NCBI GenBank assembly: GCA_013360465.1
Contig: JABWBO010000035.1
Span: 1-53,539 of the forward strand
Length of the DNA stretch: 53,539 bases
Source: Anaerolineae bacterium
Lineage (GTDB): Bacteria; Chloroflexota; Anaerolineae; Aggregatilineales; Phototrophicaceae
Reading direction: 5' to 3'
The number at the start of each line of letters is the position of its first letter. Within the stretch, counting starts at the first letter, position 1. The notes below the pieces were generated by a model. That model saw nothing but the letters and a program-made list of their open reading frames with translations, made no database searches and was not told where the DNA came from. Position numbers and translations under genes: made by a program. Shown here piece by piece: positions 1 to 53,539 of the stretch.

Positions 1-73
1 ACGCCTTTCTACGCTTTCTTGGCACCTCTTCCTTCTGTTTCGACTGGCTTACCCACTATGCCCCGCCTTTATT

Positions 74-1006
74 GTGCATTCGCTAAATCTGTCTCCCATG
101 AGCGGGATACTTTTCTGCGGCATTGTTGAAGGCGAAGAACATCCCATGCTGGCTGATTACATCCCAGCGAAAGAAGGCGTTCGCGGACACTGGGATTTCT
201 ATATCTGCAATACCAAGAAGAACTCACGCAACCACAAATGTCCGTCCAAGCGTATCGGCGCACGTATTCTGGAGCAGTCCGTTATTGACTGCCTTATGAA
301 TACCATACTCACACGCGACCATCTGCGACCTCTCGCCGATGCTATCGCTCAGCAGGTATCCCAGACGAATACGGACGCTGGAGTCAGACTCAGTGCAGTT
401 CAGGACGAGCTGTCGCACGTTGAGCGGCAGGTTAATAATCTCCTGAATGCGATAGAGGAGATGGGACTGTCGCCAAGCCTGAAGGAAAAGCTCACAAAAC
501 GGGAAGCGGAGAAAGAAAGGCTCAAGAGCGAAGTTTCGGTTTTGGAGCGCACCATCATCAGCGTTACAGAAATTCCTCATATCACCGACGCCATGATTGA
601 CGAGTGGATCGCCCACATCCGCACGGCATTACAAAGCACCGACCTCGAAGTCTCGCGGCGGGCAATTCGTCAATTCGTGAGCAAAATTGTCGTTCTGGAT
701 GGCGAAGGGGAGATTTACTACACGTTCCCGGTACTACCTGATGGCACAGATCGTAGACATCTAGGAAAAGGGGAGGTGGACCTGAGGGGCAGAGTTTCGT
801 ACACTAGACATACGCTCGACTTCCCCATCTCTGAGCCGCTGTCTACGACGACCGATGAGCGTTACCCCGACAAGCAGCAGCTCAACGAGCTGATTCATGC
901 GCTACGCGAACAGGGAATGAACTACCGTGAGATTGGAACGCGGCTCGGCATTCATTGGACGCGCATCGGGCAGATCCTGAAGCGTGCGAATTCGGATTGG
1001 ACTTAG
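74..1006 (+). pseudogene. Large serine recombinase, C-terminal half only (5'-truncated)
   Basis: From about position 98 the protein aligns by eye with the C-terminal half of the intact recombinase at 33313-35046. Shared parts are a zinc-ribbon segment (LSG-like start, FCG, then a later Cys), the block LEQSVID, a coiled coil of about 90 residues, the block IRQFVSKIVV and the YYTFP motif, then DLR. The N-terminal catalytic domain with the nucleophilic serine is absent, and the 24 codons before the GTG at 74 show no recombinase similarity. After DLR it continues about 73 residues beyond the end of the other copy. That tail carries a helix-turn-helix (MNYREIGTRLGIHWTRIGQI), common at recombinase C-termini. 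It cannot catalyse recombination as it stands. The frame is open to the window edge, so how much is missing upstream is unknown. Confidence 0.75.
777..788 (+). repeat. Candidate att core, left copy (TGGACCTGAGGG)
   Basis: This 12-bp sequence is identical to 35024-35035 and lies in the same codon phase in both recombinase genes, encoding the DLR segment. It would bound a segment of about 34.2 kb. The surrounding DNA is also related because both genes are homologous (for example TACTACACGTTCCCG occurs upstream of both), so the identity may reflect ancestry alone. The att role is inferred. Confidence 0.4.
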
Positions 1007-1036
1007 GGAAGCCTGTTCAATTATGCGAAACGATGT

Positions 1037-1064
1037 GGAAGATTCTGGGAATCTGTTATCTTCC
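1037..1064. terminator. Hairpin between recombinase remnant and methyltransferase
   Basis: GGAAGAT at 1037-1043 pairs with ATCTTCC at 1058-1064, and an alternative GATTC/GAATC stem lies inside. It sits in the 98-bp gap between two convergent genes. It has no clear T tract, so terminator function is only a guess from position. Confidence 0.3.
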
Positions 1065-1104
1065 AGTTTATCCATGCCGCTGGTGTCCGAATTACCTCAA
1101 TGGA

Positions 1105-2580
1105 TTACAGTTGTTCAGGAACAGTAGCCATTTCATGCACTTGCAGTGGAATATCTGTGATAGGGAGTGGATATTGGTCAACCAAATCTAGGATTTGCTT
1201 CACCGCACAGGCAATCCGTTCGCCCAAAAGCGGCGGAACTGCCTCACCGATTTGAGCGCGAACATCAGTTCCTTGGAACTCAAAATCATCACTGAACGTT
1301 TGGATGCGCGCGCGCTCCCTCAAGGTAAGCATCTGGCGATCACGTTCATAATGGTAGCCATAAGTTCCCCCACCGCCATATGCCATAACTGTCCAAGCAG
1401 GTTTAAGTGGAGACGGTCGGCGGTAAATAAAGCTGATTTCCTTGCTGGTGACACACCATTCTGTGCCATCAACAAATTCAGCGTTTTTCTCTGGCGGGAT
1501 CTGCGCCATGCGCGCCTGAACATCTTTGGACTGCTTGGGTCGCGTATTGTGGTTGTCCTTCAGATCATAAACTGGCTTACCCAACCAGCCCAACTGCTGC
1601 AATAGCTGTTCATGTTCAGCCATAGCCGCTCGGAAAGATTTTCGGTCATGATCTTTGGTGTAGTCCAAACCGAGTGCCGCGTAGTAATCTTTGATGACGT
1701 CAAACGCCAGGTGCGCGTACACTTCTCGATGCCAGTCATCGGCTTTAGGAAAGGGTTTCTCTTTGCCTAAGTCGTGATAGGCACGCATGACCTGACGGTA
1801 TTTGCCTCTCAAGCGATGAAGCGGCTGCCCTTCAAAGATTTCGATTGGGGTTAGAGGGTATCGATCGAAGTGCCACATCGATCCGGTCAGCACGTCTCTG
1901 AGTTGATCGCGCAAGCTGTTCGTCAGCCCGCCAAATGATGATGCCAAATCACTCCGAATGCCAACGATAATCAGGCGGCGGCGGGTTTGTGATACTCCGA
2001 TCATCGGGGCGTCGACCACATCCTTGAACAGTATCTCATAGCCGTTCACTGCTTCATGCGGAACCTTGATAGGCTGTGCTGCATCAATCGCCTCACGACG
2101 GTGAGTGTCGAGATTTTGCAAATCATCGAGAACTGTTCGATAGGCTTGACCGCTGTTGGCGCTGGTGAAACCGGGGACATTCTCGAACACAAACATCTTG
2201 GGCTGAAGAAACATCAGCGCCCGCAGAAAGTCTAGGTACAACGTGCCGCGCCCGCCGTTCAATCCCTCACGCTTGCTGCCCTTCGAGATCGAGAAGTCCT
2301 GGCACGGCGGACCGCCGATGAGCACATCGGGCTGCATCGAGGTGAGCGCCGAAAAGTCAACCGTCCGCACATCGCCCTGAATGACCGCAGGAAGATCATG
2401 CAGCGTGGGTGAAATCGGTGCGGTGAGCGTTTTCAAGTCAAGATTGTGCGCTAAGGTTGCTGCCGGAGACTCTTTTAGCTCCACAGCCAAGCGAGTTTCA
2501 AATCCTGCTCGATGAAATCCCCAGTCAAACCCGCCTGCACCAGAAAATACTGATGCGACAATCCGTTTGCTATCGGTCAT
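1105..2580 (-). CDS. DNA (cytosine-5-)-methyltransferase of a MORC-type R-M operon
   Basis: The protein transfers a methyl group from S-adenosylmethionine to C5 of cytosine. C5-methylase motifs appear in order: motif I FSGAGGFDWGF (residues 12-22), motif IV GGPPCQDFS with catalytic Cys93, motif VI FENVPG (about 132-137), a variable target-recognition region, and C-terminal motifs around TLRERARIQTF and GEAVPPLLGERIA. The 491-residue length is normal for the family. I start at the ATG at 2580 rather than the longer frame, because that ATG overlaps the stop of the upstream glycosylase as ATGA, which implies translational coupling. It is last in the seven-gene operon and would protect self DNA from the nuclease and ATPases. 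The target sequence cannot be read from sequence alone. Confidence 0.93.
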   Translation of the reverse strand: MTDSKRIVASVFSGAGGFDWGFHRAGFETRLAVELKESPAATLAHNLDLKTLTAPISPTLHDLPAVIQGDVRTVDFSALTSMQPDVLIGGPPCQDFSISKGSKREGLNGGRGTLYLDFLRALMFLQPKMFVFENVPGFTSANSGQAYRTVLDDLQNLDTHRREAIDAAQPIKVPHEAVNGYEILFKDVVDAPMIGVSQTRRRLIIVGIRSDLASSFGGLTNSLRDQLRDVLTGSMWHFDRYPLTPIEIFEGQPLHRLRGKYRQVMRAYHDLGKEKPFPKADDWHREVYAHLAFDVIKDYYAALGLDYTKDHDRKSFRAAMAEHEQLLQQLGWLGKPVYDLKDNHNTRPKQSKDVQARMAQIPPEKNAEFVDGTEWCVTSKEISFIYRRPSPLKPAWTVMAYGGGGTYGYHYERDRQMLTLRERARIQTFSDDFEFQGTDVRAQIGEAVPPLLGERIACAVKQILDLVDQYPLPITDIPLQVHEMATVPEQL

Positions 2581-3278
2581 TCTGCCATCTCCAGCGCTTG
2601 CACCTGCCGATTGGCAGCGTAGTAAGTGCATATCTCGTTGATCGGACACTGCTCGCACTTGGGCTTGCGCTGCGTGCAGATGGCGGCGGCAAAATCCAAC
2701 ATGCCCCAGTTGAATTCACGCGGCATGTCGTCAGGAACAAGCGCTTCGGCACACTGCCAAAGCTTCCGGTCTTCACGAGGGCGTTTACGGTGGGAAGTCC
2801 AGCCGAAAACCCGATTCATCACGCGGATTAGATTGGTATCCATCGCTGGTGCTGGCACACCGAAAGCACAGCACCGTACTGAATTGGAAATGTAGCGTCC
2901 AACTCCCGGAAGCGCTCGCAGCGCTGCATCGGATTCCAGCACTGTGCCGCCGCTGTCAATGACTGCTTGAGCGATCTGCTGAAGCTGTTTTGCGCGTACC
3001 TGATGAATACCCAACGGCTGCAGCAGACCGGCAAGTGCGGCTTGATCCATGCCGACGATTTCAGCAGGTGAGTATGGTGCCAAGGACTCGTACACCGCAG
3101 CAGCTTGCGCCGAAGTTGTCTTACGCAGCAGGACTTCGGCGAGCAGGATATTCCATGCGCTGGTTGTTTTGCGCCAAGGAAGTTCATGCCGACCGTTCTG
3201 CTGCCAGTAAGTGATCATCGCTCGCTGAAAAAGGTGTATTTTCGCCGCACGTTGCAACTTGTGCTGCCTGCTGACCAA
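2577..3278 (-). CDS. MIG/MutY-family mismatch DNA glycosylase (likely T:G)
   Basis: This is an HhH-GPD DNA glycosylase of 233 residues with a C-terminal iron-sulfur cluster (Cys201-x6-Cys208-x2-Cys211-x5-Cys217). The helix-hairpin-helix reads LPGVGRY (123-129) and the catalytic aspartate is Asp147. At the position after LPGVGR/K, endonuclease III has Lys, MutY has Ser, and the archaeal T:G glycosylase MIG has Tyr. This protein has Tyr129, 18 residues before the Asp, the same spacing as MIG. It lacks the long C-terminal domain of MutY. It sits immediately upstream of, and overlaps, the C5-methylase, so its likely job is removing thymine that arises by deamination of 5-methylcytosine. Substrate assignment is inference from motif and context. 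Confidence 0.85.
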   Translation of the reverse strand: MVSRQHKLQRAAKIHLFQRAMITYWQQNGRHELPWRKTTSAWNILLAEVLLRKTTSAQAAAVYESLAPYSPAEIVGMDQAALAGLLQPLGIHQVRAKQLQQIAQAVIDSGGTVLESDAALRALPGVGRYISNSVRCCAFGVPAPAMDTNLIRVMNRVFGWTSHRKRPREDRKLWQCAEALVPDDMPREFNWGMLDFAAAICTQRKPKCEQCPINEICTYYAANRQVQALEMAE

Positions 3279-3325
3279 CCATCGATTCTGACATTATACG
3301 CATGTTCTGTAAATTTGGCAGCCTT

Positions 3326-4120
3326 TCATGAAGGCGTTTCCACCGCATTCATGAGCGCCTCGGCGGTCTTGGCAAATACGTCATCCGTCAGCGTCCTCAG
3401 CTCCCCCTCGTTCAATGCCTCGACCACTGTCAGGGACAGAAGACGATACATGCGCTTACTGGCTTCACGCATGAGATCGCGTCTCGGTAATTCGGCGTGG
3501 CTCTTGGCTGCCATCGCAAAGGACACGCATAAAGAACGGAACAAAGCAGGGCGTACCGCGATTGAACTGCGTTCGGTCACTTGAACCAAGTCATCTTCGT
3601 TCAATCGATGCAGCAGGATGTAGGGTTCTTTCCAGCGTGGATTACAAGCAAGATAGGCGCGCCACCACAGCCGACCAAAGGCGTGTCTCCGCATTCCTCG
3701 TTCGCGTCCAACAAAGCGAATGGTATCCGTACTGTCATCGAAACGCCAGCGCACGACATCGGGCAGTAAAATGCATCCCAGAAATGACCAGACTTCGTTA
3801 TGAGATGCCTCTGAAGGATGGAGGCGCATAGTCTCATGAAGCACAATCGCGCACTCGACATCGAAAGTGCGGGCTGCATTCTTGCCTGATGTATCTGGAT
3901 AACCGTACCGATGCGCGATCGTTAGGACGGCTGCACGCAGCAGTTTAAGCTGTTCATCTGTGATGCGATTGCCTCCGGTCGGGGCATAGGTCAGAGCACC
4001 ATGACTAGTTTCCCACAGGTCTTTCAACTCATCGGCGGTTCGCGTAACGAGCGCCTCTGCCGTTTGTTGGGCGATATGCTGAGGCAAACGCGGATAGAGG
4101 TAGTAAAGTTCACTGCTCAT
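3326..4120 (-). CDS. DUF6339-like protein of the MORC-type R-M operon
   Basis: The protein has 264 residues, is predicted soluble and rich in helix, with no catalytic motif I can name. It starts MSSELYYLYPRLP and contains a conserved-looking WSFLGCILLPDVVRWRF stretch (about 130-146) and FGRLWWRAYL (about 168-177). From memory, a family of this size annotated DUF6339 accompanies Z1, PD-(D/E)XK and GHKL genes in such operons. The family name is therefore likely but not proven. Its start overlaps the end of the 300-residue gene by 11 bp, and 47 bp separate its stop from the glycosylase start. It is probably a structural or target-recognition subunit; no function can be assigned from the sequence. 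Confidence 0.6.
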   Translation of the reverse strand: MSSELYYLYPRLPQHIAQQTAEALVTRTADELKDLWETSHGALTYAPTGGNRITDEQLKLLRAAVLTIAHRYGYPDTSGKNAARTFDVECAIVLHETMRLHPSEASHNEVWSFLGCILLPDVVRWRFDDSTDTIRFVGRERGMRRHAFGRLWWRAYLACNPRWKEPYILLHRLNEDDLVQVTERSSIAVRPALFRSLCVSFAMAAKSHAELPRRDLMREASKRMYRLLSLTVVEALNEGELRTLTDDVFAKTAEALMNAVETPS

Positions 4121-5012
4121 AAGCGAATATCTTCATCTTTTCCTGCAAAAGCGCGCTGAATTCATGAGGATGCCGGGTTAGCTGCTGCACGCTTTCAAGC
4201 GTATATCCGTCAAAGTACAGGCGGATCATGGCTCTCACGGCTGCACCAATTGTGCCCGGAGTATATCGATCAGGGTTTTCGAGAAAACTTGGATTGAGCA
4301 GAACACCGCGAATCAGAGTCTGTGCGAGATCAAGGCGAACCGCTTCTCGGATTCCAGCGGTTTCCGGTTGAATATCCGATACGGCTTTGGCAATCTGCGG
4401 GTGGCGGCTGTTCACATACAGTCGAACGTCGCCCAAAAGCGGCTGTTCGAGATCGTCGGGATCCCAAGCAAGATACCAGCCCGCCTGGTGGGGAAAGCTT
4501 GTGGTCGTGAAATCGATGACCTCGATAGGAAAGCGTGCTCCATCGCCTTCAAGCTGGATTTTGTGCGGCGGCGTTTCCAGCAGAATGCTGCCGCTCAATT
4601 TTGGCACTAACTGATGCTGGGTTGTTCCGGGGCTGATAAACAGCAGTTTGACGAACAGGGTCAGCGTATCTGCCAGCAGCTTGCCGTCAATCTGAGCCGT
4701 TAGGGCAGTTCGTCCCGATGCGGCTTTATAGGTGAAATCGACAGCACCCCCACTGCCGTGCAGTTTGGTTCCGCTGGACTCCCACAGAAGAACGAGACGC
4801 AGCAACGCATCGCGTTCCAAACGGCAGTCTTGGTAAATGCCTTCCACATTGACAAACACTTCGGCGCGAATGTGTATATCCGTGCCTGCATCCCATCCTG
4901 GCAGGCGATCTCCAAGCGGCGCAGTTCGATCATCGATCTGCTGTTCCCAGTGTTCGATCACAACGCGGTCAGAAAGTGGGGTTAGGTAAGGGCGGCGCTG
5001 AACTCGTTTCAT
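4110..5012 (-). CDS. Unrecognised R-M operon protein, 300 aa
   Basis: I do not recognise this protein. It is 300 residues, soluble, without signal peptide or membrane segments. The first two thirds look beta-rich (for example ALTAQIDGKL, LSGSILLETPPHKIQLEG, GDVRLYVN). The last 90 residues look helical and include AAVRAMIRLYFDGYTLESV. The start codon overlaps the stop of the GHKL ATPase gene as ATGA, so the two are translationally coupled and the products probably interact. It could be an adaptor or specificity subunit of the MORC-like ATPase. It is the least characterised member of the operon. Confidence 0.7.
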   Translation of the reverse strand: MKRVQRRPYLTPLSDRVVIEHWEQQIDDRTAPLGDRLPGWDAGTDIHIRAEVFVNVEGIYQDCRLERDALLRLVLLWESSGTKLHGSGGAVDFTYKAASGRTALTAQIDGKLLADTLTLFVKLLFISPGTTQHQLVPKLSGSILLETPPHKIQLEGDGARFPIEVIDFTTTSFPHQAGWYLAWDPDDLEQPLLGDVRLYVNSRHPQIAKAVSDIQPETAGIREAVRLDLAQTLIRGVLLNPSFLENPDRYTPGTIGAAVRAMIRLYFDGYTLESVQQLTRHPHEFSALLQEKMKIFAYEQ

Positions 5013-7225
5013 TCGACTGCTTCCGCTTTCGCTGTCAGTTCGATATTTGCCATCATGTCATCGGGCAGCAGTGCCAGCACCTGCCATTTTTCACGGGGTT
5101 GGGATACGGCGATGAAAATGCTGCCATCGCTGTCTGCAAATACCTCACCGCTCGGTGAAACCCACCGCGCAGTATGCACCATGCTTCCACCGAGCGGCGG
5201 CTCATCCTCAATGGCATCACTGTCCAGAACCGCTTGAGCCTTGAGCCTTACCGTCGTGCCATACGCATTCTCTGCATGACGCACATCAAAGGTGATCAAG
5301 AGCGCAGGATTACCCTCATATTCGACGAGTTCATCGTAGATGATTTCAGCAGTGGAATGACCGCGAATCGGCTTGCGCATGGGCGGCTTGGCTTCAGATT
5401 TCGGAAGTGCTGCCGTTGGAAAGGTCGGCGCGGGTGGCGGCATTTGATACGACGGGGCGTTGTTCGGTTCAGCTTCGTTTCTTGGTGTCGGATCGGAATG
5501 TCCCTGTTCTGGCGGATTGATTTGCGGACGATCCGTAATCGGCAGCGAGTCGGCAGGCGCAGCGTCCGGGCTTGCACTTTGGGGAATCGTGCTGCCGCCC
5601 ATTGGGGAGGTTTCCGTGCCGCCGTTTGCTGAAAAGGTTGGATGCCTTGAAGGCTGAACGGGTACTGCACCTGTGTCTGTGCGAACAAGGAAATTGGGCA
5701 GCGTGACATTCGGGCGCTGACGCGGGCGGCTTGCTGCTGTTCCAGTTTCCGCCGGGATCAAGCTTTCACCGAGCCATGTTGCAAATGCCCCCAGCGGTGT
5801 CAGTGTGCCTACCGGCACAGTGGTGCGCGGCGCTTGGGCAAAACCAATCATCTCCTGACCGATTTTGCGGAGTGCCACACGCACAAAGGTCTTATGCCAG
5901 CTGTTGGTGAGTGAATTGGGACTCCAATCATCGTGTGTTGGAGGTTCTGATTTGGCGAACACAGAGTCTACTTCCGCGTCCGCGATAAAAACGCCCGCGT
6001 ACCCTATACTGCTGCTGGCGAGCGGTCTGCCTTCAAGATACTTCACCACCAATTCAGCCTGCCGCATGAGCGCGGTGTGGTGTGTAATCTCCGCAAACGG
6101 GCTGTCCGCGCTGCCTGTATCGAAGGAAAAGCCTCTTTGGATGAAAAACTGCTGAAGCGCGAGTCTGCCTAGATGCTGTCGAGGTTTTTCTGAACCGATT
6201 GCTTTGACATCAGCGCGAAGAACAGGTTCATCAGCACGCTGCTCCTTCAACCGTTCCATCGCCTCAACAAAGCCTGCCAGCGGCGGGAATTCTGCTGGAT
6301 GGGGGAAGTAAACGGGTGTATTTTCCCATTGAAGCTGGAATTGAATACTTGGGCGTCCCGAACCGCTGTCAAGCATTTTGGGCCAGAAGAACCACAGCGC
6401 ATACTCAGCCATGAGATTAAGCACTTGCAGCGGCGTTCTATCCATGGCTTCAAAGCTCGGCTGATCTTTTGCTCCACGATCATTTAGGAGTGGATCAAGG
6501 ATGAGGATGGTGGTTCCTGTTTCATCATCCACAAAACCACCCATTCCCAATGCTGCTGCAAGTTTATCAGCGTCAGCGTTTAAGATCGGTTCAGCGGTAT
6601 CGTTCCCGTCACGCCCCCACCAGTGTCGTCCCGTAAACTGACGATGCTGTCTGTCTGCCCACCTCTGCCCTAAAGCAGCGGCGATGAACCTAGATTCCAA
6701 ACGTCCGTTCGGCAGTTTGCAGCGGGTATGCACAAGAATCGTTCGCATGCCGCTGGCGAGATAGAGCGAGGCTTTCCCATAACCATAAGTCCCGCCTGAT
6801 AGATTCTGGTTGGATGGCTGCCCCACATCTCGCAAAAAGCTGATGAAGCGGCGAGGAGAGCCTTCCGGGACAACATCGGCGCGTGTTGGTCCTTCGAGTC
6901 CCGTTGTGCCACGATCCGTGATTATGAGGCCCAACAGCGGTTCGTCACTTTCAAGCTGAGTCATGGGCAAACTGTCAGGTGTGGGGCGCGCTGAAAACAC
7001 CTGTTCCGTCAACACCTGCCGCTGCGTGGGAAGAAGCTCCCAACCGTGAACCATATACGATAAGGCAGTGTCATCCGATAAGCGCGCATCCCAACTGTTT
7101 TGCACGGTTTCACGAATCAGCACAGCTAAGGCGTCCAACTTGGGTCGTCCAAGCTGATTGAGAATCCCGACTGAACTCATGCTGCCAGTGGGACTGACCG
7201 GTTCAGACTTCAGCGTCAAACGCAT
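5009..7225 (-). CDS. MORC/MutL-like GHKL ATPase of the R-M operon
   Basis: This is a 738-residue GHKL-fold ATPase. The N box is ETVQNSWDA (Glu39, Asn43, Asp46), the G1 box is TDRGTTG (103-109) and the G2 box is GGTYGYGK (144-151), all in the usual order and spacing. The glutamate before the N-box asparagine is the expected catalytic base. A second domain follows to about residue 500, then a Pro/Ser/Thr-rich linker (about 500-600), then a beta-rich C-terminal domain (about 615-735). GHL ATPases dimerise on ATP binding and can clamp DNA. Its neighbours are a nuclease, an SF2 ATPase and a methylase, which makes it the prokaryotic MORC-like member of a restriction system. It shares one base with the nuclease gene stop (TGATG type overlap). 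Confidence 0.88.
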   Translation of the reverse strand: MRLTLKSEPVSPTGSMSSVGILNQLGRPKLDALAVLIRETVQNSWDARLSDDTALSYMVHGWELLPTQRQVLTEQVFSARPTPDSLPMTQLESDEPLLGLIITDRGTTGLEGPTRADVVPEGSPRRFISFLRDVGQPSNQNLSGGTYGYGKASLYLASGMRTILVHTRCKLPNGRLESRFIAAALGQRWADRQHRQFTGRHWWGRDGNDTAEPILNADADKLAAALGMGGFVDDETGTTILILDPLLNDRGAKDQPSFEAMDRTPLQVLNLMAEYALWFFWPKMLDSGSGRPSIQFQLQWENTPVYFPHPAEFPPLAGFVEAMERLKEQRADEPVLRADVKAIGSEKPRQHLGRLALQQFFIQRGFSFDTGSADSPFAEITHHTALMRQAELVVKYLEGRPLASSSIGYAGVFIADAEVDSVFAKSEPPTHDDWSPNSLTNSWHKTFVRVALRKIGQEMIGFAQAPRTTVPVGTLTPLGAFATWLGESLIPAETGTAASRPRQRPNVTLPNFLVRTDTGAVPVQPSRHPTFSANGGTETSPMGGSTIPQSASPDAAPADSLPITDRPQINPPEQGHSDPTPRNEAEPNNAPSYQMPPPAPTFPTAALPKSEAKPPMRKPIRGHSTAEIIYDELVEYEGNPALLITFDVRHAENAYGTTVRLKAQAVLDSDAIEDEPPLGGSMVHTARWVSPSGEVFADSDGSIFIAVSQPREKWQVLALLPDDMMANIELTAKAEAVE

Positions 7226-8235
7226 CAGGATGCACTATCTGCCAGTGCTGCGAGTACGGCTTCGGCATTGGCTTCAATGAGAGGATGCGGCGGTGGAACC
7301 GAGAGATCAATTGTGTAGCTGATCGATGTTACACCGCGCGGCAGACTTGCACCGACGAAACTCGATGCGGTGATGCGAGGAAACCCATCATCAACGTGAT
7401 ACACACGCCGCTCACTCAGTTTGAACCGCTGATCATCCAGCAGTGACAGGATGTCTGGCGTAAAGCCTAAACGTGCCAGCTTCCGGTAAATCTCCACACG
7501 GCTTACGCCTGCATTGGAGATGGCTTCAATGAGTGATCGGAGGTTTTCGCCCCCGACCGGGGTTTCTTCAATCAGCAGTACGGCGACATGCAGACTTCCG
7601 CTCTGAAGAATCTCAAGTTGATCATGACCGTGAATCGTCAGGACAACCCCCTGCCTGCGCAGTGTCGTTTTCACCTCAAGCGCCTGCCCACCAGCATAGA
7701 AATCGAATCGTCCACCATCAGGACCCGTCCAGATCGGCAGCACAAGCGGGTTGATTCGAGCAAGACTGCGGAATGTCGTGAGTTCGCCAAACAGCCCGAT
7801 CACCGCGCTGCGCTCAGGCAACGGTGAACTATCTCGTGACAGTAGTTCACGCCATTGGTTAAGAACAGCCAAGCAGATTCGATCCGGATGACCATGCGAC
7901 TCCTTCAGTGCCGACAAAACTTCGAAGATGATGAGGTCGAACAGCCCGTTGAGATGCGGTTTCAAGCAAACCAGATCAACAAAGCGCCGATGGGCATCTT
8001 CGTCGCCCCAGTCTGCCGCCAGCAGATGTACACCGCTGCTGCGCCTATCTTCGAGCAGCCGTGCCCCCGATGTCGCTAGGATGAGCAGATGCCGCTGACC
8101 CTGCTGATCTATCGCCAGTCTCACGCTGGATGTCTCATCTGCTGATGTTTCCAGTTCGCGCACTTCAATGCTGCCATCAGGCGCGGGCGGTGGTATGAGC
8201 GACCAGATGCGCTGAATGATTTCGAGCGTGGTCAT
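7225..8235 (-). CDS. PD-(D/E)XK nuclease of the R-M operon (DUF4420-like)
   Basis: This 336-residue protein carries the restriction-endonuclease fold core. Glu151 lies in GELTTF, Asp178 in GGRFDFY, and the E-x-K motif in ALEVKTT (Glu187, Lys189), with nine residues between the aspartate and glutamate. That is the classical metal-binding and catalytic pattern. The rest resembles the PD-(D/E)XK motif proteins (Pfam DUF4420 type) that accompany Z1 proteins. It is the only evident nuclease in the operon and so the likely cutting subunit. The gene overlaps the Z1 gene by four bases (ATGA) and abuts the GHKL gene. Cleavage site and cofactor needs are unknown. Confidence 0.85.
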   Translation of the reverse strand: MTTLEIIQRIWSLIPPPAPDGSIEVRELETSADETSSVRLAIDQQGQRHLLILATSGARLLEDRRSSGVHLLAADWGDEDAHRRFVDLVCLKPHLNGLFDLIIFEVLSALKESHGHPDRICLAVLNQWRELLSRDSSPLPERSAVIGLFGELTTFRSLARINPLVLPIWTGPDGGRFDFYAGGQALEVKTTLRRQGVVLTIHGHDQLEILQSGSLHVAVLLIEETPVGGENLRSLIEAISNAGVSRVEIYRKLARLGFTPDILSLLDDQRFKLSERRVYHVDDGFPRITASSFVGASLPRGVTSISYTIDLSVPPPHPLIEANAEAVLAALADSAS

Positions 8236-10853
8236 GCTTCGCTCTCATCTTCTTCAAGAAAGTCAGGTTCGATGTACTGCTCCAAATTATCAGGATTCAC
8301 TTCGACATACTCAACTTCGTAGACGGAATCGGAAGGCGCGGGCGGGAAAACAATTCCCAATCCGACCAGATGGTCGGCGGCTTCAAGCGCGCGTTTGGTC
8401 TTGACTGAACTTTTCCCCGGCTGCGAGTCTTTGGAAATCAAATACAGAATGAGCATTCCGCGATTCTGTGTCTCGCCGTACTGCTGGCGCAGTTCGCGGA
8501 TTTCGTGTGCTTTCCTGCCTTTATACGCTGAACGGTCAGCGGGAAGGTCTGCGCCTGTATCGCCGTCGGACATCAATACACCAATGTTGGCATATTCGAC
8601 GGGGGTGGTGCGGCGGGTACGCACCAGCATCGGCACTTCAAGTCCGCCTAGATTCAGCGTCCCGTAGTTAGCTTTCTCTTTCGCGGTCACACCACGCAGC
8701 ACCACATTCCACTGGCGCAGCACACCATATTTGTTCTGCTGCCGGATGTATTCTTTCAGCGCCCGCGCTGAGACTTCCCGGCTCATTTCGTGAAACTGAT
8801 ACTGATCCAAGAAAGAAGTAATCATATCGACCGGGACGCCGTAAAGCACCTGATGCCCCGAACGATTCACGACTTGAAAGCCTAACTGCTGAATGCGGCT
8901 CACGAGATCGTTTGCTGCCTTCAAGTTTTTCCGCAGCCACTTGGCATCACGGTGGTTAAACAAGACGGTCTGAACATTGTTGTTGTCGTAGGCAATGCGC
9001 GTTTGAGCCGCGTGCTGCATCTTGGCACGCGCGGTGATGGCAAGTGCGGGATGGGTGCGAATGCGAACCCCAAACTGCTCAGGTGTCATGCCCATGTCAG
9101 CGTAGCGTTCAATATCTTGCCTGATTTCAGCCTCTACGGTGGCAAGATCATAGAAAAAGTCGCGCAGTTCTTCTGTCATCCAGATACGGGGGAGATCGGC
9201 GTAATTGGGACGATAGCCGAACCATCTGCCCATTTGCAGCAGAGTATCATAGGCGTTGGCAGCGCGCACAAAGAAGCTGACGAGCAGCCCCTCAAGAGTC
9301 AGCCCGCGCGACAGCGTGTTGCCGCCAATGGCAATTTGCAGCCGCGTGCCGTTCTCATAATTCAGCCGATTGTCGCTGCGGTAGTTATCGACCACCACAT
9401 GGGTCTGAGCGATAACCGTTGATAAATGCACCAGCAGTGCATCGAAAGTGACCACCTGCTCGGTGAACTGCTCACGCGGTAGGCGCTGCTGTTCATCGTC
9501 CCACTGCTCACGCCACTGCTGAAGCAGATGATCACGCTCGCGTCCGCCCAGCATGTCCAAAACTTCTGCTCGATAGGAGTCAATCAGCTGGCGGGTCATG
9601 TTGTGAATGTCAATATACTGGGTCGTATGAATCAGCATGGTCGAATGTTCGCCCTGCTGACCGCGCACCCAACGTGCTGCTGCCGCCATCCAGAAGTAAT
9701 TTACAGCGCTTTTCAGACTGGGAGACAGTGCAGGCAGGAAGTCGTGACGGTTTCTTGAGTCCGGCTGAAGCAGTGAAAGCTCTGTCTCAGGCACCAACCG
9801 CACCATATCCAAACCTTCGAATTCCTCATCGGTCTCGTCTTGGAGCAGACGCTCACGTCCAAAAATACGCTCCGTCCCAAAGTGACCATCGGGCTTTGGC
9901 AGTGCCACAATGAAGTTACGCGGATAAAGATCAACTTTTGAACGGGGATCAACGAGGACGCTGGCGAACGGTGTCGCTGTATAGCCGATGTAAGCCGCTT
10001 TGGGCAGCATGGTGAGCAGCTCGATTAGCCGCTGATTGATCGCAGTCCGTCGGTAGGTGTCGGGATTTCCCTGCGCTTGATTCGAGGCGGTATTGATGCT
10101 GGCTTCGTCTGCTTCGTCATCAATGATCAAGATCGGACAGCGGTCCAGAATATCGGGCGAAGCGTTTGAGAGCCAGTTGATGAGTCGGCGCAGCACTGTC
10201 CCGTTCTTCTTGACGACCGTCAGCACATGGCTGTCTTTATCCGGATTCAAGAAGTAGTTCGGATTATCCGTCAGGTTGAAATCACTGGTGCGGGTCGGCG
10301 TGTACCACAGGACATCGTTCAGCTCGACCAATTCTCGATCCAGCCGCCGCTGTGTTTGTGCCCGAAGCGATACTTTCGTCCCCGACAGTACAATAAACAC
10401 GCGATAGCCCACATCAGCGGCTTTGGCGATCACCGAAGTAAAATTCGCCGTCTTGCCGCTCTGTACATACCCAACCACGAGTCCGCGTGTTTGGAATCGG
10501 CTGGCGACCGGGTGTTCAAGCCACGCGACGATCTTGTCTGATGCGTCGTTGATCGAATCGACAGCGGGCTGTGTCCAGTTCTTGTTGTGGAGGAGATGCT
10601 GCTTGAGTGCTGGCCAGAACCGAGCGTTGGGGATTTTGTCGCCCCCAACATACCAACCCGTCTGCTCGCCGCCTTCCGGCGACAGCAGCGGCGGCGGAGT
10701 CATGCGCCGGACACGTCCGGCGCGCCTGCGAAATTCGGCAAACGCCTCATCCAACTTGTCTTTGTCTACGAACTGTAGAAGCTGCTGATACTGCTCTTCG
10801 GGCGGCAGACGCGAATTGATAAACTGCTGCGCAAGGGGTTCAATGTTTGACAT
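8232..10853 (-). CDS. Z1-domain SF2 ATPase of the R-M operon
   Basis: This is an 873-residue superfamily II helicase-like ATPase. It has Walker A GYVQSGKT (128-135), a Walker B/DEAD box IIDDEADEAS (243-252), motif III YTATP (291-295), and the C-terminal Z1 signature GGNTLSRGLTLEGL followed by QMGRWFGYR (about 520-565). Z1 proteins of this type act as nucleotide-dependent motors in restriction enzymes such as the N proteins of CglI and NgoAVII. It is the first gene of the operon. The start has only a weak ribosome site; the closest purine run is AGGCTCTTGA. Expected role: ATP-driven translocation or communication that licenses the nuclease. Confidence 0.93.
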   Translation of the reverse strand: MSNIEPLAQQFINSRLPPEEQYQQLLQFVDKDKLDEAFAEFRRRAGRVRRMTPPPLLSPEGGEQTGWYVGGDKIPNARFWPALKQHLLHNKNWTQPAVDSINDASDKIVAWLEHPVASRFQTRGLVVGYVQSGKTANFTSVIAKAADVGYRVFIVLSGTKVSLRAQTQRRLDRELVELNDVLWYTPTRTSDFNLTDNPNYFLNPDKDSHVLTVVKKNGTVLRRLINWLSNASPDILDRCPILIIDDEADEASINTASNQAQGNPDTYRRTAINQRLIELLTMLPKAAYIGYTATPFASVLVDPRSKVDLYPRNFIVALPKPDGHFGTERIFGRERLLQDETDEEFEGLDMVRLVPETELSLLQPDSRNRHDFLPALSPSLKSAVNYFWMAAAARWVRGQQGEHSTMLIHTTQYIDIHNMTRQLIDSYRAEVLDMLGGRERDHLLQQWREQWDDEQQRLPREQFTEQVVTFDALLVHLSTVIAQTHVVVDNYRSDNRLNYENGTRLQIAIGGNTLSRGLTLEGLLVSFFVRAANAYDTLLQMGRWFGYRPNYADLPRIWMTEELRDFFYDLATVEAEIRQDIERYADMGMTPEQFGVRIRTHPALAITARAKMQHAAQTRIAYDNNNVQTVLFNHRDAKWLRKNLKAANDLVSRIQQLGFQVVNRSGHQVLYGVPVDMITSFLDQYQFHEMSREVSARALKEYIRQQNKYGVLRQWNVVLRGVTAKEKANYGTLNLGGLEVPMLVRTRRTTPVEYANIGVLMSDGDTGADLPADRSAYKGRKAHEIRELRQQYGETQNRGMLILYLISKDSQPGKSSVKTKRALEAADHLVGLGIVFPPAPSDSVYEVEYVEVNPDNLEQYIEPDFLEEDESEA

Positions 10854-10900
10854 TCAAGAGCCTAAGATTACCCTCAGTTCAGATAGAAATGTTAACGAGA

Positions 10901-10906
10901 ATTATA
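10901..10906 (-). promoter_or_regulatory. Candidate -10 box of the R-M operon
   Basis: On the minus strand the sequence reads TATAAT 48 bp upstream of the Z1 start codon, preceded by an alternative TATTAT three bases earlier. A weak -35 (TTTACC) lies 18 bases before TATTAT. The 202-bp gap up to the sigma-like gene holds this and the terminator at 11001-11039. Promoter activity is inferred. Confidence 0.45.
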
Positions 10907-11000
10907 ATACACAAACCGCCCTGCATGGGTAAACGTTCTGCTTCAAGAGTATCAAGTTCAGCATGAAATACAAACCACATATTGAACACATGCTTGGATT

Positions 11001-11039
11001 TGCAAAATTAAAACGCGGCTGGAGTTTACGTCCCCAGCC
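11001..11039 (-). terminator. Rho-independent terminator after the sigma-like gene
   Basis: On the minus strand GGCTGG is followed by an 11-base loop, CCAGCC (11017-11039 in forward coordinates), and then a T-rich stretch GTTTTAATTTTG. It lies 16 bp beyond the stop at 11055, which supports the reading that transcription is meant to run through the tail at 11055-11288. Confidence 0.65.
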
Positions 11040-11054
11040 AAGACGATTTCACGC

Positions 11055-11288
11055 TCACGCAGCATAAGCATCCCTGAGCAACCGCGCCGCCCGCTTCATA
11101 TATTTCGGGAACGATGCCGGACTATAACCGTTTTCAACCGCCGCCTGGCGGTACGTCTTCCCTTCCAACTGTGCACGCAGCGCAACCGAAACGCATTTTG
11201 TGTGGCGATACTGCTCCAGCAGCGCCGCGGCAGGAGCCGTATTCCCATGCTTGTACTGCTCGCGCCAGTGGTACGGCGAGGTGAAGCG
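11055..11288 (-). pseudogene. C-terminal HTH tail of the sigma-like gene, cut off by in-frame TGA
   Basis: Directly after the TGA at 11289-11291 the same frame stays open for 77 codons to a TGA at 11055. It encodes a plausible protein end: SPYHWREQYKHG, then a helix-turn-helix-like block LEGKTYRQAAVENGY followed by SFPKYMKRAARLL. There is no start codon with a ribosome site at its beginning, so it looks like the severed 3' end of one gene rather than a second gene. A single CGA to TGA change at a CpG would explain it; readthrough is the alternative. Confidence 0.55.
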
Positions 11289-11987
11289 TCAGTGATTGGG
11301 ATGCTCGACCGGCTGCTCGAACAACCCCGGTGGCGGGTACGTGTGCCCTTCGAGGAACACCTCTGCGAATTCATATTGGAGTTCCTGCTGGACGTACAAC
11401 CCATAGCGCTGATACCAACGCCACACGTCGGTCGTGACAATATTCGCGGCGGCTTCTTTGCCGACTTGGGTCGTATGGTAGTACAGCGCGACCAAGTGCT
11501 TCGTTGACGACAGGTACTTGTTCGCCAGCTTGTGCATGATCCGCTCGATGTCGATCCGCATGTCGATTTCCGTCGCCCAGCCTGCCCAGCGTTCGCCCTG
11601 CTGGTGCTGCAAACCGTCGATCACGTTCTCGTCGGCGGTATCACGACGGTCACTCTTGATCAGCGCGTCGAGGCTGTCGTACTGGTTCGCTTGGTAGCGG
11701 ATCGTCGAAATCTTGCAGCGTGCCAAAATGAAGAACACGGTCTGCTTGCGTGTTTTCTCTGCGAGGAAATCATGCTGCTCAACGAGCGTTTCCCACAGCG
11801 TCATGAACCCGAACTGCAAGCAGTCGGGTAGTTCGTCCTCGAACACACCGAAGTTCTTCATCACGTTCGAGGCGTAATGGGCGAGATCGTCGTAGATTTG
11901 CTGAAACGTCAGATCGCCTGCCCAACCAGTCGGGTACACGGCAGCACGGGGATACGGGCGAATATTGCTGCGAAACTCAGAAGTCAT
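11289..11987 (-). CDS. Sigma-70-like (ECF type) protein, shortened by in-frame TGA
   Basis: The 232-residue product has a region-2-like segment DELPDCLQFGFMTLWETLVE (about 50-69) followed by basic and aromatic residues, and a region-4-like helical segment with LVALYYHTTQVGKEAAANIV (about 165-185). I start at the ATG at 11987, because GGGAG lies eight bases upstream; the GTG at 11996 would leave no spacing. A second helix-turn-helix follows in frame after the stop (see 11055-11288), so the intact protein was probably about 310 residues. Possible roles are an ECF sigma factor or a sigma-like regulator of the element. Which promoters it reads is unknown. Confidence 0.55.
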   Translation of the reverse strand: MTSEFRSNIRPYPRAAVYPTGWAGDLTFQQIYDDLAHYASNVMKNFGVFEDELPDCLQFGFMTLWETLVEQHDFLAEKTRKQTVFFILARCKISTIRYQANQYDSLDALIKSDRRDTADENVIDGLQHQQGERWAGWATEIDMRIDIERIMHKLANKYLSSTKHLVALYYHTTQVGKEAAANIVTTDVWRWYQRYGLYVQQELQYEFAEVFLEGHTYPPPGLFEQPVEHPNH

Positions 11988-12507
11988 GGTGAACACTCCC
12001 TCTCAAACTGGAATCTGCCAGCGCAGGTGAGCGCAACCGCTCACACACGCGGGAACAGCGCAGGGAAGGAGACTGTCAAACGAAAAAGTCGACCCGGTGA
12101 AGGCGGCGCTTTGTCGATTGCGGTTGTAGGCGAGGCTTTTTAGGCAGGTAGTTCGGTGGTCACGTCCCGCAGGGATGGGGGCAGCGTACTACCTGCCGGT
12201 GTTTGAGAGGAAGGAGTCACGCGCTGTAGAGTCGCCGCGTCGGCGGTTGTGCGAGGAATGGAAGTTTGTTGCTTCTGCCGACACTTCCGCATTTCCAACA
12301 AAGGTTGAGCGACCGTTTACCCCGAAATCGAAATAATGCAGTACAAACAGATCGAGCAAGATTACCCTCGCGATCCTTGAGTTCTTCAGCAGATCGATCT
12401 GTGCAGCGAATTTCGAACGAAGCCGTGTTTGCAGCAAACTACTAAGTTGGGAAACTCTGGCACATATACTGTGCCGGATCATAGTAGTTCTGTTCATGCA
12501 TATCGGA
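11988..12507. other. 520-bp non-coding leader with strong hairpins
   Basis: I see no convincing gene here. Three perfect inverted repeats are present. GTGAGCG/CGCTCAC with a four-base loop lies at 12027-12044. GGCAGGTAGT/ACTACCTGCC spans 12143-12197 and encloses a small TCCC-GCA-GGGA stem. GGCACA-TATAC-TGTGCC lies at 12459-12475. The first two sit in what would be the 5' leader of the sigma-like gene on the minus strand. The third lies just past the 96-residue gene and could be an operator. No tRNA or known riboswitch core is evident. Confidence 0.5.
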
Positions 12508-12798
12508 TTACACCGGCGGTTCGTTGTTCTGAGCGCGCGTTTGGTTCAACTTGTCGCGTATTGCCATTGCTTCTGTGTACTCATCCGTAGGCTTTGTGGG
12601 AAATGCAGAACTGCCATCAGTTACAGTCTTGTCGTAGGACGTACTCGTTCGCGTACTCGTTTGGTCGCGAAAGAACAACTGGTAAGCAAGGTAAGTGAAA
12701 ACCAATAGAATGGGCAGGTCGAAAGGGGGACTGGCTGAGATGATCAAGCGCGAGGCGATATATCCGACGATGATTGCCCCGAAGATACGTCCTGTCAT
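12508..12798 (-). CDS. Small membrane protein with duplicated C-terminal tail
   Basis: This is a 96-residue protein with two predicted membrane segments in the first half (IFGAIIVGYIASRLIISA and LPILLVFTYLAYQLFF), a Ser/Thr-rich stretch, and a hydrophilic tail starting DEYTEAMAIRDK and ending QNNEPPV. Its last 25 residues are identical to those of the membrane protein at 14880-15353. The DNA encoding the tail matches with about four differences in 85 bp. Upstream AGGAGCAATAA provides a ribosome site. Function unknown; the tail would face one side of the membrane and could be a docking peptide. Confidence 0.6.
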   Translation of the reverse strand: MTGRIFGAIIVGYIASRLIISASPPFDLPILLVFTYLAYQLFFRDQTSTRTSTSYDKTVTDGSSAFPTKPTDEYTEAMAIRDKLNQTRAQNNEPPV

Positions 12799-12889
12799 GA
12801 TTTATTGCTCCTATGACTTACTTGCGAGTTGGGCTGTTCGATCAAAGTCTAGGGTGTATCTGCTAACGCAAGTTTCCTCACCCCTCAAT

Positions 12890-12915
12890 CCCCTCAGCCA
12901 TGCAATGGAGAGGGG
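12890..12915. terminator. Hairpin downstream of the 481-aa gene
   Basis: CCCCTC (12890-12895) and GAGGGG (12910-12915) flank a CAT-GCA-ATG stem. The hairpin lies within the 185-bp gap between two minus-strand genes. C-rich and G-rich runs extend on both sides, as in dispersed intergenic repeats of large Chloroflexota genomes. It has no clear T tract. Confidence 0.35.
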
Positions 12916-12983
12916 AATCTGAGCGTCGCAAAGCGAAGCGATGCAGGGGGGAGGACGGCAGAAGGCGAGATTGCAGACACAAC

Positions 12984-14429
12984 CTAGTTACCCGTCTCAA
13001 ATACGGAAGGCTGTACGCGAATTACTTGGTTTCCATATGCGACAACCAAATCACCATTTGGAAGCGCTGCCAGATCACTAACCCTTGTGGTCTCAGTTGC
13101 GTCAGATAGGGTATAGTTGCTGATCAATGTGCCGGTGTTGTCATATTGATAGATGGTTGGCCCCATACCATACACACCCGCAACATAGAAGAAATCCTCA
13201 CTTACGGCCGTCGCTGTCGCATAAGTTAGGTCTTGGGAGAGTGTGATTGCGAACTCCAGCGGATTTCCTTCAAGATCAGTGCTTGTGATGCGTGGCGATT
13301 CGCCCCGAACGTAGAAGTAAAGCCGACCATCGGGTGATGCCGCCAGCAAATCGCCGCTGTAATAGAATGTGTTTACATAAGCGCCATCAGCGCCCCAAAT
13401 ACTCACCTCATCATCGAAATCGACATAGGCGTTATTCTCAGCATCGACGGCGATAAATATGCGTGCTTCCCCAGCATAGCCATCTACAATTCGTAAGCTC
13501 GACAACAAACTGCCGTCGTAAGCAAAATGCGCAAGGTCACTGCCTTCGAAATCAATCGTCACATGCCAGAATGAGCCGTCGTTAGCCAGCGCGAGATTGG
13601 AACCGGATTCAAAATCGGTCTCTTCGAGGTAAAAGGTACGTTGAATAACGCCATTGGCATCCAATTCAAGAAGGCCAAAGAATCCGCTGCCACCGTCGAG
13701 TTCTTCCGGGATTTCAACATAAGCATCGACGGGAACGGTCAAGAATATTGTGCCACTCGAATTGACCGCCATCTTATCGTAGTAGGATCCCGTCTCGTCC
13801 AGATTCAGCGCCCATACAATGCCATCACTGCCAACTGATGGCACGGGAATCTGATCGGCGAGAATGTCCAAGACAATGCCTGTCGGCGGCGGCGGCGGGC
13901 TGTACACGGCACTGGCAAAGATCGCCAAGAACGTCGTTTGAAATGCGCTGAGGCTATCTGGATGCGCAAGCCCGAGGAATAGCCCGACGTGGTCAGCGTC
14001 GATTAGACGTACAGCGATGAAACGGCGGCTACCTTGTAACTCGACTTCAGTAAAGGTAAGTTCAACTCCGTGAACCTCCGTTTGCTGTAGGTTGCTTGAC
14101 GCCGCGTCGACTCCTACTACGCTCAAAACGCCTGCTGGATCAGCGGTATTCGGAAGCCCCAATGCGGCAAAAGAGCCGATAAAGATCACGAATCCTACCT
14201 CATCTGGTGATGAGACAACGGCGTCACCTTGGAACGACTCGACCAGTGCGAGGGAGTTGCCGCCTATGATTGTCCCGTTTTCTTCGACGACAATCCATCC
14301 GTCCGGGTAGTTGAACGAGAGAGAACCATCTTCGCTCGTGAATGTTTCAACAAGCGCTTCCTGAGCAACCGTGATTTGCACGGTGAAGCCGATTAACAAC
14401 AAGGAAAATACCCACACGATACGGTTCAT
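12984..14429 (-). CDS. Exported beta-propeller-like protein, 481 aa
   Basis: The N-terminus is a typical Sec signal peptide (hydrophobic FSLLLIGFTVQITVA, cleavage near AQEA). Residues about 28-175 resemble a PsbP/DUF1795-like fold (DGSLSFNYPDGWIV). The rest is a repeat series in NHL/propeller style, with recurring phrases of the type DANGVIQRTFYL, DNTGTLISNYTL and LPNGDLVVAYGNQVI. There is no membrane anchor or catalytic motif, so it is predicted to be extracellular. It shares style and orientation with the 1974-residue gene upstream and may bind ligands or surface polymers. The role is not inferable. Confidence 0.7.
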   Translation of the reverse strand: MNRIVWVFSLLLIGFTVQITVAQEALVETFTSEDGSLSFNYPDGWIVVEENGTIIGGNSLALVESFQGDAVVSSPDEVGFVIFIGSFAALGLPNTADPAGVLSVVGVDAASSNLQQTEVHGVELTFTEVELQGSRRFIAVRLIDADHVGLFLGLAHPDSLSAFQTTFLAIFASAVYSPPPPPTGIVLDILADQIPVPSVGSDGIVWALNLDETGSYYDKMAVNSSGTIFLTVPVDAYVEIPEELDGGSGFFGLLELDANGVIQRTFYLEETDFESGSNLALANDGSFWHVTIDFEGSDLAHFAYDGSLLSSLRIVDGYAGEARIFIAVDAENNAYVDFDDEVSIWGADGAYVNTFYYSGDLLAASPDGRLYFYVRGESPRITSTDLEGNPLEFAITLSQDLTYATATAVSEDFFYVAGVYGMGPTIYQYDNTGTLISNYTLSDATETTRVSDLAALPNGDLVVAYGNQVIRVQPSVFETGN

Positions 14430-14470
14430 ACCCTCTCCCTTTGACTTTTGAACAGCCTTCTACGGTTGTG

Positions 14471-14794
14471 CTATCTGCCATACTTAGAGACATAGGCGCG
14501 TGCCTGAGCCGTAAGCTCGTCTTCACGCGCGGAAACTTGCAGAAACTGTTTGTAGTCCGCGACCGCTGCCCGCCGATTACCCTGCTGATCGTAGACCATC
14601 GCACGCCCGAAATACGCACCGCTTTCTTTCGAGTCAACCCGCAGCGCTTGATCGAAATCTGCCATCGCCTGTCGCTGGTCGCCTAACTTGTTAAACACGA
14701 GCCCCCGCTGCACGTAAGCCTCGCCGGAGTTCGGTTTGAGCCGCAGCGCCGCGGTGAAATCCGCCATTGTCCCGGTATTATCGCCAGTGACCAT
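14471..14794 (-). pseudogene. TPR protein remnant, 5'-truncated
   Basis: The 107 residues form about three tetratricopeptide repeats: ADFTAALRLKPNSGEAYVQR, AMADFDQALRVDSKESGAYF and AVADYKQFLQVSA. The frame begins in the middle of the first repeat. A stop lies seven codons upstream of the first ATG and a GGGCGACC-type hairpin abuts the coding part, so the original N-terminus has been replaced. No ribosome site precedes the ATG. It lies 41 bp upstream of the 481-residue gene. Confidence 0.5.
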
Positions 14795-14796
14795 CC

Positions 14797-14822
14797 GGGC
14801 AACCGGGCGGGTCGCCCCTACG
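14797..14822. repeat. GGGCGACC-type intergenic hairpin
   Basis: On the minus strand GTAGGGGCGACC is followed by CGCC and GGTTGCCC, an eight-base stem with one mismatch. The GTAGGGGCGACCCGCC wording resembles dispersed palindromic repeats found in Chloroflexota intergenic regions. It sits exactly at the broken 5' end of the TPR remnant. Confidence 0.4.
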
Positions 14823-14879
14823 GGAAGCCGCGTGAGCCTCTCAGAACCGCAACACGGACGGTTGAATAAAGGCGAAAAA

Positions 14880-15353
14880 TCACACCGGCGGCTCGTTGTT
14901 CTGAGCGCGCGTTTGATTCAACTTGTCGCGTATTGCCATTGCTTCTGTGTACTCATCAGCAGGCTTTCCATTTCCAGAGGAACTCTTGCCGAAGATCCAG
15001 ACCAAAACAACAAACCCGACAAAGGGGAAAAGTACTGGCAGAACGCTAAAAAATACCACTGCAAGGACTATAAGCACTACCGTCACGGCTGTCCGTTGTG
15101 CCACAGTCTTGAATTGCCTACGAGCTAATGGAAGTACAATGGCAGTCATCAACAAATAGATGATCGGAAAGACAATCACCGCCAAAGCGGCAATTATTAC
15201 CTGTGCACCGCCATTCGAAGACAATCGACTGATGATAACTGCGCACCCGATGAGTCCAACAAGATAAAGTCCTAAGAACTGATTAAACCACTGCTTTAGC
15301 CCACCTTTCTTAGGTGGTTTGCGACCGATTTCCGATTGATTAGCGGTTGACAT
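14880..15353 (-). CDS. Multi-pass membrane protein sharing a tail with the 12508 gene
   Basis: I chose the ATG at 15353 because AAGGGCT precedes it. The 157-residue product has a basic N-terminus (RKPPKKGGLK) and about four hydrophobic segments (LGLYLVGLIGCAVII, VIIAALAVIVFPIIYLLMTAIV, TAVTVVLIVLAVVFF, LFPFVGFVVLVWIFG). It ends in the same 25-residue tail as the small membrane protein at 12508. It may be DUF-type; I do not recognise it. The duplication brackets the 481-residue and TPR genes. Confidence 0.65.
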   Translation of the reverse strand: MSTANQSEIGRKPPKKGGLKQWFNQFLGLYLVGLIGCAVIISRLSSNGGAQVIIAALAVIVFPIIYLLMTAIVLPLARRQFKTVAQRTAVTVVLIVLAVVFFSVLPVLFPFVGFVVLVWIFGKSSSGNGKPADEYTEAMAIRDKLNQTRAQNNEPPV

Positions 15354-15450
15354 AGCCCTTATCCCCAATGTTATTCTTGCCACGGACATCAATACAAACT
15401 GAATTCGATAACTCCAATGTGACTGCGCTGATCAATTCAGCGCAATCCGC

Positions 15451-18400
15451 TTACCTTACCATCGGAATACTCGTGCAGTCCCCCTGCAGTTCGACCACAT
15501 CCTGCCGCGCCCAAAGGTTATTCTCAAACTGATACCATGTGAATCCCGACTGGTTGATCGCTTGGCCGATGACTGTATATTCCAACCCACCACCAACGAC
15601 TCCAGCAATCTCGAAGCTCGTGCCCGGACCACGCCGCAAATTGGTATCTCCCGGCGTCGTGATCGCCGAGCATACTGCAGTGCCTCCCGTCGCTGCCCCC
15701 GTCACATCAACCGGGATCAACGTCTCGATCCCGTCTGCGCTCTCAACCGACCAACCTTCACGTCCGCTTGGTGAGAGGACGCGCCACCACACGTATCCAT
15801 TCGCGCTGACCGGACCTTCCAGTAGAGTTACAACGATGCCGGATGGCATGTTTTCAAGGATGTTTGAATTTGTGTTGGTGGCATCCCGCAGCTTCAGTCC
15901 TTCATCGGCGGTAAAGACGGTTGCCTGCCCCCCCACGTAAAGCACACCTACTGGCGGAGCAGTTGGGACAATTACTGGCGCACCACCAAGCGGTTCAAGC
16001 CAGTACCGAACAGCGTCGCCTTCTGCTGTCCACCCGATTAAGCCATCGTAGTCCACCATCCACCACGCATATCCGTCGGCGCAGATTGGACCATCAATTA
16101 CGGCGAATTCATCACCGGGGGGAATACTGCCCACTTGACCAGCAGATGCGGTCGCTTGCGATCGGATGCGATTAGCGGTGTTACCCCCTTCGACAATAAC
16201 ACGCCCCGTCTGACCAACGGCCAACCGTGTGGGCTGCGTTCCGGGGCATGAGACTGGCGTAGCACTTGGCGGCGGGGTCTGTGTCGGCAGCGATGTGTTC
16301 GTGGAGGTCGGTGTCATCGTTGGTAGAATCGTTTCTAGAGAAGCAGGGGTAATTATTGGTATGAGCGACACGGTCGCGGTCAGTGTGGGTGAAGCGGCAG
16401 CCGTGATAGTGGCGCAGAAATCTGGCGTTTCTGCGGAAAATCCCAGTTCATCATAGGCGAGGCACAATTGTTCCTGGTAGTACCGTACAACTTCTGCACT
16501 TTCTCCTGAACTTTCGACCATACGTAGGAGTAGATGGGAATTGCGGGCAAAGGTCTCCCAGTCTACGTCAATTGCCAGTTCATTCCCACGACGAAGCGCA
16601 TTCGCCAACCAGAAGTAATAGTCCTCCCGACTTGGATCATTCGCATCGCTGTTGAAATAGGCACGTGCGCCACATTGAATAGCTTCCTCGATACGTTCGA
16701 TTCGCGCATATTCATATGAGCAATTCTGCAACGATGAGAAAAGGTTGTAACGGGCAGCGGCTTGAAATTCGCTAAAACCTTGGGGTTCACGCCCATCCGC
16801 GACGATACACCCATAGAGATTGACCGCTGCCCGCCAGTCACTCGCGTTGAAGGCTGCTTGGGCGTCGTTGAACAAAGCAACTAAATCACGGGTATCACAT
16901 TCCACAGCGGGATCAATTAGAGAGGGAATACCAGGATCCAACGAAAACTGACCTTCCGGAAGCAGGGCGGGTGTGGGGCTGACTGCCGCAGGGCTTGCAT
17001 CAACAACCGTCACTGTGACCGTCAGGAGATGCGTGTTCGTGTCAAACAAGAACTCGACCTCATCACCATCATTGGGCACCGTGAAGGGGATGTTCGCGCC
17101 ATCCTGAATGCCATCTGCGCCATAGTTCAGCGCCCAGCTCAGATCGAGTGCCACTTTCACTTCGTACTGTCCGGCTGGAATGGCGGAGGTTGTAAACGAA
17201 TAGACACCATCTCCGTCAGTATCGAAGAGCTGGGACAAGGTGCAGTCGGGTGCCCAGTCCCCATCAACGCCTTGTGACGCCGGGCAACCGATCTCGCTCT
17301 GGTAGTTTCCGGGTGCTGTAATGATTAGGTCTGGGTTGCTTACTGCCGTCGGACTGGCAGCAAAGACGCTACCGAGGTTGTCGCCCATCGCGCCTTCCCC
17401 TAGAATCAACGAAAGGGTGTAGCTGCCTGTCCCATTCGTAGAATAACTGAGCGGTCGGATATAGTAGATTCCGCCGCTAGAGGGCAGTGCCAAACTGATC
17501 TGAGCATTCAAGCCATTGAAGTTGTCATTGCTGCCGACGACACTTCCAAACAGATCCGTCAGCTCCAGAACGGGATCAAATTCACTCGACTCGAGCCTGA
17601 TTGCGACCTCATCCCCTAAGAAACCGACAAACGTATACAGTGGCGCTATACCGTTCACCATGTTTCCAGTGACCGTGTCACCATAGCTCAAGATTATCGG
17701 GTCAGTCGAAGGGGAACCGGATGTCAGCGGTGAGATCGGCGTTGGAGGCGGGGGCAGAGTCGCCAGCGGCGTAGCAGTGGGGCTTGGCGTGTTCGTTGCC
17801 AAAGGCTGGGATGAATCGGGAATGGATGCCGAAGCCACGGCTGCATCTGGTTGCCACGCTGGTGCTTCAGAGTTGTTTGGCGCAATCGGCCCTTCAACCG
17901 ATCCATTGGTGATATCGACCAGATAAATTCCGGTCGAGTCTGAGATCGCCAGCATGCTGCCATCGGGTGAAATCGTCAGATCATGTGCATCGTGCCGCGT
18001 GATCGTTCTGACATTCCCAGTTGCTACGTCAACTTCGACGATGGCATTGCCACCATCGTTGACGGTGTACAGTCGTGATCCATAGGGTGACCAGACTGGG
18101 CAGACAGTGTTAGAAATGCTCGGTGTGCGTGCGATTTCGCGCGCATTCGTCCCACTTGCATTAGCCACATAGAGCAGACCGCCATAGTAGTCAATATAGG
18201 CAATTGAACTGCCATCGGGCGACCAACGCGGACAAGTGCCTCCAGCAATGAACACCCTTGATCGCTGTGTGTCAACGTTTAACACATATGTGCTGCTGCT
18301 CCCGCCATTATAGCGACTGTATCCAATCTGCCGTCCGTCGGGTAGCCATGTAGGATTCTGTACGTCGAAATTTCCCCGGGTCAACTGGCGTATGTTGGTT

Positions 18401-21375
18401 CCATCCACATCCATGACGAAAATCTCATCATAGCCTTCGCTACCCGGCGCCAAATACACGATCTGTTGACCGTCAGGAGACCAACTGGGGTTTGACGCAA
18501 CGAGTCCAGAAGTAATGGGGCGCTGCGATATCCCATCCGCGTTCATCAACCAGATGTCACCTCCTCGCTCAAAAGCAATTTGCTGACCGGAGGCAAGGGT
18601 ATCAGTATTCCCACCCTCAAGTGACAGTGTAAATGTGCCTGTTGCTGAAAGGATTGCGCTATCCACGACGATGAAATAGTAACCATCCCAAGGCACCGTG
18701 AATACGATCTGCGAATTGTCTGTGCCGTTGCTATCGTCGTTATAGTCTAGATCGAAGCCAAGCTCGTCAGTCACATGAAGGGCAGTGTCAAAATCAGTTG
18801 AGGCTAGGTTGATCGTCACTTGGTCACGTGCCGCACCTATGAATACATACGAAGCCGCTTGGCCATTTACCATGTTTCCAGTGACGGCATCGCCATAGGT
18901 CAGAATAACCGGGTCGGTTGCTGAGGTACCAGGTAGTTGAGCGGCCTGCGCGGTGGGTTCCGGCGCCGATCTGCTGTTGAGAATCAGGCTCGTTTCAAAT
19001 TCGACGTTCCCGGTGACGACACTTCCGTCCACTGTGATCTCGTAAGTCCCCGATCCCGGCAGGACCTGCGTGATCTGCTTGACGTCGCTGTAACGGCGGT
19101 CTACCTCAAGACGATCACCACCCGGCCCTACAAGTGAAAGGATGGCCCCATAGTCGGCGGATGTGGCCGTGATGGTCACGGTATCGCCTGCCTGACCATC
19201 GAACAGGTAGCGCAAGCTGTAAACGCCCCGTGGCAGCCTTCCGCTTACGACGTCGCCATAGGCGATGGGCTGTTCGGTGGGGACGATTGCGAGTCCCGTA
19301 TTTTCCAGCCGCAGTTCAAAGTCACCGCTGCCCTGAGAACCCCATGCACTGACGACGATAATGCCCCCGAAATCAGCCAGTTCCCTCTGAAGCCGCGTAG
19401 TCGTTCCACCATCGAAGTTGGCGTTGTTGGCGTAGATCGACGTGTTGTGGCGTCCCAATTCGAGATAGGGGGGGAAATCCTCCGACGTCAGCGTAATGAT
19501 GACTTCGTCGTCGATTTCGCCCTCAAATTCATAGGTCAGGCGTTCCCCTGGCTCCAGTGTGCCAGTCACCACCTCGCCATAAGCGATAGTCAATATCGTC
19601 GTTTCAGCAGCGATCGGCGGTGACTGCCCATCTGGGACACTCGTTCCGTCCAGCGTCAAAACAAAGGCGCCGGACGCGCTGCTTGAGTATCCGCGCGCTG
19701 CGATCTGGTAGTTCCCCGTTTCTGGGAGGGTTGTCGTTAATTGGGAGTTAAGTCCATTGAAGTCGTCGTTGGACGCAATCCGGTTTCCGTTCGCATCATT
19801 GAGTTCGAGATAGGTGTCGAAATCGGGTGAGGTCATACCAATCGTGACCGTGTCGCCTGCTGTCCCTAAGAAGGTATACTGCTGAGCCGTGCCGCGCAGC
19901 TGCCCCTCAATCACATCTCCGTAGATCAGTACGGGCGTAGGGGTCAATGTTGGCACGACGAAGGCGTTGGGATCGCCTGCCTCATATCCGCAGAGATCGT
20001 TCCAGTTGCGCTCTAAACCGACCGTTGCACTGGCAGGAATTACCCGCCAAGGATTGGGTAAATAAGAGAGGATTTCCGGAGTTATCTCGCGCTGAACGAT
20101 GAAATGGCTTTCTGTCACTGGGACATTCTGCGGTGAACCACCAAGACTTACAACAAGCGCGAAAGCGAACAACGATAAATCATAAGATTGAAGATCAAGC
20201 ATCAGCGGGCGATCAAGCACCACACAATATGAGTCGCTGCTGGCGCCGAGGATCACCAAGTCTTCGTTCCCCGAAATCCAGCCGCCAACACTGAGGAGTG
20301 GGATCTCCATGTCCTCGGTCAACCGAACAGTCGACGTGATTGCATACGTTTGATTACGTGGGTTCATGCGCTCCGAAAGCGCATCAAGCCCTGCCGAAGG
20401 AAATTCATCTGAAGGATTGGGAACTGCATTCCCTGTGCTGTTCAAGATGAGTGAGAGTTGGAAAAGGCCGCTATCACCAGAACTGAACGATCGCACCACA
20501 ATGCGGTACGTCTCAGTCTCAGGAAGTATCAGATCGATCTGCGAGTTAAGCCCATTAAAATCATCATTCGAGGCGATCTGCGTGTCGCTTCCGTCTTGAA
20601 GCTCAAGAATCGGATCGAAGTCTGTTGAGTTCAGTATAATGGTGATGGCATCGCCAGCACTGCCGTTGAACTGGTAGAAGGTGGGATCCGTTGTTGTGAG
20701 GGTGCCGTCATCTGTTTCACCGTAGTTGATGATGTTCAGGACTAACGGCGCGCGCGTGGACGTGGGCATGGGCGCGCCGATATCACTTCCCTCAACAGTC
20801 ACCGACGAGGCAATCTGTCTGAAGATTGGCAGATACTCGGCGCTGGTGCTCTGCGTGATGATGCCTTGCAGCACCACTGGTGTACCATCGCCGGGATCAA
20901 CCACGGTGATGGCGATGAGGACGCCGGGCTGAAGCCCACGCACAACACTATAGACAATCTGCTGTCCGTTGATGTCTTCAGTCTGAATTGGGTCGGCGGA
21001 AGCGCCTGCGGGAAGACCGGACAGCATCGTAGTGACAAATCGCTGGCGTCCAACAACCGTACTCACGTCGATGCCTGTGTAGCTTCCCGGATAGGACTGT
21101 GCGATCTGGTCGATCCCTGTCACGATAGCGACTTGGATCGGGTCAGTGGAGCTGCAGTTCGGCGCGGCACAGATGCGCAGTGTTGGCTCGCCGATGAAAG
21201 TCAGCCCGGACCACTCCTGCGGTGCACGGACTGTGTAGGCACTGCCATTGGATGAATATGCCGTAAATGCCCGTGGCAGCGCCGAGGTCGTAGTCTGTGC
21301 AAGGACGGATGATGTTGAAATGAGGACGGTCAGGCACAATAAGGCAGTTGCGCGGCAGAAGGATCTCCAGGACAC
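15451..21375 (-). CDS. Giant secreted protein: PPC repeats, TolB-like propeller, X25-like, SH3 domains
   Basis: The product has 1974 residues with a signal peptide (LLCLTVLISTSSVLA). At least six bacterial pre-peptidase C-terminal (PPC) type beta-sandwich domains can be seen at about 210-310, 480-575, 590-690, 700-800, 815-925 and 1215-1320. Most share a YGD..TG opening, GD.VTI, and SNDDFNGLNSQ. A PD40/TolB-like propeller occupies about 930-1160 (IWLMNADG, SPDGQQIVYLAP, WSPDGSSIAYID). A domain like the X25/pullulanase N-terminal module lies at about 1350-1450 (GNYQSEIGCP, DGANIPFTV). A helical TPR-like segment, a Thr/Pro linker and three SH3b-like domains follow to the end. It starts at a GTG with AAGGG upstream. 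Predicted extracellular adhesion or sensing protein; no enzyme motif is visible. Confidence 0.85.
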   Translation of the reverse strand: MSWRSFCRATALLCLTVLISTSSVLAQTTTSALPRAFTAYSSNGSAYTVRAPQEWSGLTFIGEPTLRICAAPNCSSTDPIQVAIVTGIDQIAQSYPGSYTGIDVSTVVGRQRFVTTMLSGLPAGASADPIQTEDINGQQIVYSVVRGLQPGVLIAITVVDPGDGTPVVLQGIITQSTSAEYLPIFRQIASSVTVEGSDIGAPMPTSTRAPLVLNIINYGETDDGTLTTTDPTFYQFNGSAGDAITIILNSTDFDPILELQDGSDTQIASNDDFNGLNSQIDLILPETETYRIVVRSFSSGDSGLFQLSLILNSTGNAVPNPSDEFPSAGLDALSERMNPRNQTYAITSTVRLTEDMEIPLLSVGGWISGNEDLVILGASSDSYCVVLDRPLMLDLQSYDLSLFAFALVVSLGGSPQNVPVTESHFIVQREITPEILSYLPNPWRVIPASATVGLERNWNDLCGYEAGDPNAFVVPTLTPTPVLIYGDVIEGQLRGTAQQYTFLGTAGDTVTIGMTSPDFDTYLELNDANGNRIASNDDFNGLNSQLTTTLPETGNYQIAARGYSSSASGAFVLTLDGTSVPDGQSPPIAAETTILTIAYGEVVTGTLEPGERLTYEFEGEIDDEVIITLTSEDFPPYLELGRHNTSIYANNANFDGGTTTRLQRELADFGGIIVVSAWGSQGSGDFELRLENTGLAIVPTEQPIAYGDVVSGRLPRGVYSLRYLFDGQAGDTVTITATSADYGAILSLVGPGGDRLEVDRRYSDVKQITQVLPGSGTYEITVDGSVVTGNVEFETSLILNSRSAPEPTAQAAQLPGTSATDPVILTYGDAVTGNMVNGQAASYVFIGAARDQVTINLASTDFDTALHVTDELGFDLDYNDDSNGTDNSQIVFTVPWDGYYFIVVDSAILSATGTFTLSLEGGNTDTLASGQQIAFERGGDIWLMNADGISQRPITSGLVASNPSWSPDGQQIVYLAPGSEGYDEIFVMDVDGTNIRQLTRGNFDVQNPTWLPDGRQIGYSRYNGGSSSTYVLNVDTQRSRVFIAGGTCPRWSPDGSSIAYIDYYGGLLYVANASGTNAREIARTPSISNTVCPVWSPYGSRLYTVNDGGNAIVEVDVATGNVRTITRHDAHDLTISPDGSMLAISDSTGIYLVDITNGSVEGPIAPNNSEAPAWQPDAAVASASIPDSSQPLATNTPSPTATPLATLPPPPTPISPLTSGSPSTDPIILSYGDTVTGNMVNGIAPLYTFVGFLGDEVAIRLESSEFDPVLELTDLFGSVVGSNDNFNGLNAQISLALPSSGGIYYIRPLSYSTNGTGSYTLSLILGEGAMGDNLGSVFAASPTAVSNPDLIITAPGNYQSEIGCPASQGVDGDWAPDCTLSQLFDTDGDGVYSFTTSAIPAGQYEVKVALDLSWALNYGADGIQDGANIPFTVPNDGDEVEFLFDTNTHLLTVTVTVVDASPAAVSPTPALLPEGQFSLDPGIPSLIDPAVECDTRDLVALFNDAQAAFNASDWRAAVNLYGCIVADGREPQGFSEFQAAARYNLFSSLQNCSYEYARIERIEEAIQCGARAYFNSDANDPSREDYYFWLANALRRGNELAIDVDWETFARNSHLLLRMVESSGESAEVVRYYQEQLCLAYDELGFSAETPDFCATITAAASPTLTATVSLIPIITPASLETILPTMTPTSTNTSLPTQTPPPSATPVSCPGTQPTRLAVGQTGRVIVEGGNTANRIRSQATASAGQVGSIPPGDEFAVIDGPICADGYAWWMVDYDGLIGWTAEGDAVRYWLEPLGGAPVIVPTAPPVGVLYVGGQATVFTADEGLKLRDATNTNSNILENMPSGIVVTLLEGPVSANGYVWWRVLSPSGREGWSVESADGIETLIPVDVTGAATGGTAVCSAITTPGDTNLRRGPGTSFEIAGVVGGGLEYTVIGQAINQSGFTWYQFENNLWARQDVVELQGDCTSIPMVR

Positions 21376-21784
21376 AATACGCCCTTTCTCTGTATTCGCA
21401 CACGGCGTTCAATCTGATCTGAGGCCAGAAGACGGCCCGACCGTGAAACATTCAGTGTACAGATTCATTCGTTTAGGAAACTAGGAGTAACGGTAATATT
21501 CTAAATTGAAATTAGCATGTGAGCAAGTAGGCAAAGGTTACTAATGATCGCACCTCTTGGTTCAAACCTTCGATATTCACGAATGTCTCTTTATGATGTC
21601 GCAAGACAGTGTCGAAAGTAGGAAACCGCATACGGCGCGGTCAATTGCATCAAGTTAATGAAGTTGGTGCTGGACGGTGGGTTCCCTCGCGTCGTACCTT
21701 CGCCGCGCGGCGGTAGTGCGAGGTATAACTTCAAAACAACTCGTAGCGAGTGTTTGTGTGTAGAACGGAAGGTGAACCAGTCTG
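21376..21784. promoter_or_regulatory. Divergent promoter region with a G+C-rich hairpin
   Basis: These 409 bp separate two divergently transcribed secreted-protein genes and must hold both promoters. A nested hairpin lies at 21685-21723: CCTCGC/GCGAGG, then TACC/GGTA, with CGCCGCGCGGCG at the centre. It falls in the 5' leader of the plus-strand gene, 60 bp before its ribosome site. No gene longer than a few codons is credible here. Confidence 0.4.
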
Positions 21785-24613
21785 ATGAAATTAACTCAAA
21801 TGCTTACACTGGTCACAGGGTTTCGCCTCGTCGCGCTATGCGTCGCGCTATGCGTCGCACCAGGAGTGCTGAGCGCTTACACACATGCGCGGGCAGCCAG
21901 CATCCCCATCCATTACGACCGTGTTACACGCTATCCTGCTGATCGCGGCATCCATCAGCAGTTTCCTAGTGAGGGCGAGCAACTATGGCAAGGTCAGCAA
22001 GCCGCACCGATCCTTGAGTACGGACGCGGGCTGCCGCAGTACGTGCAGTGGAGTCCGCAGGGCGATACCGTACTTGTCACCACCCCAGAGGGCGTGTTGT
22101 GGCGCTACGATGCCCGCTCGCTGGAGACGATAGACCACTTTTCCGGCATCGTCTGGGCGTTCTATTCGCCATCCGGCGCATGGTTGTTCACGCAGGGCAC
22201 CGACGCAACGTGGGCTATCCGCCGCGCAGACGATCCCGCCGTTGTGATCGCTGAAGGATTGGTGACGGTCTGGCAACGCCCAGAGAGCGCTTGGCTGGTG
22301 ACCGTAGACACACGCGGCACTTCCCTCCGCCCGGACGACAACCCGGCGCAGGTCGCACTTAGTGAACTGGAAAGCGTCCATTTCAGCCCCAATGCTGCGT
22401 ATGTGCTGACGTTCGACCTGTCCACTGGGTTCATACTCCGCGATGCTGACCTGAACCCGCTTGCCGAACAGCCCAGCTTTCCTGATGTGGCGAACGGCGT
22501 CCATTGGAGTCCTGATAGCACATGGATCGCCCTTTTCAGCGGGACAGTTCGGGTTGACATGGTCGCTATATCGTCTGGAGAGGTGGTTTCGTTTACCTTG
22601 CCCGACCAACAGCGGTACGCACGTGTGCAGTGGAGTCCTGAGAGCACACGCCTGCTCGACAGCGATGATATAGGCAACATGCGCATCTGGGATGCAGCGA
22701 CCGGGCGACTGCTGCTCGAAGTGCCCACTGGCGAACCCTACGTGACACCGGAAGCACGTGCGGCTGATCCCTATTACCCAGCTGACTATTGGTTCATCAC
22801 TTGGTCTGCTGATGGTAGCCACGTCTTTCGCTGTGTCAGCTATGGCGGCGATGTCTACGAGATCTGTCACTTCTACGATTCAGTGACAGGGGCAGAAGTC
22901 AGACAAGCAAGCGGCGACTCCGTGGGCAACCTGCAAACAGACCTAAGGCGCCGCTATTTCATCGCATCAGAAGGCGTGTTTGATGCAGCCAGCGGCCAAT
23001 TGATCGCTCCGTTCACAATCTCTATCGACGGCGGCGGTCGCGTGTTCAGCCCGGAGGGTCGGCGGGTGGCATTGGGATCGATGTGGCAGCCGGATGTTCA
23101 CATTTACGATCTGGATGCGCTGCGGCTCGAACATACCCTCGACATCCCACCGGGTCTCTATGATTACTTTTCGATGAACTGGTCGCCGGACGGTGCGCTG
23201 CTTGCAACGTGGGGGCGCTATGGCGGAAACGGGGTTCTCGGCAGCGGGCTGATCACGTTTTGGGATGCGAACACAGGGCGCGAAGTGGGACGCATCAGCG
23301 AACACGTTCTGTTCGGTCAGGAGCTGGCATTCAGCGCCGACTCGTCGCAGTTGGCTGCGGCTGATAATCTCGGCAATATCGCGCTCTTCGACGCCTCGAC
23401 CGTAGAATTATCTAGTATCCTCAGCGGACTGGAAGAACGCGCGTCAATCCTAGCGTGGCAGCCCGGCGGCACTCTGCTGGCGGCCACAACCGGCAGACTC
23501 AGGGACTACAGCGATCCGTCCGACTCTCCGCGTGGTGGCAAACAGGTGCTAATATGGGATACACGCACCGGCGATGTCGTTGCCACGCTTGAACACAACG
23601 CTATTGTGCTTGCGCTGCTGTGGCACCCGGACGGTCGCTTTCTCATCACCGACGACAACATGGGTATGTCCGTCTGGAACGCCGAAACAGGGGAGCGTAC
23701 CATCGACTTACGCATGATGGGAGGGGGCTATACGCCCAACTATCGCTGGACGGGTGATGGAACGGTGCTTATTCGCGGCCATCATCTCTGCTCACACGGG
23801 GGTGGCGACACGCTCAATTTTCTGGTGTTTGGAACATCACAGAATATGGGGCCGCTCGACTGCCCAGGTACTCATCGCTATGAGTGGCTGGCCGACTACG
23901 ATGGAATGCTGAGGACATTCACGACATGCCAAGCAGGGACAGAAGGGACAGAGAATTGTATCGTGAGCGCGAACTTCATCTCAGCCGACATGCCCCCTGA
24001 ACCACAAGAAAGGTATACGACAGATAATTTCCTCTCGTCTACTTTTACCGTAGGCGAATATCCGATTTTGCCGGAATTGTTTTCGTCGGCTGACAGTCGA
24101 TACCTCGCCATCGTCTTCGATAACGCGTTGCAGATGTTTCGACTGACACCGAACCGTGCCGAACTGCTGTGGTCAAACACACCGGCTCTATCCGTGGTGT
24201 GGAGCAGCGACGGGGAAGCTCTGGCGCTCATCGCCGATGACGCCATTCGTATTGTCAGTGCCGAAACCGGTGTGGAACGAATAGTCATCACCGATGTGCC
24301 GCCGGATGTCAGCGATATTGAATGGTCTGCGGACAATGCCTTCATCCTTGTCCGCTCGGAAACTGGCACAGCCGTTTTCGATGCCGCATCCGGGGCGCAG
24401 ATGCCACTGCCAGATGGTGTGGAAAATGCTTACTGGGAATCCGGGTTTCTGCGCTTCAGCCACCCGGCCAATGATGAATTTGTATGGTGGGATGTGCGGA
24501 CAGGGCGTGTCGCGTTCGTCGGCGACCAGCTCCCAACGGTTGTGAGTGGCGATGGCCGGTTCGGCGCAGAAGCTAGGTCAGGCGTGCTGCGTCTGTGGCG
24601 GCTGGAGGAGTGA
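21785..24613 (+). CDS. Secreted WD40/PD40 beta-propeller protein, 942 aa
   Basis: The N-terminus is a signal peptide (LVALCVALCVAPGVLSA). The rest is a chain of WD40/PD40-like blades recognisable by repeated phrases such as YVQWSPQGDTVLVTT, VHWSPDSTWIALFS, VQWSPESTRLLDS, MNWSPDGALLATW and IEWSADNAFILV, often followed by IWDA, FWDANTG or VWNAETG. There are enough blades for two propellers. No anchor or catalytic residues can be named. GGAAGG lies ten bases before the ATG. It is divergent from the 1974-residue gene and probably belongs to the same surface module. Confidence 0.8.
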   Translation: MKLTQMLTLVTGFRLVALCVALCVAPGVLSAYTHARAASIPIHYDRVTRYPADRGIHQQFPSEGEQLWQGQQAAPILEYGRGLPQYVQWSPQGDTVLVTTPEGVLWRYDARSLETIDHFSGIVWAFYSPSGAWLFTQGTDATWAIRRADDPAVVIAEGLVTVWQRPESAWLVTVDTRGTSLRPDDNPAQVALSELESVHFSPNAAYVLTFDLSTGFILRDADLNPLAEQPSFPDVANGVHWSPDSTWIALFSGTVRVDMVAISSGEVVSFTLPDQQRYARVQWSPESTRLLDSDDIGNMRIWDAATGRLLLEVPTGEPYVTPEARAADPYYPADYWFITWSADGSHVFRCVSYGGDVYEICHFYDSVTGAEVRQASGDSVGNLQTDLRRRYFIASEGVFDAASGQLIAPFTISIDGGGRVFSPEGRRVALGSMWQPDVHIYDLDALRLEHTLDIPPGLYDYFSMNWSPDGALLATWGRYGGNGVLGSGLITFWDANTGREVGRISEHVLFGQELAFSADSSQLAAADNLGNIALFDASTVELSSILSGLEERASILAWQPGGTLLAATTGRLRDYSDPSDSPRGGKQVLIWDTRTGDVVATLEHNAIVLALLWHPDGRFLITDDNMGMSVWNAETGERTIDLRMMGGGYTPNYRWTGDGTVLIRGHHLCSHGGGDTLNFLVFGTSQNMGPLDCPGTHRYEWLADYDGMLRTFTTCQAGTEGTENCIVSANFISADMPPEPQERYTTDNFLSSTFTVGEYPILPELFSSADSRYLAIVFDNALQMFRLTPNRAELLWSNTPALSVVWSSDGEALALIADDAIRIVSAETGVERIVITDVPPDVSDIEWSADNAFILVRSETGTAVFDAASGAQMPLPDGVENAYWESGFLRFSHPANDEFVWWDVRTGRVAFVGDQLPTVVSGDGRFGAEARSGVLRLWRLEE

Positions 24614-24681
24614 TCCCTGTTGCGGAAACGGTGTGCTACGGCAGCCGCTGACGCTGATAGGGGCAACTACGTGAGAGGAAC

Positions 24682-24917
24682 TTCACAGTTTTCACATCTT
24701 TCACAGCCCGCAGATCACACTTTTCAGCGCGCCGTAGATAGGGGTGTGAAAATATGTAATTCATGCGGGCGATGAGGTTTTGAACCTGTGAACCTGTGAA
24801 GGCTGTGAATATGAAAAGAGCCTGCTTCACAGGTTTCACAACCCTCACAGGCTCATTCACTCATTTATGCGGATATGTGCTGTACTTGCGCTTCAAGCCT
24901 CGGTTTCACACCCTTCA
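24682..24917. repeat. Iteron-like TTCACA repeat array
   Basis: TTCACA or its complement TGTGAA recurs with an 8-9 bp period. Forward copies are at 24682, 24691 and 24700. Inverted copies are at 24787, 24795 and 24804. Forward copies are at 24826 and 24835, with CTCACA at 24844. Two more lie inside the 3' end of the primase-helicase gene near 24904-24917. AACCTGTGAAG (24791-24801) and CTTCACAGGTT (24825-24835) form an 11-bp inverted repeat that could also terminate transcription between the convergent genes. Position beside a primase-helicase suggests an iteron origin; this is inference. Confidence 0.6.
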
Positions 24918-27796
24918 CAATCCATACTTTCCGGTTTCATGCGCCAGACGCGAATGACATGCCCACGAATGCTCTTCTGCACGGTGAGGTTGTCTTTGCC
25001 GGGGATGAGTAACCCGTCCTCGCGTAACTGTGCACCGATTGCCTGTTTGGTGAAGCGGAGCAGATGCGTGCGGTTGATCTCACGCAGCACGAGGTCGGGC
25101 AGCAGATAGACAGAACTGCCTTCCCGATAGCCCACGACGACCGTCCCCGGCGTGTGGTCACTCGAAAATCTAGACGGCGATAGTTCATCAATAACACACT
25201 GACCGCCGACGAGAAGCTGACCGAGCAGGTCGAGAAAGACTCGTCCCGCACGCTCCTGCTGCACCGCCTGCACGGTCGCGACGATGGCATCCTGCCACGG
25301 CGGCAGCGCATCGTCCGCGCCACGTTCGGTCATAAACTCATGCAGAAGTTGGTAGACCGAAACGAGGACTGCCCAGTTGTTAACCATGCGTCCAGTGTTC
25401 GCCTGCCGTCCCAGCTTTGCCTGAAGTTTTGCGGCGTAACCCTGTGCATTCATGGGAAACCGTTTAGCGAGGTCGTCGGTGAGCGTTCCCGCATCGGCGC
25501 GATCGGCGAGCCATTGAATGAACGCACTGGTGAAGACGGGCAGGTCACGGCGCACAGCTTCCGCCCGCGCCAGCATCTTGCCCCCCGGATCGCGCTTCTC
25601 CCATGGCGGAATTTCTAAAACTAGCATACGTGCCAGAATTGAGGCTTCGCCCTCGATGGTGGTTTCACCCGTCGAGAGCAGCAGTCCGCGACAGGGACGT
25701 TCCTGCCGCATCTTTGCTTCGCGAGTCAAACGCCCGCGTCCCATGCCGCGCGAGTAGCTTTGTAGAAAGCGGGTGAACGTGCGTTCGTCGGCGTAACAGG
25801 TCTTGTAGTCGTCCACCCAGTAGAGCGCATCCGCCAGCGTGTAGCCAAGGGCTTCGACGGTGTTCACCGTGTCGCCCCACTGCGCGGGCGGCGTATCGCG
25901 AGTGAACTCACCGTAGAAGCTGGTCATTAGCGCGGCGATCTCGCTCTTGCCGCTACCAGTTGTGCCGACCAAGTGAAGGGCTGGCTTTGGTGCAGCAGTC
26001 GGGAAGAAGCGCTGCATTACTGGCAGCAGCGAAAAGGCGATCAAGACGGATGCCAGTTCTTTGGGGAAAACGACGATGGTCGCTCGAAAAGCATTGAGTC
26101 CGTCCTCCCATGCGGATTGTTTCAGTCCGTAATCGCGCAGACGGCTCTCCAGTGCTACTTCGGGCGGATTATTCACGATGCCTGCTGCGCTGACGGTGAT
26201 GTCGGGCGAGACAAACTGCCAGTGATCGTCGATCTGCGTCCAACCGATGAAGCGATAAGTCTGACGGCGGGGCGCATCGGCTGAGAGTTTCAGGATCGCG
26301 GGCGCGAGGTGTTTCTGCATCCCGGCACGCGGGGAGAATACGCCACCCGCTTTTCCGGCGATGAAGCGAGCGAGCGCGTTAGGATCGCCGAACAATTCGT
26401 CCGGCGCGTCGATAGTGGTTGAGTAAGTCGGGTGAACGAGCTGCAAACGCATCTGTCGATCGACCTGCCCATCGTCATCGACCTGCATCATCCATTCCAG
26501 CACACGACCAGTCCAATCAGCGACAGTCAGTCGGGACAACCCGCGTTCAGTTTCTTTCTCATACACCATGCCGCCGTCCCGCTCGGTATACCGCTCTGCC
26601 CCTTCGCTGTGCGGTACTGCAGATCGTTCCCGTTCGCGGCGGGCTTCACGGTACAGGCGATCAAGGTCAGCAACCTTCAACCCATCACCGCACACCGATT
26701 TGAGCCGCTGGCGCGTTTCTGCCCACTCAACCGGGTTCATGCCGGCACAGGCGCGCACCGTTTCCGCGATCTGTGTGACAGTCGGGTGATCCGACGCGTC
26801 GGTTTGCCGACTGTAGCGGTTGACAAGATGCTCTACCTGATCACGCGGATTCTGAATCGGATCGCGCGGCGGACGGCTGTAGACGCTGCGGATCGTCGCA
26901 AGTGCCTCGCGTTCGCTGCCTCCTTCCGCCACATAACGCGGGATAAGCTGCGCCTCGGCATCTGGCTGCGAATGCCCCGCATCGCGCAGTTGACACGCCG
27001 CCTGAAAGAGTTCGGTGTTCCGGCTGCCTTCCATCGCGCCGGAAACGAGATAGTCCTCGGTGCGTTTGGGCAGTGGGTGCTGCCCATTCCCGTTGAGCGA
27101 GAGGACATTCAAGCTGCCGATCCGCTCGACCTGCGGTTGGCTTTCCAACCACGCGAAATCAGCGAGCAGATAGCGGCGATCTGGGTATAGTTCGACCAGT
27201 TTGACCACCACACCTCCGCGTTCAGGTTTAGTGTTTACACTGCCAACCAATCTCATCACAGACGCGACCGACTTGACATACTGCGGATCGCCGCCAAGCG
27301 CGCTGAATAGTCCGCGCAGCATCCCCGCTGCTTGTTTTCGAGCTGCTTCATCTATAAGGGAAGTGGGTTCTTTGAGCAGCCAATAAGCGTGCAAGCCACC
27401 GCCGCTGTCGATGATGACCGATGGCAGCGGGTTGAAAGCGTGCAGTTTCTCCAGCGCTGCCGTTCGGTGTGCTGAGTCGTCGTCGCAGTCGAGATCGACC
27501 CACAGCGCGGGCAGCAGCGCCGCCGCTTCCACTTTACCCTGCTTCTGTGAACGCAAACACGGCGCGAAGTACAATCCATATTCGTTCTCACGGTTGAGTG
27601 TCGTTCCACGATTGAACGCGTTGGTGAGCGCCCGCTTATCCCCGACTTTGCTCCACAATGAGCGAGCATCTCCGGTTGTCGGGTGGATACAGCGCAGTTC
27701 AAAATACAACTCGTCCGGTGCACCCTTGTAGAGAGCACGGAGGAAATCACGCCACGCCGGTGTATTGCCGGGCGCGTCAGTTTGTGCGATACTCAT
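24893..27796 (-). CDS. Primase-helicase of plasmid/element replication
   Basis: The product is 967 residues from the ATG at 27796, which has GAAGGAAT upstream; the longer frame adds seven residues without a ribosome site. The N-terminal third resembles RepB/DUF-type primases: an acidic motif ALWVDLDCDDD (about 100-110), then SVIIDSGGGLHAYWLLKEP. The C-terminal half is a DUF927-like SF3/AAA ATPase with Walker A GTTGSGKSE, Walker B ALYWVDDY, and LSTGETTIEGEASILARML resembling motif C and an arginine finger region. Such fused proteins start replication of plasmids and integrative elements. Its stop lies within the TTCACA repeat field, and it is last in the backbone operon. Confidence 0.85.
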   Translation of the reverse strand: MSIAQTDAPGNTPAWRDFLRALYKGAPDELYFELRCIHPTTGDARSLWSKVGDKRALTNAFNRGTTLNRENEYGLYFAPCLRSQKQGKVEAAALLPALWVDLDCDDDSAHRTAALEKLHAFNPLPSVIIDSGGGLHAYWLLKEPTSLIDEAARKQAAGMLRGLFSALGGDPQYVKSVASVMRLVGSVNTKPERGGVVVKLVELYPDRRYLLADFAWLESQPQVERIGSLNVLSLNGNGQHPLPKRTEDYLVSGAMEGSRNTELFQAACQLRDAGHSQPDAEAQLIPRYVAEGGSEREALATIRSVYSRPPRDPIQNPRDQVEHLVNRYSRQTDASDHPTVTQIAETVRACAGMNPVEWAETRQRLKSVCGDGLKVADLDRLYREARRERERSAVPHSEGAERYTERDGGMVYEKETERGLSRLTVADWTGRVLEWMMQVDDDGQVDRQMRLQLVHPTYSTTIDAPDELFGDPNALARFIAGKAGGVFSPRAGMQKHLAPAILKLSADAPRRQTYRFIGWTQIDDHWQFVSPDITVSAAGIVNNPPEVALESRLRDYGLKQSAWEDGLNAFRATIVVFPKELASVLIAFSLLPVMQRFFPTAAPKPALHLVGTTGSGKSEIAALMTSFYGEFTRDTPPAQWGDTVNTVEALGYTLADALYWVDDYKTCYADERTFTRFLQSYSRGMGRGRLTREAKMRQERPCRGLLLSTGETTIEGEASILARMLVLEIPPWEKRDPGGKMLARAEAVRRDLPVFTSAFIQWLADRADAGTLTDDLAKRFPMNAQGYAAKLQAKLGRQANTGRMVNNWAVLVSVYQLLHEFMTERGADDALPPWQDAIVATVQAVQQERAGRVFLDLLGQLLVGGQCVIDELSPSRFSSDHTPGTVVVGYREGSSVYLLPDLVLREINRTHLLRFTKQAIGAQLREDGLLIPGKDNLTVQKSIRGHVIRVWRMKPESMDCEGCETEA

Positions 27797-27880
27797 ATTT
27801 ATTCCTTCGGATATCACACAGGGGTTTGAAGCGCACTCGTTTGGCGACAGGATCGCTTCATTCCCTTGTGTGCTTTTCGG

Positions 27881-28873
27881 CTAAAAGTCGATGTCGAAGT
27901 CTGGTTCACGTTCCGGTGGGGAAAAATCCAACTGGCGCACGTCGGCGAAAAAGGCTTCCCGCTCCACCCCGCTCATCTCTTTGATCCCATCCGCAAGCTG
28001 GCGCAGTGTGGCGAAATCCCCACCGATCTCACTGTGCAAGAGCCGTGCCAGCAGTTCCGCCTCGTCGCGCTTCAGTCCACCGATCAACGGGCGAAATTCC
28101 ACCTCATCATCTTCGATGGTGCGGTAATACCCCGTCGCGCTGGTCTGCTCGTCGGTGCGCCGCGCTCCCACCCAGAAGTCAAACCCGTCATCTTCCAACT
28201 CGACTGAACCGTGTGCCGGTTCTTCGGTGATCGCGCGCTGCGCTGTCCGGGCTGCATCGAGCGCGTCGTAGCGCTGTTCCCAATCCAGTCCGACGTAGCG
28301 TTCCAACAGCCCTTCCGTCTCGTGTTCGGTGACGCGGTGCAGCATCTCGATGTGATCCACCTTCCGGTTCTGCGAGAAGTACAACGGCACGCGCTGCCCA
28401 TGCTCCTCGTCAAAAACCGTCCCCGGCAGCACCACATGGGCATGTGGATCGTGCAGTCCCGGCGACTGAGGATCGGTTCTGTTTCGGTGATGGAGGACAT
28501 AGCTGTACTCGATGCCTGTGTCCAAGCCGCGCTCGTCGAAAAAGCCCTCAACCACGTTTTCGGTTAGCTCGCGGACAAAACGTTCGCGCTGCTCGAACGG
28601 AATCATCGCAGTCAGCTCCGGGTTCGGGTTGATGACGAGCGAAAACGTCAGCACATGCTCGCTGCGCAAGTCATCGCAGCGCTGCGCGATGTCACCGACC
28701 GAACCGCCCATCCCGTGATCGATCCACCGTTCCATGCCAGCGCGCTGCTTCACATAGCCGTCGCGGCTGTCGCGGTAGGTCAAGTACTTGAGCAGATTCT
28801 TCGCCCGCTTCGCATCATCATCGGTCGGCTTCTTGTACTTCACGTTCGCTACACACATCTGCTTGCGATCCAT
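27881..28873 (-). CDS. Relaxase-like mobilisation protein
   Basis: This 330-residue protein has candidate nicking tyrosines near the N-terminus (KYLTYRDSR, Tyr30 and Tyr33) and a His-rich motif HDPHAHVVLPGT at about 173-184 that resembles the metal-binding HUH motif of MOB relaxases. The C-terminal half is charged and helical with an acidic end (PPEREPDFDIDF). It follows a ribbon-helix-helix gene by three bases and an HU-like gene, the usual relaxosome company. Function would be nicking at oriT to mobilise the element. Family assignment is by motif only; it could instead be a rolling-circle replication protein. Confidence 0.6.
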   Translation of the reverse strand: MDRKQMCVANVKYKKPTDDDAKRAKNLLKYLTYRDSRDGYVKQRAGMERWIDHGMGGSVGDIAQRCDDLRSEHVLTFSLVINPNPELTAMIPFEQRERFVRELTENVVEGFFDERGLDTGIEYSYVLHHRNRTDPQSPGLHDPHAHVVLPGTVFDEEHGQRVPLYFSQNRKVDHIEMLHRVTEHETEGLLERYVGLDWEQRYDALDAARTAQRAITEEPAHGSVELEDDGFDFWVGARRTDEQTSATGYYRTIEDDEVEFRPLIGGLKRDEAELLARLLHSEIGGDFATLRQLADGIKEMSGVEREAFFADVRQLDFSPPEREPDFDIDF

Positions 28874-28876
28874 CGC

Positions 28877-29179
28877 CTAGCCCTCGCGTTTGCGCGTTAC
28901 CCGCTCGATGAAGGCATTGAGGTTTGCTGCCATCACTTCGACCTTCTCATCCAGCGCATCGACTTTGCTTTCGATGCCTTTGGCGATGGCGCGGCGCGAT
29001 CCGGGCAAGTCTTCCTGCGCGGCGAGGTAGTAATTGACCGCATCGCGCAGCAGATCATTCTTGCTCACGAATTTGCCGACGCGGGCGCGCGTGCTGCGCA
29101 AGGCTTCCAATCGGCGCATCTGATCGGGCGTGAGATTCACCGTCATGCGTTCGCTGTACGGATTGGTTTTCTTCTTCAT
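28877..29179 (-). CDS. Ribbon-helix-helix relaxosome-type protein (MobC-like)
   Basis: This 100-residue basic protein has an N-terminal ribbon-helix-helix pattern (RMTVNLTPDQMRRLEALRS, then FVSKNDLLRDAVNYYL) and a C-terminal coiled coil (VDALDEKVEVMAANLNAFIE). Such proteins bind oriT next to relaxases or repress their own operon. The start overlaps the stop of the HU-like gene by four bases (ATGA) and its stop is three bases from the relaxase start, so the three are co-translated. Confidence 0.7.
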   Translation of the reverse strand: MKKKTNPYSERMTVNLTPDQMRRLEALRSTRARVGKFVSKNDLLRDAVNYYLAAQEDLPGSRRAIAKGIESKVDALDEKVEVMAANLNAFIERVTRKREG

Positions 29180-29499
29180 CGTTCGTCACTCCCTTCTATG
29201 CCTGCCAAGATCGCGGCGCGAAGTTTCCCGGTCGGGCGAAAGCGCACATAGATTCGTTTGAGCGTCTTGGCGGTGCTGCCACGCTGTGCCTGCATCCGGC
29301 GCTGAACTGCGCCACCGCTGCGCATGTCCTGCACATCGACCAGCAGCTTGCCCAAATCGGCAACGGTGATGGTCGCGCCGGGACGTGCCAGTTCGACCAA
29401 CCAGAGTTCCGCCATGACTTCCAACACCTCAGCGACATCCCGCCGCTTGAGATGCGGCAGTCGCAATGCAATCTCCCGAACCATTTGCTGGTGATTCAT
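29176..29499 (-). CDS. HU/IHF-like DNA-binding protein
   Basis: This 107-residue protein matches the HU fold layout. Two N-terminal helices (MVREIALRLPHLKRRDVAEV, LEVMAELWLVELARPGATIT) and a beta arm region (VADLGKLLV) lead to RIYVRFRPTGKLRAAIL near the end, comparable with the RFKPGKELKE ending of HU. The ribosome site GGAGGGG is strong. HU/IHF-like proteins bend DNA, and here the gene starts 75 bp from the end of an eight-hairpin array, so DNA folding at an oriT or origin is a natural guess. Confidence 0.65.
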   Translation of the reverse strand: MNHQQMVREIALRLPHLKRRDVAEVLEVMAELWLVELARPGATITVADLGKLLVDVQDMRSGGAVQRRMQAQRGSTAKTLKRIYVRFRPTGKLRAAILAGIEGSDER

Positions 29500-29574
29500 G
29501 TTGTCCCCTCCTTCTCGATCCGAGCGCTGTCAAAGTGGTGCAAGTTGGTTGCGTCAGCCGGGACGGGTGACGCG

Positions 29575-29821
29575 CGTGGGCGCGATTGGGTGCGCCCACG
29601 TGGCAGGCGGGTGCTGCGCACCACCGCCTGCGTGCAGGGTGTGGAACACGCTGCACCAGCCACTCCGGCGCATGAGGAGCCAGCGGATTTAGCTGGCTTC
29701 TGACCCCCTGTGACCCATTCTGAAATGGACACAGCCCCACCGGGGGTCAGACGAGGGCGCAGCGCCCCGACGCTGCGCCGCAAGGCAGGACGGAGGACTG
29801 CCTTGCATTGCGCTGTGCGCA
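29575..29821. other. Eight consecutive hairpins: candidate oriT or single-strand origin
   Basis: This 352-bp gene-free gap holds eight inverted repeats in a row. CGTGGGCGC/GCGCCCACG (29575-29600). GCAGGCGG/CCGCCTGC (29603-29631) with an inner GTGC/GCAC. GTGCAG/CTGCAC (29632-29656) with inner GTGT/ACAC. AGCCAGC/GCTGGCT (29678-29698). CTGACCCCC/GGGGGTCAG (29700-29750) with inner TGTG/CACA and CCATT/AATGG. GGCGCAGCG/CGCTGCGCC (29756-29779). GCAAGGCAG/CTGCCTTGC (29780-29806). TGCGC/GCGCA (29809-29821). All listed stems are perfect. It lies between the HU/MobC/relaxase genes and parR, so oriT, a single-strand origin or a centromere are all possible. Confidence 0.7.
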
Positions 29822-29851
29822 CGAACCGCTTATGTAGAACACGATCAGTCG

Positions 29852-30265
29852 TTACCATTTCGCCTTCTTCACTTTCTCCTCGCGCTTGTTGGCTTCTACC
29901 TCGTCAACAACCTTTGTCGGCTCTCGGATCGAGACAGCGCCTCCAGCAGTGGTCTGAATCACCCCCAGCGCCGCGACATGCTGAATCACCTGCTCCATGT
30001 AACGCGGCAGATCGCCCATCGCTGACCGTATCCACGCCGCATCATCACAGACCTGCGCAAAACGTCCCGGATCGAACGGCTGCGGCGAATTGCGCGGCAG
30101 CACCGGGCGAAAGCCACCCCGATGCCGTTCGATGTACTCGCGCATCAAGTCCTTCATCACCGCGTTGCGGCTCCCACGCGGGATGCTGTTCCACCATGCG
30201 ATCAGGTCAGTGTCCTCCGTGAAGGTCATTTTGACCGTCGCCGTCATGCGTTTGGTCTTTGCCAT
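29852..30265 (-). CDS. parR: ParR-like partition adaptor
   Basis: This 137-residue protein directly follows the actin-like gene. I start at the ATG at 30265, which has a perfect AGGAGG eight bases upstream; the longer frame has no such site. The N-terminus is a ribbon-helix-helix pattern (RMTATVKMTF, then GSRNAVMKDLMREYIERH), as in ParR centromere-binding proteins. The C-terminus is very basic (NKREEKVKKAKW). ParR binds a centromere and the end of the ParM filament. The 77-bp gap to parM, or the hairpin array downstream, could hold the centromere. Confidence 0.65.
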   Translation of the reverse strand: MAKTKRMTATVKMTFTEDTDLIAWWNSIPRGSRNAVMKDLMREYIERHRGGFRPVLPRNSPQPFDPGRFAQVCDDAAWIRSAMGDLPRYMEQVIQHVAALGVIQTTAGGAVSIREPTKVVDEVEANKREEKVKKAKW

Positions 30266-30342
30266 GCTCGAAACCTCCTCTTGGGGGTGTACGCCCTTGT
30301 ACGCACGCTGTCCGAACCGGTACGACACCCCCAACACCCCAC

Positions 30343-31395
30343 TTACCCCTGACGGGATACGAACCGGGCATAGTTGAGATACCCGCGCGCATTCGCCAAC
30401 TGCGCTTCTGGCAGCAATTGCGCCTGCGAGTACGCGGCTTTCACTTCGTCGTAGACCAACTCCGCACCACCACCGGACAGGTAGATCACATCGACGGTCG
30501 CGCCGCCGTGCCACTTCTCACCCATCAGGCTCAAGGTCGCGCTGCGGAGTGGGGCAAGCGCTTCTTCGACGATCCCACTGTAGTCGACCGGCTGACCGTT
30601 GGCGCGAAACACGCCTGTACGCAGCACTTCCTCCACGATCTTGAATGGCATCTTTTGCCGGTAATCCCGTTCGAGGACGGCGGCGATCCGCTCTTGAGCC
30701 GTATAAACGCCGCTTTCGACGCTGCCGCTTTCTGCGTCCACATACTCACCTTCGTCGTCCAATGCCAGATCGACGGTGTACGTCCCCACATCACACACCC
30801 CCGTCCGGCGATAGGTGTGCTGGCGGTTGATCTCACCGCTCTCCGTCAGACTCATGGCGTAGATCGACCCGTAGCCTTGCGGCATGACCATCACTTCTGA
30901 GATGTTGGCGACCAGTTCGGCGGTATCCGTTTTGATGATGTGCTGACCGACGAGCGAGGCTTTCAATTCCGCCGCGTCGCGCATGTGATCCACCGGCAGC
31001 CCCGACGCCAAACGGATATGCACGATGTCGCGGTTCCACATGCCCGCGACCAGCTTGCCGATGGCGACTTTTGCCAGCCGCAGCCGAAACGCATTTCCCA
31101 TCGTCACTTCATTGGCGGTGCGCCCCCGCAAGCGCAGCATTTCGCCCGGCGGAAGCTGCGACAATGCCAGATCGCCGACGAACCACGCGCCCTCGTCATC
31201 GGTGATTTGATCGCCGGGATGCCGTTCAGCGATGTCGTCTTGCGCGAACTTGATTTCGCGGGCATGTCCCATCACAGAGGGGAACGTCACGATTTGATCG
31301 GTGGTCACCGCTTTCGTGACCCCGTAGCCAATATCCAGCCCGACGGTGATGCTGCTGCCGGGCAGGCTGTTCTGAGCGATTTTGCGCTTGGTCAT
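30343..31395 (-). CDS. parM: ParM-like actin-family segregation ATPase
   Basis: The protein has 350 residues with actin-fold nucleotide motifs: phosphate 1 GLDIGYGVTKAV (about 19-30), phosphate 2 VCDVGTYTVDLAL (about 205-217) and adenosine motif VIYLSGGGAELVYDEV (about 305-320). This matches plasmid ParM/Alp-type segregation proteins rather than MreB or FtsA. The start overlaps the stop of the upstream 66-residue gene (ATGA). With the ParR-like product it would form filaments that push replicated copies apart. Its presence shows the element descends from a low-copy plasmid or still behaves as one. Confidence 0.85.
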   Translation of the reverse strand: MTKRKIAQNSLPGSSITVGLDIGYGVTKAVTTDQIVTFPSVMGHAREIKFAQDDIAERHPGDQITDDEGAWFVGDLALSQLPPGEMLRLRGRTANEVTMGNAFRLRLAKVAIGKLVAGMWNRDIVHIRLASGLPVDHMRDAAELKASLVGQHIIKTDTAELVANISEVMVMPQGYGSIYAMSLTESGEINRQHTYRRTGVCDVGTYTVDLALDDEGEYVDAESGSVESGVYTAQERIAAVLERDYRQKMPFKIVEEVLRTGVFRANGQPVDYSGIVEEALAPLRSATLSLMGEKWHGGATVDVIYLSGGGAELVYDEVKAAYSQAQLLPEAQLANARGYLNYARFVSRQG

Positions 31396-31592
31396 TGTGG
31401 TTCTCCTTGGTTGATCAGTTTTTTCTGTGTGGATAGCTCACGACTCTTTTCCGGCTGAACAAGGTGGGCATCGAGCGCCGCACGGATCAGTGCCCCAGCT
31501 CGCCGATATTTGAGGGATGGACGCAGCGCCCGATAAATCGCTGCTTCATGCGGATCATCCAGATTAAGGGTGAATTCGATTCGTTTGATCAT
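31392..31592 (-). CDS. Small RHH-like protein, first gene of the parMR operon
   Basis: The product has 66 residues from the ATG at 31592 (GAGGAAAG upstream). It starts with a short strand (IKRIEFTLNL), followed by two helices (EAAIYRALRPSLKYRRAG, ALIRAALDAHLV), a plan resembling ribbon-helix-helix DNA-binding proteins. It overlaps parM by four bases, so it is probably an operon repressor or an accessory partition protein. Too short to assign firmly. Confidence 0.5.
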   Translation of the reverse strand: MIKRIEFTLNLDDPHEAAIYRALRPSLKYRRAGALIRAALDAHLVQPEKSRELSTQKKLINQGEPQ

Positions 31593-31633
31593 GTCTTTCC
31601 TCGCGTTTACGACTTCGATACGGACTGAACTAT

Positions 31634-31681
31634 GAAAAAGAAAAGCGCTTCGCCAGCACTGAGTTTGCTGACGAAAACGCT
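31634..31681 (-). terminator. Rho-independent terminator after the 63-aa gene
   Basis: On the minus strand an imperfect 15-base stem (GCGTTTTCGTCAGCA with TGCTGGCGAAGCGC, loop AACTCAG) is followed by TTTTCTTTTTC. It sits four bases beyond the stop of the gene at 31685 and separates that gene from the parMR operon. Confidence 0.65.
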
Positions 31682-31684
31682 CGA

Positions 31685-31876
31685 CTATGCCGTGTGCTTG
31701 AGTTCCTTTTCTTGGCTTTCCTGTTCGGCAAGACGTTCGCCGTCGCGGATCAGTTGGGCAAGTCCGTTGGTGTGAGCGGCGAGTGCATCGGGGAGACTTC
31801 TGAAGCGCCACAACGTCGGATCGTTGCCAATGGTCATTGGTATGGCTGTTGTTCTCCGCTTACGTTGTTTTGCCAT
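31685..31876 (-). CDS. Small basic protein of unknown function, 63 aa
   Basis: The product is short and charged (MAKQRKRRTTAIPM at the start, then helical LPDALAAHTNGLAQLIRDGE). AGGGT precedes the ATG. It has its own terminator, and its start lies 24 bp from the nearer operator, so it is likely controlled by the divergent XRE regulator. It could be an accessory or excisionase-like protein; that is a guess from position. Confidence 0.45.
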   Translation of the reverse strand: MAKQRKRRTTAIPMTIGNDPTLWRFRSLPDALAAHTNGLAQLIRDGERLAEQESQEKELKHTA

Positions 31877-31899
31877 GTGTACCCTAATCAGAATGCTGT

Positions 31900-31971
31900 A
31901 TTCGTATTCTGGTACGAATTTGAAGTAGAGTAAACGGCGCGACAGAATTCATATCGTACTAAAGTACGAAT
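31900..31971. promoter_or_regulatory. Paired operators TCGTA-N6-TACGA, 52 bp apart
   Basis: ATTCGTA-TTCTGG-TACGAAT lies at 31900-31919 and ATCGTA-CTAAAG-TACGAA at 31953-31970. Both share TCGTA-N6-TACGA with the same six-base spacer. Their centres (31909.5 and 31961.5) are 52 bp apart, five helical turns, so dimers would sit on the same DNA face. They lie between the divergent 63-residue gene and the XRE gene. Binding by the XRE product is inferred. Confidence 0.6.
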
Positions 31972-32047
31972 ATCGCACCGTAATGAAAAGAATAAATGAA
32001 TCTAGTGGATTATGTCAAGTGGATAAATCGAAGGTTGTGGGGTTGGC

Positions 32048-32053
32048 TATAAT
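32048..32053 (+). promoter_or_regulatory. Candidate -10 box of the XRE-hicAB operon
   Basis: TATAAT lies 43 bp before the XRE start codon. No good -35 element is present 16-18 bases upstream, so it may be weak or depend on an activator. The second operator lies about 78 bp upstream of it. Confidence 0.4.
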
Positions 32054-32096
32054 GAGAGGATGAAAACCAGATCACTGGCAAGGATGTTATGCTGAC

Positions 32097-32738
32097 ATGA
32101 CCTATTCATCGTCTACCCTCGGAGCGTTCGTTGCGGAATTGATGCGAAAACGCAAGCACAATAATGTCTCGCTTGCCGAAGCTGCGCGTGTTTCCGAGGG
32201 CGTGATCCGCAACCTACTTAAGGTGGGAATCGATCCGAAAGCGAAAGACCCCGACCCGCGCACTTTAAGGCGCGTCGCCGACGCGCTTGATATTGATGCG
32301 CTGATGTTGTTTCGACTTGCCGGGTATATCCAACCTGCACCCGATGCAAATTCGGTACGTGCGGAGTATCTTGCCGATGTATTTGACAGCCTTGCTCCGG
32401 AAAAACAGGATGCGGTGATGGGTGTGCTGGAAGCAATGGCGGATCAAGGGCAGGTGAAGGCAGTCATACAGGAAATGCGGCATGGTTCGCAGCCTGCCTT
32501 AGCAGGAATGGATATCAATTTTCCGGCACTGATTCGGGAAGCGGCGAATCAACTGATTGCCCATTACGCGATGACTGCTCCTGCCGATGTGAGCCGCATT
32601 GGTCCGGGGATTGAAGTGCTGCGGACGCAGTGGAAGGATTTACCGGAAGGGACTCAGATGCGAATCATGGCATTGATCCGGCGGAAATTGTCGCTCGATT
32701 ATGATCCGACAATGGTCGAAACTGAATGGCGGGATTAA
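32097..32738 (+). CDS. XRE-family transcriptional regulator
   Basis: The 213-residue protein has an N-terminal helix-turn-helix: NNVSLAEAARVSEGVIRNLL (about 22-41) followed by RTLRRVADALDIDALMLFRLA (about 52-72), the Cro/CI layout in which the second half reads like a XRE stabilising helix. The C-terminal 130 residues are helical and without a known ligand motif. It is the first gene of an operon with hicA three bases downstream. It probably binds the paired operators and controls element genes, as prophage or ICE repressors do. Confidence 0.75.
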   Translation: MTYSSSTLGAFVAELMRKRKHNNVSLAEAARVSEGVIRNLLKVGIDPKAKDPDPRTLRRVADALDIDALMLFRLAGYIQPAPDANSVRAEYLADVFDSLAPEKQDAVMGVLEAMADQGQVKAVIQEMRHGSQPALAGMDINFPALIREAANQLIAHYAMTAPADVSRIGPGIEVLRTQWKDLPEGTQMRIMALIRRKLSLDYDPTMVETEWRD

Positions 32739-32741
32739 CGT

Positions 32742-33038
32742 ATGTCCAAACGTGAGAAGCTCCGTCGCAAACTGCGGAACAATCCCGAAAATGCAACCAT
32801 GCAAGAGGTCGAAACGCTGCTATCGCGTTTTGGTTTCACTTTGGCGCGCATTAGTGGTAGTCATCACATTTATGAGTATGAAGCAGGCGACCTTTGGAAA
32901 CAGGTCATCGTCCCGCTGCATGGCAACAAGGTCAAGAGAATTTATGTGAAGAAAGTAGTTGAGGCAATCGACGAGCTATTTCCTGAAGAACCGGAAGATC
33001 AAGCGGAGGAAAGCGGTGATCATGAAAACATTGAATGA
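32742..33038 (+). CDS. hicA: HicA-type mRNA interferase toxin
   Basis: The 98-residue protein has the HicA double-stranded RNA-binding-like core: FGFTLARISGSHHIYEY with the catalytic histidine in GSHH, then KQVIVPLHGNKVKRIYVKKV. Such toxins cut mRNA. It is longer than usual (HicA is often 60-80) because of an N-terminal basic helix and an acidic tail (FPEEPEDQAEESGDHE) whose codons overlap the antitoxin start. Toxin before antitoxin is the normal HicAB order. The set lies between the regulator and the integrase, so it could stabilise the element. Confidence 0.8.
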   Translation: MSKREKLRRKLRNNPENATMQEVETLLSRFGFTLARISGSHHIYEYEAGDLWKQVIVPLHGNKVKRIYVKKVVEAIDELFPEEPEDQAEESGDHENIE

Positions 33039-33243
33039 TTATCTAGCGATGCCCTATACGATTGAGGTCATTCCCGACGATGAAGCCTGGTTTGTTCAAA
33101 TCAAAGAACTGCCCGGCTGTATGACGGAAGTCGATGAGTGGGAAGAAATACTCCCAGCTATTCAGGATGCGAAACGGTTGTGGATCGAATTGGCTTTGGA
33201 GCGCGGACGGACTATCCCTGAAGCAGTCGGTGTTCCCAGATAG
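33022..33243 (+). CDS. hicB: HicB-type antitoxin, short
   Basis: This 73-residue protein matches the N-terminal HicB fold: YTIEVIPDDEAWFVQIKELPGCMTEVDEW, where LPGC is the family hallmark, then LPAIQDAKRLWIELALERGRTIPE. There is no C-terminal DNA-binding domain, so repression may be delegated to the XRE protein encoded upstream. It overlaps hicA by 17 bp. I start at the ATG at 33022. Confidence 0.8.
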   Translation: MKTLNDYLAMPYTIEVIPDDEAWFVQIKELPGCMTEVDEWEEILPAIQDAKRLWIELALERGRTIPEAVGVPR

Positions 33244-33312
33244 CCTACGGAATTACATGAAGTCGCGTAGGAAGAGCCGCAATCAAGGTGAAAGTTGAGT
33301 TTGGAAAGCGCC

Positions 33313-35046
33313 ATGTCTGACAACCGTTATCTGCACCTTGTTCGCCACGATTGCCCACTGTCGCCGGGAACCCATGTCGTCGTCTACTGCCGTGACTCCG
33401 GTGGCGAAGAGCAGGATCGCAGCATCACCCAGCAAATCGAAACGGCACGCGAATACTGCCAGCATCACAACCTCGTACTGGAGCGGACTTATCTGGATGA
33501 GGCGCGGCAATCCTCAAATACGGAGAGGCGCGATCAGCTCAAGGAAATGCTGTTCGATCTGCACCAGCGCTTCCGTACTATCCATGACCGCCACAAGCGC
33601 GAAAAAGCCGTGACGGAAAAGCCCTTTGGTGTCATCTTCTGGAAGTCCAATCGACTCGGACGCGACAGTATCGAAGCCTCGAACATCAAAACCGATCTCC
33701 GCCTGCGGGCAATCACGATTATCGACCTTGTAACGTCTGCCAATACCGGCAATGCGGCGGTGGACGGGTTGATCGAAGCTTTCCAACTATGGAAAGATGA
33801 GCAAGACCTCGACGAAATCTCGCATAACGCGCGCCGAGGGTTAGCAGATTTGGTTGGCACACGCGACAACGACTCCGAATTCCTGAAATACAATCCCGGT
33901 TGGCCGAGTACCGGTGGTTATCTCGGACTTGTCCCCGGCGGCGTCCCCACAGGCTTCAAAGGGGAGCGAATTCAGATAGGTGTCCACGAGCGCAAGAAGG
34001 GGAAGAAAACGGGCGAGGCACACATTGTGCAGCGAATCGTGCCTGATCCCGAAACTTGGGATCGCTGCCGTCTGGCGTGGGAAATGCGTAACAACGGGGC
34101 AAGCTTCGGACAAATCCACAAGGCGACACACCTGTTCAAGAATATCAACGGTTATGACACCTTCTTCTCTAACCTGATTTATGTCGGCGATTTGGAATAC
34201 GGGGGCAAGGTCTACGAGGGATTCGTGCCCGCCCTTATTCCGCGTGACTGGTATGACTCGGAGCAGAAACGGCGTGCGGAACGCAGCGCCAAGCGCAGTG
34301 GCAAGCCGACTGCCGCACAAGATGAGCCGCGCCGTGTCGGGAACGACTATTTGCTCTCCGGCTTGGTGTTCTGCGGAGCGAAGGAAGGTGAAGAACACCC
34401 GATGCACATCGAGAGCATCCCCTCCAAGAAGGGCAAACAGGGCAAGTATGTATTCTTCATCTGCACGACGGCGAAAAATAGCCGGGGAGTGAGTTGCGAG
34501 CGAAAGCGCCTCAGTTTACGCAACCTTGAGCAGACCGTAATTGACACACTCATCGCGCAGGTCCTCACACGGCATCATCTCCGCCCATTGGCGCAAGACC
34601 TTGCCAAGTCGCTGTCAGAGCGCAGTCAGGATGCGGTCACACGCATTGGTGTGATCGAGGGACAGTTATGTGAGGTACGCAAAGCGATTGAAAATGTCCT
34701 CGATGCGATTGAGAAGATGGGCTATGCCACTCATCTCCAGCAGCGCTACGACACGCGCAAACGCGAAGAGGAGGAGCTGCTCGCCGAACTTTCGATCATG
34801 AAGGCGCTGCACGTCAAACCGCAGAAGATCGCGCGTATCACCGATCAGATGTTGGATGGTTGGATTGAACACATGCGAGCGGCGCTGGAAGGTGGAGATC
34901 GAGCGATTGCACGGCGAACGATTCAGCAGTTCGTGGCGAAGATTGTGATAAAAAACGGAGCGGGAACGCTGTACTACACGTTCCCGTTCACGGATGAGCT
35001 GTATATGTCTAGTTTTGGAAACTTGGACCTGAGGGAAGAATTGTAA
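33313..35046 (+). CDS. Large serine recombinase (integrase) of the element
   Basis: The product has 577 residues from the ATG at 33313 (GGAAAG upstream); a TTG six codons earlier is possible. The N-terminal resolvase domain shows VVVYCRDSGGEEQ with the nucleophilic Ser29, and KSNRLGRDS with active-site arginines. A recombinase domain, a zinc-ribbon region (VFCG, later ICTT and VSCERKR), a coiled coil and IQQFVAKIVIKNG follow. The protein ends soon after YYTFP and DLR at LREEL. Large serine integrases carry out site-specific integration and, with a directionality factor, excision. It lies at the element's right edge, transcribed outward, the normal position. Its end coincides with the candidate att core. 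Confidence 0.9.
   Translation: MSDNRYLHLVRHDCPLSPGTHVVVYCRDSGGEEQDRSITQQIETAREYCQHHNLVLERTYLDEARQSSNTERRDQLKEMLFDLHQRFRTIHDRHKREKAVTEKPFGVIFWKSNRLGRDSIEASNIKTDLRLRAITIIDLVTSANTGNAAVDGLIEAFQLWKDEQDLDEISHNARRGLADLVGTRDNDSEFLKYNPGWPSTGGYLGLVPGGVPTGFKGERIQIGVHERKKGKKTGEAHIVQRIVPDPETWDRCRLAWEMRNNGASFGQIHKATHLFKNINGYDTFFSNLIYVGDLEYGGKVYEGFVPALIPRDWYDSEQKRRAERSAKRSGKPTAAQDEPRRVGNDYLLSGLVFCGAKEGEEHPMHIESIPSKKGKQGKYVFFICTTAKNSRGVSCERKRLSLRNLEQTVIDTLIAQVLTRHHLRPLAQDLAKSLSERSQDAVTRIGVIEGQLCEVRKAIENVLDAIEKMGYATHLQQRYDTRKREEEELLAELSIMKALHVKPQKIARITDQMLDGWIEHMRAALEGGDRAIARRTIQQFVAKIVIKNGAGTLYYTFPFTDELYMSSFGNLDLREEL
35024..35035 (+). repeat. Candidate att core, right copy (TGGACCTGAGGG)
   Basis: This is identical to 777-788. 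It lies four codons before the integrase stop, and the stop codon itself (TAA at 35044) would then be supplied by flanking chromosome. Immediately beyond are core glycosyltransferase genes, consistent with a right boundary. The role is inferred. Confidence 0.4.
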
Positions 35047-35121
35047 AGACTCGGCAGAGCAGTGTCAACCCAGAAGTCGCCACTGCGCAAGGCGGGGCGA
35101 TGTCAGGTAGAATCCCTCGTT

Positions 35122-36294
35122 ATGATACATGTCCTGATGCTCAGCCTCGATACCGCTATGGCGACTCACCCTCAGGGGGACTCGCGCAAGCGTCACCTCG
35201 CCTATGCCGAGCGTGCCGGCGGGGTGACTGTCATCGCCTACACCCCGCCGGGAGTGGGTGGTCCGATTCAGGCGTCTGAGTCCCTGCGCATTCTGCCGAC
35301 GAACAGCCGGAGTAAGCTGTTTTTCCCCCTGGACGCCGTTCGCCTGGCGGTTCGGGTTGCCAGCGAGCGCCGGATAGACCTGATCACAACACAGGACCCC
35401 TTTGTGACCGGTTTGACCGGCTGGTGGCTGCGCCGCTGGTTGGACGTGCCGCTCCTGGTGCAGAATCACAGCTATTTCTTCGACAACCGCGCCTGGCTGC
35501 GCGAACGTCCGCTGATCAACACGCTGCTTCAGAGGGCAGGGCGCTTCGTCGTCTCCCAGGCGGACCTGTATCGCACGGTGAATCGCAAGGAACACGACGC
35601 TTACATCGCCCGGGGTGGATCGAGCCAGCGTTCGGTGGCGCTGCCGCTGGGCACTGCGTCGGAAGCCTTTGCGGCGCTGCCCCAGGAGCGCGCCCTCGCT
35701 GACCTGCGCCGGCGGCTCGATCTGAAGCCGTCCGATCAAGTGGTGCTGTGGGTAGGTTATCCCGTGCCGTTCAAGCGCGTGCCGCTTCTGTTCAAGGTGT
35801 TCCGCCGCGTGATCGAACAGCAGCCTGCCGCGCATCTCGTCCTGATCGGCGATATGAGTAAATCGTCGGACGATCTGCGGGCGCTGGCGCGCGATGAAGG
35901 GATCGCCGGCGCAGTCACCCTCTACGGACCCGTGCCGCACGACGAGCTGCCGCTCTACTATGCCCTCGGTGAGGTCTACGTGCATACTTCTTCGTACGAA
36001 GGCGTGCCGCGCGTGCTGTTCGAAGCCTCGGCAGCCGGGTTGGGGATCGTCGCCTTTAACGTCGTTGGCGTCAACGAGATCATCGAAGATGGGGTGAACG
36101 GCTACCTTGCGCCCGATCTGGACATCGATGGTATGGCGGGGCGGATCATCCACCTGCTGCGCAATCCGGCGCTGGCGCAGCAGATGGGGGCGGAAGCGCA
36201 GCGCCGCGCGCTCGAACAGCACAACTTCGACCGCTACGTCGAAGCCTGGGTGGGTGTGATGGAGCGCACCGTCGCGCTGGGGAAGCGCACATGA
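35122..36294 (+). CDS. GT4-family glycosyltransferase (GT-B fold)
   Basis: The product has 390 residues from the ATG at 35122, where the family-typical MIHVLMLSLD begins; the longer frame lacks similarity. The C-terminal domain has the GT4 features VLWVGYPVPFKRVPLL (phosphate-binding K/R), ADVYVHTSSYEG-like EVYVHTSSYEGVPRVLFEA with the E-x7-E pattern, and a nucleotide-sugar pocket. It transfers a sugar from an activated donor to a lipid or glycan acceptor at the cytoplasmic face. It is the first of four overlapping glycosyltransferase genes. The stop overlaps the next start by four bases. Confidence 0.85.
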   Translation: MIHVLMLSLDTAMATHPQGDSRKRHLAYAERAGGVTVIAYTPPGVGGPIQASESLRILPTNSRSKLFFPLDAVRLAVRVASERRIDLITTQDPFVTGLTGWWLRRWLDVPLLVQNHSYFFDNRAWLRERPLINTLLQRAGRFVVSQADLYRTVNRKEHDAYIARGGSSQRSVALPLGTASEAFAALPQERALADLRRRLDLKPSDQVVLWVGYPVPFKRVPLLFKVFRRVIEQQPAAHLVLIGDMSKSSDDLRALARDEGIAGAVTLYGPVPHDELPLYYALGEVYVHTSSYEGVPRVLFEASAAGLGIVAFNVVGVNEIIEDGVNGYLAPDLDIDGMAGRIIHLLRNPALAQQMGAEAQRRALEQHNFDRYVEAWVGVMERTVALGKRT

Positions 36295-37361
36295 CCCATC
36301 TGCTGGTGTTCAATCTCGCCGTCGATGTTGACGATCCCATCCTGGGCTTCGCGACCGACTGGCTGAACCGGCTGGCAGAGCGCTTCTCGACCGTCGATGT
36401 GATCACCATGCGCGCCGGTAGGGTGGATGTTGCCGCCAATGTGCGCGTCTGGTCGGTGGGCAAAGAGAAGGGGTACGGTGAAACACGGCGAGCGCTGATC
36501 TTCTACGCGATGCTGCTGCGTCTCCTGCTGACGCGCCGCTACGCCGCCTGTTTTGCCCACATGATGCCGCTGTTCGCGCTGATGGCTGCGCCGCTGCTGG
36601 CGATCTTCCGCGTGCCGCAGACGCTCTGGTACACGCATCGTCAGGTACACCCTATCCTGCGCTGGGCGACTCGCGTCGTCCGCCGGGTGGTGACGGCTGC
36701 CCCCGACAGCTTCCCGATTCCAACCGGCAAACTGCGTGTCGTCGGGCATGGTATAGACACGGCGGCGTTCGCGCCCGCTTCACCCGCCGAAGGAGAGTCT
36801 CCTGTCATTGTACAGGTGGCGCGACTGATGCCGATCAAACGCCAGTCCAGCCTGATTCAGGCTGTGGCACGTATGACCCAGGTCCGGGCGCACATCATCT
36901 TCGTGGGCGGCGTCCCGCCGGAACAGCCCATCGATTACCAACGTGACCTGGAGCGTCTGGCGGCGGACCTGGGACTTTCGGCGCAGGTGCGCTTCGCCGG
37001 CGACCAGGACAGGGAAGGGGTGATCGCCAACTTGCGCAGCGCGACTGTCGCCGTCAACCTCAGCCCGCCGGGGTTGTTCGACAAGGCGGCGCTGGAGAGC
37101 ATGGCGTGCGCAGTACCGACGCTGGTGAGCAGCCCTGCTTTTCGCCCTCTGCTTGGCGAGTGGGACCCGCTGCTGCGTGTCGAATCGCCGGAGGACGACG
37201 CTGCGCTGGCGGCACGGCTGGATGTGCTGCTGTCGCTGCCCGACGCCGAACGACACCGCATCGGCGAGGAGCTGCGGGCGCACGTGCAGGCGGCGCACGG
37301 GCTGGAAGGCTTGATCGACCGCCTTGTCTCGGTGCTGCTGACGGGGGAGATCAGGGCATGA
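36291..37361 (+). CDS. GT4-family glycosyltransferase
   Basis: The protein has 356 residues with a GT-B C-terminal domain: VQVARLMPIKRQSSLI, then a later VAVNLSPPGLFDKAALESMACAVPTLVSS, in which the usual E-x7-E carries the first acid as Asp. The N-terminal domain is hydrophobic (ALIFYAMLLRLLLTRRYAA, MMPLFALMAAPLLAIF), so it may associate with the membrane. Both ends overlap neighbours by ATGA, indicating coupled translation. Donor and acceptor unknown. Confidence 0.8.
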   Translation: MTHLLVFNLAVDVDDPILGFATDWLNRLAERFSTVDVITMRAGRVDVAANVRVWSVGKEKGYGETRRALIFYAMLLRLLLTRRYAACFAHMMPLFALMAAPLLAIFRVPQTLWYTHRQVHPILRWATRVVRRVVTAAPDSFPIPTGKLRVVGHGIDTAAFAPASPAEGESPVIVQVARLMPIKRQSSLIQAVARMTQVRAHIIFVGGVPPEQPIDYQRDLERLAADLGLSAQVRFAGDQDREGVIANLRSATVAVNLSPPGLFDKAALESMACAVPTLVSSPAFRPLLGEWDPLLRVESPEDDAALAARLDVLLSLPDAERHRIGEELRAHVQAAHGLEGLIDRLVSVLLTGEIRA

Positions 37362-38083
37362 CTGGCGAATTTCCGAAGACGCTGGTGATCATCCCGGCGC
37401 TCAATGAGCAGGACAGCATCGCCCACGTGATCGGCTTGATCCGCGAGTATGCGCCCTGGGCAGATATCGCCGTGATCAATGATGGATCGACCGATGACAC
37501 GGCGAAGATCGCCGCTTCCTGTGGGGCATTTGTGCTGAACCTGCCGCACAACGTCGGTATCGGCGCGGCGGTGCAGACCGGCTTTCTTTACGCCGAACGC
37601 TGCGACTATGAGATTACGGTGCAGAATGACGGAGACGGACAGCACGATCCGCGCGAAATTCCGCTGCTGGTGCGCGAACTGCTGTCCAGCGGAGCCGATC
37701 TGGTCATCGGCTCGCGCTATATCGAGGATCGCGGCTATGTCACGCCGCTGCCCCGTCGGGTGGGCATCGTCCTCCTCGCCAACGTCATCTCCGCCATCAC
37801 CCGCCACAAGTTCACCGACCCGACCAGCGGATTTCGCGCCTCTAACCGCCGGACGATTCGTCTGTGCGCCCGCGCTTACCCACACGACTATCCTGAGCCG
37901 GAAGCCGTCGTGCTGCTGCATCGTGCCGGGCTGAGCCTGCGCGAGATTCCGGTGACGATGAACCCGCGCTACGGCGGCAGGTCTTCGATCACACCATTCA
38001 AGTCCGGGCTTTATATGGTCAAGGTGCTGCTGGCGATTTGTATTGACCTGCTGCGCGCCCCTCTTCGCCCGGACGAGGTGTAG
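37358..38083 (+). CDS. GT2-family glycosyltransferase (dolichyl-phosphate mannose synthase-like)
   Basis: The product has 241 residues from the ATG at 37358, which overlaps the preceding stop. GT-A/GT2 signatures are present: TLVIIPALNEQDSIAHVI, VINDGSTDDT, the DXD-like QNDGDGQHDP, TSGFRASNR, and RYGGRSS. No C-terminal membrane anchor is visible, so it resembles the soluble polyprenyl-phosphate hexose synthase type. It would make a lipid-linked sugar for the neighbouring transferases. Confidence 0.85.
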   Translation: MTGEFPKTLVIIPALNEQDSIAHVIGLIREYAPWADIAVINDGSTDDTAKIAASCGAFVLNLPHNVGIGAAVQTGFLYAERCDYEITVQNDGDGQHDPREIPLLVRELLSSGADLVIGSRYIEDRGYVTPLPRRVGIVLLANVISAITRHKFTDPTSGFRASNRRTIRLCARAYPHDYPEPEAVVLLHRAGLSLREIPVTMNPRYGGRSSITPFKSGLYMVKVLLAICIDLLRAPLRPDEV

Positions 38084-38084
38084 C

Positions 38085-39182
38085 GTGCGGGTGCTGATGA
38101 TCTCCAAGGCGCTGGTGGCGGGCATTTATCAGCGCAAGCTGGAGGGCATCGCAGCGCAGGACGTGGACCTGCTGGCGCTGACTCCGCCGGAGTGGCGCGA
38201 CGAACGCGGTGTCCAGCCTCTCGAACGCGCTTATACCAACGGCTATCGGCTGGAGACGCTGCCGATCTGGCTTAACGGCAGCTACCATCTGCATGTCTAT
38301 CCGACGCTGGCTCGCCAGATGCGCGCCTTTCGCCCGCACATCGTCCACATCGACGAAGAACCCTACAATCTGGCGTCCTGGGCGGCGTTGGCGGCGGCGA
38401 AACGAGTCGGCGCGCAGACGCTCTTTTTCACCTGGCAGAACATCTGTCGCGCATATCCCATCCCGTTCCGTTGGGGCGAACGCTGGATGCTTCGGGAAGT
38501 CCGCCAGGCGATTGCTGGCACAGAGAGCGCGGCACAGGTGCTGCGCGACAAGGGCTACACCGGAGATGTGGCGGTGATCGCCCAGTTCGGCATCGATCCT
38601 GACTTGTTTCGCCCGGCGGAGGCGCGCCCAGATCGCCCCTTCACCGTCGGGTGCGCGGCGCGGTTAGTGCCGGAAAAAGGCGTCGATCTGCTCCTGCGGG
38701 CGGTCGCGCGGATGGACGGCGTGACCGCCGTGCGCATCATCGGCGGCGGACCGCAGCGGCAGGAATTGGAGGCGCTGGCGGGCAGCCTGAGCTTGGGCGC
38801 GCGCGTCACCTTCGTCGAACAGGTCCCATCGATGGCGATGCCAGGGCAGTATCACCAGTTCGACGTGCTGGCGGCCCCGTCGCGGACGACGCCGACCTGG
38901 AAAGAGCAGTTCGGTCCGCGCGCCGGCGTCGAAGCGATGGCGAGCGGCGTGCCCGTCGTCGGTTCAGACAGCGGCGCGATTCCCGGCGTGGTGGGCGAGG
39001 GAGGGCTGATCGTCCCGGAAGGCGATGTCGAGGCGCTGACGGTTGCCTTGTGCCGCCTGCGCGACGACGCAGCGCTGCGAGCGGAGATCGGGCGGCGGGG
39101 GCGGGCGCGCGCCCTGACCCATTACACTCACGAACAGGTGGCGCGCGCTACGGTCGCTGTCTACCAGTCGATGTTAGACTGA
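38085..39182 (+). CDS. GT4-family glycosyltransferase
   Basis: I start at GTG 38085, one base after the preceding stop, where VRVLMISKALVAGIYQ matches the family N-terminus. The 365-residue product has FTVGCAARLVPEKGVDLLLRA (phosphate loop region), EQFGPRAGVEAMASGVPVVG and GAIPGVVGEGGLIVPEGD, which are clear GT4 C-terminal motifs. It is the last gene of the four-gene operon. Confidence 0.85.
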   Translation: MRVLMISKALVAGIYQRKLEGIAAQDVDLLALTPPEWRDERGVQPLERAYTNGYRLETLPIWLNGSYHLHVYPTLARQMRAFRPHIVHIDEEPYNLASWAALAAAKRVGAQTLFFTWQNICRAYPIPFRWGERWMLREVRQAIAGTESAAQVLRDKGYTGDVAVIAQFGIDPDLFRPAEARPDRPFTVGCAARLVPEKGVDLLLRAVARMDGVTAVRIIGGGPQRQELEALAGSLSLGARVTFVEQVPSMAMPGQYHQFDVLAAPSRTTPTWKEQFGPRAGVEAMASGVPVVGSDSGAIPGVVGEGGLIVPEGDVEALTVALCRLRDDAALRAEIGRRGRARALTHYTHEQVARATVAVYQSMLD

Positions 39183-39198
39183 GTTACAAACCCCCTGT

Positions 39199-39226
39199 CG
39201 TCGTCTATAATCCCGTCGTCTATAAT
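39199..39226 (+). promoter_or_regulatory. Duplicated promoter-like 13-mer upstream of the thiolase
   Basis: CGTCGTCTATAAT occurs at 39199-39211 and again at 39214-39226. Each copy ends in a consensus -10 hexamer. They lie about 90-110 bp before the thiolase start, so they may give two transcription starts 15 bp apart. Promoter function is inferred. Confidence 0.45.
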
Positions 39227-39312
39227 TCATGGAAATGCTGTCGAGGCGCGGCTTGCCACGCGCAGCGGTGTTTCGTCAGACGGATTCCGCAGCGAGTTTT
39301 CGAGGGAATGCC

Positions 39313-40470
39313 ATGTCCGAAATTGTCATTGTCGATGCCGTCCGCACCCCGCTTGGCAGACGCGGCGGCTGGCTGAGAGACATTCACCCGGCGCGGTTGG
39401 GTTCGACCGTCGTCTGCGAGGTGCTGGGGCGCGCCAAGGTGAATCCCGATCAGGTCGATCACGTCATCATGGGCTGCGTCAGCCAGGTCTCGGAGCAGAC
39501 CTTCAACCTCGCCCGCAATGTCGTGCTGGACGCCGGCATGAAGATCGAGACCGCCGCCACGACGGTCGATTTTCAGTGCGGCAGCAGCCAGCAGGCGATC
39601 CACCTGGCGGCGGGCATGATCGCCACCGGTCAGGCGGAGATCATCGTGGCGGGTGGCGTCGAGAGCATGACCCGCGTGCCGATGGGCAGCACCCTCACCG
39701 ACTCCCGCTCACCCTTCACCGACCGCGTGATGGACGCCTACAACATGATCCCCCAGGGACTCGCCGCCGATGAGATCGCCGCCAGATGGAAGATCGCTCG
39801 CGAAGTCGTGGACCAGATCGGCTACGACAGTCACATGAAGGCGGCGAAGGCGACCGCCGCCGGAATCTTCAAGCGCGAGATCGTCCCGCTGGAGGGCGCA
39901 GACGACGCCGGGACGCCGATCCTGGTGGAGACTGATCAAGGCATTCGGGCGAACGCCTCGCTGGAGAAAATGGGTTCGCTGCTGCCGGCGTTCAGCCCCG
40001 ACGGCGTGACTACCGCCGGGAACAGCAGCCAGATCACCGACGGCGCGGCGGCGGTGGTGCTGATGACCGCCGAGAAGGCGCGCCAGCTGGGCGTGAAGCC
40101 GCGCGCCCGGCTGGTGAGCATGGTCACGGTCGGCAGTGACCCGCATCTCATGCTCACCGGACCGATCAGCGCCACCCGCGAGGCGCTCAAACGGGCGGGG
40201 ATGACCCTGGATCAGATCGACCTGTTCGAGGTCAACGAAGCCTTCGCCTCGGTGATCGCCATGTGGCACCGCGAGATCGAAGCGCCAATCGACCGGATCA
40301 ATGTACACGGCGGGGCGATTGCTCTGGGGCATCCATTGGGGGGCAGCGGGGCGCGCCTGATGACGACGCTGCTCAACGCGCTGGAGACGAAAGACAAGCG
40401 TTTCGGCTTGCAGACCATGTGCTGCGGCGGCGGCATGGGCACGGGCACGATTGTCGAGCGGCTGAGCTGA
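39313..40470 (+). CDS. Acetyl-CoA acetyltransferase-type thiolase
   Basis: The product is 385 residues from the ATG at 39313 (GAGGGAA upstream). Thiolase catalytic features are complete: acyl-accepting Cys in VDFQCGSSQQAIHLAAG (about 88-104), HGGAIALGHPLGGSGAR with the catalytic His near 345, and CCGGGMGTGTIVE with the second Cys near the C-terminus. Also visible are GGVESMTRVPMG and VNEAFASV. It condenses or cleaves acyl-CoA and is cytoplasmic. It stands alone, so biosynthetic versus degradative direction cannot be told. Confidence 0.93.
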   Translation: MSEIVIVDAVRTPLGRRGGWLRDIHPARLGSTVVCEVLGRAKVNPDQVDHVIMGCVSQVSEQTFNLARNVVLDAGMKIETAATTVDFQCGSSQQAIHLAAGMIATGQAEIIVAGGVESMTRVPMGSTLTDSRSPFTDRVMDAYNMIPQGLAADEIAARWKIAREVVDQIGYDSHMKAAKATAAGIFKREIVPLEGADDAGTPILVETDQGIRANASLEKMGSLLPAFSPDGVTTAGNSSQITDGAAAVVLMTAEKARQLGVKPRARLVSMVTVGSDPHLMLTGPISATREALKRAGMTLDQIDLFEVNEAFASVIAMWHREIEAPIDRINVHGGAIALGHPLGGSGARLMTTLLNALETKDKRFGLQTMCCGGGMGTGTIVERLS

Positions 40471-40539
40471 AGGCGGTTTTCGCCTGAATGCCGGTCATCG
40501 ACGCGGTTGTGAGCGGAAGAGAGGGTGCCTTACGGAATC

Positions 40540-40668
40540 CTACAGGGTATCTGTGAGTCTCTGTCGCTTATGATAGGCATTGCTGAGTAGCCCGAAGTAA
40601 GCGACAGGAATAGAAATCGTTGCGCACAGCACGAGACGATATGCCATGGCTCGTGACTCAGCGTTCAT
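40540..40668 (-). CDS. Possible 42-aa membrane peptide
   Basis: A short frame runs from the ATG at 40668 to a TAG at 40540. It starts MNAESRAMAYRL and has one hydrophobic segment (VLCATISIPVAYFGLL), then a basic end (YHKRQRLTDTL). It lies 30 bp downstream of the MFS transporter on the same strand, with AAGGCAAGAG before the start. A 10-bp inverted repeat lies inside it, so it may be chance. Confidence 0.35.
   Translation of the reverse strand: MNAESRAMAYRLVLCATISIPVAYFGLLSNAYHKRQRLTDTL
40561..40607. repeat. 10-bp perfect inverted repeat
   Basis: CTGTCGCTTA (40561-40570) and TAAGCGACAG (40598-40607) are separated by 27 bases, between the convergent thiolase and transporter genes. It could be a bidirectional terminator, but there is no T tract. 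A smaller AGGCG/CGCCT hairpin follows the thiolase stop at about 40471. Confidence 0.45.
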
Positions 40669-40698
40669 GGCTCTTGCCTTTTTTGCTTTTCACTCTCC

Positions 40699-41874
40699 TT
40701 ACTTCACCGTGATATAGCGCCTGACCACGAAGATGGCGACGAGGTTTAGCCCGGCGGCGACCAGACAGTTTGCCAGCAGCCCGGAAGCAAATAGCGCCGG
40801 AGCTACCGGGGTCAGCAGCGCCCTCCCCAGTGTCCCGGCAGTCATCAGCACGGTCAGATACAGCGCACGGGCGTCCGGGCTGAGTTCGGTTGCCAGGGGG
40901 ATACTGGCGACCACGCTCAATTCAAAGGTCAGGTAGAAGAAAAACAGCCCGACCAGCGCCAGATTCACGTTAACACCGGTCAGCGGCAGGATGAGGCACG
41001 CCAGGATGTTACTGCTCACGCCGACCAGCACCAGACGGCGCTTGCCAAACCTATCGGCGAAGAAAGTAACGATCCCCTCACCCGCAAGTTCAGACATCCC
41101 GATGACCGCCGCTGCAACTGCCAGTGCTGCCAGTTGAATGCCGAACGAGGCTTCAATCCAGGTGCCGAAGACGACGCTGACGAGTTGATTGGCGGCGCTG
41201 ATGCTGAAGCCCAGGCATAGCCCGGCAAGCGCCATCGGGCTGCTGGTGGCAGCGCGCAGCGCCGGCAGAAACGCCACATGATGGACCGCCGGGGCATCTC
41301 GCTCGACCCGCAGCCAGATCACCACGAAGCTGACTGCGCCGAGAATCGCCAGCGCAAGGAACGGAGCCTGCCAGTTGTAACTGGCAATCAGCCAGGTCAT
41401 CGCCGGTACCCCGAACAAAAATGCGCCCGACCATGCAAGCTCGACAAAGCCCAGGTATAAACCGCGCCGGTGATAGGGCACTCTGTCGCCGATGTACGCC
41501 TGCAGCGCCGGACCAAGCGCCGTTCTGCCAAGCGCGCCCAATAGCAGGGCAGTCGCCAGTCCGGTAAAATCGGGCAAAATGAATACGCTGACCATACCTG
41601 TAACGTACAGCAGCAGACCCAGCAGGATGGTAAATTTGCGTCCCCGCTGTTCGGCAATTCTGCCGATGAACGGCGCGACCAGACCCAGGAGCTGCATCAG
41701 AGTCATGATGCTGACGATGGCGCTGACTTCTACCCGAACTCCGCGCGCGAAGACCGGCAGCAGCGGGTAAATCATACGAGATCCCGTGTCGATGATGGTA
41801 CGTGTCCCGGTCAGCAGGGCGACCACCGGCAGCATGGACCAAACCTTTCGCTTTTCGAGCCAAGACACCATCAT
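40699..41874 (-). CDS. MFS transporter
   Basis: The 391-residue protein has about 12 hydrophobic segments and major-facilitator loop motifs: PFIGRIAEQRGRKFTILLG resembles motif A between helices 2 and 3 (G-x3-D-R-x-G-R-R-K class), with a second copy-like ELAGEGIVTFFADRFGKRRLVL between helices 8 and 9. It is a secondary transporter in the cytoplasmic membrane. Substrate is unknown and no metabolic genes are directly linked. A 13-bp palindrome lies 55 bp upstream. Confidence 0.85.
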   Translation of the reverse strand: MMVSWLEKRKVWSMLPVVALLTGTRTIIDTGSRMIYPLLPVFARGVRVEVSAIVSIMTLMQLLGLVAPFIGRIAEQRGRKFTILLGLLLYVTGMVSVFILPDFTGLATALLLGALGRTALGPALQAYIGDRVPYHRRGLYLGFVELAWSGAFLFGVPAMTWLIASYNWQAPFLALAILGAVSFVVIWLRVERDAPAVHHVAFLPALRAATSSPMALAGLCLGFSISAANQLVSVVFGTWIEASFGIQLAALAVAAAVIGMSELAGEGIVTFFADRFGKRRLVLVGVSSNILACLILPLTGVNVNLALVGLFFFYLTFELSVVASIPLATELSPDARALYLTVLMTAGTLGRALLTPVAPALFASGLLANCLVAAGLNLVAIFVVRRYITVK

Positions 41875-41928
41875 GAGCGCTGTCCTGAATAACAGGAAAT
41901 GGGTAGATCCTTAGTATTTCACAGGGTC

Positions 41929-41941
41929 AGACAGTCTGTCT
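41929..41941. promoter_or_regulatory. Palindrome AGACAG-T-CTGTCT upstream of the transporter
   Basis: This is a perfect 6+6 palindrome around a single T, 55 bp upstream of the MFS start on the minus strand. The position fits an operator. No regulator gene is adjacent, so assignment is tentative. Confidence 0.3.
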
Positions 41942-42066
41942 AGAGCATATTGCGGCCTTTTACGGTTCTCTCTTCTCTCGCCCTGCTCAACACCCTTGAC
42001 CTGTCCCTTTCCCCGTTCACATGGGCGCGAACCAGAGGTTCTTTGGGTTCGGGGTGGACACGCAGC

Positions 42067-42402
42067 GCTCGAAACCGGCTCCTCACCGTGCCGGCGAGAG
42101 ACATCACTGTAAGCAGCATCGTGCGTGCCGGGTCACTTTGCGGAGCCGCCAGAAGCCAGACTCCTGAACTGACGCGCCAGAAGCAGGGATTGTTTCTGCA
42201 GCCGTTTGCAGCCCTGCCTTTTGATGATGCAGCCGCATCACACTACGCCGTGCTTCGCGCTGCGCTCGAGAGCCGAGGAACTCCGATAGTCCCGCTTGAT
42301 ATGCAGATTGCGGCGATTGCCTTGGCGAATTCCCTGATTCTGGTCACGCACAACACGCAGGAGTTCAGTCGGATTGCGGGCTTGCGTACCGAAGATTGGT
42401 AA
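42067..42402 (+). pseudogene. VapC-type PIN toxin remnant, N-terminus lost
   Basis: From about codon 40 of the open frame the protein reads as the C-terminal three quarters of a VapC PIN domain: ARDITVSSIVRAGSLCGAAR, FAALPFDDAAASHYAVLRAAL, LDMQIAAIALANSLILVTHN and FSRIAGLRTEDW. The first strand with the invariant LDTN aspartate is absent; the preceding 39 codons are unrelated and Ser/Arg-rich. No VapB antitoxin precedes it. It is therefore probably inactive. Confidence 0.65.
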
Positions 42403-42416
42403 GAGGAAGACGACCG

Positions 42417-43721
42417 CTAGCGAAAGTGCCCTGCCGTCCATTCCTCTAACGGCGGAGAGCCGGCGGCGATCCAGCCGAGCAGCGCCGCCCGCCCGCCCTC
42501 GATCAGCGCGAGGATCTGCGCCTGCTCGAACGCTGAACCTTCCTGCCACAGCGGCAGCAGCGTCTCGCCGAGGGGCAGACTCTCCAGCGGCGTATCCGGC
42601 TGGAGCGCCTGCAGCGCGGCGGCGGCTCCGAGGGCGCAGCGCTTCGGCTCGATGCCGTAGCGCAGTGCCAGCCGCATCGTCCCGATCAGCCGATCCCCCC
42701 AGCTCAGCTTGCGCACCGGGTCGCGCCCGATCCGCTCTACCGTATCGCGCAGATACGGATTGCCCATCCGTTTCAACAGGTCTTCGCTGTAGGCGCTGAA
42801 GCCTTCCGGCGTGAACAGCGGATCGATCCTGCCGTATTTGCGCAGCAGCGCCGCCCCGATCTCTTCCGCCCAGGCTCCGCGCAGGAATGCCAGGATGCCG
42901 GGGTCCGCCATCACCTCGGCGATGAACTCCTGCCCCCGCATCATGCCGAGATATGCCGCCAGGGCATGGACCGCGTTGTGCCCGAAGAGCTTGGCTTCTT
43001 CGAACGGCATCAGGTCGGGCTTCTCATCGAAGACGGCGATCCCCCGCTCGAATGGTGCGTCGAAGCGGATCGGCGAGATCAGGATACGGTTGAAAGATTC
43101 CACCAGGAAAGCGCGCTGTGCCTGTGAGGTCAGCAGAGCGATCTGTTGAAGGGCGACCTCGCCGGGATCGGTGACGACTCCGCTCATCTTGCCGATCACC
43201 GTGTTCAGGAAGCGGACGACCGAATGCACTGCGGTGTGTTCTGCCTCAGGAATCTCGCGCAGGACGTGGGCTTCCAGAAGTTCCGCCGCGTAGTTGTTGT
43301 TCTCCGCCGTGTAGACGACGGCGCGCGGTCCGCCCGCCGCCGCCTTTTGGCGCAGCCCGGCAGCCAGCAGACGGTGCAGGCTGCCGGGGCTGTCGCTGGC
43401 GTAAAAACCGACGCTCGGCACGCCGGTCCCGATCTCCTGCGCTTCGGCGATGGCGTCGATGATCCGCGCCCGGTCGGCATCCTGGGTTGGATTTTCGATC
43501 TCTACGGGTCCCACCTGGACCCGCTCGATGCCGTCGGCGTGGGCGACGTTGATGCTGAAAGCGCCGCCGGCGTCCCGCACCGCCTCGACCACCTCGGGCA
43601 TTACCTCCGCCACCACCAGGCGGCGGAAGGCGCGAGACCGAAAGGCTTCCAGCAGGAACAACCCCGACTGGATCGCCCCGAAGCCGAATCCGACATAGGT
43701 GCGTGTCCCGGTCAGTGCCAT
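42417..43721 (-). CDS. Mannitol dehydrogenase-family polyol (phosphate) oxidoreductase
   Basis: The 434-residue protein resembles polyol-specific long-chain dehydrogenases such as MtlD: N-terminal NAD-binding GFGAIQSGLFL (12-22), ENNNYAAELLE, and the catalytic-region KLFGHNAVHALAAYLG, in which the lysine and the N-x2-H pattern are kept. It would interconvert a hexitol or its phosphate and a ketose. It is the last gene of a polyol operon, six bases after the SDR gene. It is somewhat longer than MtlD. Substrate is unproven. Confidence 0.75.
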   Translation of the reverse strand: MALTGTRTYVGFGFGAIQSGLFLLEAFRSRAFRRLVVAEVMPEVVEAVRDAGGAFSINVAHADGIERVQVGPVEIENPTQDADRARIIDAIAEAQEIGTGVPSVGFYASDSPGSLHRLLAAGLRQKAAAGGPRAVVYTAENNNYAAELLEAHVLREIPEAEHTAVHSVVRFLNTVIGKMSGVVTDPGEVALQQIALLTSQAQRAFLVESFNRILISPIRFDAPFERGIAVFDEKPDLMPFEEAKLFGHNAVHALAAYLGMMRGQEFIAEVMADPGILAFLRGAWAEEIGAALLRKYGRIDPLFTPEGFSAYSEDLLKRMGNPYLRDTVERIGRDPVRKLSWGDRLIGTMRLALRYGIEPKRCALGAAAALQALQPDTPLESLPLGETLLPLWQEGSAFEQAQILALIEGGRAALLGWIAAGSPPLEEWTAGHFR

Positions 43722-43726
43722 CGGCG

Positions 43727-44527
<801 letters not shown>

Positions 44528-44537
44528 CGTCTGTCCT

Positions 44538-46247
44538 TTACGGCAGCATGAGTCTCAGGAATTCTTCTTCCGCCTCGGAGGTCCACTCGCGACCATCCTT
44601 GAGCCTGGCGAAGACGCTGGGCAGGACATCTTTCAGGTCGGGCAGCGCCGTCAGCGGCATCTCTTTGATGTGCGGGTAGATGACCACCTTGCCGGGGAAG
44701 ACGGCATCCTGCACCGCTTTCAAGCCGTCGCGGAAGGCGCTCAGCGAGCCGACGGCGGCGACCGCGCGGTTGGGCGACAGCGCGCCAGACTCCGCCTGGC
44801 TCAGCGTTGTCTTGAGGTCGCTGATGGTCGAGCCAGATTGTCCAATATGCCGCGCGCCGTGCAGCGTGACCGTGTTCATATCCAGCGCCGCCATCGTGCC
44901 GCGCGCCACGCCGGCGAAGATATTGACCACTCCGTCCTCCCCCAGATGGTTGGCGGCGTCGGTGATCAGCTTCGGCACAGGAGCCAGCACCACAATGTCG
45001 TCAAAGCCTTGCGCCTGATACGCCGCGAGGACGGCGGCAGCCTCGGCATTCGCCGGGTTCAGGCAGACGAAGGTGATCCCCTTGGCTTTCGCCTCCGCTT
45101 CGAAGCTGACGCGCAGGTCTTCCAGCCGGTGATCGCTCACGTCGGTGCAGACGACCACCGCCGGTCCATGATTCACCTGGATGGCGCGCTGCACGTGCAT
45201 ACGCCCCATGGGTCCCGCCGCGCCGATGAACCACGCCCGCCCGCCGGCTTTCAGTTCCGAGCGCACCGGCTTAGCGCGGTACGCCTGGGCGATATCCGGC
45301 GATGTGCCGCCGACGTAGACCCAGCGGTTGTAATGCACGCGCCCCACGTCGATCTGGACGGGACGCGGCATCGGCTGGTCGGCGACGATGGCGAAGACGC
45401 CGAAGTTCGCCAGACGGGGGCTGGACGTCTCGATCAGGTCCGGCGATGCGCCGAGCAGGATGATGTCGTCCACGCTTTCGACCGGCGGGTTTGCCGCGTC
45501 CGGTGCATCGATCACCTCGACGCCCAGGGCGGCGGCGCGTTCGCGCAGCCAGGCGTCGAAACCCGCCGGCACGCCGGTCAGCAGCAGGCGCGCCGGGTGC
45601 GACTCGGTGTCGAAGCCGGCGCTGAGGGCGTAGGGGCGGGCGTCGTCCGCCGACATGCCGATGATCCACGCCGTGCCGTCCGGCTTGATCTGCGTGCGAT
45701 ATTCCAGCCGGTAGGCGGCGACCACGCACGCCCAGGGTTCGGTGAGCGCGCTTTCGGTATAGCCGGTGGTCGGCTTCACCGCCAGCAGATAGTTGCCTTC
45801 GTCGCCGTGCAGCACCCGCTGGTCGATCACGCCGTAGGTGGAAAACCCGCCCTGCATCTCGTAGCCGTAGGCATAGCCGACACCGCCGACATAGATATCC
45901 GCCTGAATCGTGAAGCGATCGCCGATGTGGTACTGGTCGCGCAGGTCCTCGCCGACTTTGACCACTGACATAGCGACCTCGTGACCGAGGACGACCGGCT
46001 CGCTGCGCATCTCCCGGTAGATGCGCGGATGCTCCTGACCGAGCTTCAGCACCTTGATGTCCGAAAAGCAGATTCCGCAGGCGTCATGCCGCACCAGCAG
46101 TTGATCGGGTCCGATCTCCGGCAGCGGCACATCGATTGGCTTGCCGTCGCGCCCCAGGTTGTCGAAGCCCGCGCCATAGAGGGGCCAGACGGTGTTGTGA
46201 TCCGGGAGCGCTTCACTGACCTTGCGGTACTCGTTCAGTTTGTCCAT
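44538..46247 (-). CDS. SorE-like medium-chain dehydrogenase with extra domain, 569 aa
   Basis: This is a zinc-dependent alcohol-dehydrogenase fold. The GroES-like part shows CGICFSDIKVLK and GHEVAMSVVKVGE (catalytic zinc ligands), and no four-Cys structural zinc lobe is present. ALTEPWACVVAAYRL leads into the nucleotide-binding part. Two Rossmann-like stretches can be seen, TAWIIGMSADDARPYALS and AWFIGAAGPMGRMHV, so about 200 residues more than the usual 350-400 are present. Context and overall likeness suggest L-sorbose-1-phosphate reductase-type chemistry. I start at the ATG at 46247 with GAGAGGG upstream. Confidence 0.75.
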   Translation of the reverse strand: MDKLNEYRKVSEALPDHNTVWPLYGAGFDNLGRDGKPIDVPLPEIGPDQLLVRHDACGICFSDIKVLKLGQEHPRIYREMRSEPVVLGHEVAMSVVKVGEDLRDQYHIGDRFTIQADIYVGGVGYAYGYEMQGGFSTYGVIDQRVLHGDEGNYLLAVKPTTGYTESALTEPWACVVAAYRLEYRTQIKPDGTAWIIGMSADDARPYALSAGFDTESHPARLLLTGVPAGFDAWLRERAAALGVEVIDAPDAANPPVESVDDIILLGASPDLIETSSPRLANFGVFAIVADQPMPRPVQIDVGRVHYNRWVYVGGTSPDIAQAYRAKPVRSELKAGGRAWFIGAAGPMGRMHVQRAIQVNHGPAVVVCTDVSDHRLEDLRVSFEAEAKAKGITFVCLNPANAEAAAVLAAYQAQGFDDIVVLAPVPKLITDAANHLGEDGVVNIFAGVARGTMAALDMNTVTLHGARHIGQSGSTISDLKTTLSQAESGALSPNRAVAAVGSLSAFRDGLKAVQDAVFPGKVVIYPHIKEMPLTALPDLKDVLPSVFARLKDGREWTSEAEEEFLRLMLP

Positions 46248-46276
46248 CTGTACACCCTCTCTGCTCAAAAAAACCT

Positions 46277-47611
46277 TCAGCCCAGCCCTGCCAGCACTTC
46301 GTCGGGCAGCAGATCCGCATCCAGCGCCGCCTGCGCCTGACCCGGACGCGCCGCCTTGCCGACGCGCGTGTAGAAGATATTGCGGGCGCGCCGGTCGGGG
46401 AAATGCGCCTTTGCCCAGGCGCTCTGGAAGCCCAACCCGGCGTGACGCTGCAAGATGGTATGCCCGTAGATGAAATAGGCTCCGTCGAGGAACGCCTGAC
46501 GCACCGGCGCAAGTTCCGGGGCGTCGAAGTCGTCGATCAACTTCTGCCCGTAGCTGTTCATCTCCGTGCCGACGTTGAGGGGCAGGGCGTGCCGTTCGGC
46601 CGCCGCCACCACATCGTAGAGGTTCTGAAGCTTGCGCCGCTTCACTTCCGCGTTGGCGATGTTCCAGTTGCGGTCCGGGACGATGTTCAGCGTCACCGCA
46701 CCCTTGCCGGTCAGCAGTTCCAGCAGCTCGTCGAGCGCCTGCTCGCCTGCCGACAAACCGTCCAGCCAGCCGACGCAGGGCAGCGCGCCGCACACCTCGA
46801 TCATCTGGTGCAGCGGCTCCAGCGCCGGGAACGTATCTGGTCCAGGCTGCGCATAGCCCACGCCGCCCTGCTTCATCAGCTTGGCGCGGATCAGGTTTTG
46901 CAGTTTGGGGGCGTCCTCGACGATCTTGACCATCTGATCCAGCGGCGTATCCAGCTTTTTCGACCAGAATGCCGCCGCGTCGTTGGTCGCGCGGCGCGCC
47001 GCCTCGATATAGCCCACGACCAGATGCCGCTCGGTAGGGTTGTTCGCCGGCGTGAGCGGCAGGATGTCGCGCTCATAATCGACGCTCACCAGGTCGAGAT
47101 AGGCATTGATCTTCGCCACCATCTCGCGGTTGCGCTGTGCCGCGCGCGCCCGGAATTCCGCCAGGATGCGCGCCGCTTCCGGGGGCGCACCGGTTTGGGT
47201 GAAGCCGATCCCGATATGGTAGAGTACGCCCGGTTCGCCCGGCGAGTTGATCTCGCGCATCGAGAACTCCGGCAGGATGACTCGCGTTTCGATTCCGGCG
47301 CTGCCGCGCACGCCCAGCAGCTCGCAGGCGTTCATGAACTCTTCGACGCCGTCCAGCACGTCGAAATCGATCATGCCGATCAGCCGGAAGCCGCGCTTCT
47401 TCGCCAGCCAGACCAGCGACGACGGCGAATGACCGTAGGCGTTGAACGAGAAAAACGTATGGCAGTGCATGTTCGCCGCGTCGCGCTCCGGCTCGATGGC
47501 GATCTTCGACGCCTTCAGCAGCGCGGCGATCTCCGCCACCGCTTCCCGGCGCACATCGGGATTGAAATCGTTCAGACGGGCTTCGATCTGCCCGATCAAA
47601 TCTGAAGTCAT
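46277..47611 (-). CDS. PHP-domain metallohydrolase-like protein in the polyol operon
   Basis: The 444-residue protein carries a PHP fold signature: [20 protein letters not shown] (His residues 49 and 51 as metal ligands), then [19 protein letters not shown], and IETRV. Later His-rich positions include YIYGHTIL-like [11 protein letters not shown] near residue 395. PHP enzymes hydrolyse phosphoesters. It lies two bases after the E1 gene and 29 before the SorE-like gene. A sugar or polyol phosphatase role would fit, but this is inference. The family is longer than histidinol phosphatases. Confidence 0.7.
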
Positions 47612-47612
47612 G

Positions 47613-50069
<2,457 letters not shown>

Positions 50070-50121
50070 TTGCGTTTGTTTTCCTTCTTCGGCTGTGACC
50101 GGGGCGATCCCTTCACGGCGG

Positions 50122-51000
50122 CTAGAGTGCGAGCAAAAGCTGAATCTGCGACAGGTTGCGGCTGAGCGCCTGCAGGAAGCGCGCGCCCGGCGCGCCATCG
50201 ACAACCTGATGATTGATCGTCAGGGAGAGGGCGATGTGTGGGATGAAGGCGACCTCATCCTCGTCCTCCACCGGCTTCAGGTGGATGCTGCCCACGCCCA
50301 GGATGGCGACCTGTGGCGGGTTGAGGATCGGCGTGAAGTGTTCGACCCCCAGGCTGCCCAGGTTGGTGACGGTGAATGTCCCGCCGCTGAGTTCATCGGG
50401 CGTGATCTTGCCGTTCTGGCAGGCATCCGCCAGCCGTCGGGCTTCGCGCGAAAGGTCTTTCAGGCTCAGCCGGTCGGCGTGGCGGATGACCGGCACAATC
50501 AGCCCGCGCGGCGTATCGACCGCGAAGCCGAGGTGTACGCTCCGATGCTGAGCGATGCTGTCGCCGGTGAAGAGGGCATTCAGATCAGGGAACTGCGGCA
50601 GAGTCCGCGACACCGCCAGCAGGAGCAGATCGTTGATCGTGACCTTTTGCAGCCCCAGGGCTTCAGGGCTTGCCTTCAGCTGCTTGCGGAACGCCTGCAG
50701 GGCGCGGGCATCGGCGGGCATGTCCAGCGTCAGCTGCGCGGTCGTCTGCATCGACGCCAGCATACGCTCGGCGATGATCCTGCGCGTGCCCCGCACCGGC
50801 AGCACCTCCACCCGATCCTCGACCGGGACGGCTGCCGAAGCAGGCGCTGCCGCCGGGGCAGAGGCAGTCGGCTGCAAATCGCGGGTAGTGATCCTGCCGC
50901 CTGCGCCGGAGCCGGTCGGGGGCGCGACGAAGTCGCCGGATGCCACCATCGAACGCGCCAGCGGCGTCATGCGCGGCTGAGCCTCCAGCGCCGCCTGTAC
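50122..51000 (-). pseudogene. E2 dihydrolipoyl acyltransferase, 5' part missing at the junction
   Basis: The reading frame 50122-51165 is a hybrid. From about its residue 56 it is E2: a subunit-binding domain ([23 protein letters not shown]), an Ala/Pro linker, and the acyltransferase domain ending in [15 protein letters not shown] with catalytic His319 and Asp323. The N-terminal lipoyl domain that must carry the lipoate is absent and is replaced by an RNase HII start. As written, E2 could not function as a normal lipoyl carrier. It is the first gene of the polyol operon. Confidence 0.8.
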
Positions 51001-51165
51001 GTCGCGCTCGGCCGGGCCCAGCTTCTTGGAATCGTCGATCCCGTCGGTGGGAAACCCACGGGGAAGAATGACGGCCGCGGCAACGACCGGCCCGGCAAGA
51101 GGACCGCGTCCTGCCTCGTCGATGCCGACGGCGCCATACAGCTTGGCGCGCCTCAACTCGGACAC
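51001..51165 (-). pseudogene. rnhB: RNase HII N-terminal fragment fused to E2
   Basis: The first 55 residues are a clear RNase HII N-terminus: [20 protein letters not shown] with catalytic Asp16 and Glu17, then [14 protein letters not shown]. The remaining about 150 residues of RNase HII are missing. The start overlaps the stop of gpsA by 13 bp, a natural operon arrangement. The break at about 51000 lies mid-gene with no mobile-element end. Confidence 0.8.
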
Positions 51166-52148
51166 TCCATCGCGAAGCTTTCGTGCTTGGGCATCCGCTC
51201 CATCAGACGATCGACCGCCTCGAGCGGACGCAAATGCTCGCGCAGGACCCCGTGGACGGCCTCGAAGATCGGCGTTTCGACGTGGTGCCGCTTGGCGAGC
51301 ATGACCGCCGCCTCGCTCGTCGGAACGCCTTCCGCGACCTGCCCGATCGATTCCAGCACCCGGGCCAAAGGCTTACCCTCGCCCAATCCGAGCCCGACCC
51401 GGTAGTTTCGGCTGAGACGGCTGTTCGCGGTCGCGAAAAGATCGCCGACGCCGGCGATACCGAAAAACGTCTCGAGCCGCGCCCCCATGTGGACGCCCAG
51501 GCAAGCCATTTCGTGCAAGCCTCGCGCCAGCATGGCCCCTTTCGTGTTGTCGCCGTAACCCAAGCCGTCGATCATCCCTGCTCCGATGGCGAGAACGTTC
51601 TTGAGGGCGCCGGCAAGCTCGACCCCCACGATGTCGGATCCGATGTAAACCCGATACGTGCGGCTCATGAAGGCTCCCCTCACGCGCTCCGCCGTCTCTT
51701 CTCGGGGAAAAGCGACTACGGCGACCGTCGGGATACCTCGAACGAGTTCGACCGCGAGGTTCGGGCCACTGATCACGCCGACCTCCGCACCGGGAACGGC
51801 TTCGGCGACGACTTCGGTCAGGATGGCGCCGCTTCCGGCCTCCAGGCCCTTGCTCGATACGAGGATGGTCGCGCTCGGCGCGACGAAAGCACAGATCTCC
51901 CGAACGGCCTTCGCGGGAACCGCGATGACGGCGAGATCGGCATCTGCGGGGGAATCCGCCAAGGGGATCACCCGGACCTCCGCGGGCAACGCGAATCCGG
52001 GCAGATATCGCGCGTTCTCGCGCCGAAGTCGCATGGTGTCGATCTCGTCGAGATCGCGTCCGGCAAGGTGCACTTCGGCTCCGTTCCGGGCGAGCAGGAT
52101 CGCCAGAGCGGTTCCCCAACTTCCTGCGCCGAGCACCACCACCCGCAT
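51153..52148 (-). CDS. gpsA: Glycerol-3-phosphate dehydrogenase (NAD(P)+)
   Basis: The 331-residue protein has [18 protein letters not shown] (nucleotide binding), [33 protein letters not shown] with the catalytic lysine, [10 protein letters not shown], and [20 protein letters not shown]. This is the full GpsA layout at the usual length. It reduces dihydroxyacetone phosphate to sn-glycerol-3-phosphate for phospholipid synthesis in the cytoplasm. It is complete and lies wholly beyond the suspected junction, so it belongs to the second genome or locus. Confidence 0.95.
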
Positions 52149-52182
52149 GCCGCGGATTCTACTCCCGGTCTACAATGCCGCG

Positions 52183-52935
52183 ATGCCGATGCAACTGGGC
52201 GTTCAACTCTATACACTCCGCGAGCCGTGCGCGAGCGACTTCCACGAGACTCTCCGCCACGTGGCGGCAATGGGCCTGCGCGTCGTCGAGACGGCCGGGC
52301 TCCATGGTCAATCGCCCACGACGGTCCGTGGGTGGCTGGACGATCTCGGACTGTCCGCACCCGCCGCCCACGTGGGGCTCGATTTCGAGACCGGCGAAGT
52401 CGGTCCCCTGATCGAAGAAGCCCGTGCCATGGGGTATGAGACGCTCGTCTTACCCTGGGTCGGTCGTGAACAATATGCCGACGGATGGGATGGGTTCGCC
52501 CGCCGGCTCGAACCCATCGCACGCAAGCTTCGTGAGGCCGGCCTTCGCTTTGCGTACCACAACCACGACTTCGAGTTCGAGCGCGCGGCCGATGGCCGGG
52601 TCGGCTTGGACGTGCTCTTCGAAACCGCCGATCCCGACCTCGTGGAAGCCGAAATCGACACGTACTGGGTGCAGTATGCCGGCCTCGATCCGGCGGCTTA
52701 CATCTCGAAGTATGCTGGGCGGGTTCCGTACGTTCACCTCAAGGACATGTCCTCCACCCCGGACCGAGCCGATGTCGAAGGAGGAAAGGGGATTCTCGAC
52801 TGGGAGGCCATCCTCGCGGCCTGCGAAGGCGCGGGCGTCCGGTACGGGATCATCGAGATGGACAACCCGCCGGGCGATCCGATCGAATGTGTTCGAACCT
52901 CCGTCGAGTTCTTCCGCGCGAAGGGTCTAACCTGA
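52183..52935 (+). CDS. Xylose isomerase-like TIM-barrel sugar phosphate isomerase/epimerase
   Basis: The product has 250 residues from the ATG at 52183 (a second ATG is two codons on). It opens with LGVQLYTLREP and has AYHNHDFEFER, YWVQYAGLDP, VPYVHLKDM and YGIIEMDNPPG, the metal-binding pattern of the AP endonuclease 2/xylose isomerase-like family. It probably isomerises or epimerises a sugar or inositol derivative. Only 34 bp separate it from divergent gpsA. A TACAAT hexamer lies 5 bp before the ATG, so the mRNA may be leaderless or nearly so. Confidence 0.8.
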   Translation: MPMQLGVQLYTLREPCASDFHETLRHVAAMGLRVVETAGLHGQSPTTVRGWLDDLGLSAPAAHVGLDFETGEVGPLIEEARAMGYETLVLPWVGREQYADGWDGFARRLEPIARKLREAGLRFAYHNHDFEFERAADGRVGLDVLFETADPDLVEAEIDTYWVQYAGLDPAAYISKYAGRVPYVHLKDMSSTPDRADVEGGKGILDWEAILAACEGAGVRYGIIEMDNPPGDPIECVRTSVEFFRAKGLT

Positions 52936-53288
52936 TGACGATCGCGATCCTCGACGACAACCTCCTCTGGTCGACCCGGCTGAAGCGAACAGTCGAAGCG
53001 TTGGGGCATCGTGCCGTGGTGGCGTCTCCGACCACCGAGGTCCTGCCCGAAGCGGACGTGGCGATCGTCGCCCTTTCGCCAGGCGACCCCCGTCTGGAAG
53101 AGGTCTTGCGCCTCCTCAGGGAACGGGGCACCCACTTGATCGGTCACGCCGGGCACAAAGAGCGAGACATTCTCGCTTCGCCGGCAGCCGGACTCTGCCA
53201 CCAGATCCTGACCAACTCCCAGGCCGCCTTCAAGCTCGAGGCCGCGCTTGCCCTGGTAGATATACGAGTTTCACCCCCGCAATCTTGA
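52935..53288 (+). CDS. Small receiver-like protein, 117 aa
   Basis: It starts at the ATG at 52935, which overlaps the previous stop as TGATG. The N-terminus TIAILDDNLLWSTRLKRTVEALG looks like a response-regulator receiver domain with the paired acidic residues DD. VAIVALSPGDPRLEEVLRLL would be the phospho-acceptor strand, but no acceptor Asp is in the usual place (VALS), so it is probably a pseudo-receiver. Role unknown; coupled to the isomerase. Confidence 0.5.
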   Translation: MTIAILDDNLLWSTRLKRTVEALGHRAVVASPTTEVLPEADVAIVALSPGDPRLEEVLRLLRERGTHLIGHAGHKERDILASPAAGLCHQILTNSQAAFKLEAALALVDIRVSPPQS

Positions 53289-53539
53289 TGAAATCTTGAA
53301 CGGATCGCCTCCGGCGATGAACATCGGGCAGGTTCGACAGGTCAAACTGGGTGCGTATTGCGATCGAAAGGAGATTCCCTTGTTTGGATTTCCTGAAGGG
53401 GTGGTGAACACCACCCTTCTTTTTTGCTCCTTCCAAGCCCCCCGGCAAAGATGCTCGCCGGCAATCTACCCGGCTCGCATTCCTACCGCCGGCATTTGAT
53501 CCGGAATTGGCGGTCGAAGCCTTTTTGGGCCAGGGATTT
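53289..53539. other. Right-end stretch with one terminator, no firm gene
   Basis: A frame at 53296-53499 starts near ATGAACATCGGGCAGG and passes through the terminator hairpin, so I do not accept it as a full gene. AAAGGAG at 53368-53374 could be a ribosome site for a short leader-type peptide starting at the TTG near 53380. Otherwise nothing is recognised up to the window end. Confidence 0.3.
53399..53425 (+). terminator. Rho-independent terminator
   Basis: GGGTGGTG, loop AA, CACCACCC, then TTCTTTTTT: a perfect eight-base stem with a T tract on the plus strand. It lies 110 bp after the receiver-like gene and would end that transcript. Confidence 0.8.

What the first reader, a model, noticed from the sequence alone, without database searches (positions are those of the whole stretch)
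1105..10853. Seven-gene MORC-type restriction-modification operon on a mobile element
Every adjacent pair from Z1 ATPase to GHKL ATPase to the two associated proteins overlaps, and the glycosylase overlaps the methylase, so the seven genes form one translational unit. Motifs for motor (GYVQSGKT, DEAD), nuclease (EVK core), GHL ATPase (N, G1, G2 boxes) and C5-methylase are all intact. MORC/MutL-like ATPases in restriction operons were noted in comparative genomics by Iyer, Abhiman and Aravind; their mechanism is largely unknown. This copy is complete and includes two uncharacterised subunits.
Basis: partly seen in the sequence, partly recalled or inferred. Interest (0 to 1): 0.82.

Follow-up and report, generated by a model that had tools for sequence, protein, structure and literature searches.

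The report
Restriction operon with its own repair enzyme
A seven-gene bacterial defence operon of a type described in 2008 probably marks its own DNA and cuts unmarked DNA, and here it carries a thymine-removing DNA glycosylase where most relatives examined carry an unrelated repair nuclease, probably to undo mutations that its own marking causes.

Summary
All seven genes are present with intact motifs, but in two units: Z1 / PD-(D/E)XK / GHKL / P4 / DUF6339 overlap, then a 47-nt gap with a promoter-like TATAAT, then glycosylase / C5-methylase. The operon class was described by Iyer et al. 2008 (Z1-type helicase, RE-fold nuclease, methylase, Vsr). The ATPase is not MORC: it lacks the MORC motif and has the paraMORC2 ExxxH motif, as do all 11 sequences tested. 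Z1 and nuclease are homologues of MzaC and MzaD under the cut-offs; no MzaB or AIPR was found. The glycosylase, left unexplained, is not MutY but a relative of the T:G mismatch glycosylase Mig.MthI (best PDB match 1KEA; S/W where MutY has V/Q). Of 28 related loci with a methylase, 20 carry Vsr, 5 a Mig-type enzyme, 3 neither, 0 both; no Vsr was detected in the window's genome. Best reading: a horizontally moving paraMORC2 restriction-modification system in which a Mig-type glycosylase stands in for Vsr as repairer of deaminated 5-methylcytosine. Nothing was assayed. New variant of a known kind.

The parts
8232..10853 (-). Z1-domain SF2 helicase/motor (873 aa), MzaC homologue
   Evidence: Pfam Z1 2.3e-67, PADLOC MzaC 1.1e-100, NCBIfam MzaC 401 bits (cut-off 1500 not reached); Walker A, DEAD and DThhQXuRhFG motifs
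7225..8235 (-). PD-(D/E)XK nuclease (DUF4420, 336 aa), MzaD homologue
   Evidence: Pfam 1e-44, NCBIfam MzaD 74.6 bits (cut-off 420 not reached); E151, D178, E187, K189 invariant in 8 of 8
5009..7225 (-). paraMORC2-type GHKL ATPase (738 aa)
   Evidence: N-box, G1, G2 boxes and E427PPTH431, no MORC motif; PADLOC PDC-M33A 4.1e-12; no Pfam hit at E<=1
4110..5012 (-). P4: conserved accessory protein, 300 aa, no family in Pfam, PADLOC, NCBIfam or PHROGs
   Evidence: conserved at this place in relatives; model pLDDT 84, pTM 0.55, beta-sandwich at residues about 13-156 and a helical C-terminal part
3326..4120 (-). DUF6339 accessory protein, 264 aa, predicted nearly all-helical
   Evidence: Pfam 5.5e-17; PADLOC PDC-M33C 8.2e-10; model pLDDT 83, no PDB match at E<=0.001
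3293..3321 (-). promoter-like site in the 47-nt gap between restriction and modification modules (lead only)
   Evidence: CTGCCA-17-TATAAT, 10 of 12; 7 such sites found against 6.4 expected in the region
2577..3278 (-). Mig-type HhH-GPD glycosylase with Fe-S motif (233 aa from TTG 3278; TTG 3257 and ATG 3218 are other possible starts), predicted T:G mismatch thymine-DNA glycosylase
   Evidence: 1KEA 7.7e-46 against MutY 1.7e-26; Glu, Tyr and Asp of the Mig active site present, S/W at the MutY V45/Q182 positions; NCBIfam mutY 139.5 bits, cut-off 286.5
1105..2580 (-). C5-cytosine DNA methyltransferase (491 aa from ATG 2580)
   Evidence: PF00145 2e-46, TIGR00675 138.8 bits (cut-off 100.65), PADLOC MTase_II 2e-130; motifs; ATGA overlap with the glycosylase
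2..1006 (+). C-terminal part of a large serine recombinase, cut by the contig start (context, not part of the operon)
   Evidence: phrog_95 integrase 3.1e-16; frame open to the contig start
33295..35046 (+). complete serine recombinase at a GC step (context, possible right end of the island)
   Evidence: Pfam Resolvase 8.1e-11, Zn_ribbon_recom 4.9e-06; GC 0.555 to 0.625

Best explanation
A two-module restriction-modification locus. Modification module: a C5-methylase marks a host sequence (inferred from the intact enzyme), and a Mig-type glycosylase cuts out thymine from the T:G mispairs that arise where marked cytosines deaminate, so that base-excision repair restores C:G (inferred from family, pocket residues and position). 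It stands where Vsr stands in most relatives examined. Restriction module: a Z1 motor, a PD-(D/E)XK nuclease, a paraMORC2 GHKL ATP-clamp and two accessory proteins form an ATP-driven complex that recognises unmethylated target sites, moves along or loops the DNA and cuts it (inferred; the looping idea is that of Iyer et al. 2008). Shown here: gene content, order, intact motifs, the Mig-like signature, the alternation of Vsr and Mig-type enzymes across 28 loci, and no detectable Vsr in the window's genome. Not shown: any activity, the target sequence, or any complex.
For: Family hits and motifs. Same core gene order in relatives from several phyla. Published class with the same parts. Mig.MthI is the best solved relative, 7.7e-46 against 1.7e-26 for the best MutY, and mig of pFV1 is the best-ranked plasmid hit. 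Of 40 glycosylases, both MutY-determining positions are non-MutY in 23 of 23 that have a C5-methylase in the fetched locus and in 1 of 17 without; that one lies at a contig edge (Fisher). A tree puts 16 of the 17 solo enzymes in one supported clade (100/99), outside which the window lies. Vsr 20, Mig-type 5, neither 3, both 0 of 28 loci, Fisher p 0.0006, not corrected for kinship. In L007 the glycosylase sits head-to-head beside the methylase, where proteobacterial relatives have Vsr. Own genome 0 Vsr matches (assembly 97% complete, 256 contigs).
Against: No activity is shown. The window enzyme has S/W, not Mig.MthI's own A/L, at the two pocket positions; among the 40, W occurs also in two Thermus enzymes, L071 and L074. 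Exclusivity is weaker in the 18 Z1-bearing loci alone (2 Mig-type, 14 Vsr, 2 neither, p 0.039). Two Vsr-bearing loci (L051, L055) also have a degenerate HhH-GPD domain fused to the methylase, so the classes are not perfectly separate. In 4 of 8 genomes of the phylum with a Mig-type enzyme that were checked, a Vsr lies on another contig (G094, G230, G149, G100). The nuclease was not detected in 2 of 18 Z1-bearing loci (L002, L054), so it is not universal in the core. The glycosylase is separated from the restriction genes by a gap, and methylase-glycosylase pairs also occur without this restriction module.
Confidence: 0.73

Rival explanations
1. The glycosylase is part of the attack: it excises modified or mismatched pyrimidines from phage DNA, making abasic sites that the nuclease complex turns into breaks.
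For: Antiviral and restriction glycosylases exist: R.PabI family (PMC10273834, passages seen); a 5hmC glycosylase against T-even phages (PMC13160076, search listing only). In L060 and L072 the glycosylase gene lies next to the nuclease gene.
Against: In the window it overlaps the methylase, not the nuclease. It pairs with C5-methylases outside this system: Thermus, Caldicellulosiruptor and Methanothermobacter plasmids. It alternates with Vsr. The pocket resembles Mig rather than MutY.
Confidence: 0.1
2. The glycosylase is an ordinary MutY that happens to lie beside the methylase.
For: TIGR01084 mutY is its best NCBIfam hit.
Against: Score 139.5 against a cut-off of 286.5; no V/Q determinants; 233 aa, too short for the MutY C-terminal domain; outside the supported solo clade. 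A second match to the same profile lies elsewhere in the genome, presumably the genome's own MutY; its place was not listed and I did not inspect it.
Confidence: 0.04
3. The operon is a decayed or methylase-only cargo whose restriction half no longer works.
For: An adjacent gene (11292-11996) looks shortened against its copies; relatives are rare in the phylum (10 of 399 other genomes at E<=1e-10, one of them below 1e-20).
Against: All seven frames are open with intact motifs where motifs are known, and five of the six junctions are still overlapping.
Confidence: 0.08
4. Not restriction by cutting but an abortive, self-harming response triggered through the GHKL clamp, as might be guessed from the AIPR proteins of MZA systems.
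For: Homology of Z1 and nuclease to MZA; AIPR in the MZA-like locus L057.
Against: No AIPR or known toxin family in the nine window proteins scanned; a methylase for self-marking is present.
Confidence: 0.12

Closest known systems
Third class of MORC/paraMORC restriction-modification operons, Iyer, Abhiman and Aravind 2008 (PMC2292703)
   Same: SF2 helicase with DThhQXuRhFG motif, RE-fold nuclease with E-D-ExK, GHKL+S5 ATPase, DNA cytosine methylase
   Different: The paper pairs the methylase with Vsr and its main text does not hold the word glycosylase; here a Mig-type glycosylase and no detected Vsr, plus two accessory proteins (P4, DUF6339)
MZA anti-phage system (MzaB-E profiles in NCBIfam and PADLOC)
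   Same: MzaC-like Z1 and MzaD-like nuclease
   Different: Below both equivalog cut-offs; paraMORC2 instead of MzaB; P4 and DUF6339 but no AIPR (MzaE). One locus of the same phylum, L057, has MzaB-, C-, D- and E-like proteins (also under the NCBIfam cut-offs) plus methylase plus Mig-type glycosylase
PADLOC candidate PDC-M33
   Same: GHKL (M33A) and DUF6339 (M33C) hits
   Different: Hits are weak, P4 hits nothing; Z1 and nuclease added
Mig.MthI, T:G mismatch glycosylase of plasmid pFV1, beside restriction-modification genes
   Same: 38.9% identity over 89% of the query, Fe-S motif, Glu/Tyr/Asp active site, C5-methylase gene nearby
   Different: S/W instead of A/L in the base pocket; sits in a paraMORC2 operon instead of beside an NgoPII-type restriction pair

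Membership tests
MORC (Iyer 2008) | S5-domain motif GhXhhpXXRhl | tested here: not met
   0 of 11 sequences incl. the window; motif text
paraMORC2 (Iyer 2008) | GHKL boxes plus conserved ExxxH late in the S5 domain | tested here: met
   EPPxH in 11 of 11, E427/H431 in the window; that it lies in the S5 domain is inferred from position, and the motif is short
Iyer class 3 restriction-modification operon | helicase with DThhQXuRhFG, E-D-ExK nuclease, methylase neighbour | tested here: met
MZA system | MzaC and MzaD at equivalog level | tested here: not met
   401 of 1500 and 74.6 of 420 bits; homologous but under the cut-offs
MZA system | MzaB and AIPR-type MzaE present | tested here: not met
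   no hit among the nine window proteins scanned
PDC-M33 (PADLOC) | all its components present | tested here: inconclusive
   A and C hit weakly, no other component hit
Mig-type T:G glycosylase | HhH-GPD family, Fe-S motif, Glu42/Tyr126/Asp144 of Mig | tested here: met
   Tyr126 is present in all 40 aligned enzymes and so does not discriminate
Mig-type T:G glycosylase | non-MutY residues at the V45/Q182 positions (A50/L187 in Mig) | tested here: met
   S/W in the window; role of the positions from PMC2714593, abstract and passages
Mig-type T:G glycosylase | T:G excision activity | not testable with these tools
   needs a glycosylase assay
MutY | V45/Q182 determinants and equivalog score | tested here: not met
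   S/W; 139.5 of 286.5 bits
Restriction-modification | methylation protects, unmethylated DNA is cut | not testable with these tools
   needs cloning, methylome and plating

The most novel reading that the evidence does not exclude
Repair of deaminated 5mC is a standard, interchangeable part of paraMORC and MZA-type restriction systems, filled several times by unrelated enzymes (Vsr nuclease or Mig glycosylase), and sometimes reduced to a catalytically dead HhH-GPD domain fused to the methylase that now serves as a DNA- or lesion-reading subunit. The boldest form: the glycosylase or its dead derivative feeds the GHKL-Z1-nuclease machine, so that one complex both repairs marked host DNA and cuts unmarked or base-modified phage DNA.
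Probability: 0.12. Interest if true: 0.75.

Novelty: new variant of a known kind. Interest (0 to 1): 0.46.

Why it matters
C5-methylation is mutagenic, and systems that use it need a way to pay for it. Here two unrelated enzymes fill the same slot in the same operon type and were not found together in 28 loci, which makes the idea directly testable: swap Vsr and the Mig-type enzyme and count C-to-T mutations at methylated sites. It also gives a cleaner definition of an uncharacterised defence family (Z1, DUF4420, paraMORC2, P4, DUF6339) whose mechanism was left as a proposal in 2008, and a two-residue signature that may tell 'MutY'-labelled genes beside methylases from true MutY.

Tried and rejected
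MutL idea: I asked whether a Mig-type enzyme stands in for Vsr where the host lacks MutL (Vsr works with MutL in E. coli, recalled). Not supported: of 12 genomes with a Mig-type enzyme, 10 have a MutL match (PF01119), the window's and L007's among them, and 2 do not (G094; G280, which is 76% complete); while 9 of 9 actinobacterial genomes have none, 8 of which carry Vsr in the locus (20 of 31 genomes positive in all).

Tyr126 as a Mig marker: rejected, all 40 enzymes have Tyr.

Virus connection: pattern scans with the GHKL alignment and with the glycosylase found no relative in viral contigs. Phage records: 30 with a match, the 15 listed at 31% identity or less, those with annotation called MutY or adenine glycosylase.

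Fold of DUF6339: no PDB match at E<=0.001. P4: only a common beta-sandwich (best Z 8.6, rmsd 3.2, 108 residues, RbmA); no function is drawn from it. A weak match does not exclude other folds; the helical half of P4 was barely tested.

Fusion of methylase and glycosylase: the Thermus hit H29 is annotated under a methylase gene, but that gene ends 29 bases into the match and no gene is annotated over the rest; I did not check the frame. Fusions are seen in L015, L051 and L055, but by my reading of the alignments the catalytic Asp and the Tyr are lost there.

Rows dropped before the count of 28: L006 (near-copy of L005), L014 (same record as L003), L015 counted with L003, and nine GHKL loci of the phylum search without a DUF6339-plus-methylase pair (L027, L029, L031-L037; L027 and L029 lie on short or cut contigs). 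An earlier test with 'neither' = 4 was corrected to 3. L041's GHKL is split in two frames; L041 was counted but is not in the GHKL tree. L004 is counted as neither, though a 57-residue glycosylase-like stretch remains there. For L002 the methylase and Vsr lie about 2 kb beyond the fetched stretch.


Full report
Observation. The seven genes exist as described, all on the minus strand between 1105 and 10853. Family scans give Z1 (2.3e-67), DUF4420 (1e-44), DUF6339 (5.5e-17), HhH-GPD (2.8e-12) and DNA_methylase (2e-46), each above its Pfam cut-off; the GHKL protein and the protein at 4110-5012 (called P4 here) hit no Pfam family at E<=1. Junctions: ATGA (Z1/DUF4420), 1 nt (DUF4420/GHKL), ATGA (GHKL/P4), 11 nt (P4/DUF6339), then a gap of 47 nt, then ATGA (glycosylase/methylase, with the methylase starting at ATG 2580). 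The gap carries a TATAAT with a CTGCCA 17 nt upstream. Such sites are as frequent in shuffled sequence (7 against 6.4), so two promoters are plausible but not shown. The coupled units are five genes and two, not seven.

What the restriction half is. Z1 has Walker A (GYVQSGKT), DEAD and the motif DTLLQMGRWFG, which fits the DThhQXuRhFG given by Iyer et al. 2008 for the helicase of their third operon class. DUF4420 keeps E-D-ExK in 8 of 8 aligned sequences. Of that paper I read two of the four parts of its main section and searched the main text for terms. It describes helicase, RE-fold nuclease, DNA methylases and Vsr with MORC or paraMORC ATPases. The window's ATPase lacks the MORC motif and has EPPTH, which fits the ExxxH given for paraMORC2; the same holds for all 11 sequences of the alignment, window included. 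So 'MORC-type' should read paraMORC2. Z1 and nuclease are homologues of MzaC and MzaD but far under the equivalog cut-offs, and no MzaB or AIPR was found among the nine window proteins scanned. It is related to, but not a member of, the MZA system as those profiles define it.

Conservation. Relatives in public genomes and plasmids show Z1, nuclease, GHKL, P4 and DUF6339 in the same order in Alpha- and Gammaproteobacteria, Actinobacteria and a Synechococcus plasmid. Of 18 Z1-bearing loci, window included, the nuclease was not detected in 2 (L002, L054), and in L052 DUF6339 is fused to a methylase. The GHKL profile finds 11 of 400 genomes of the window's phylum at E<=1e-10, the window's own among them, and only one other below 1e-20; and, at E<=1e-20, 5 of 398 in the phylum of L008 and 7 of 296 in the phylum of L012, each counting the centre genome. 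A rare, patchy system, so horizontal movement is likely.

The glycosylase. Its best solved relative is 1KEA, Mig.MthI (7.7e-46), ahead of MutY (1.7e-26) and endonuclease III (2.7e-17). The top-ranked plasmid match is mig of pFV1. The NCBIfam mutY score is 139.5 with a cut-off of 286.5. PMC2714593 (abstract and passages) reports that V45 and Q182 of E. coli MutY are key to adenine specificity, that Mig.MthI has A50 and L187 there, and that exchanging both turned Mig.MthI toward A/G; the reverse exchange in MutY gave no T:G activity. The first exchange is from Fondufe-Mittendorf et al. 2002, which is not held. The window has S and W. I aligned 40 enzymes (21, 19 more). Of 23 with a C5-methylase in the fetched locus (up to 4.8 kb away), 23 have neither V/I at the first position nor Q at the second. 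Of 17 without, 1 does (L069, whose gene starts at a contig edge); three others have one MutY-like residue of the two (L073, L081, L085). Fisher p 2.7e-10, not corrected for kinship. The sample was picked from plasmid hits and from top or short-frame phylum hits, not at random, and some loci end at contig edges. L070 is odd (T/E). In a tree, 16 of the 17 solo enzymes form one clade (100/99). The window lies outside it, nearest Caldicellulosiruptor and Thermus enzymes that also sit beside methylases (support 83/69, so weak).

The swap. Among 28 loci with the GHKL-family ATPase and a methylase, 20 carry Vsr, 5 a Mig-type enzyme (window, L007, L039, L040, L041), 3 neither (L003/L015, L004, L054), 0 both (Fisher p 0.0006, kinship not corrected; p 0.039 in the 18 with Z1). 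No Vsr is found in the window's genome, in that of L007, or on the plasmids of L039-L041. In L007 the glycosylase lies head-to-head beside the methylase, the place of Vsr in L005, L008, L009, L010, L047 and L048. In the GHKL tree the Mig-bearing loci fall in two separate supported groups, haloarchaeal and Z1-bearing, so the repairer has switched more than once (quick method, no bootstrap; L041 left out). In the same phylum as the window, L057 carries MzaB-, C-, D- and E-like proteins plus methylase plus Mig-type enzyme, and L060 and L072 carry a GHKL, Z1, DUF4420 or its profile match, and the glycosylase behind a methylase. Against a clean rule: L051 and L055 have Vsr and also a methylase with a C-terminal HhH-GPD-like domain that keeps the Fe-S cysteines but, by my reading of the alignment, has lost the catalytic Asp and the Tyr; L015 has such a methylase and no Vsr on its plasmid. 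Of 8 phylum genomes with a Mig-type enzyme that were checked, 4 have a Vsr on another contig.

Mechanism. Most likely: the methylase marks self; the Mig-type glycosylase repairs T:G at deaminated marks; the paraMORC2 clamp with the Z1 motor brings the nuclease to unmarked sites, and it cuts. The first two steps rest on family, residues and context, the last on family and on the model proposed in 2008. P4 (beta-sandwich plus helices) and DUF6339 (helical) look like recognition or scaffold parts rather than enzymes; this is inference only.

Mobile context. The left end of the window is the contig start and cuts a serine-recombinase gene. A complete serine recombinase lies at 33295-35046 at a GC step, with a DUF927 protein at 24893-27817. 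An island is likely; its limits are not shown. The organism was not identified.

Novelty. I found no report of a Mig-type enzyme in MORC, paraMORC or MZA operons in the listings, nor by term search inside PMC2292703, PMC8011034 and the archaeal survey PMC10609329 ('glycosylase' 0 times in each). The listings show only the best rows, most subscription papers are not held, and I looked at no supplements. PADLOC files the glycosylase under a 'Type II nicking endonuclease' profile, so curators may already group it with repair enzymes of restriction systems. A Mig gene near a methylase on pFV1 is on record. Hence: new variant of a known kind, moderate interest.

Noticed in passing
window 11292-11996 (-), with 11096-11440 (-): 235-aa protein without a hit at the thresholds used in Pfam gathering, PADLOC, NCBIfam or PHROGs; seven matches in the genome including itself (two others at 94-95%). 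The other six lie in open frames of 291-339 aa against 237 here, so this copy looks shortened.
   Followed up: partly
L015 3895-5817, L051 3391-5361, L055 3369-5390: C5-methylases with a C-terminal HhH-GPD-like domain whose Fe-S cysteines are kept but whose catalytic Asp and Tyr seem lost; perhaps a DNA-reading module.
   Followed up: partly
L003 and L015 (one Synechococcus plasmid), L039 (Halomicrobium plasmid): Two GHKL sets pointing away from each other on one replicon: a double paraMORC arrangement.
   Followed up: no
L004 3644-3814: 57-residue stretch 56% identical to the L039 glycosylase, with no glycosylase profile hit in the locus: probably a remnant.
   Followed up: no
window 12507-12595 and 14879-14967: 89-nt direct repeat, 94% identical.
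   Followed up: no
L052 11847-13688: DUF6339 fused to a C5-methylase domain, which ties this accessory protein to the modification enzyme.
   Followed up: no
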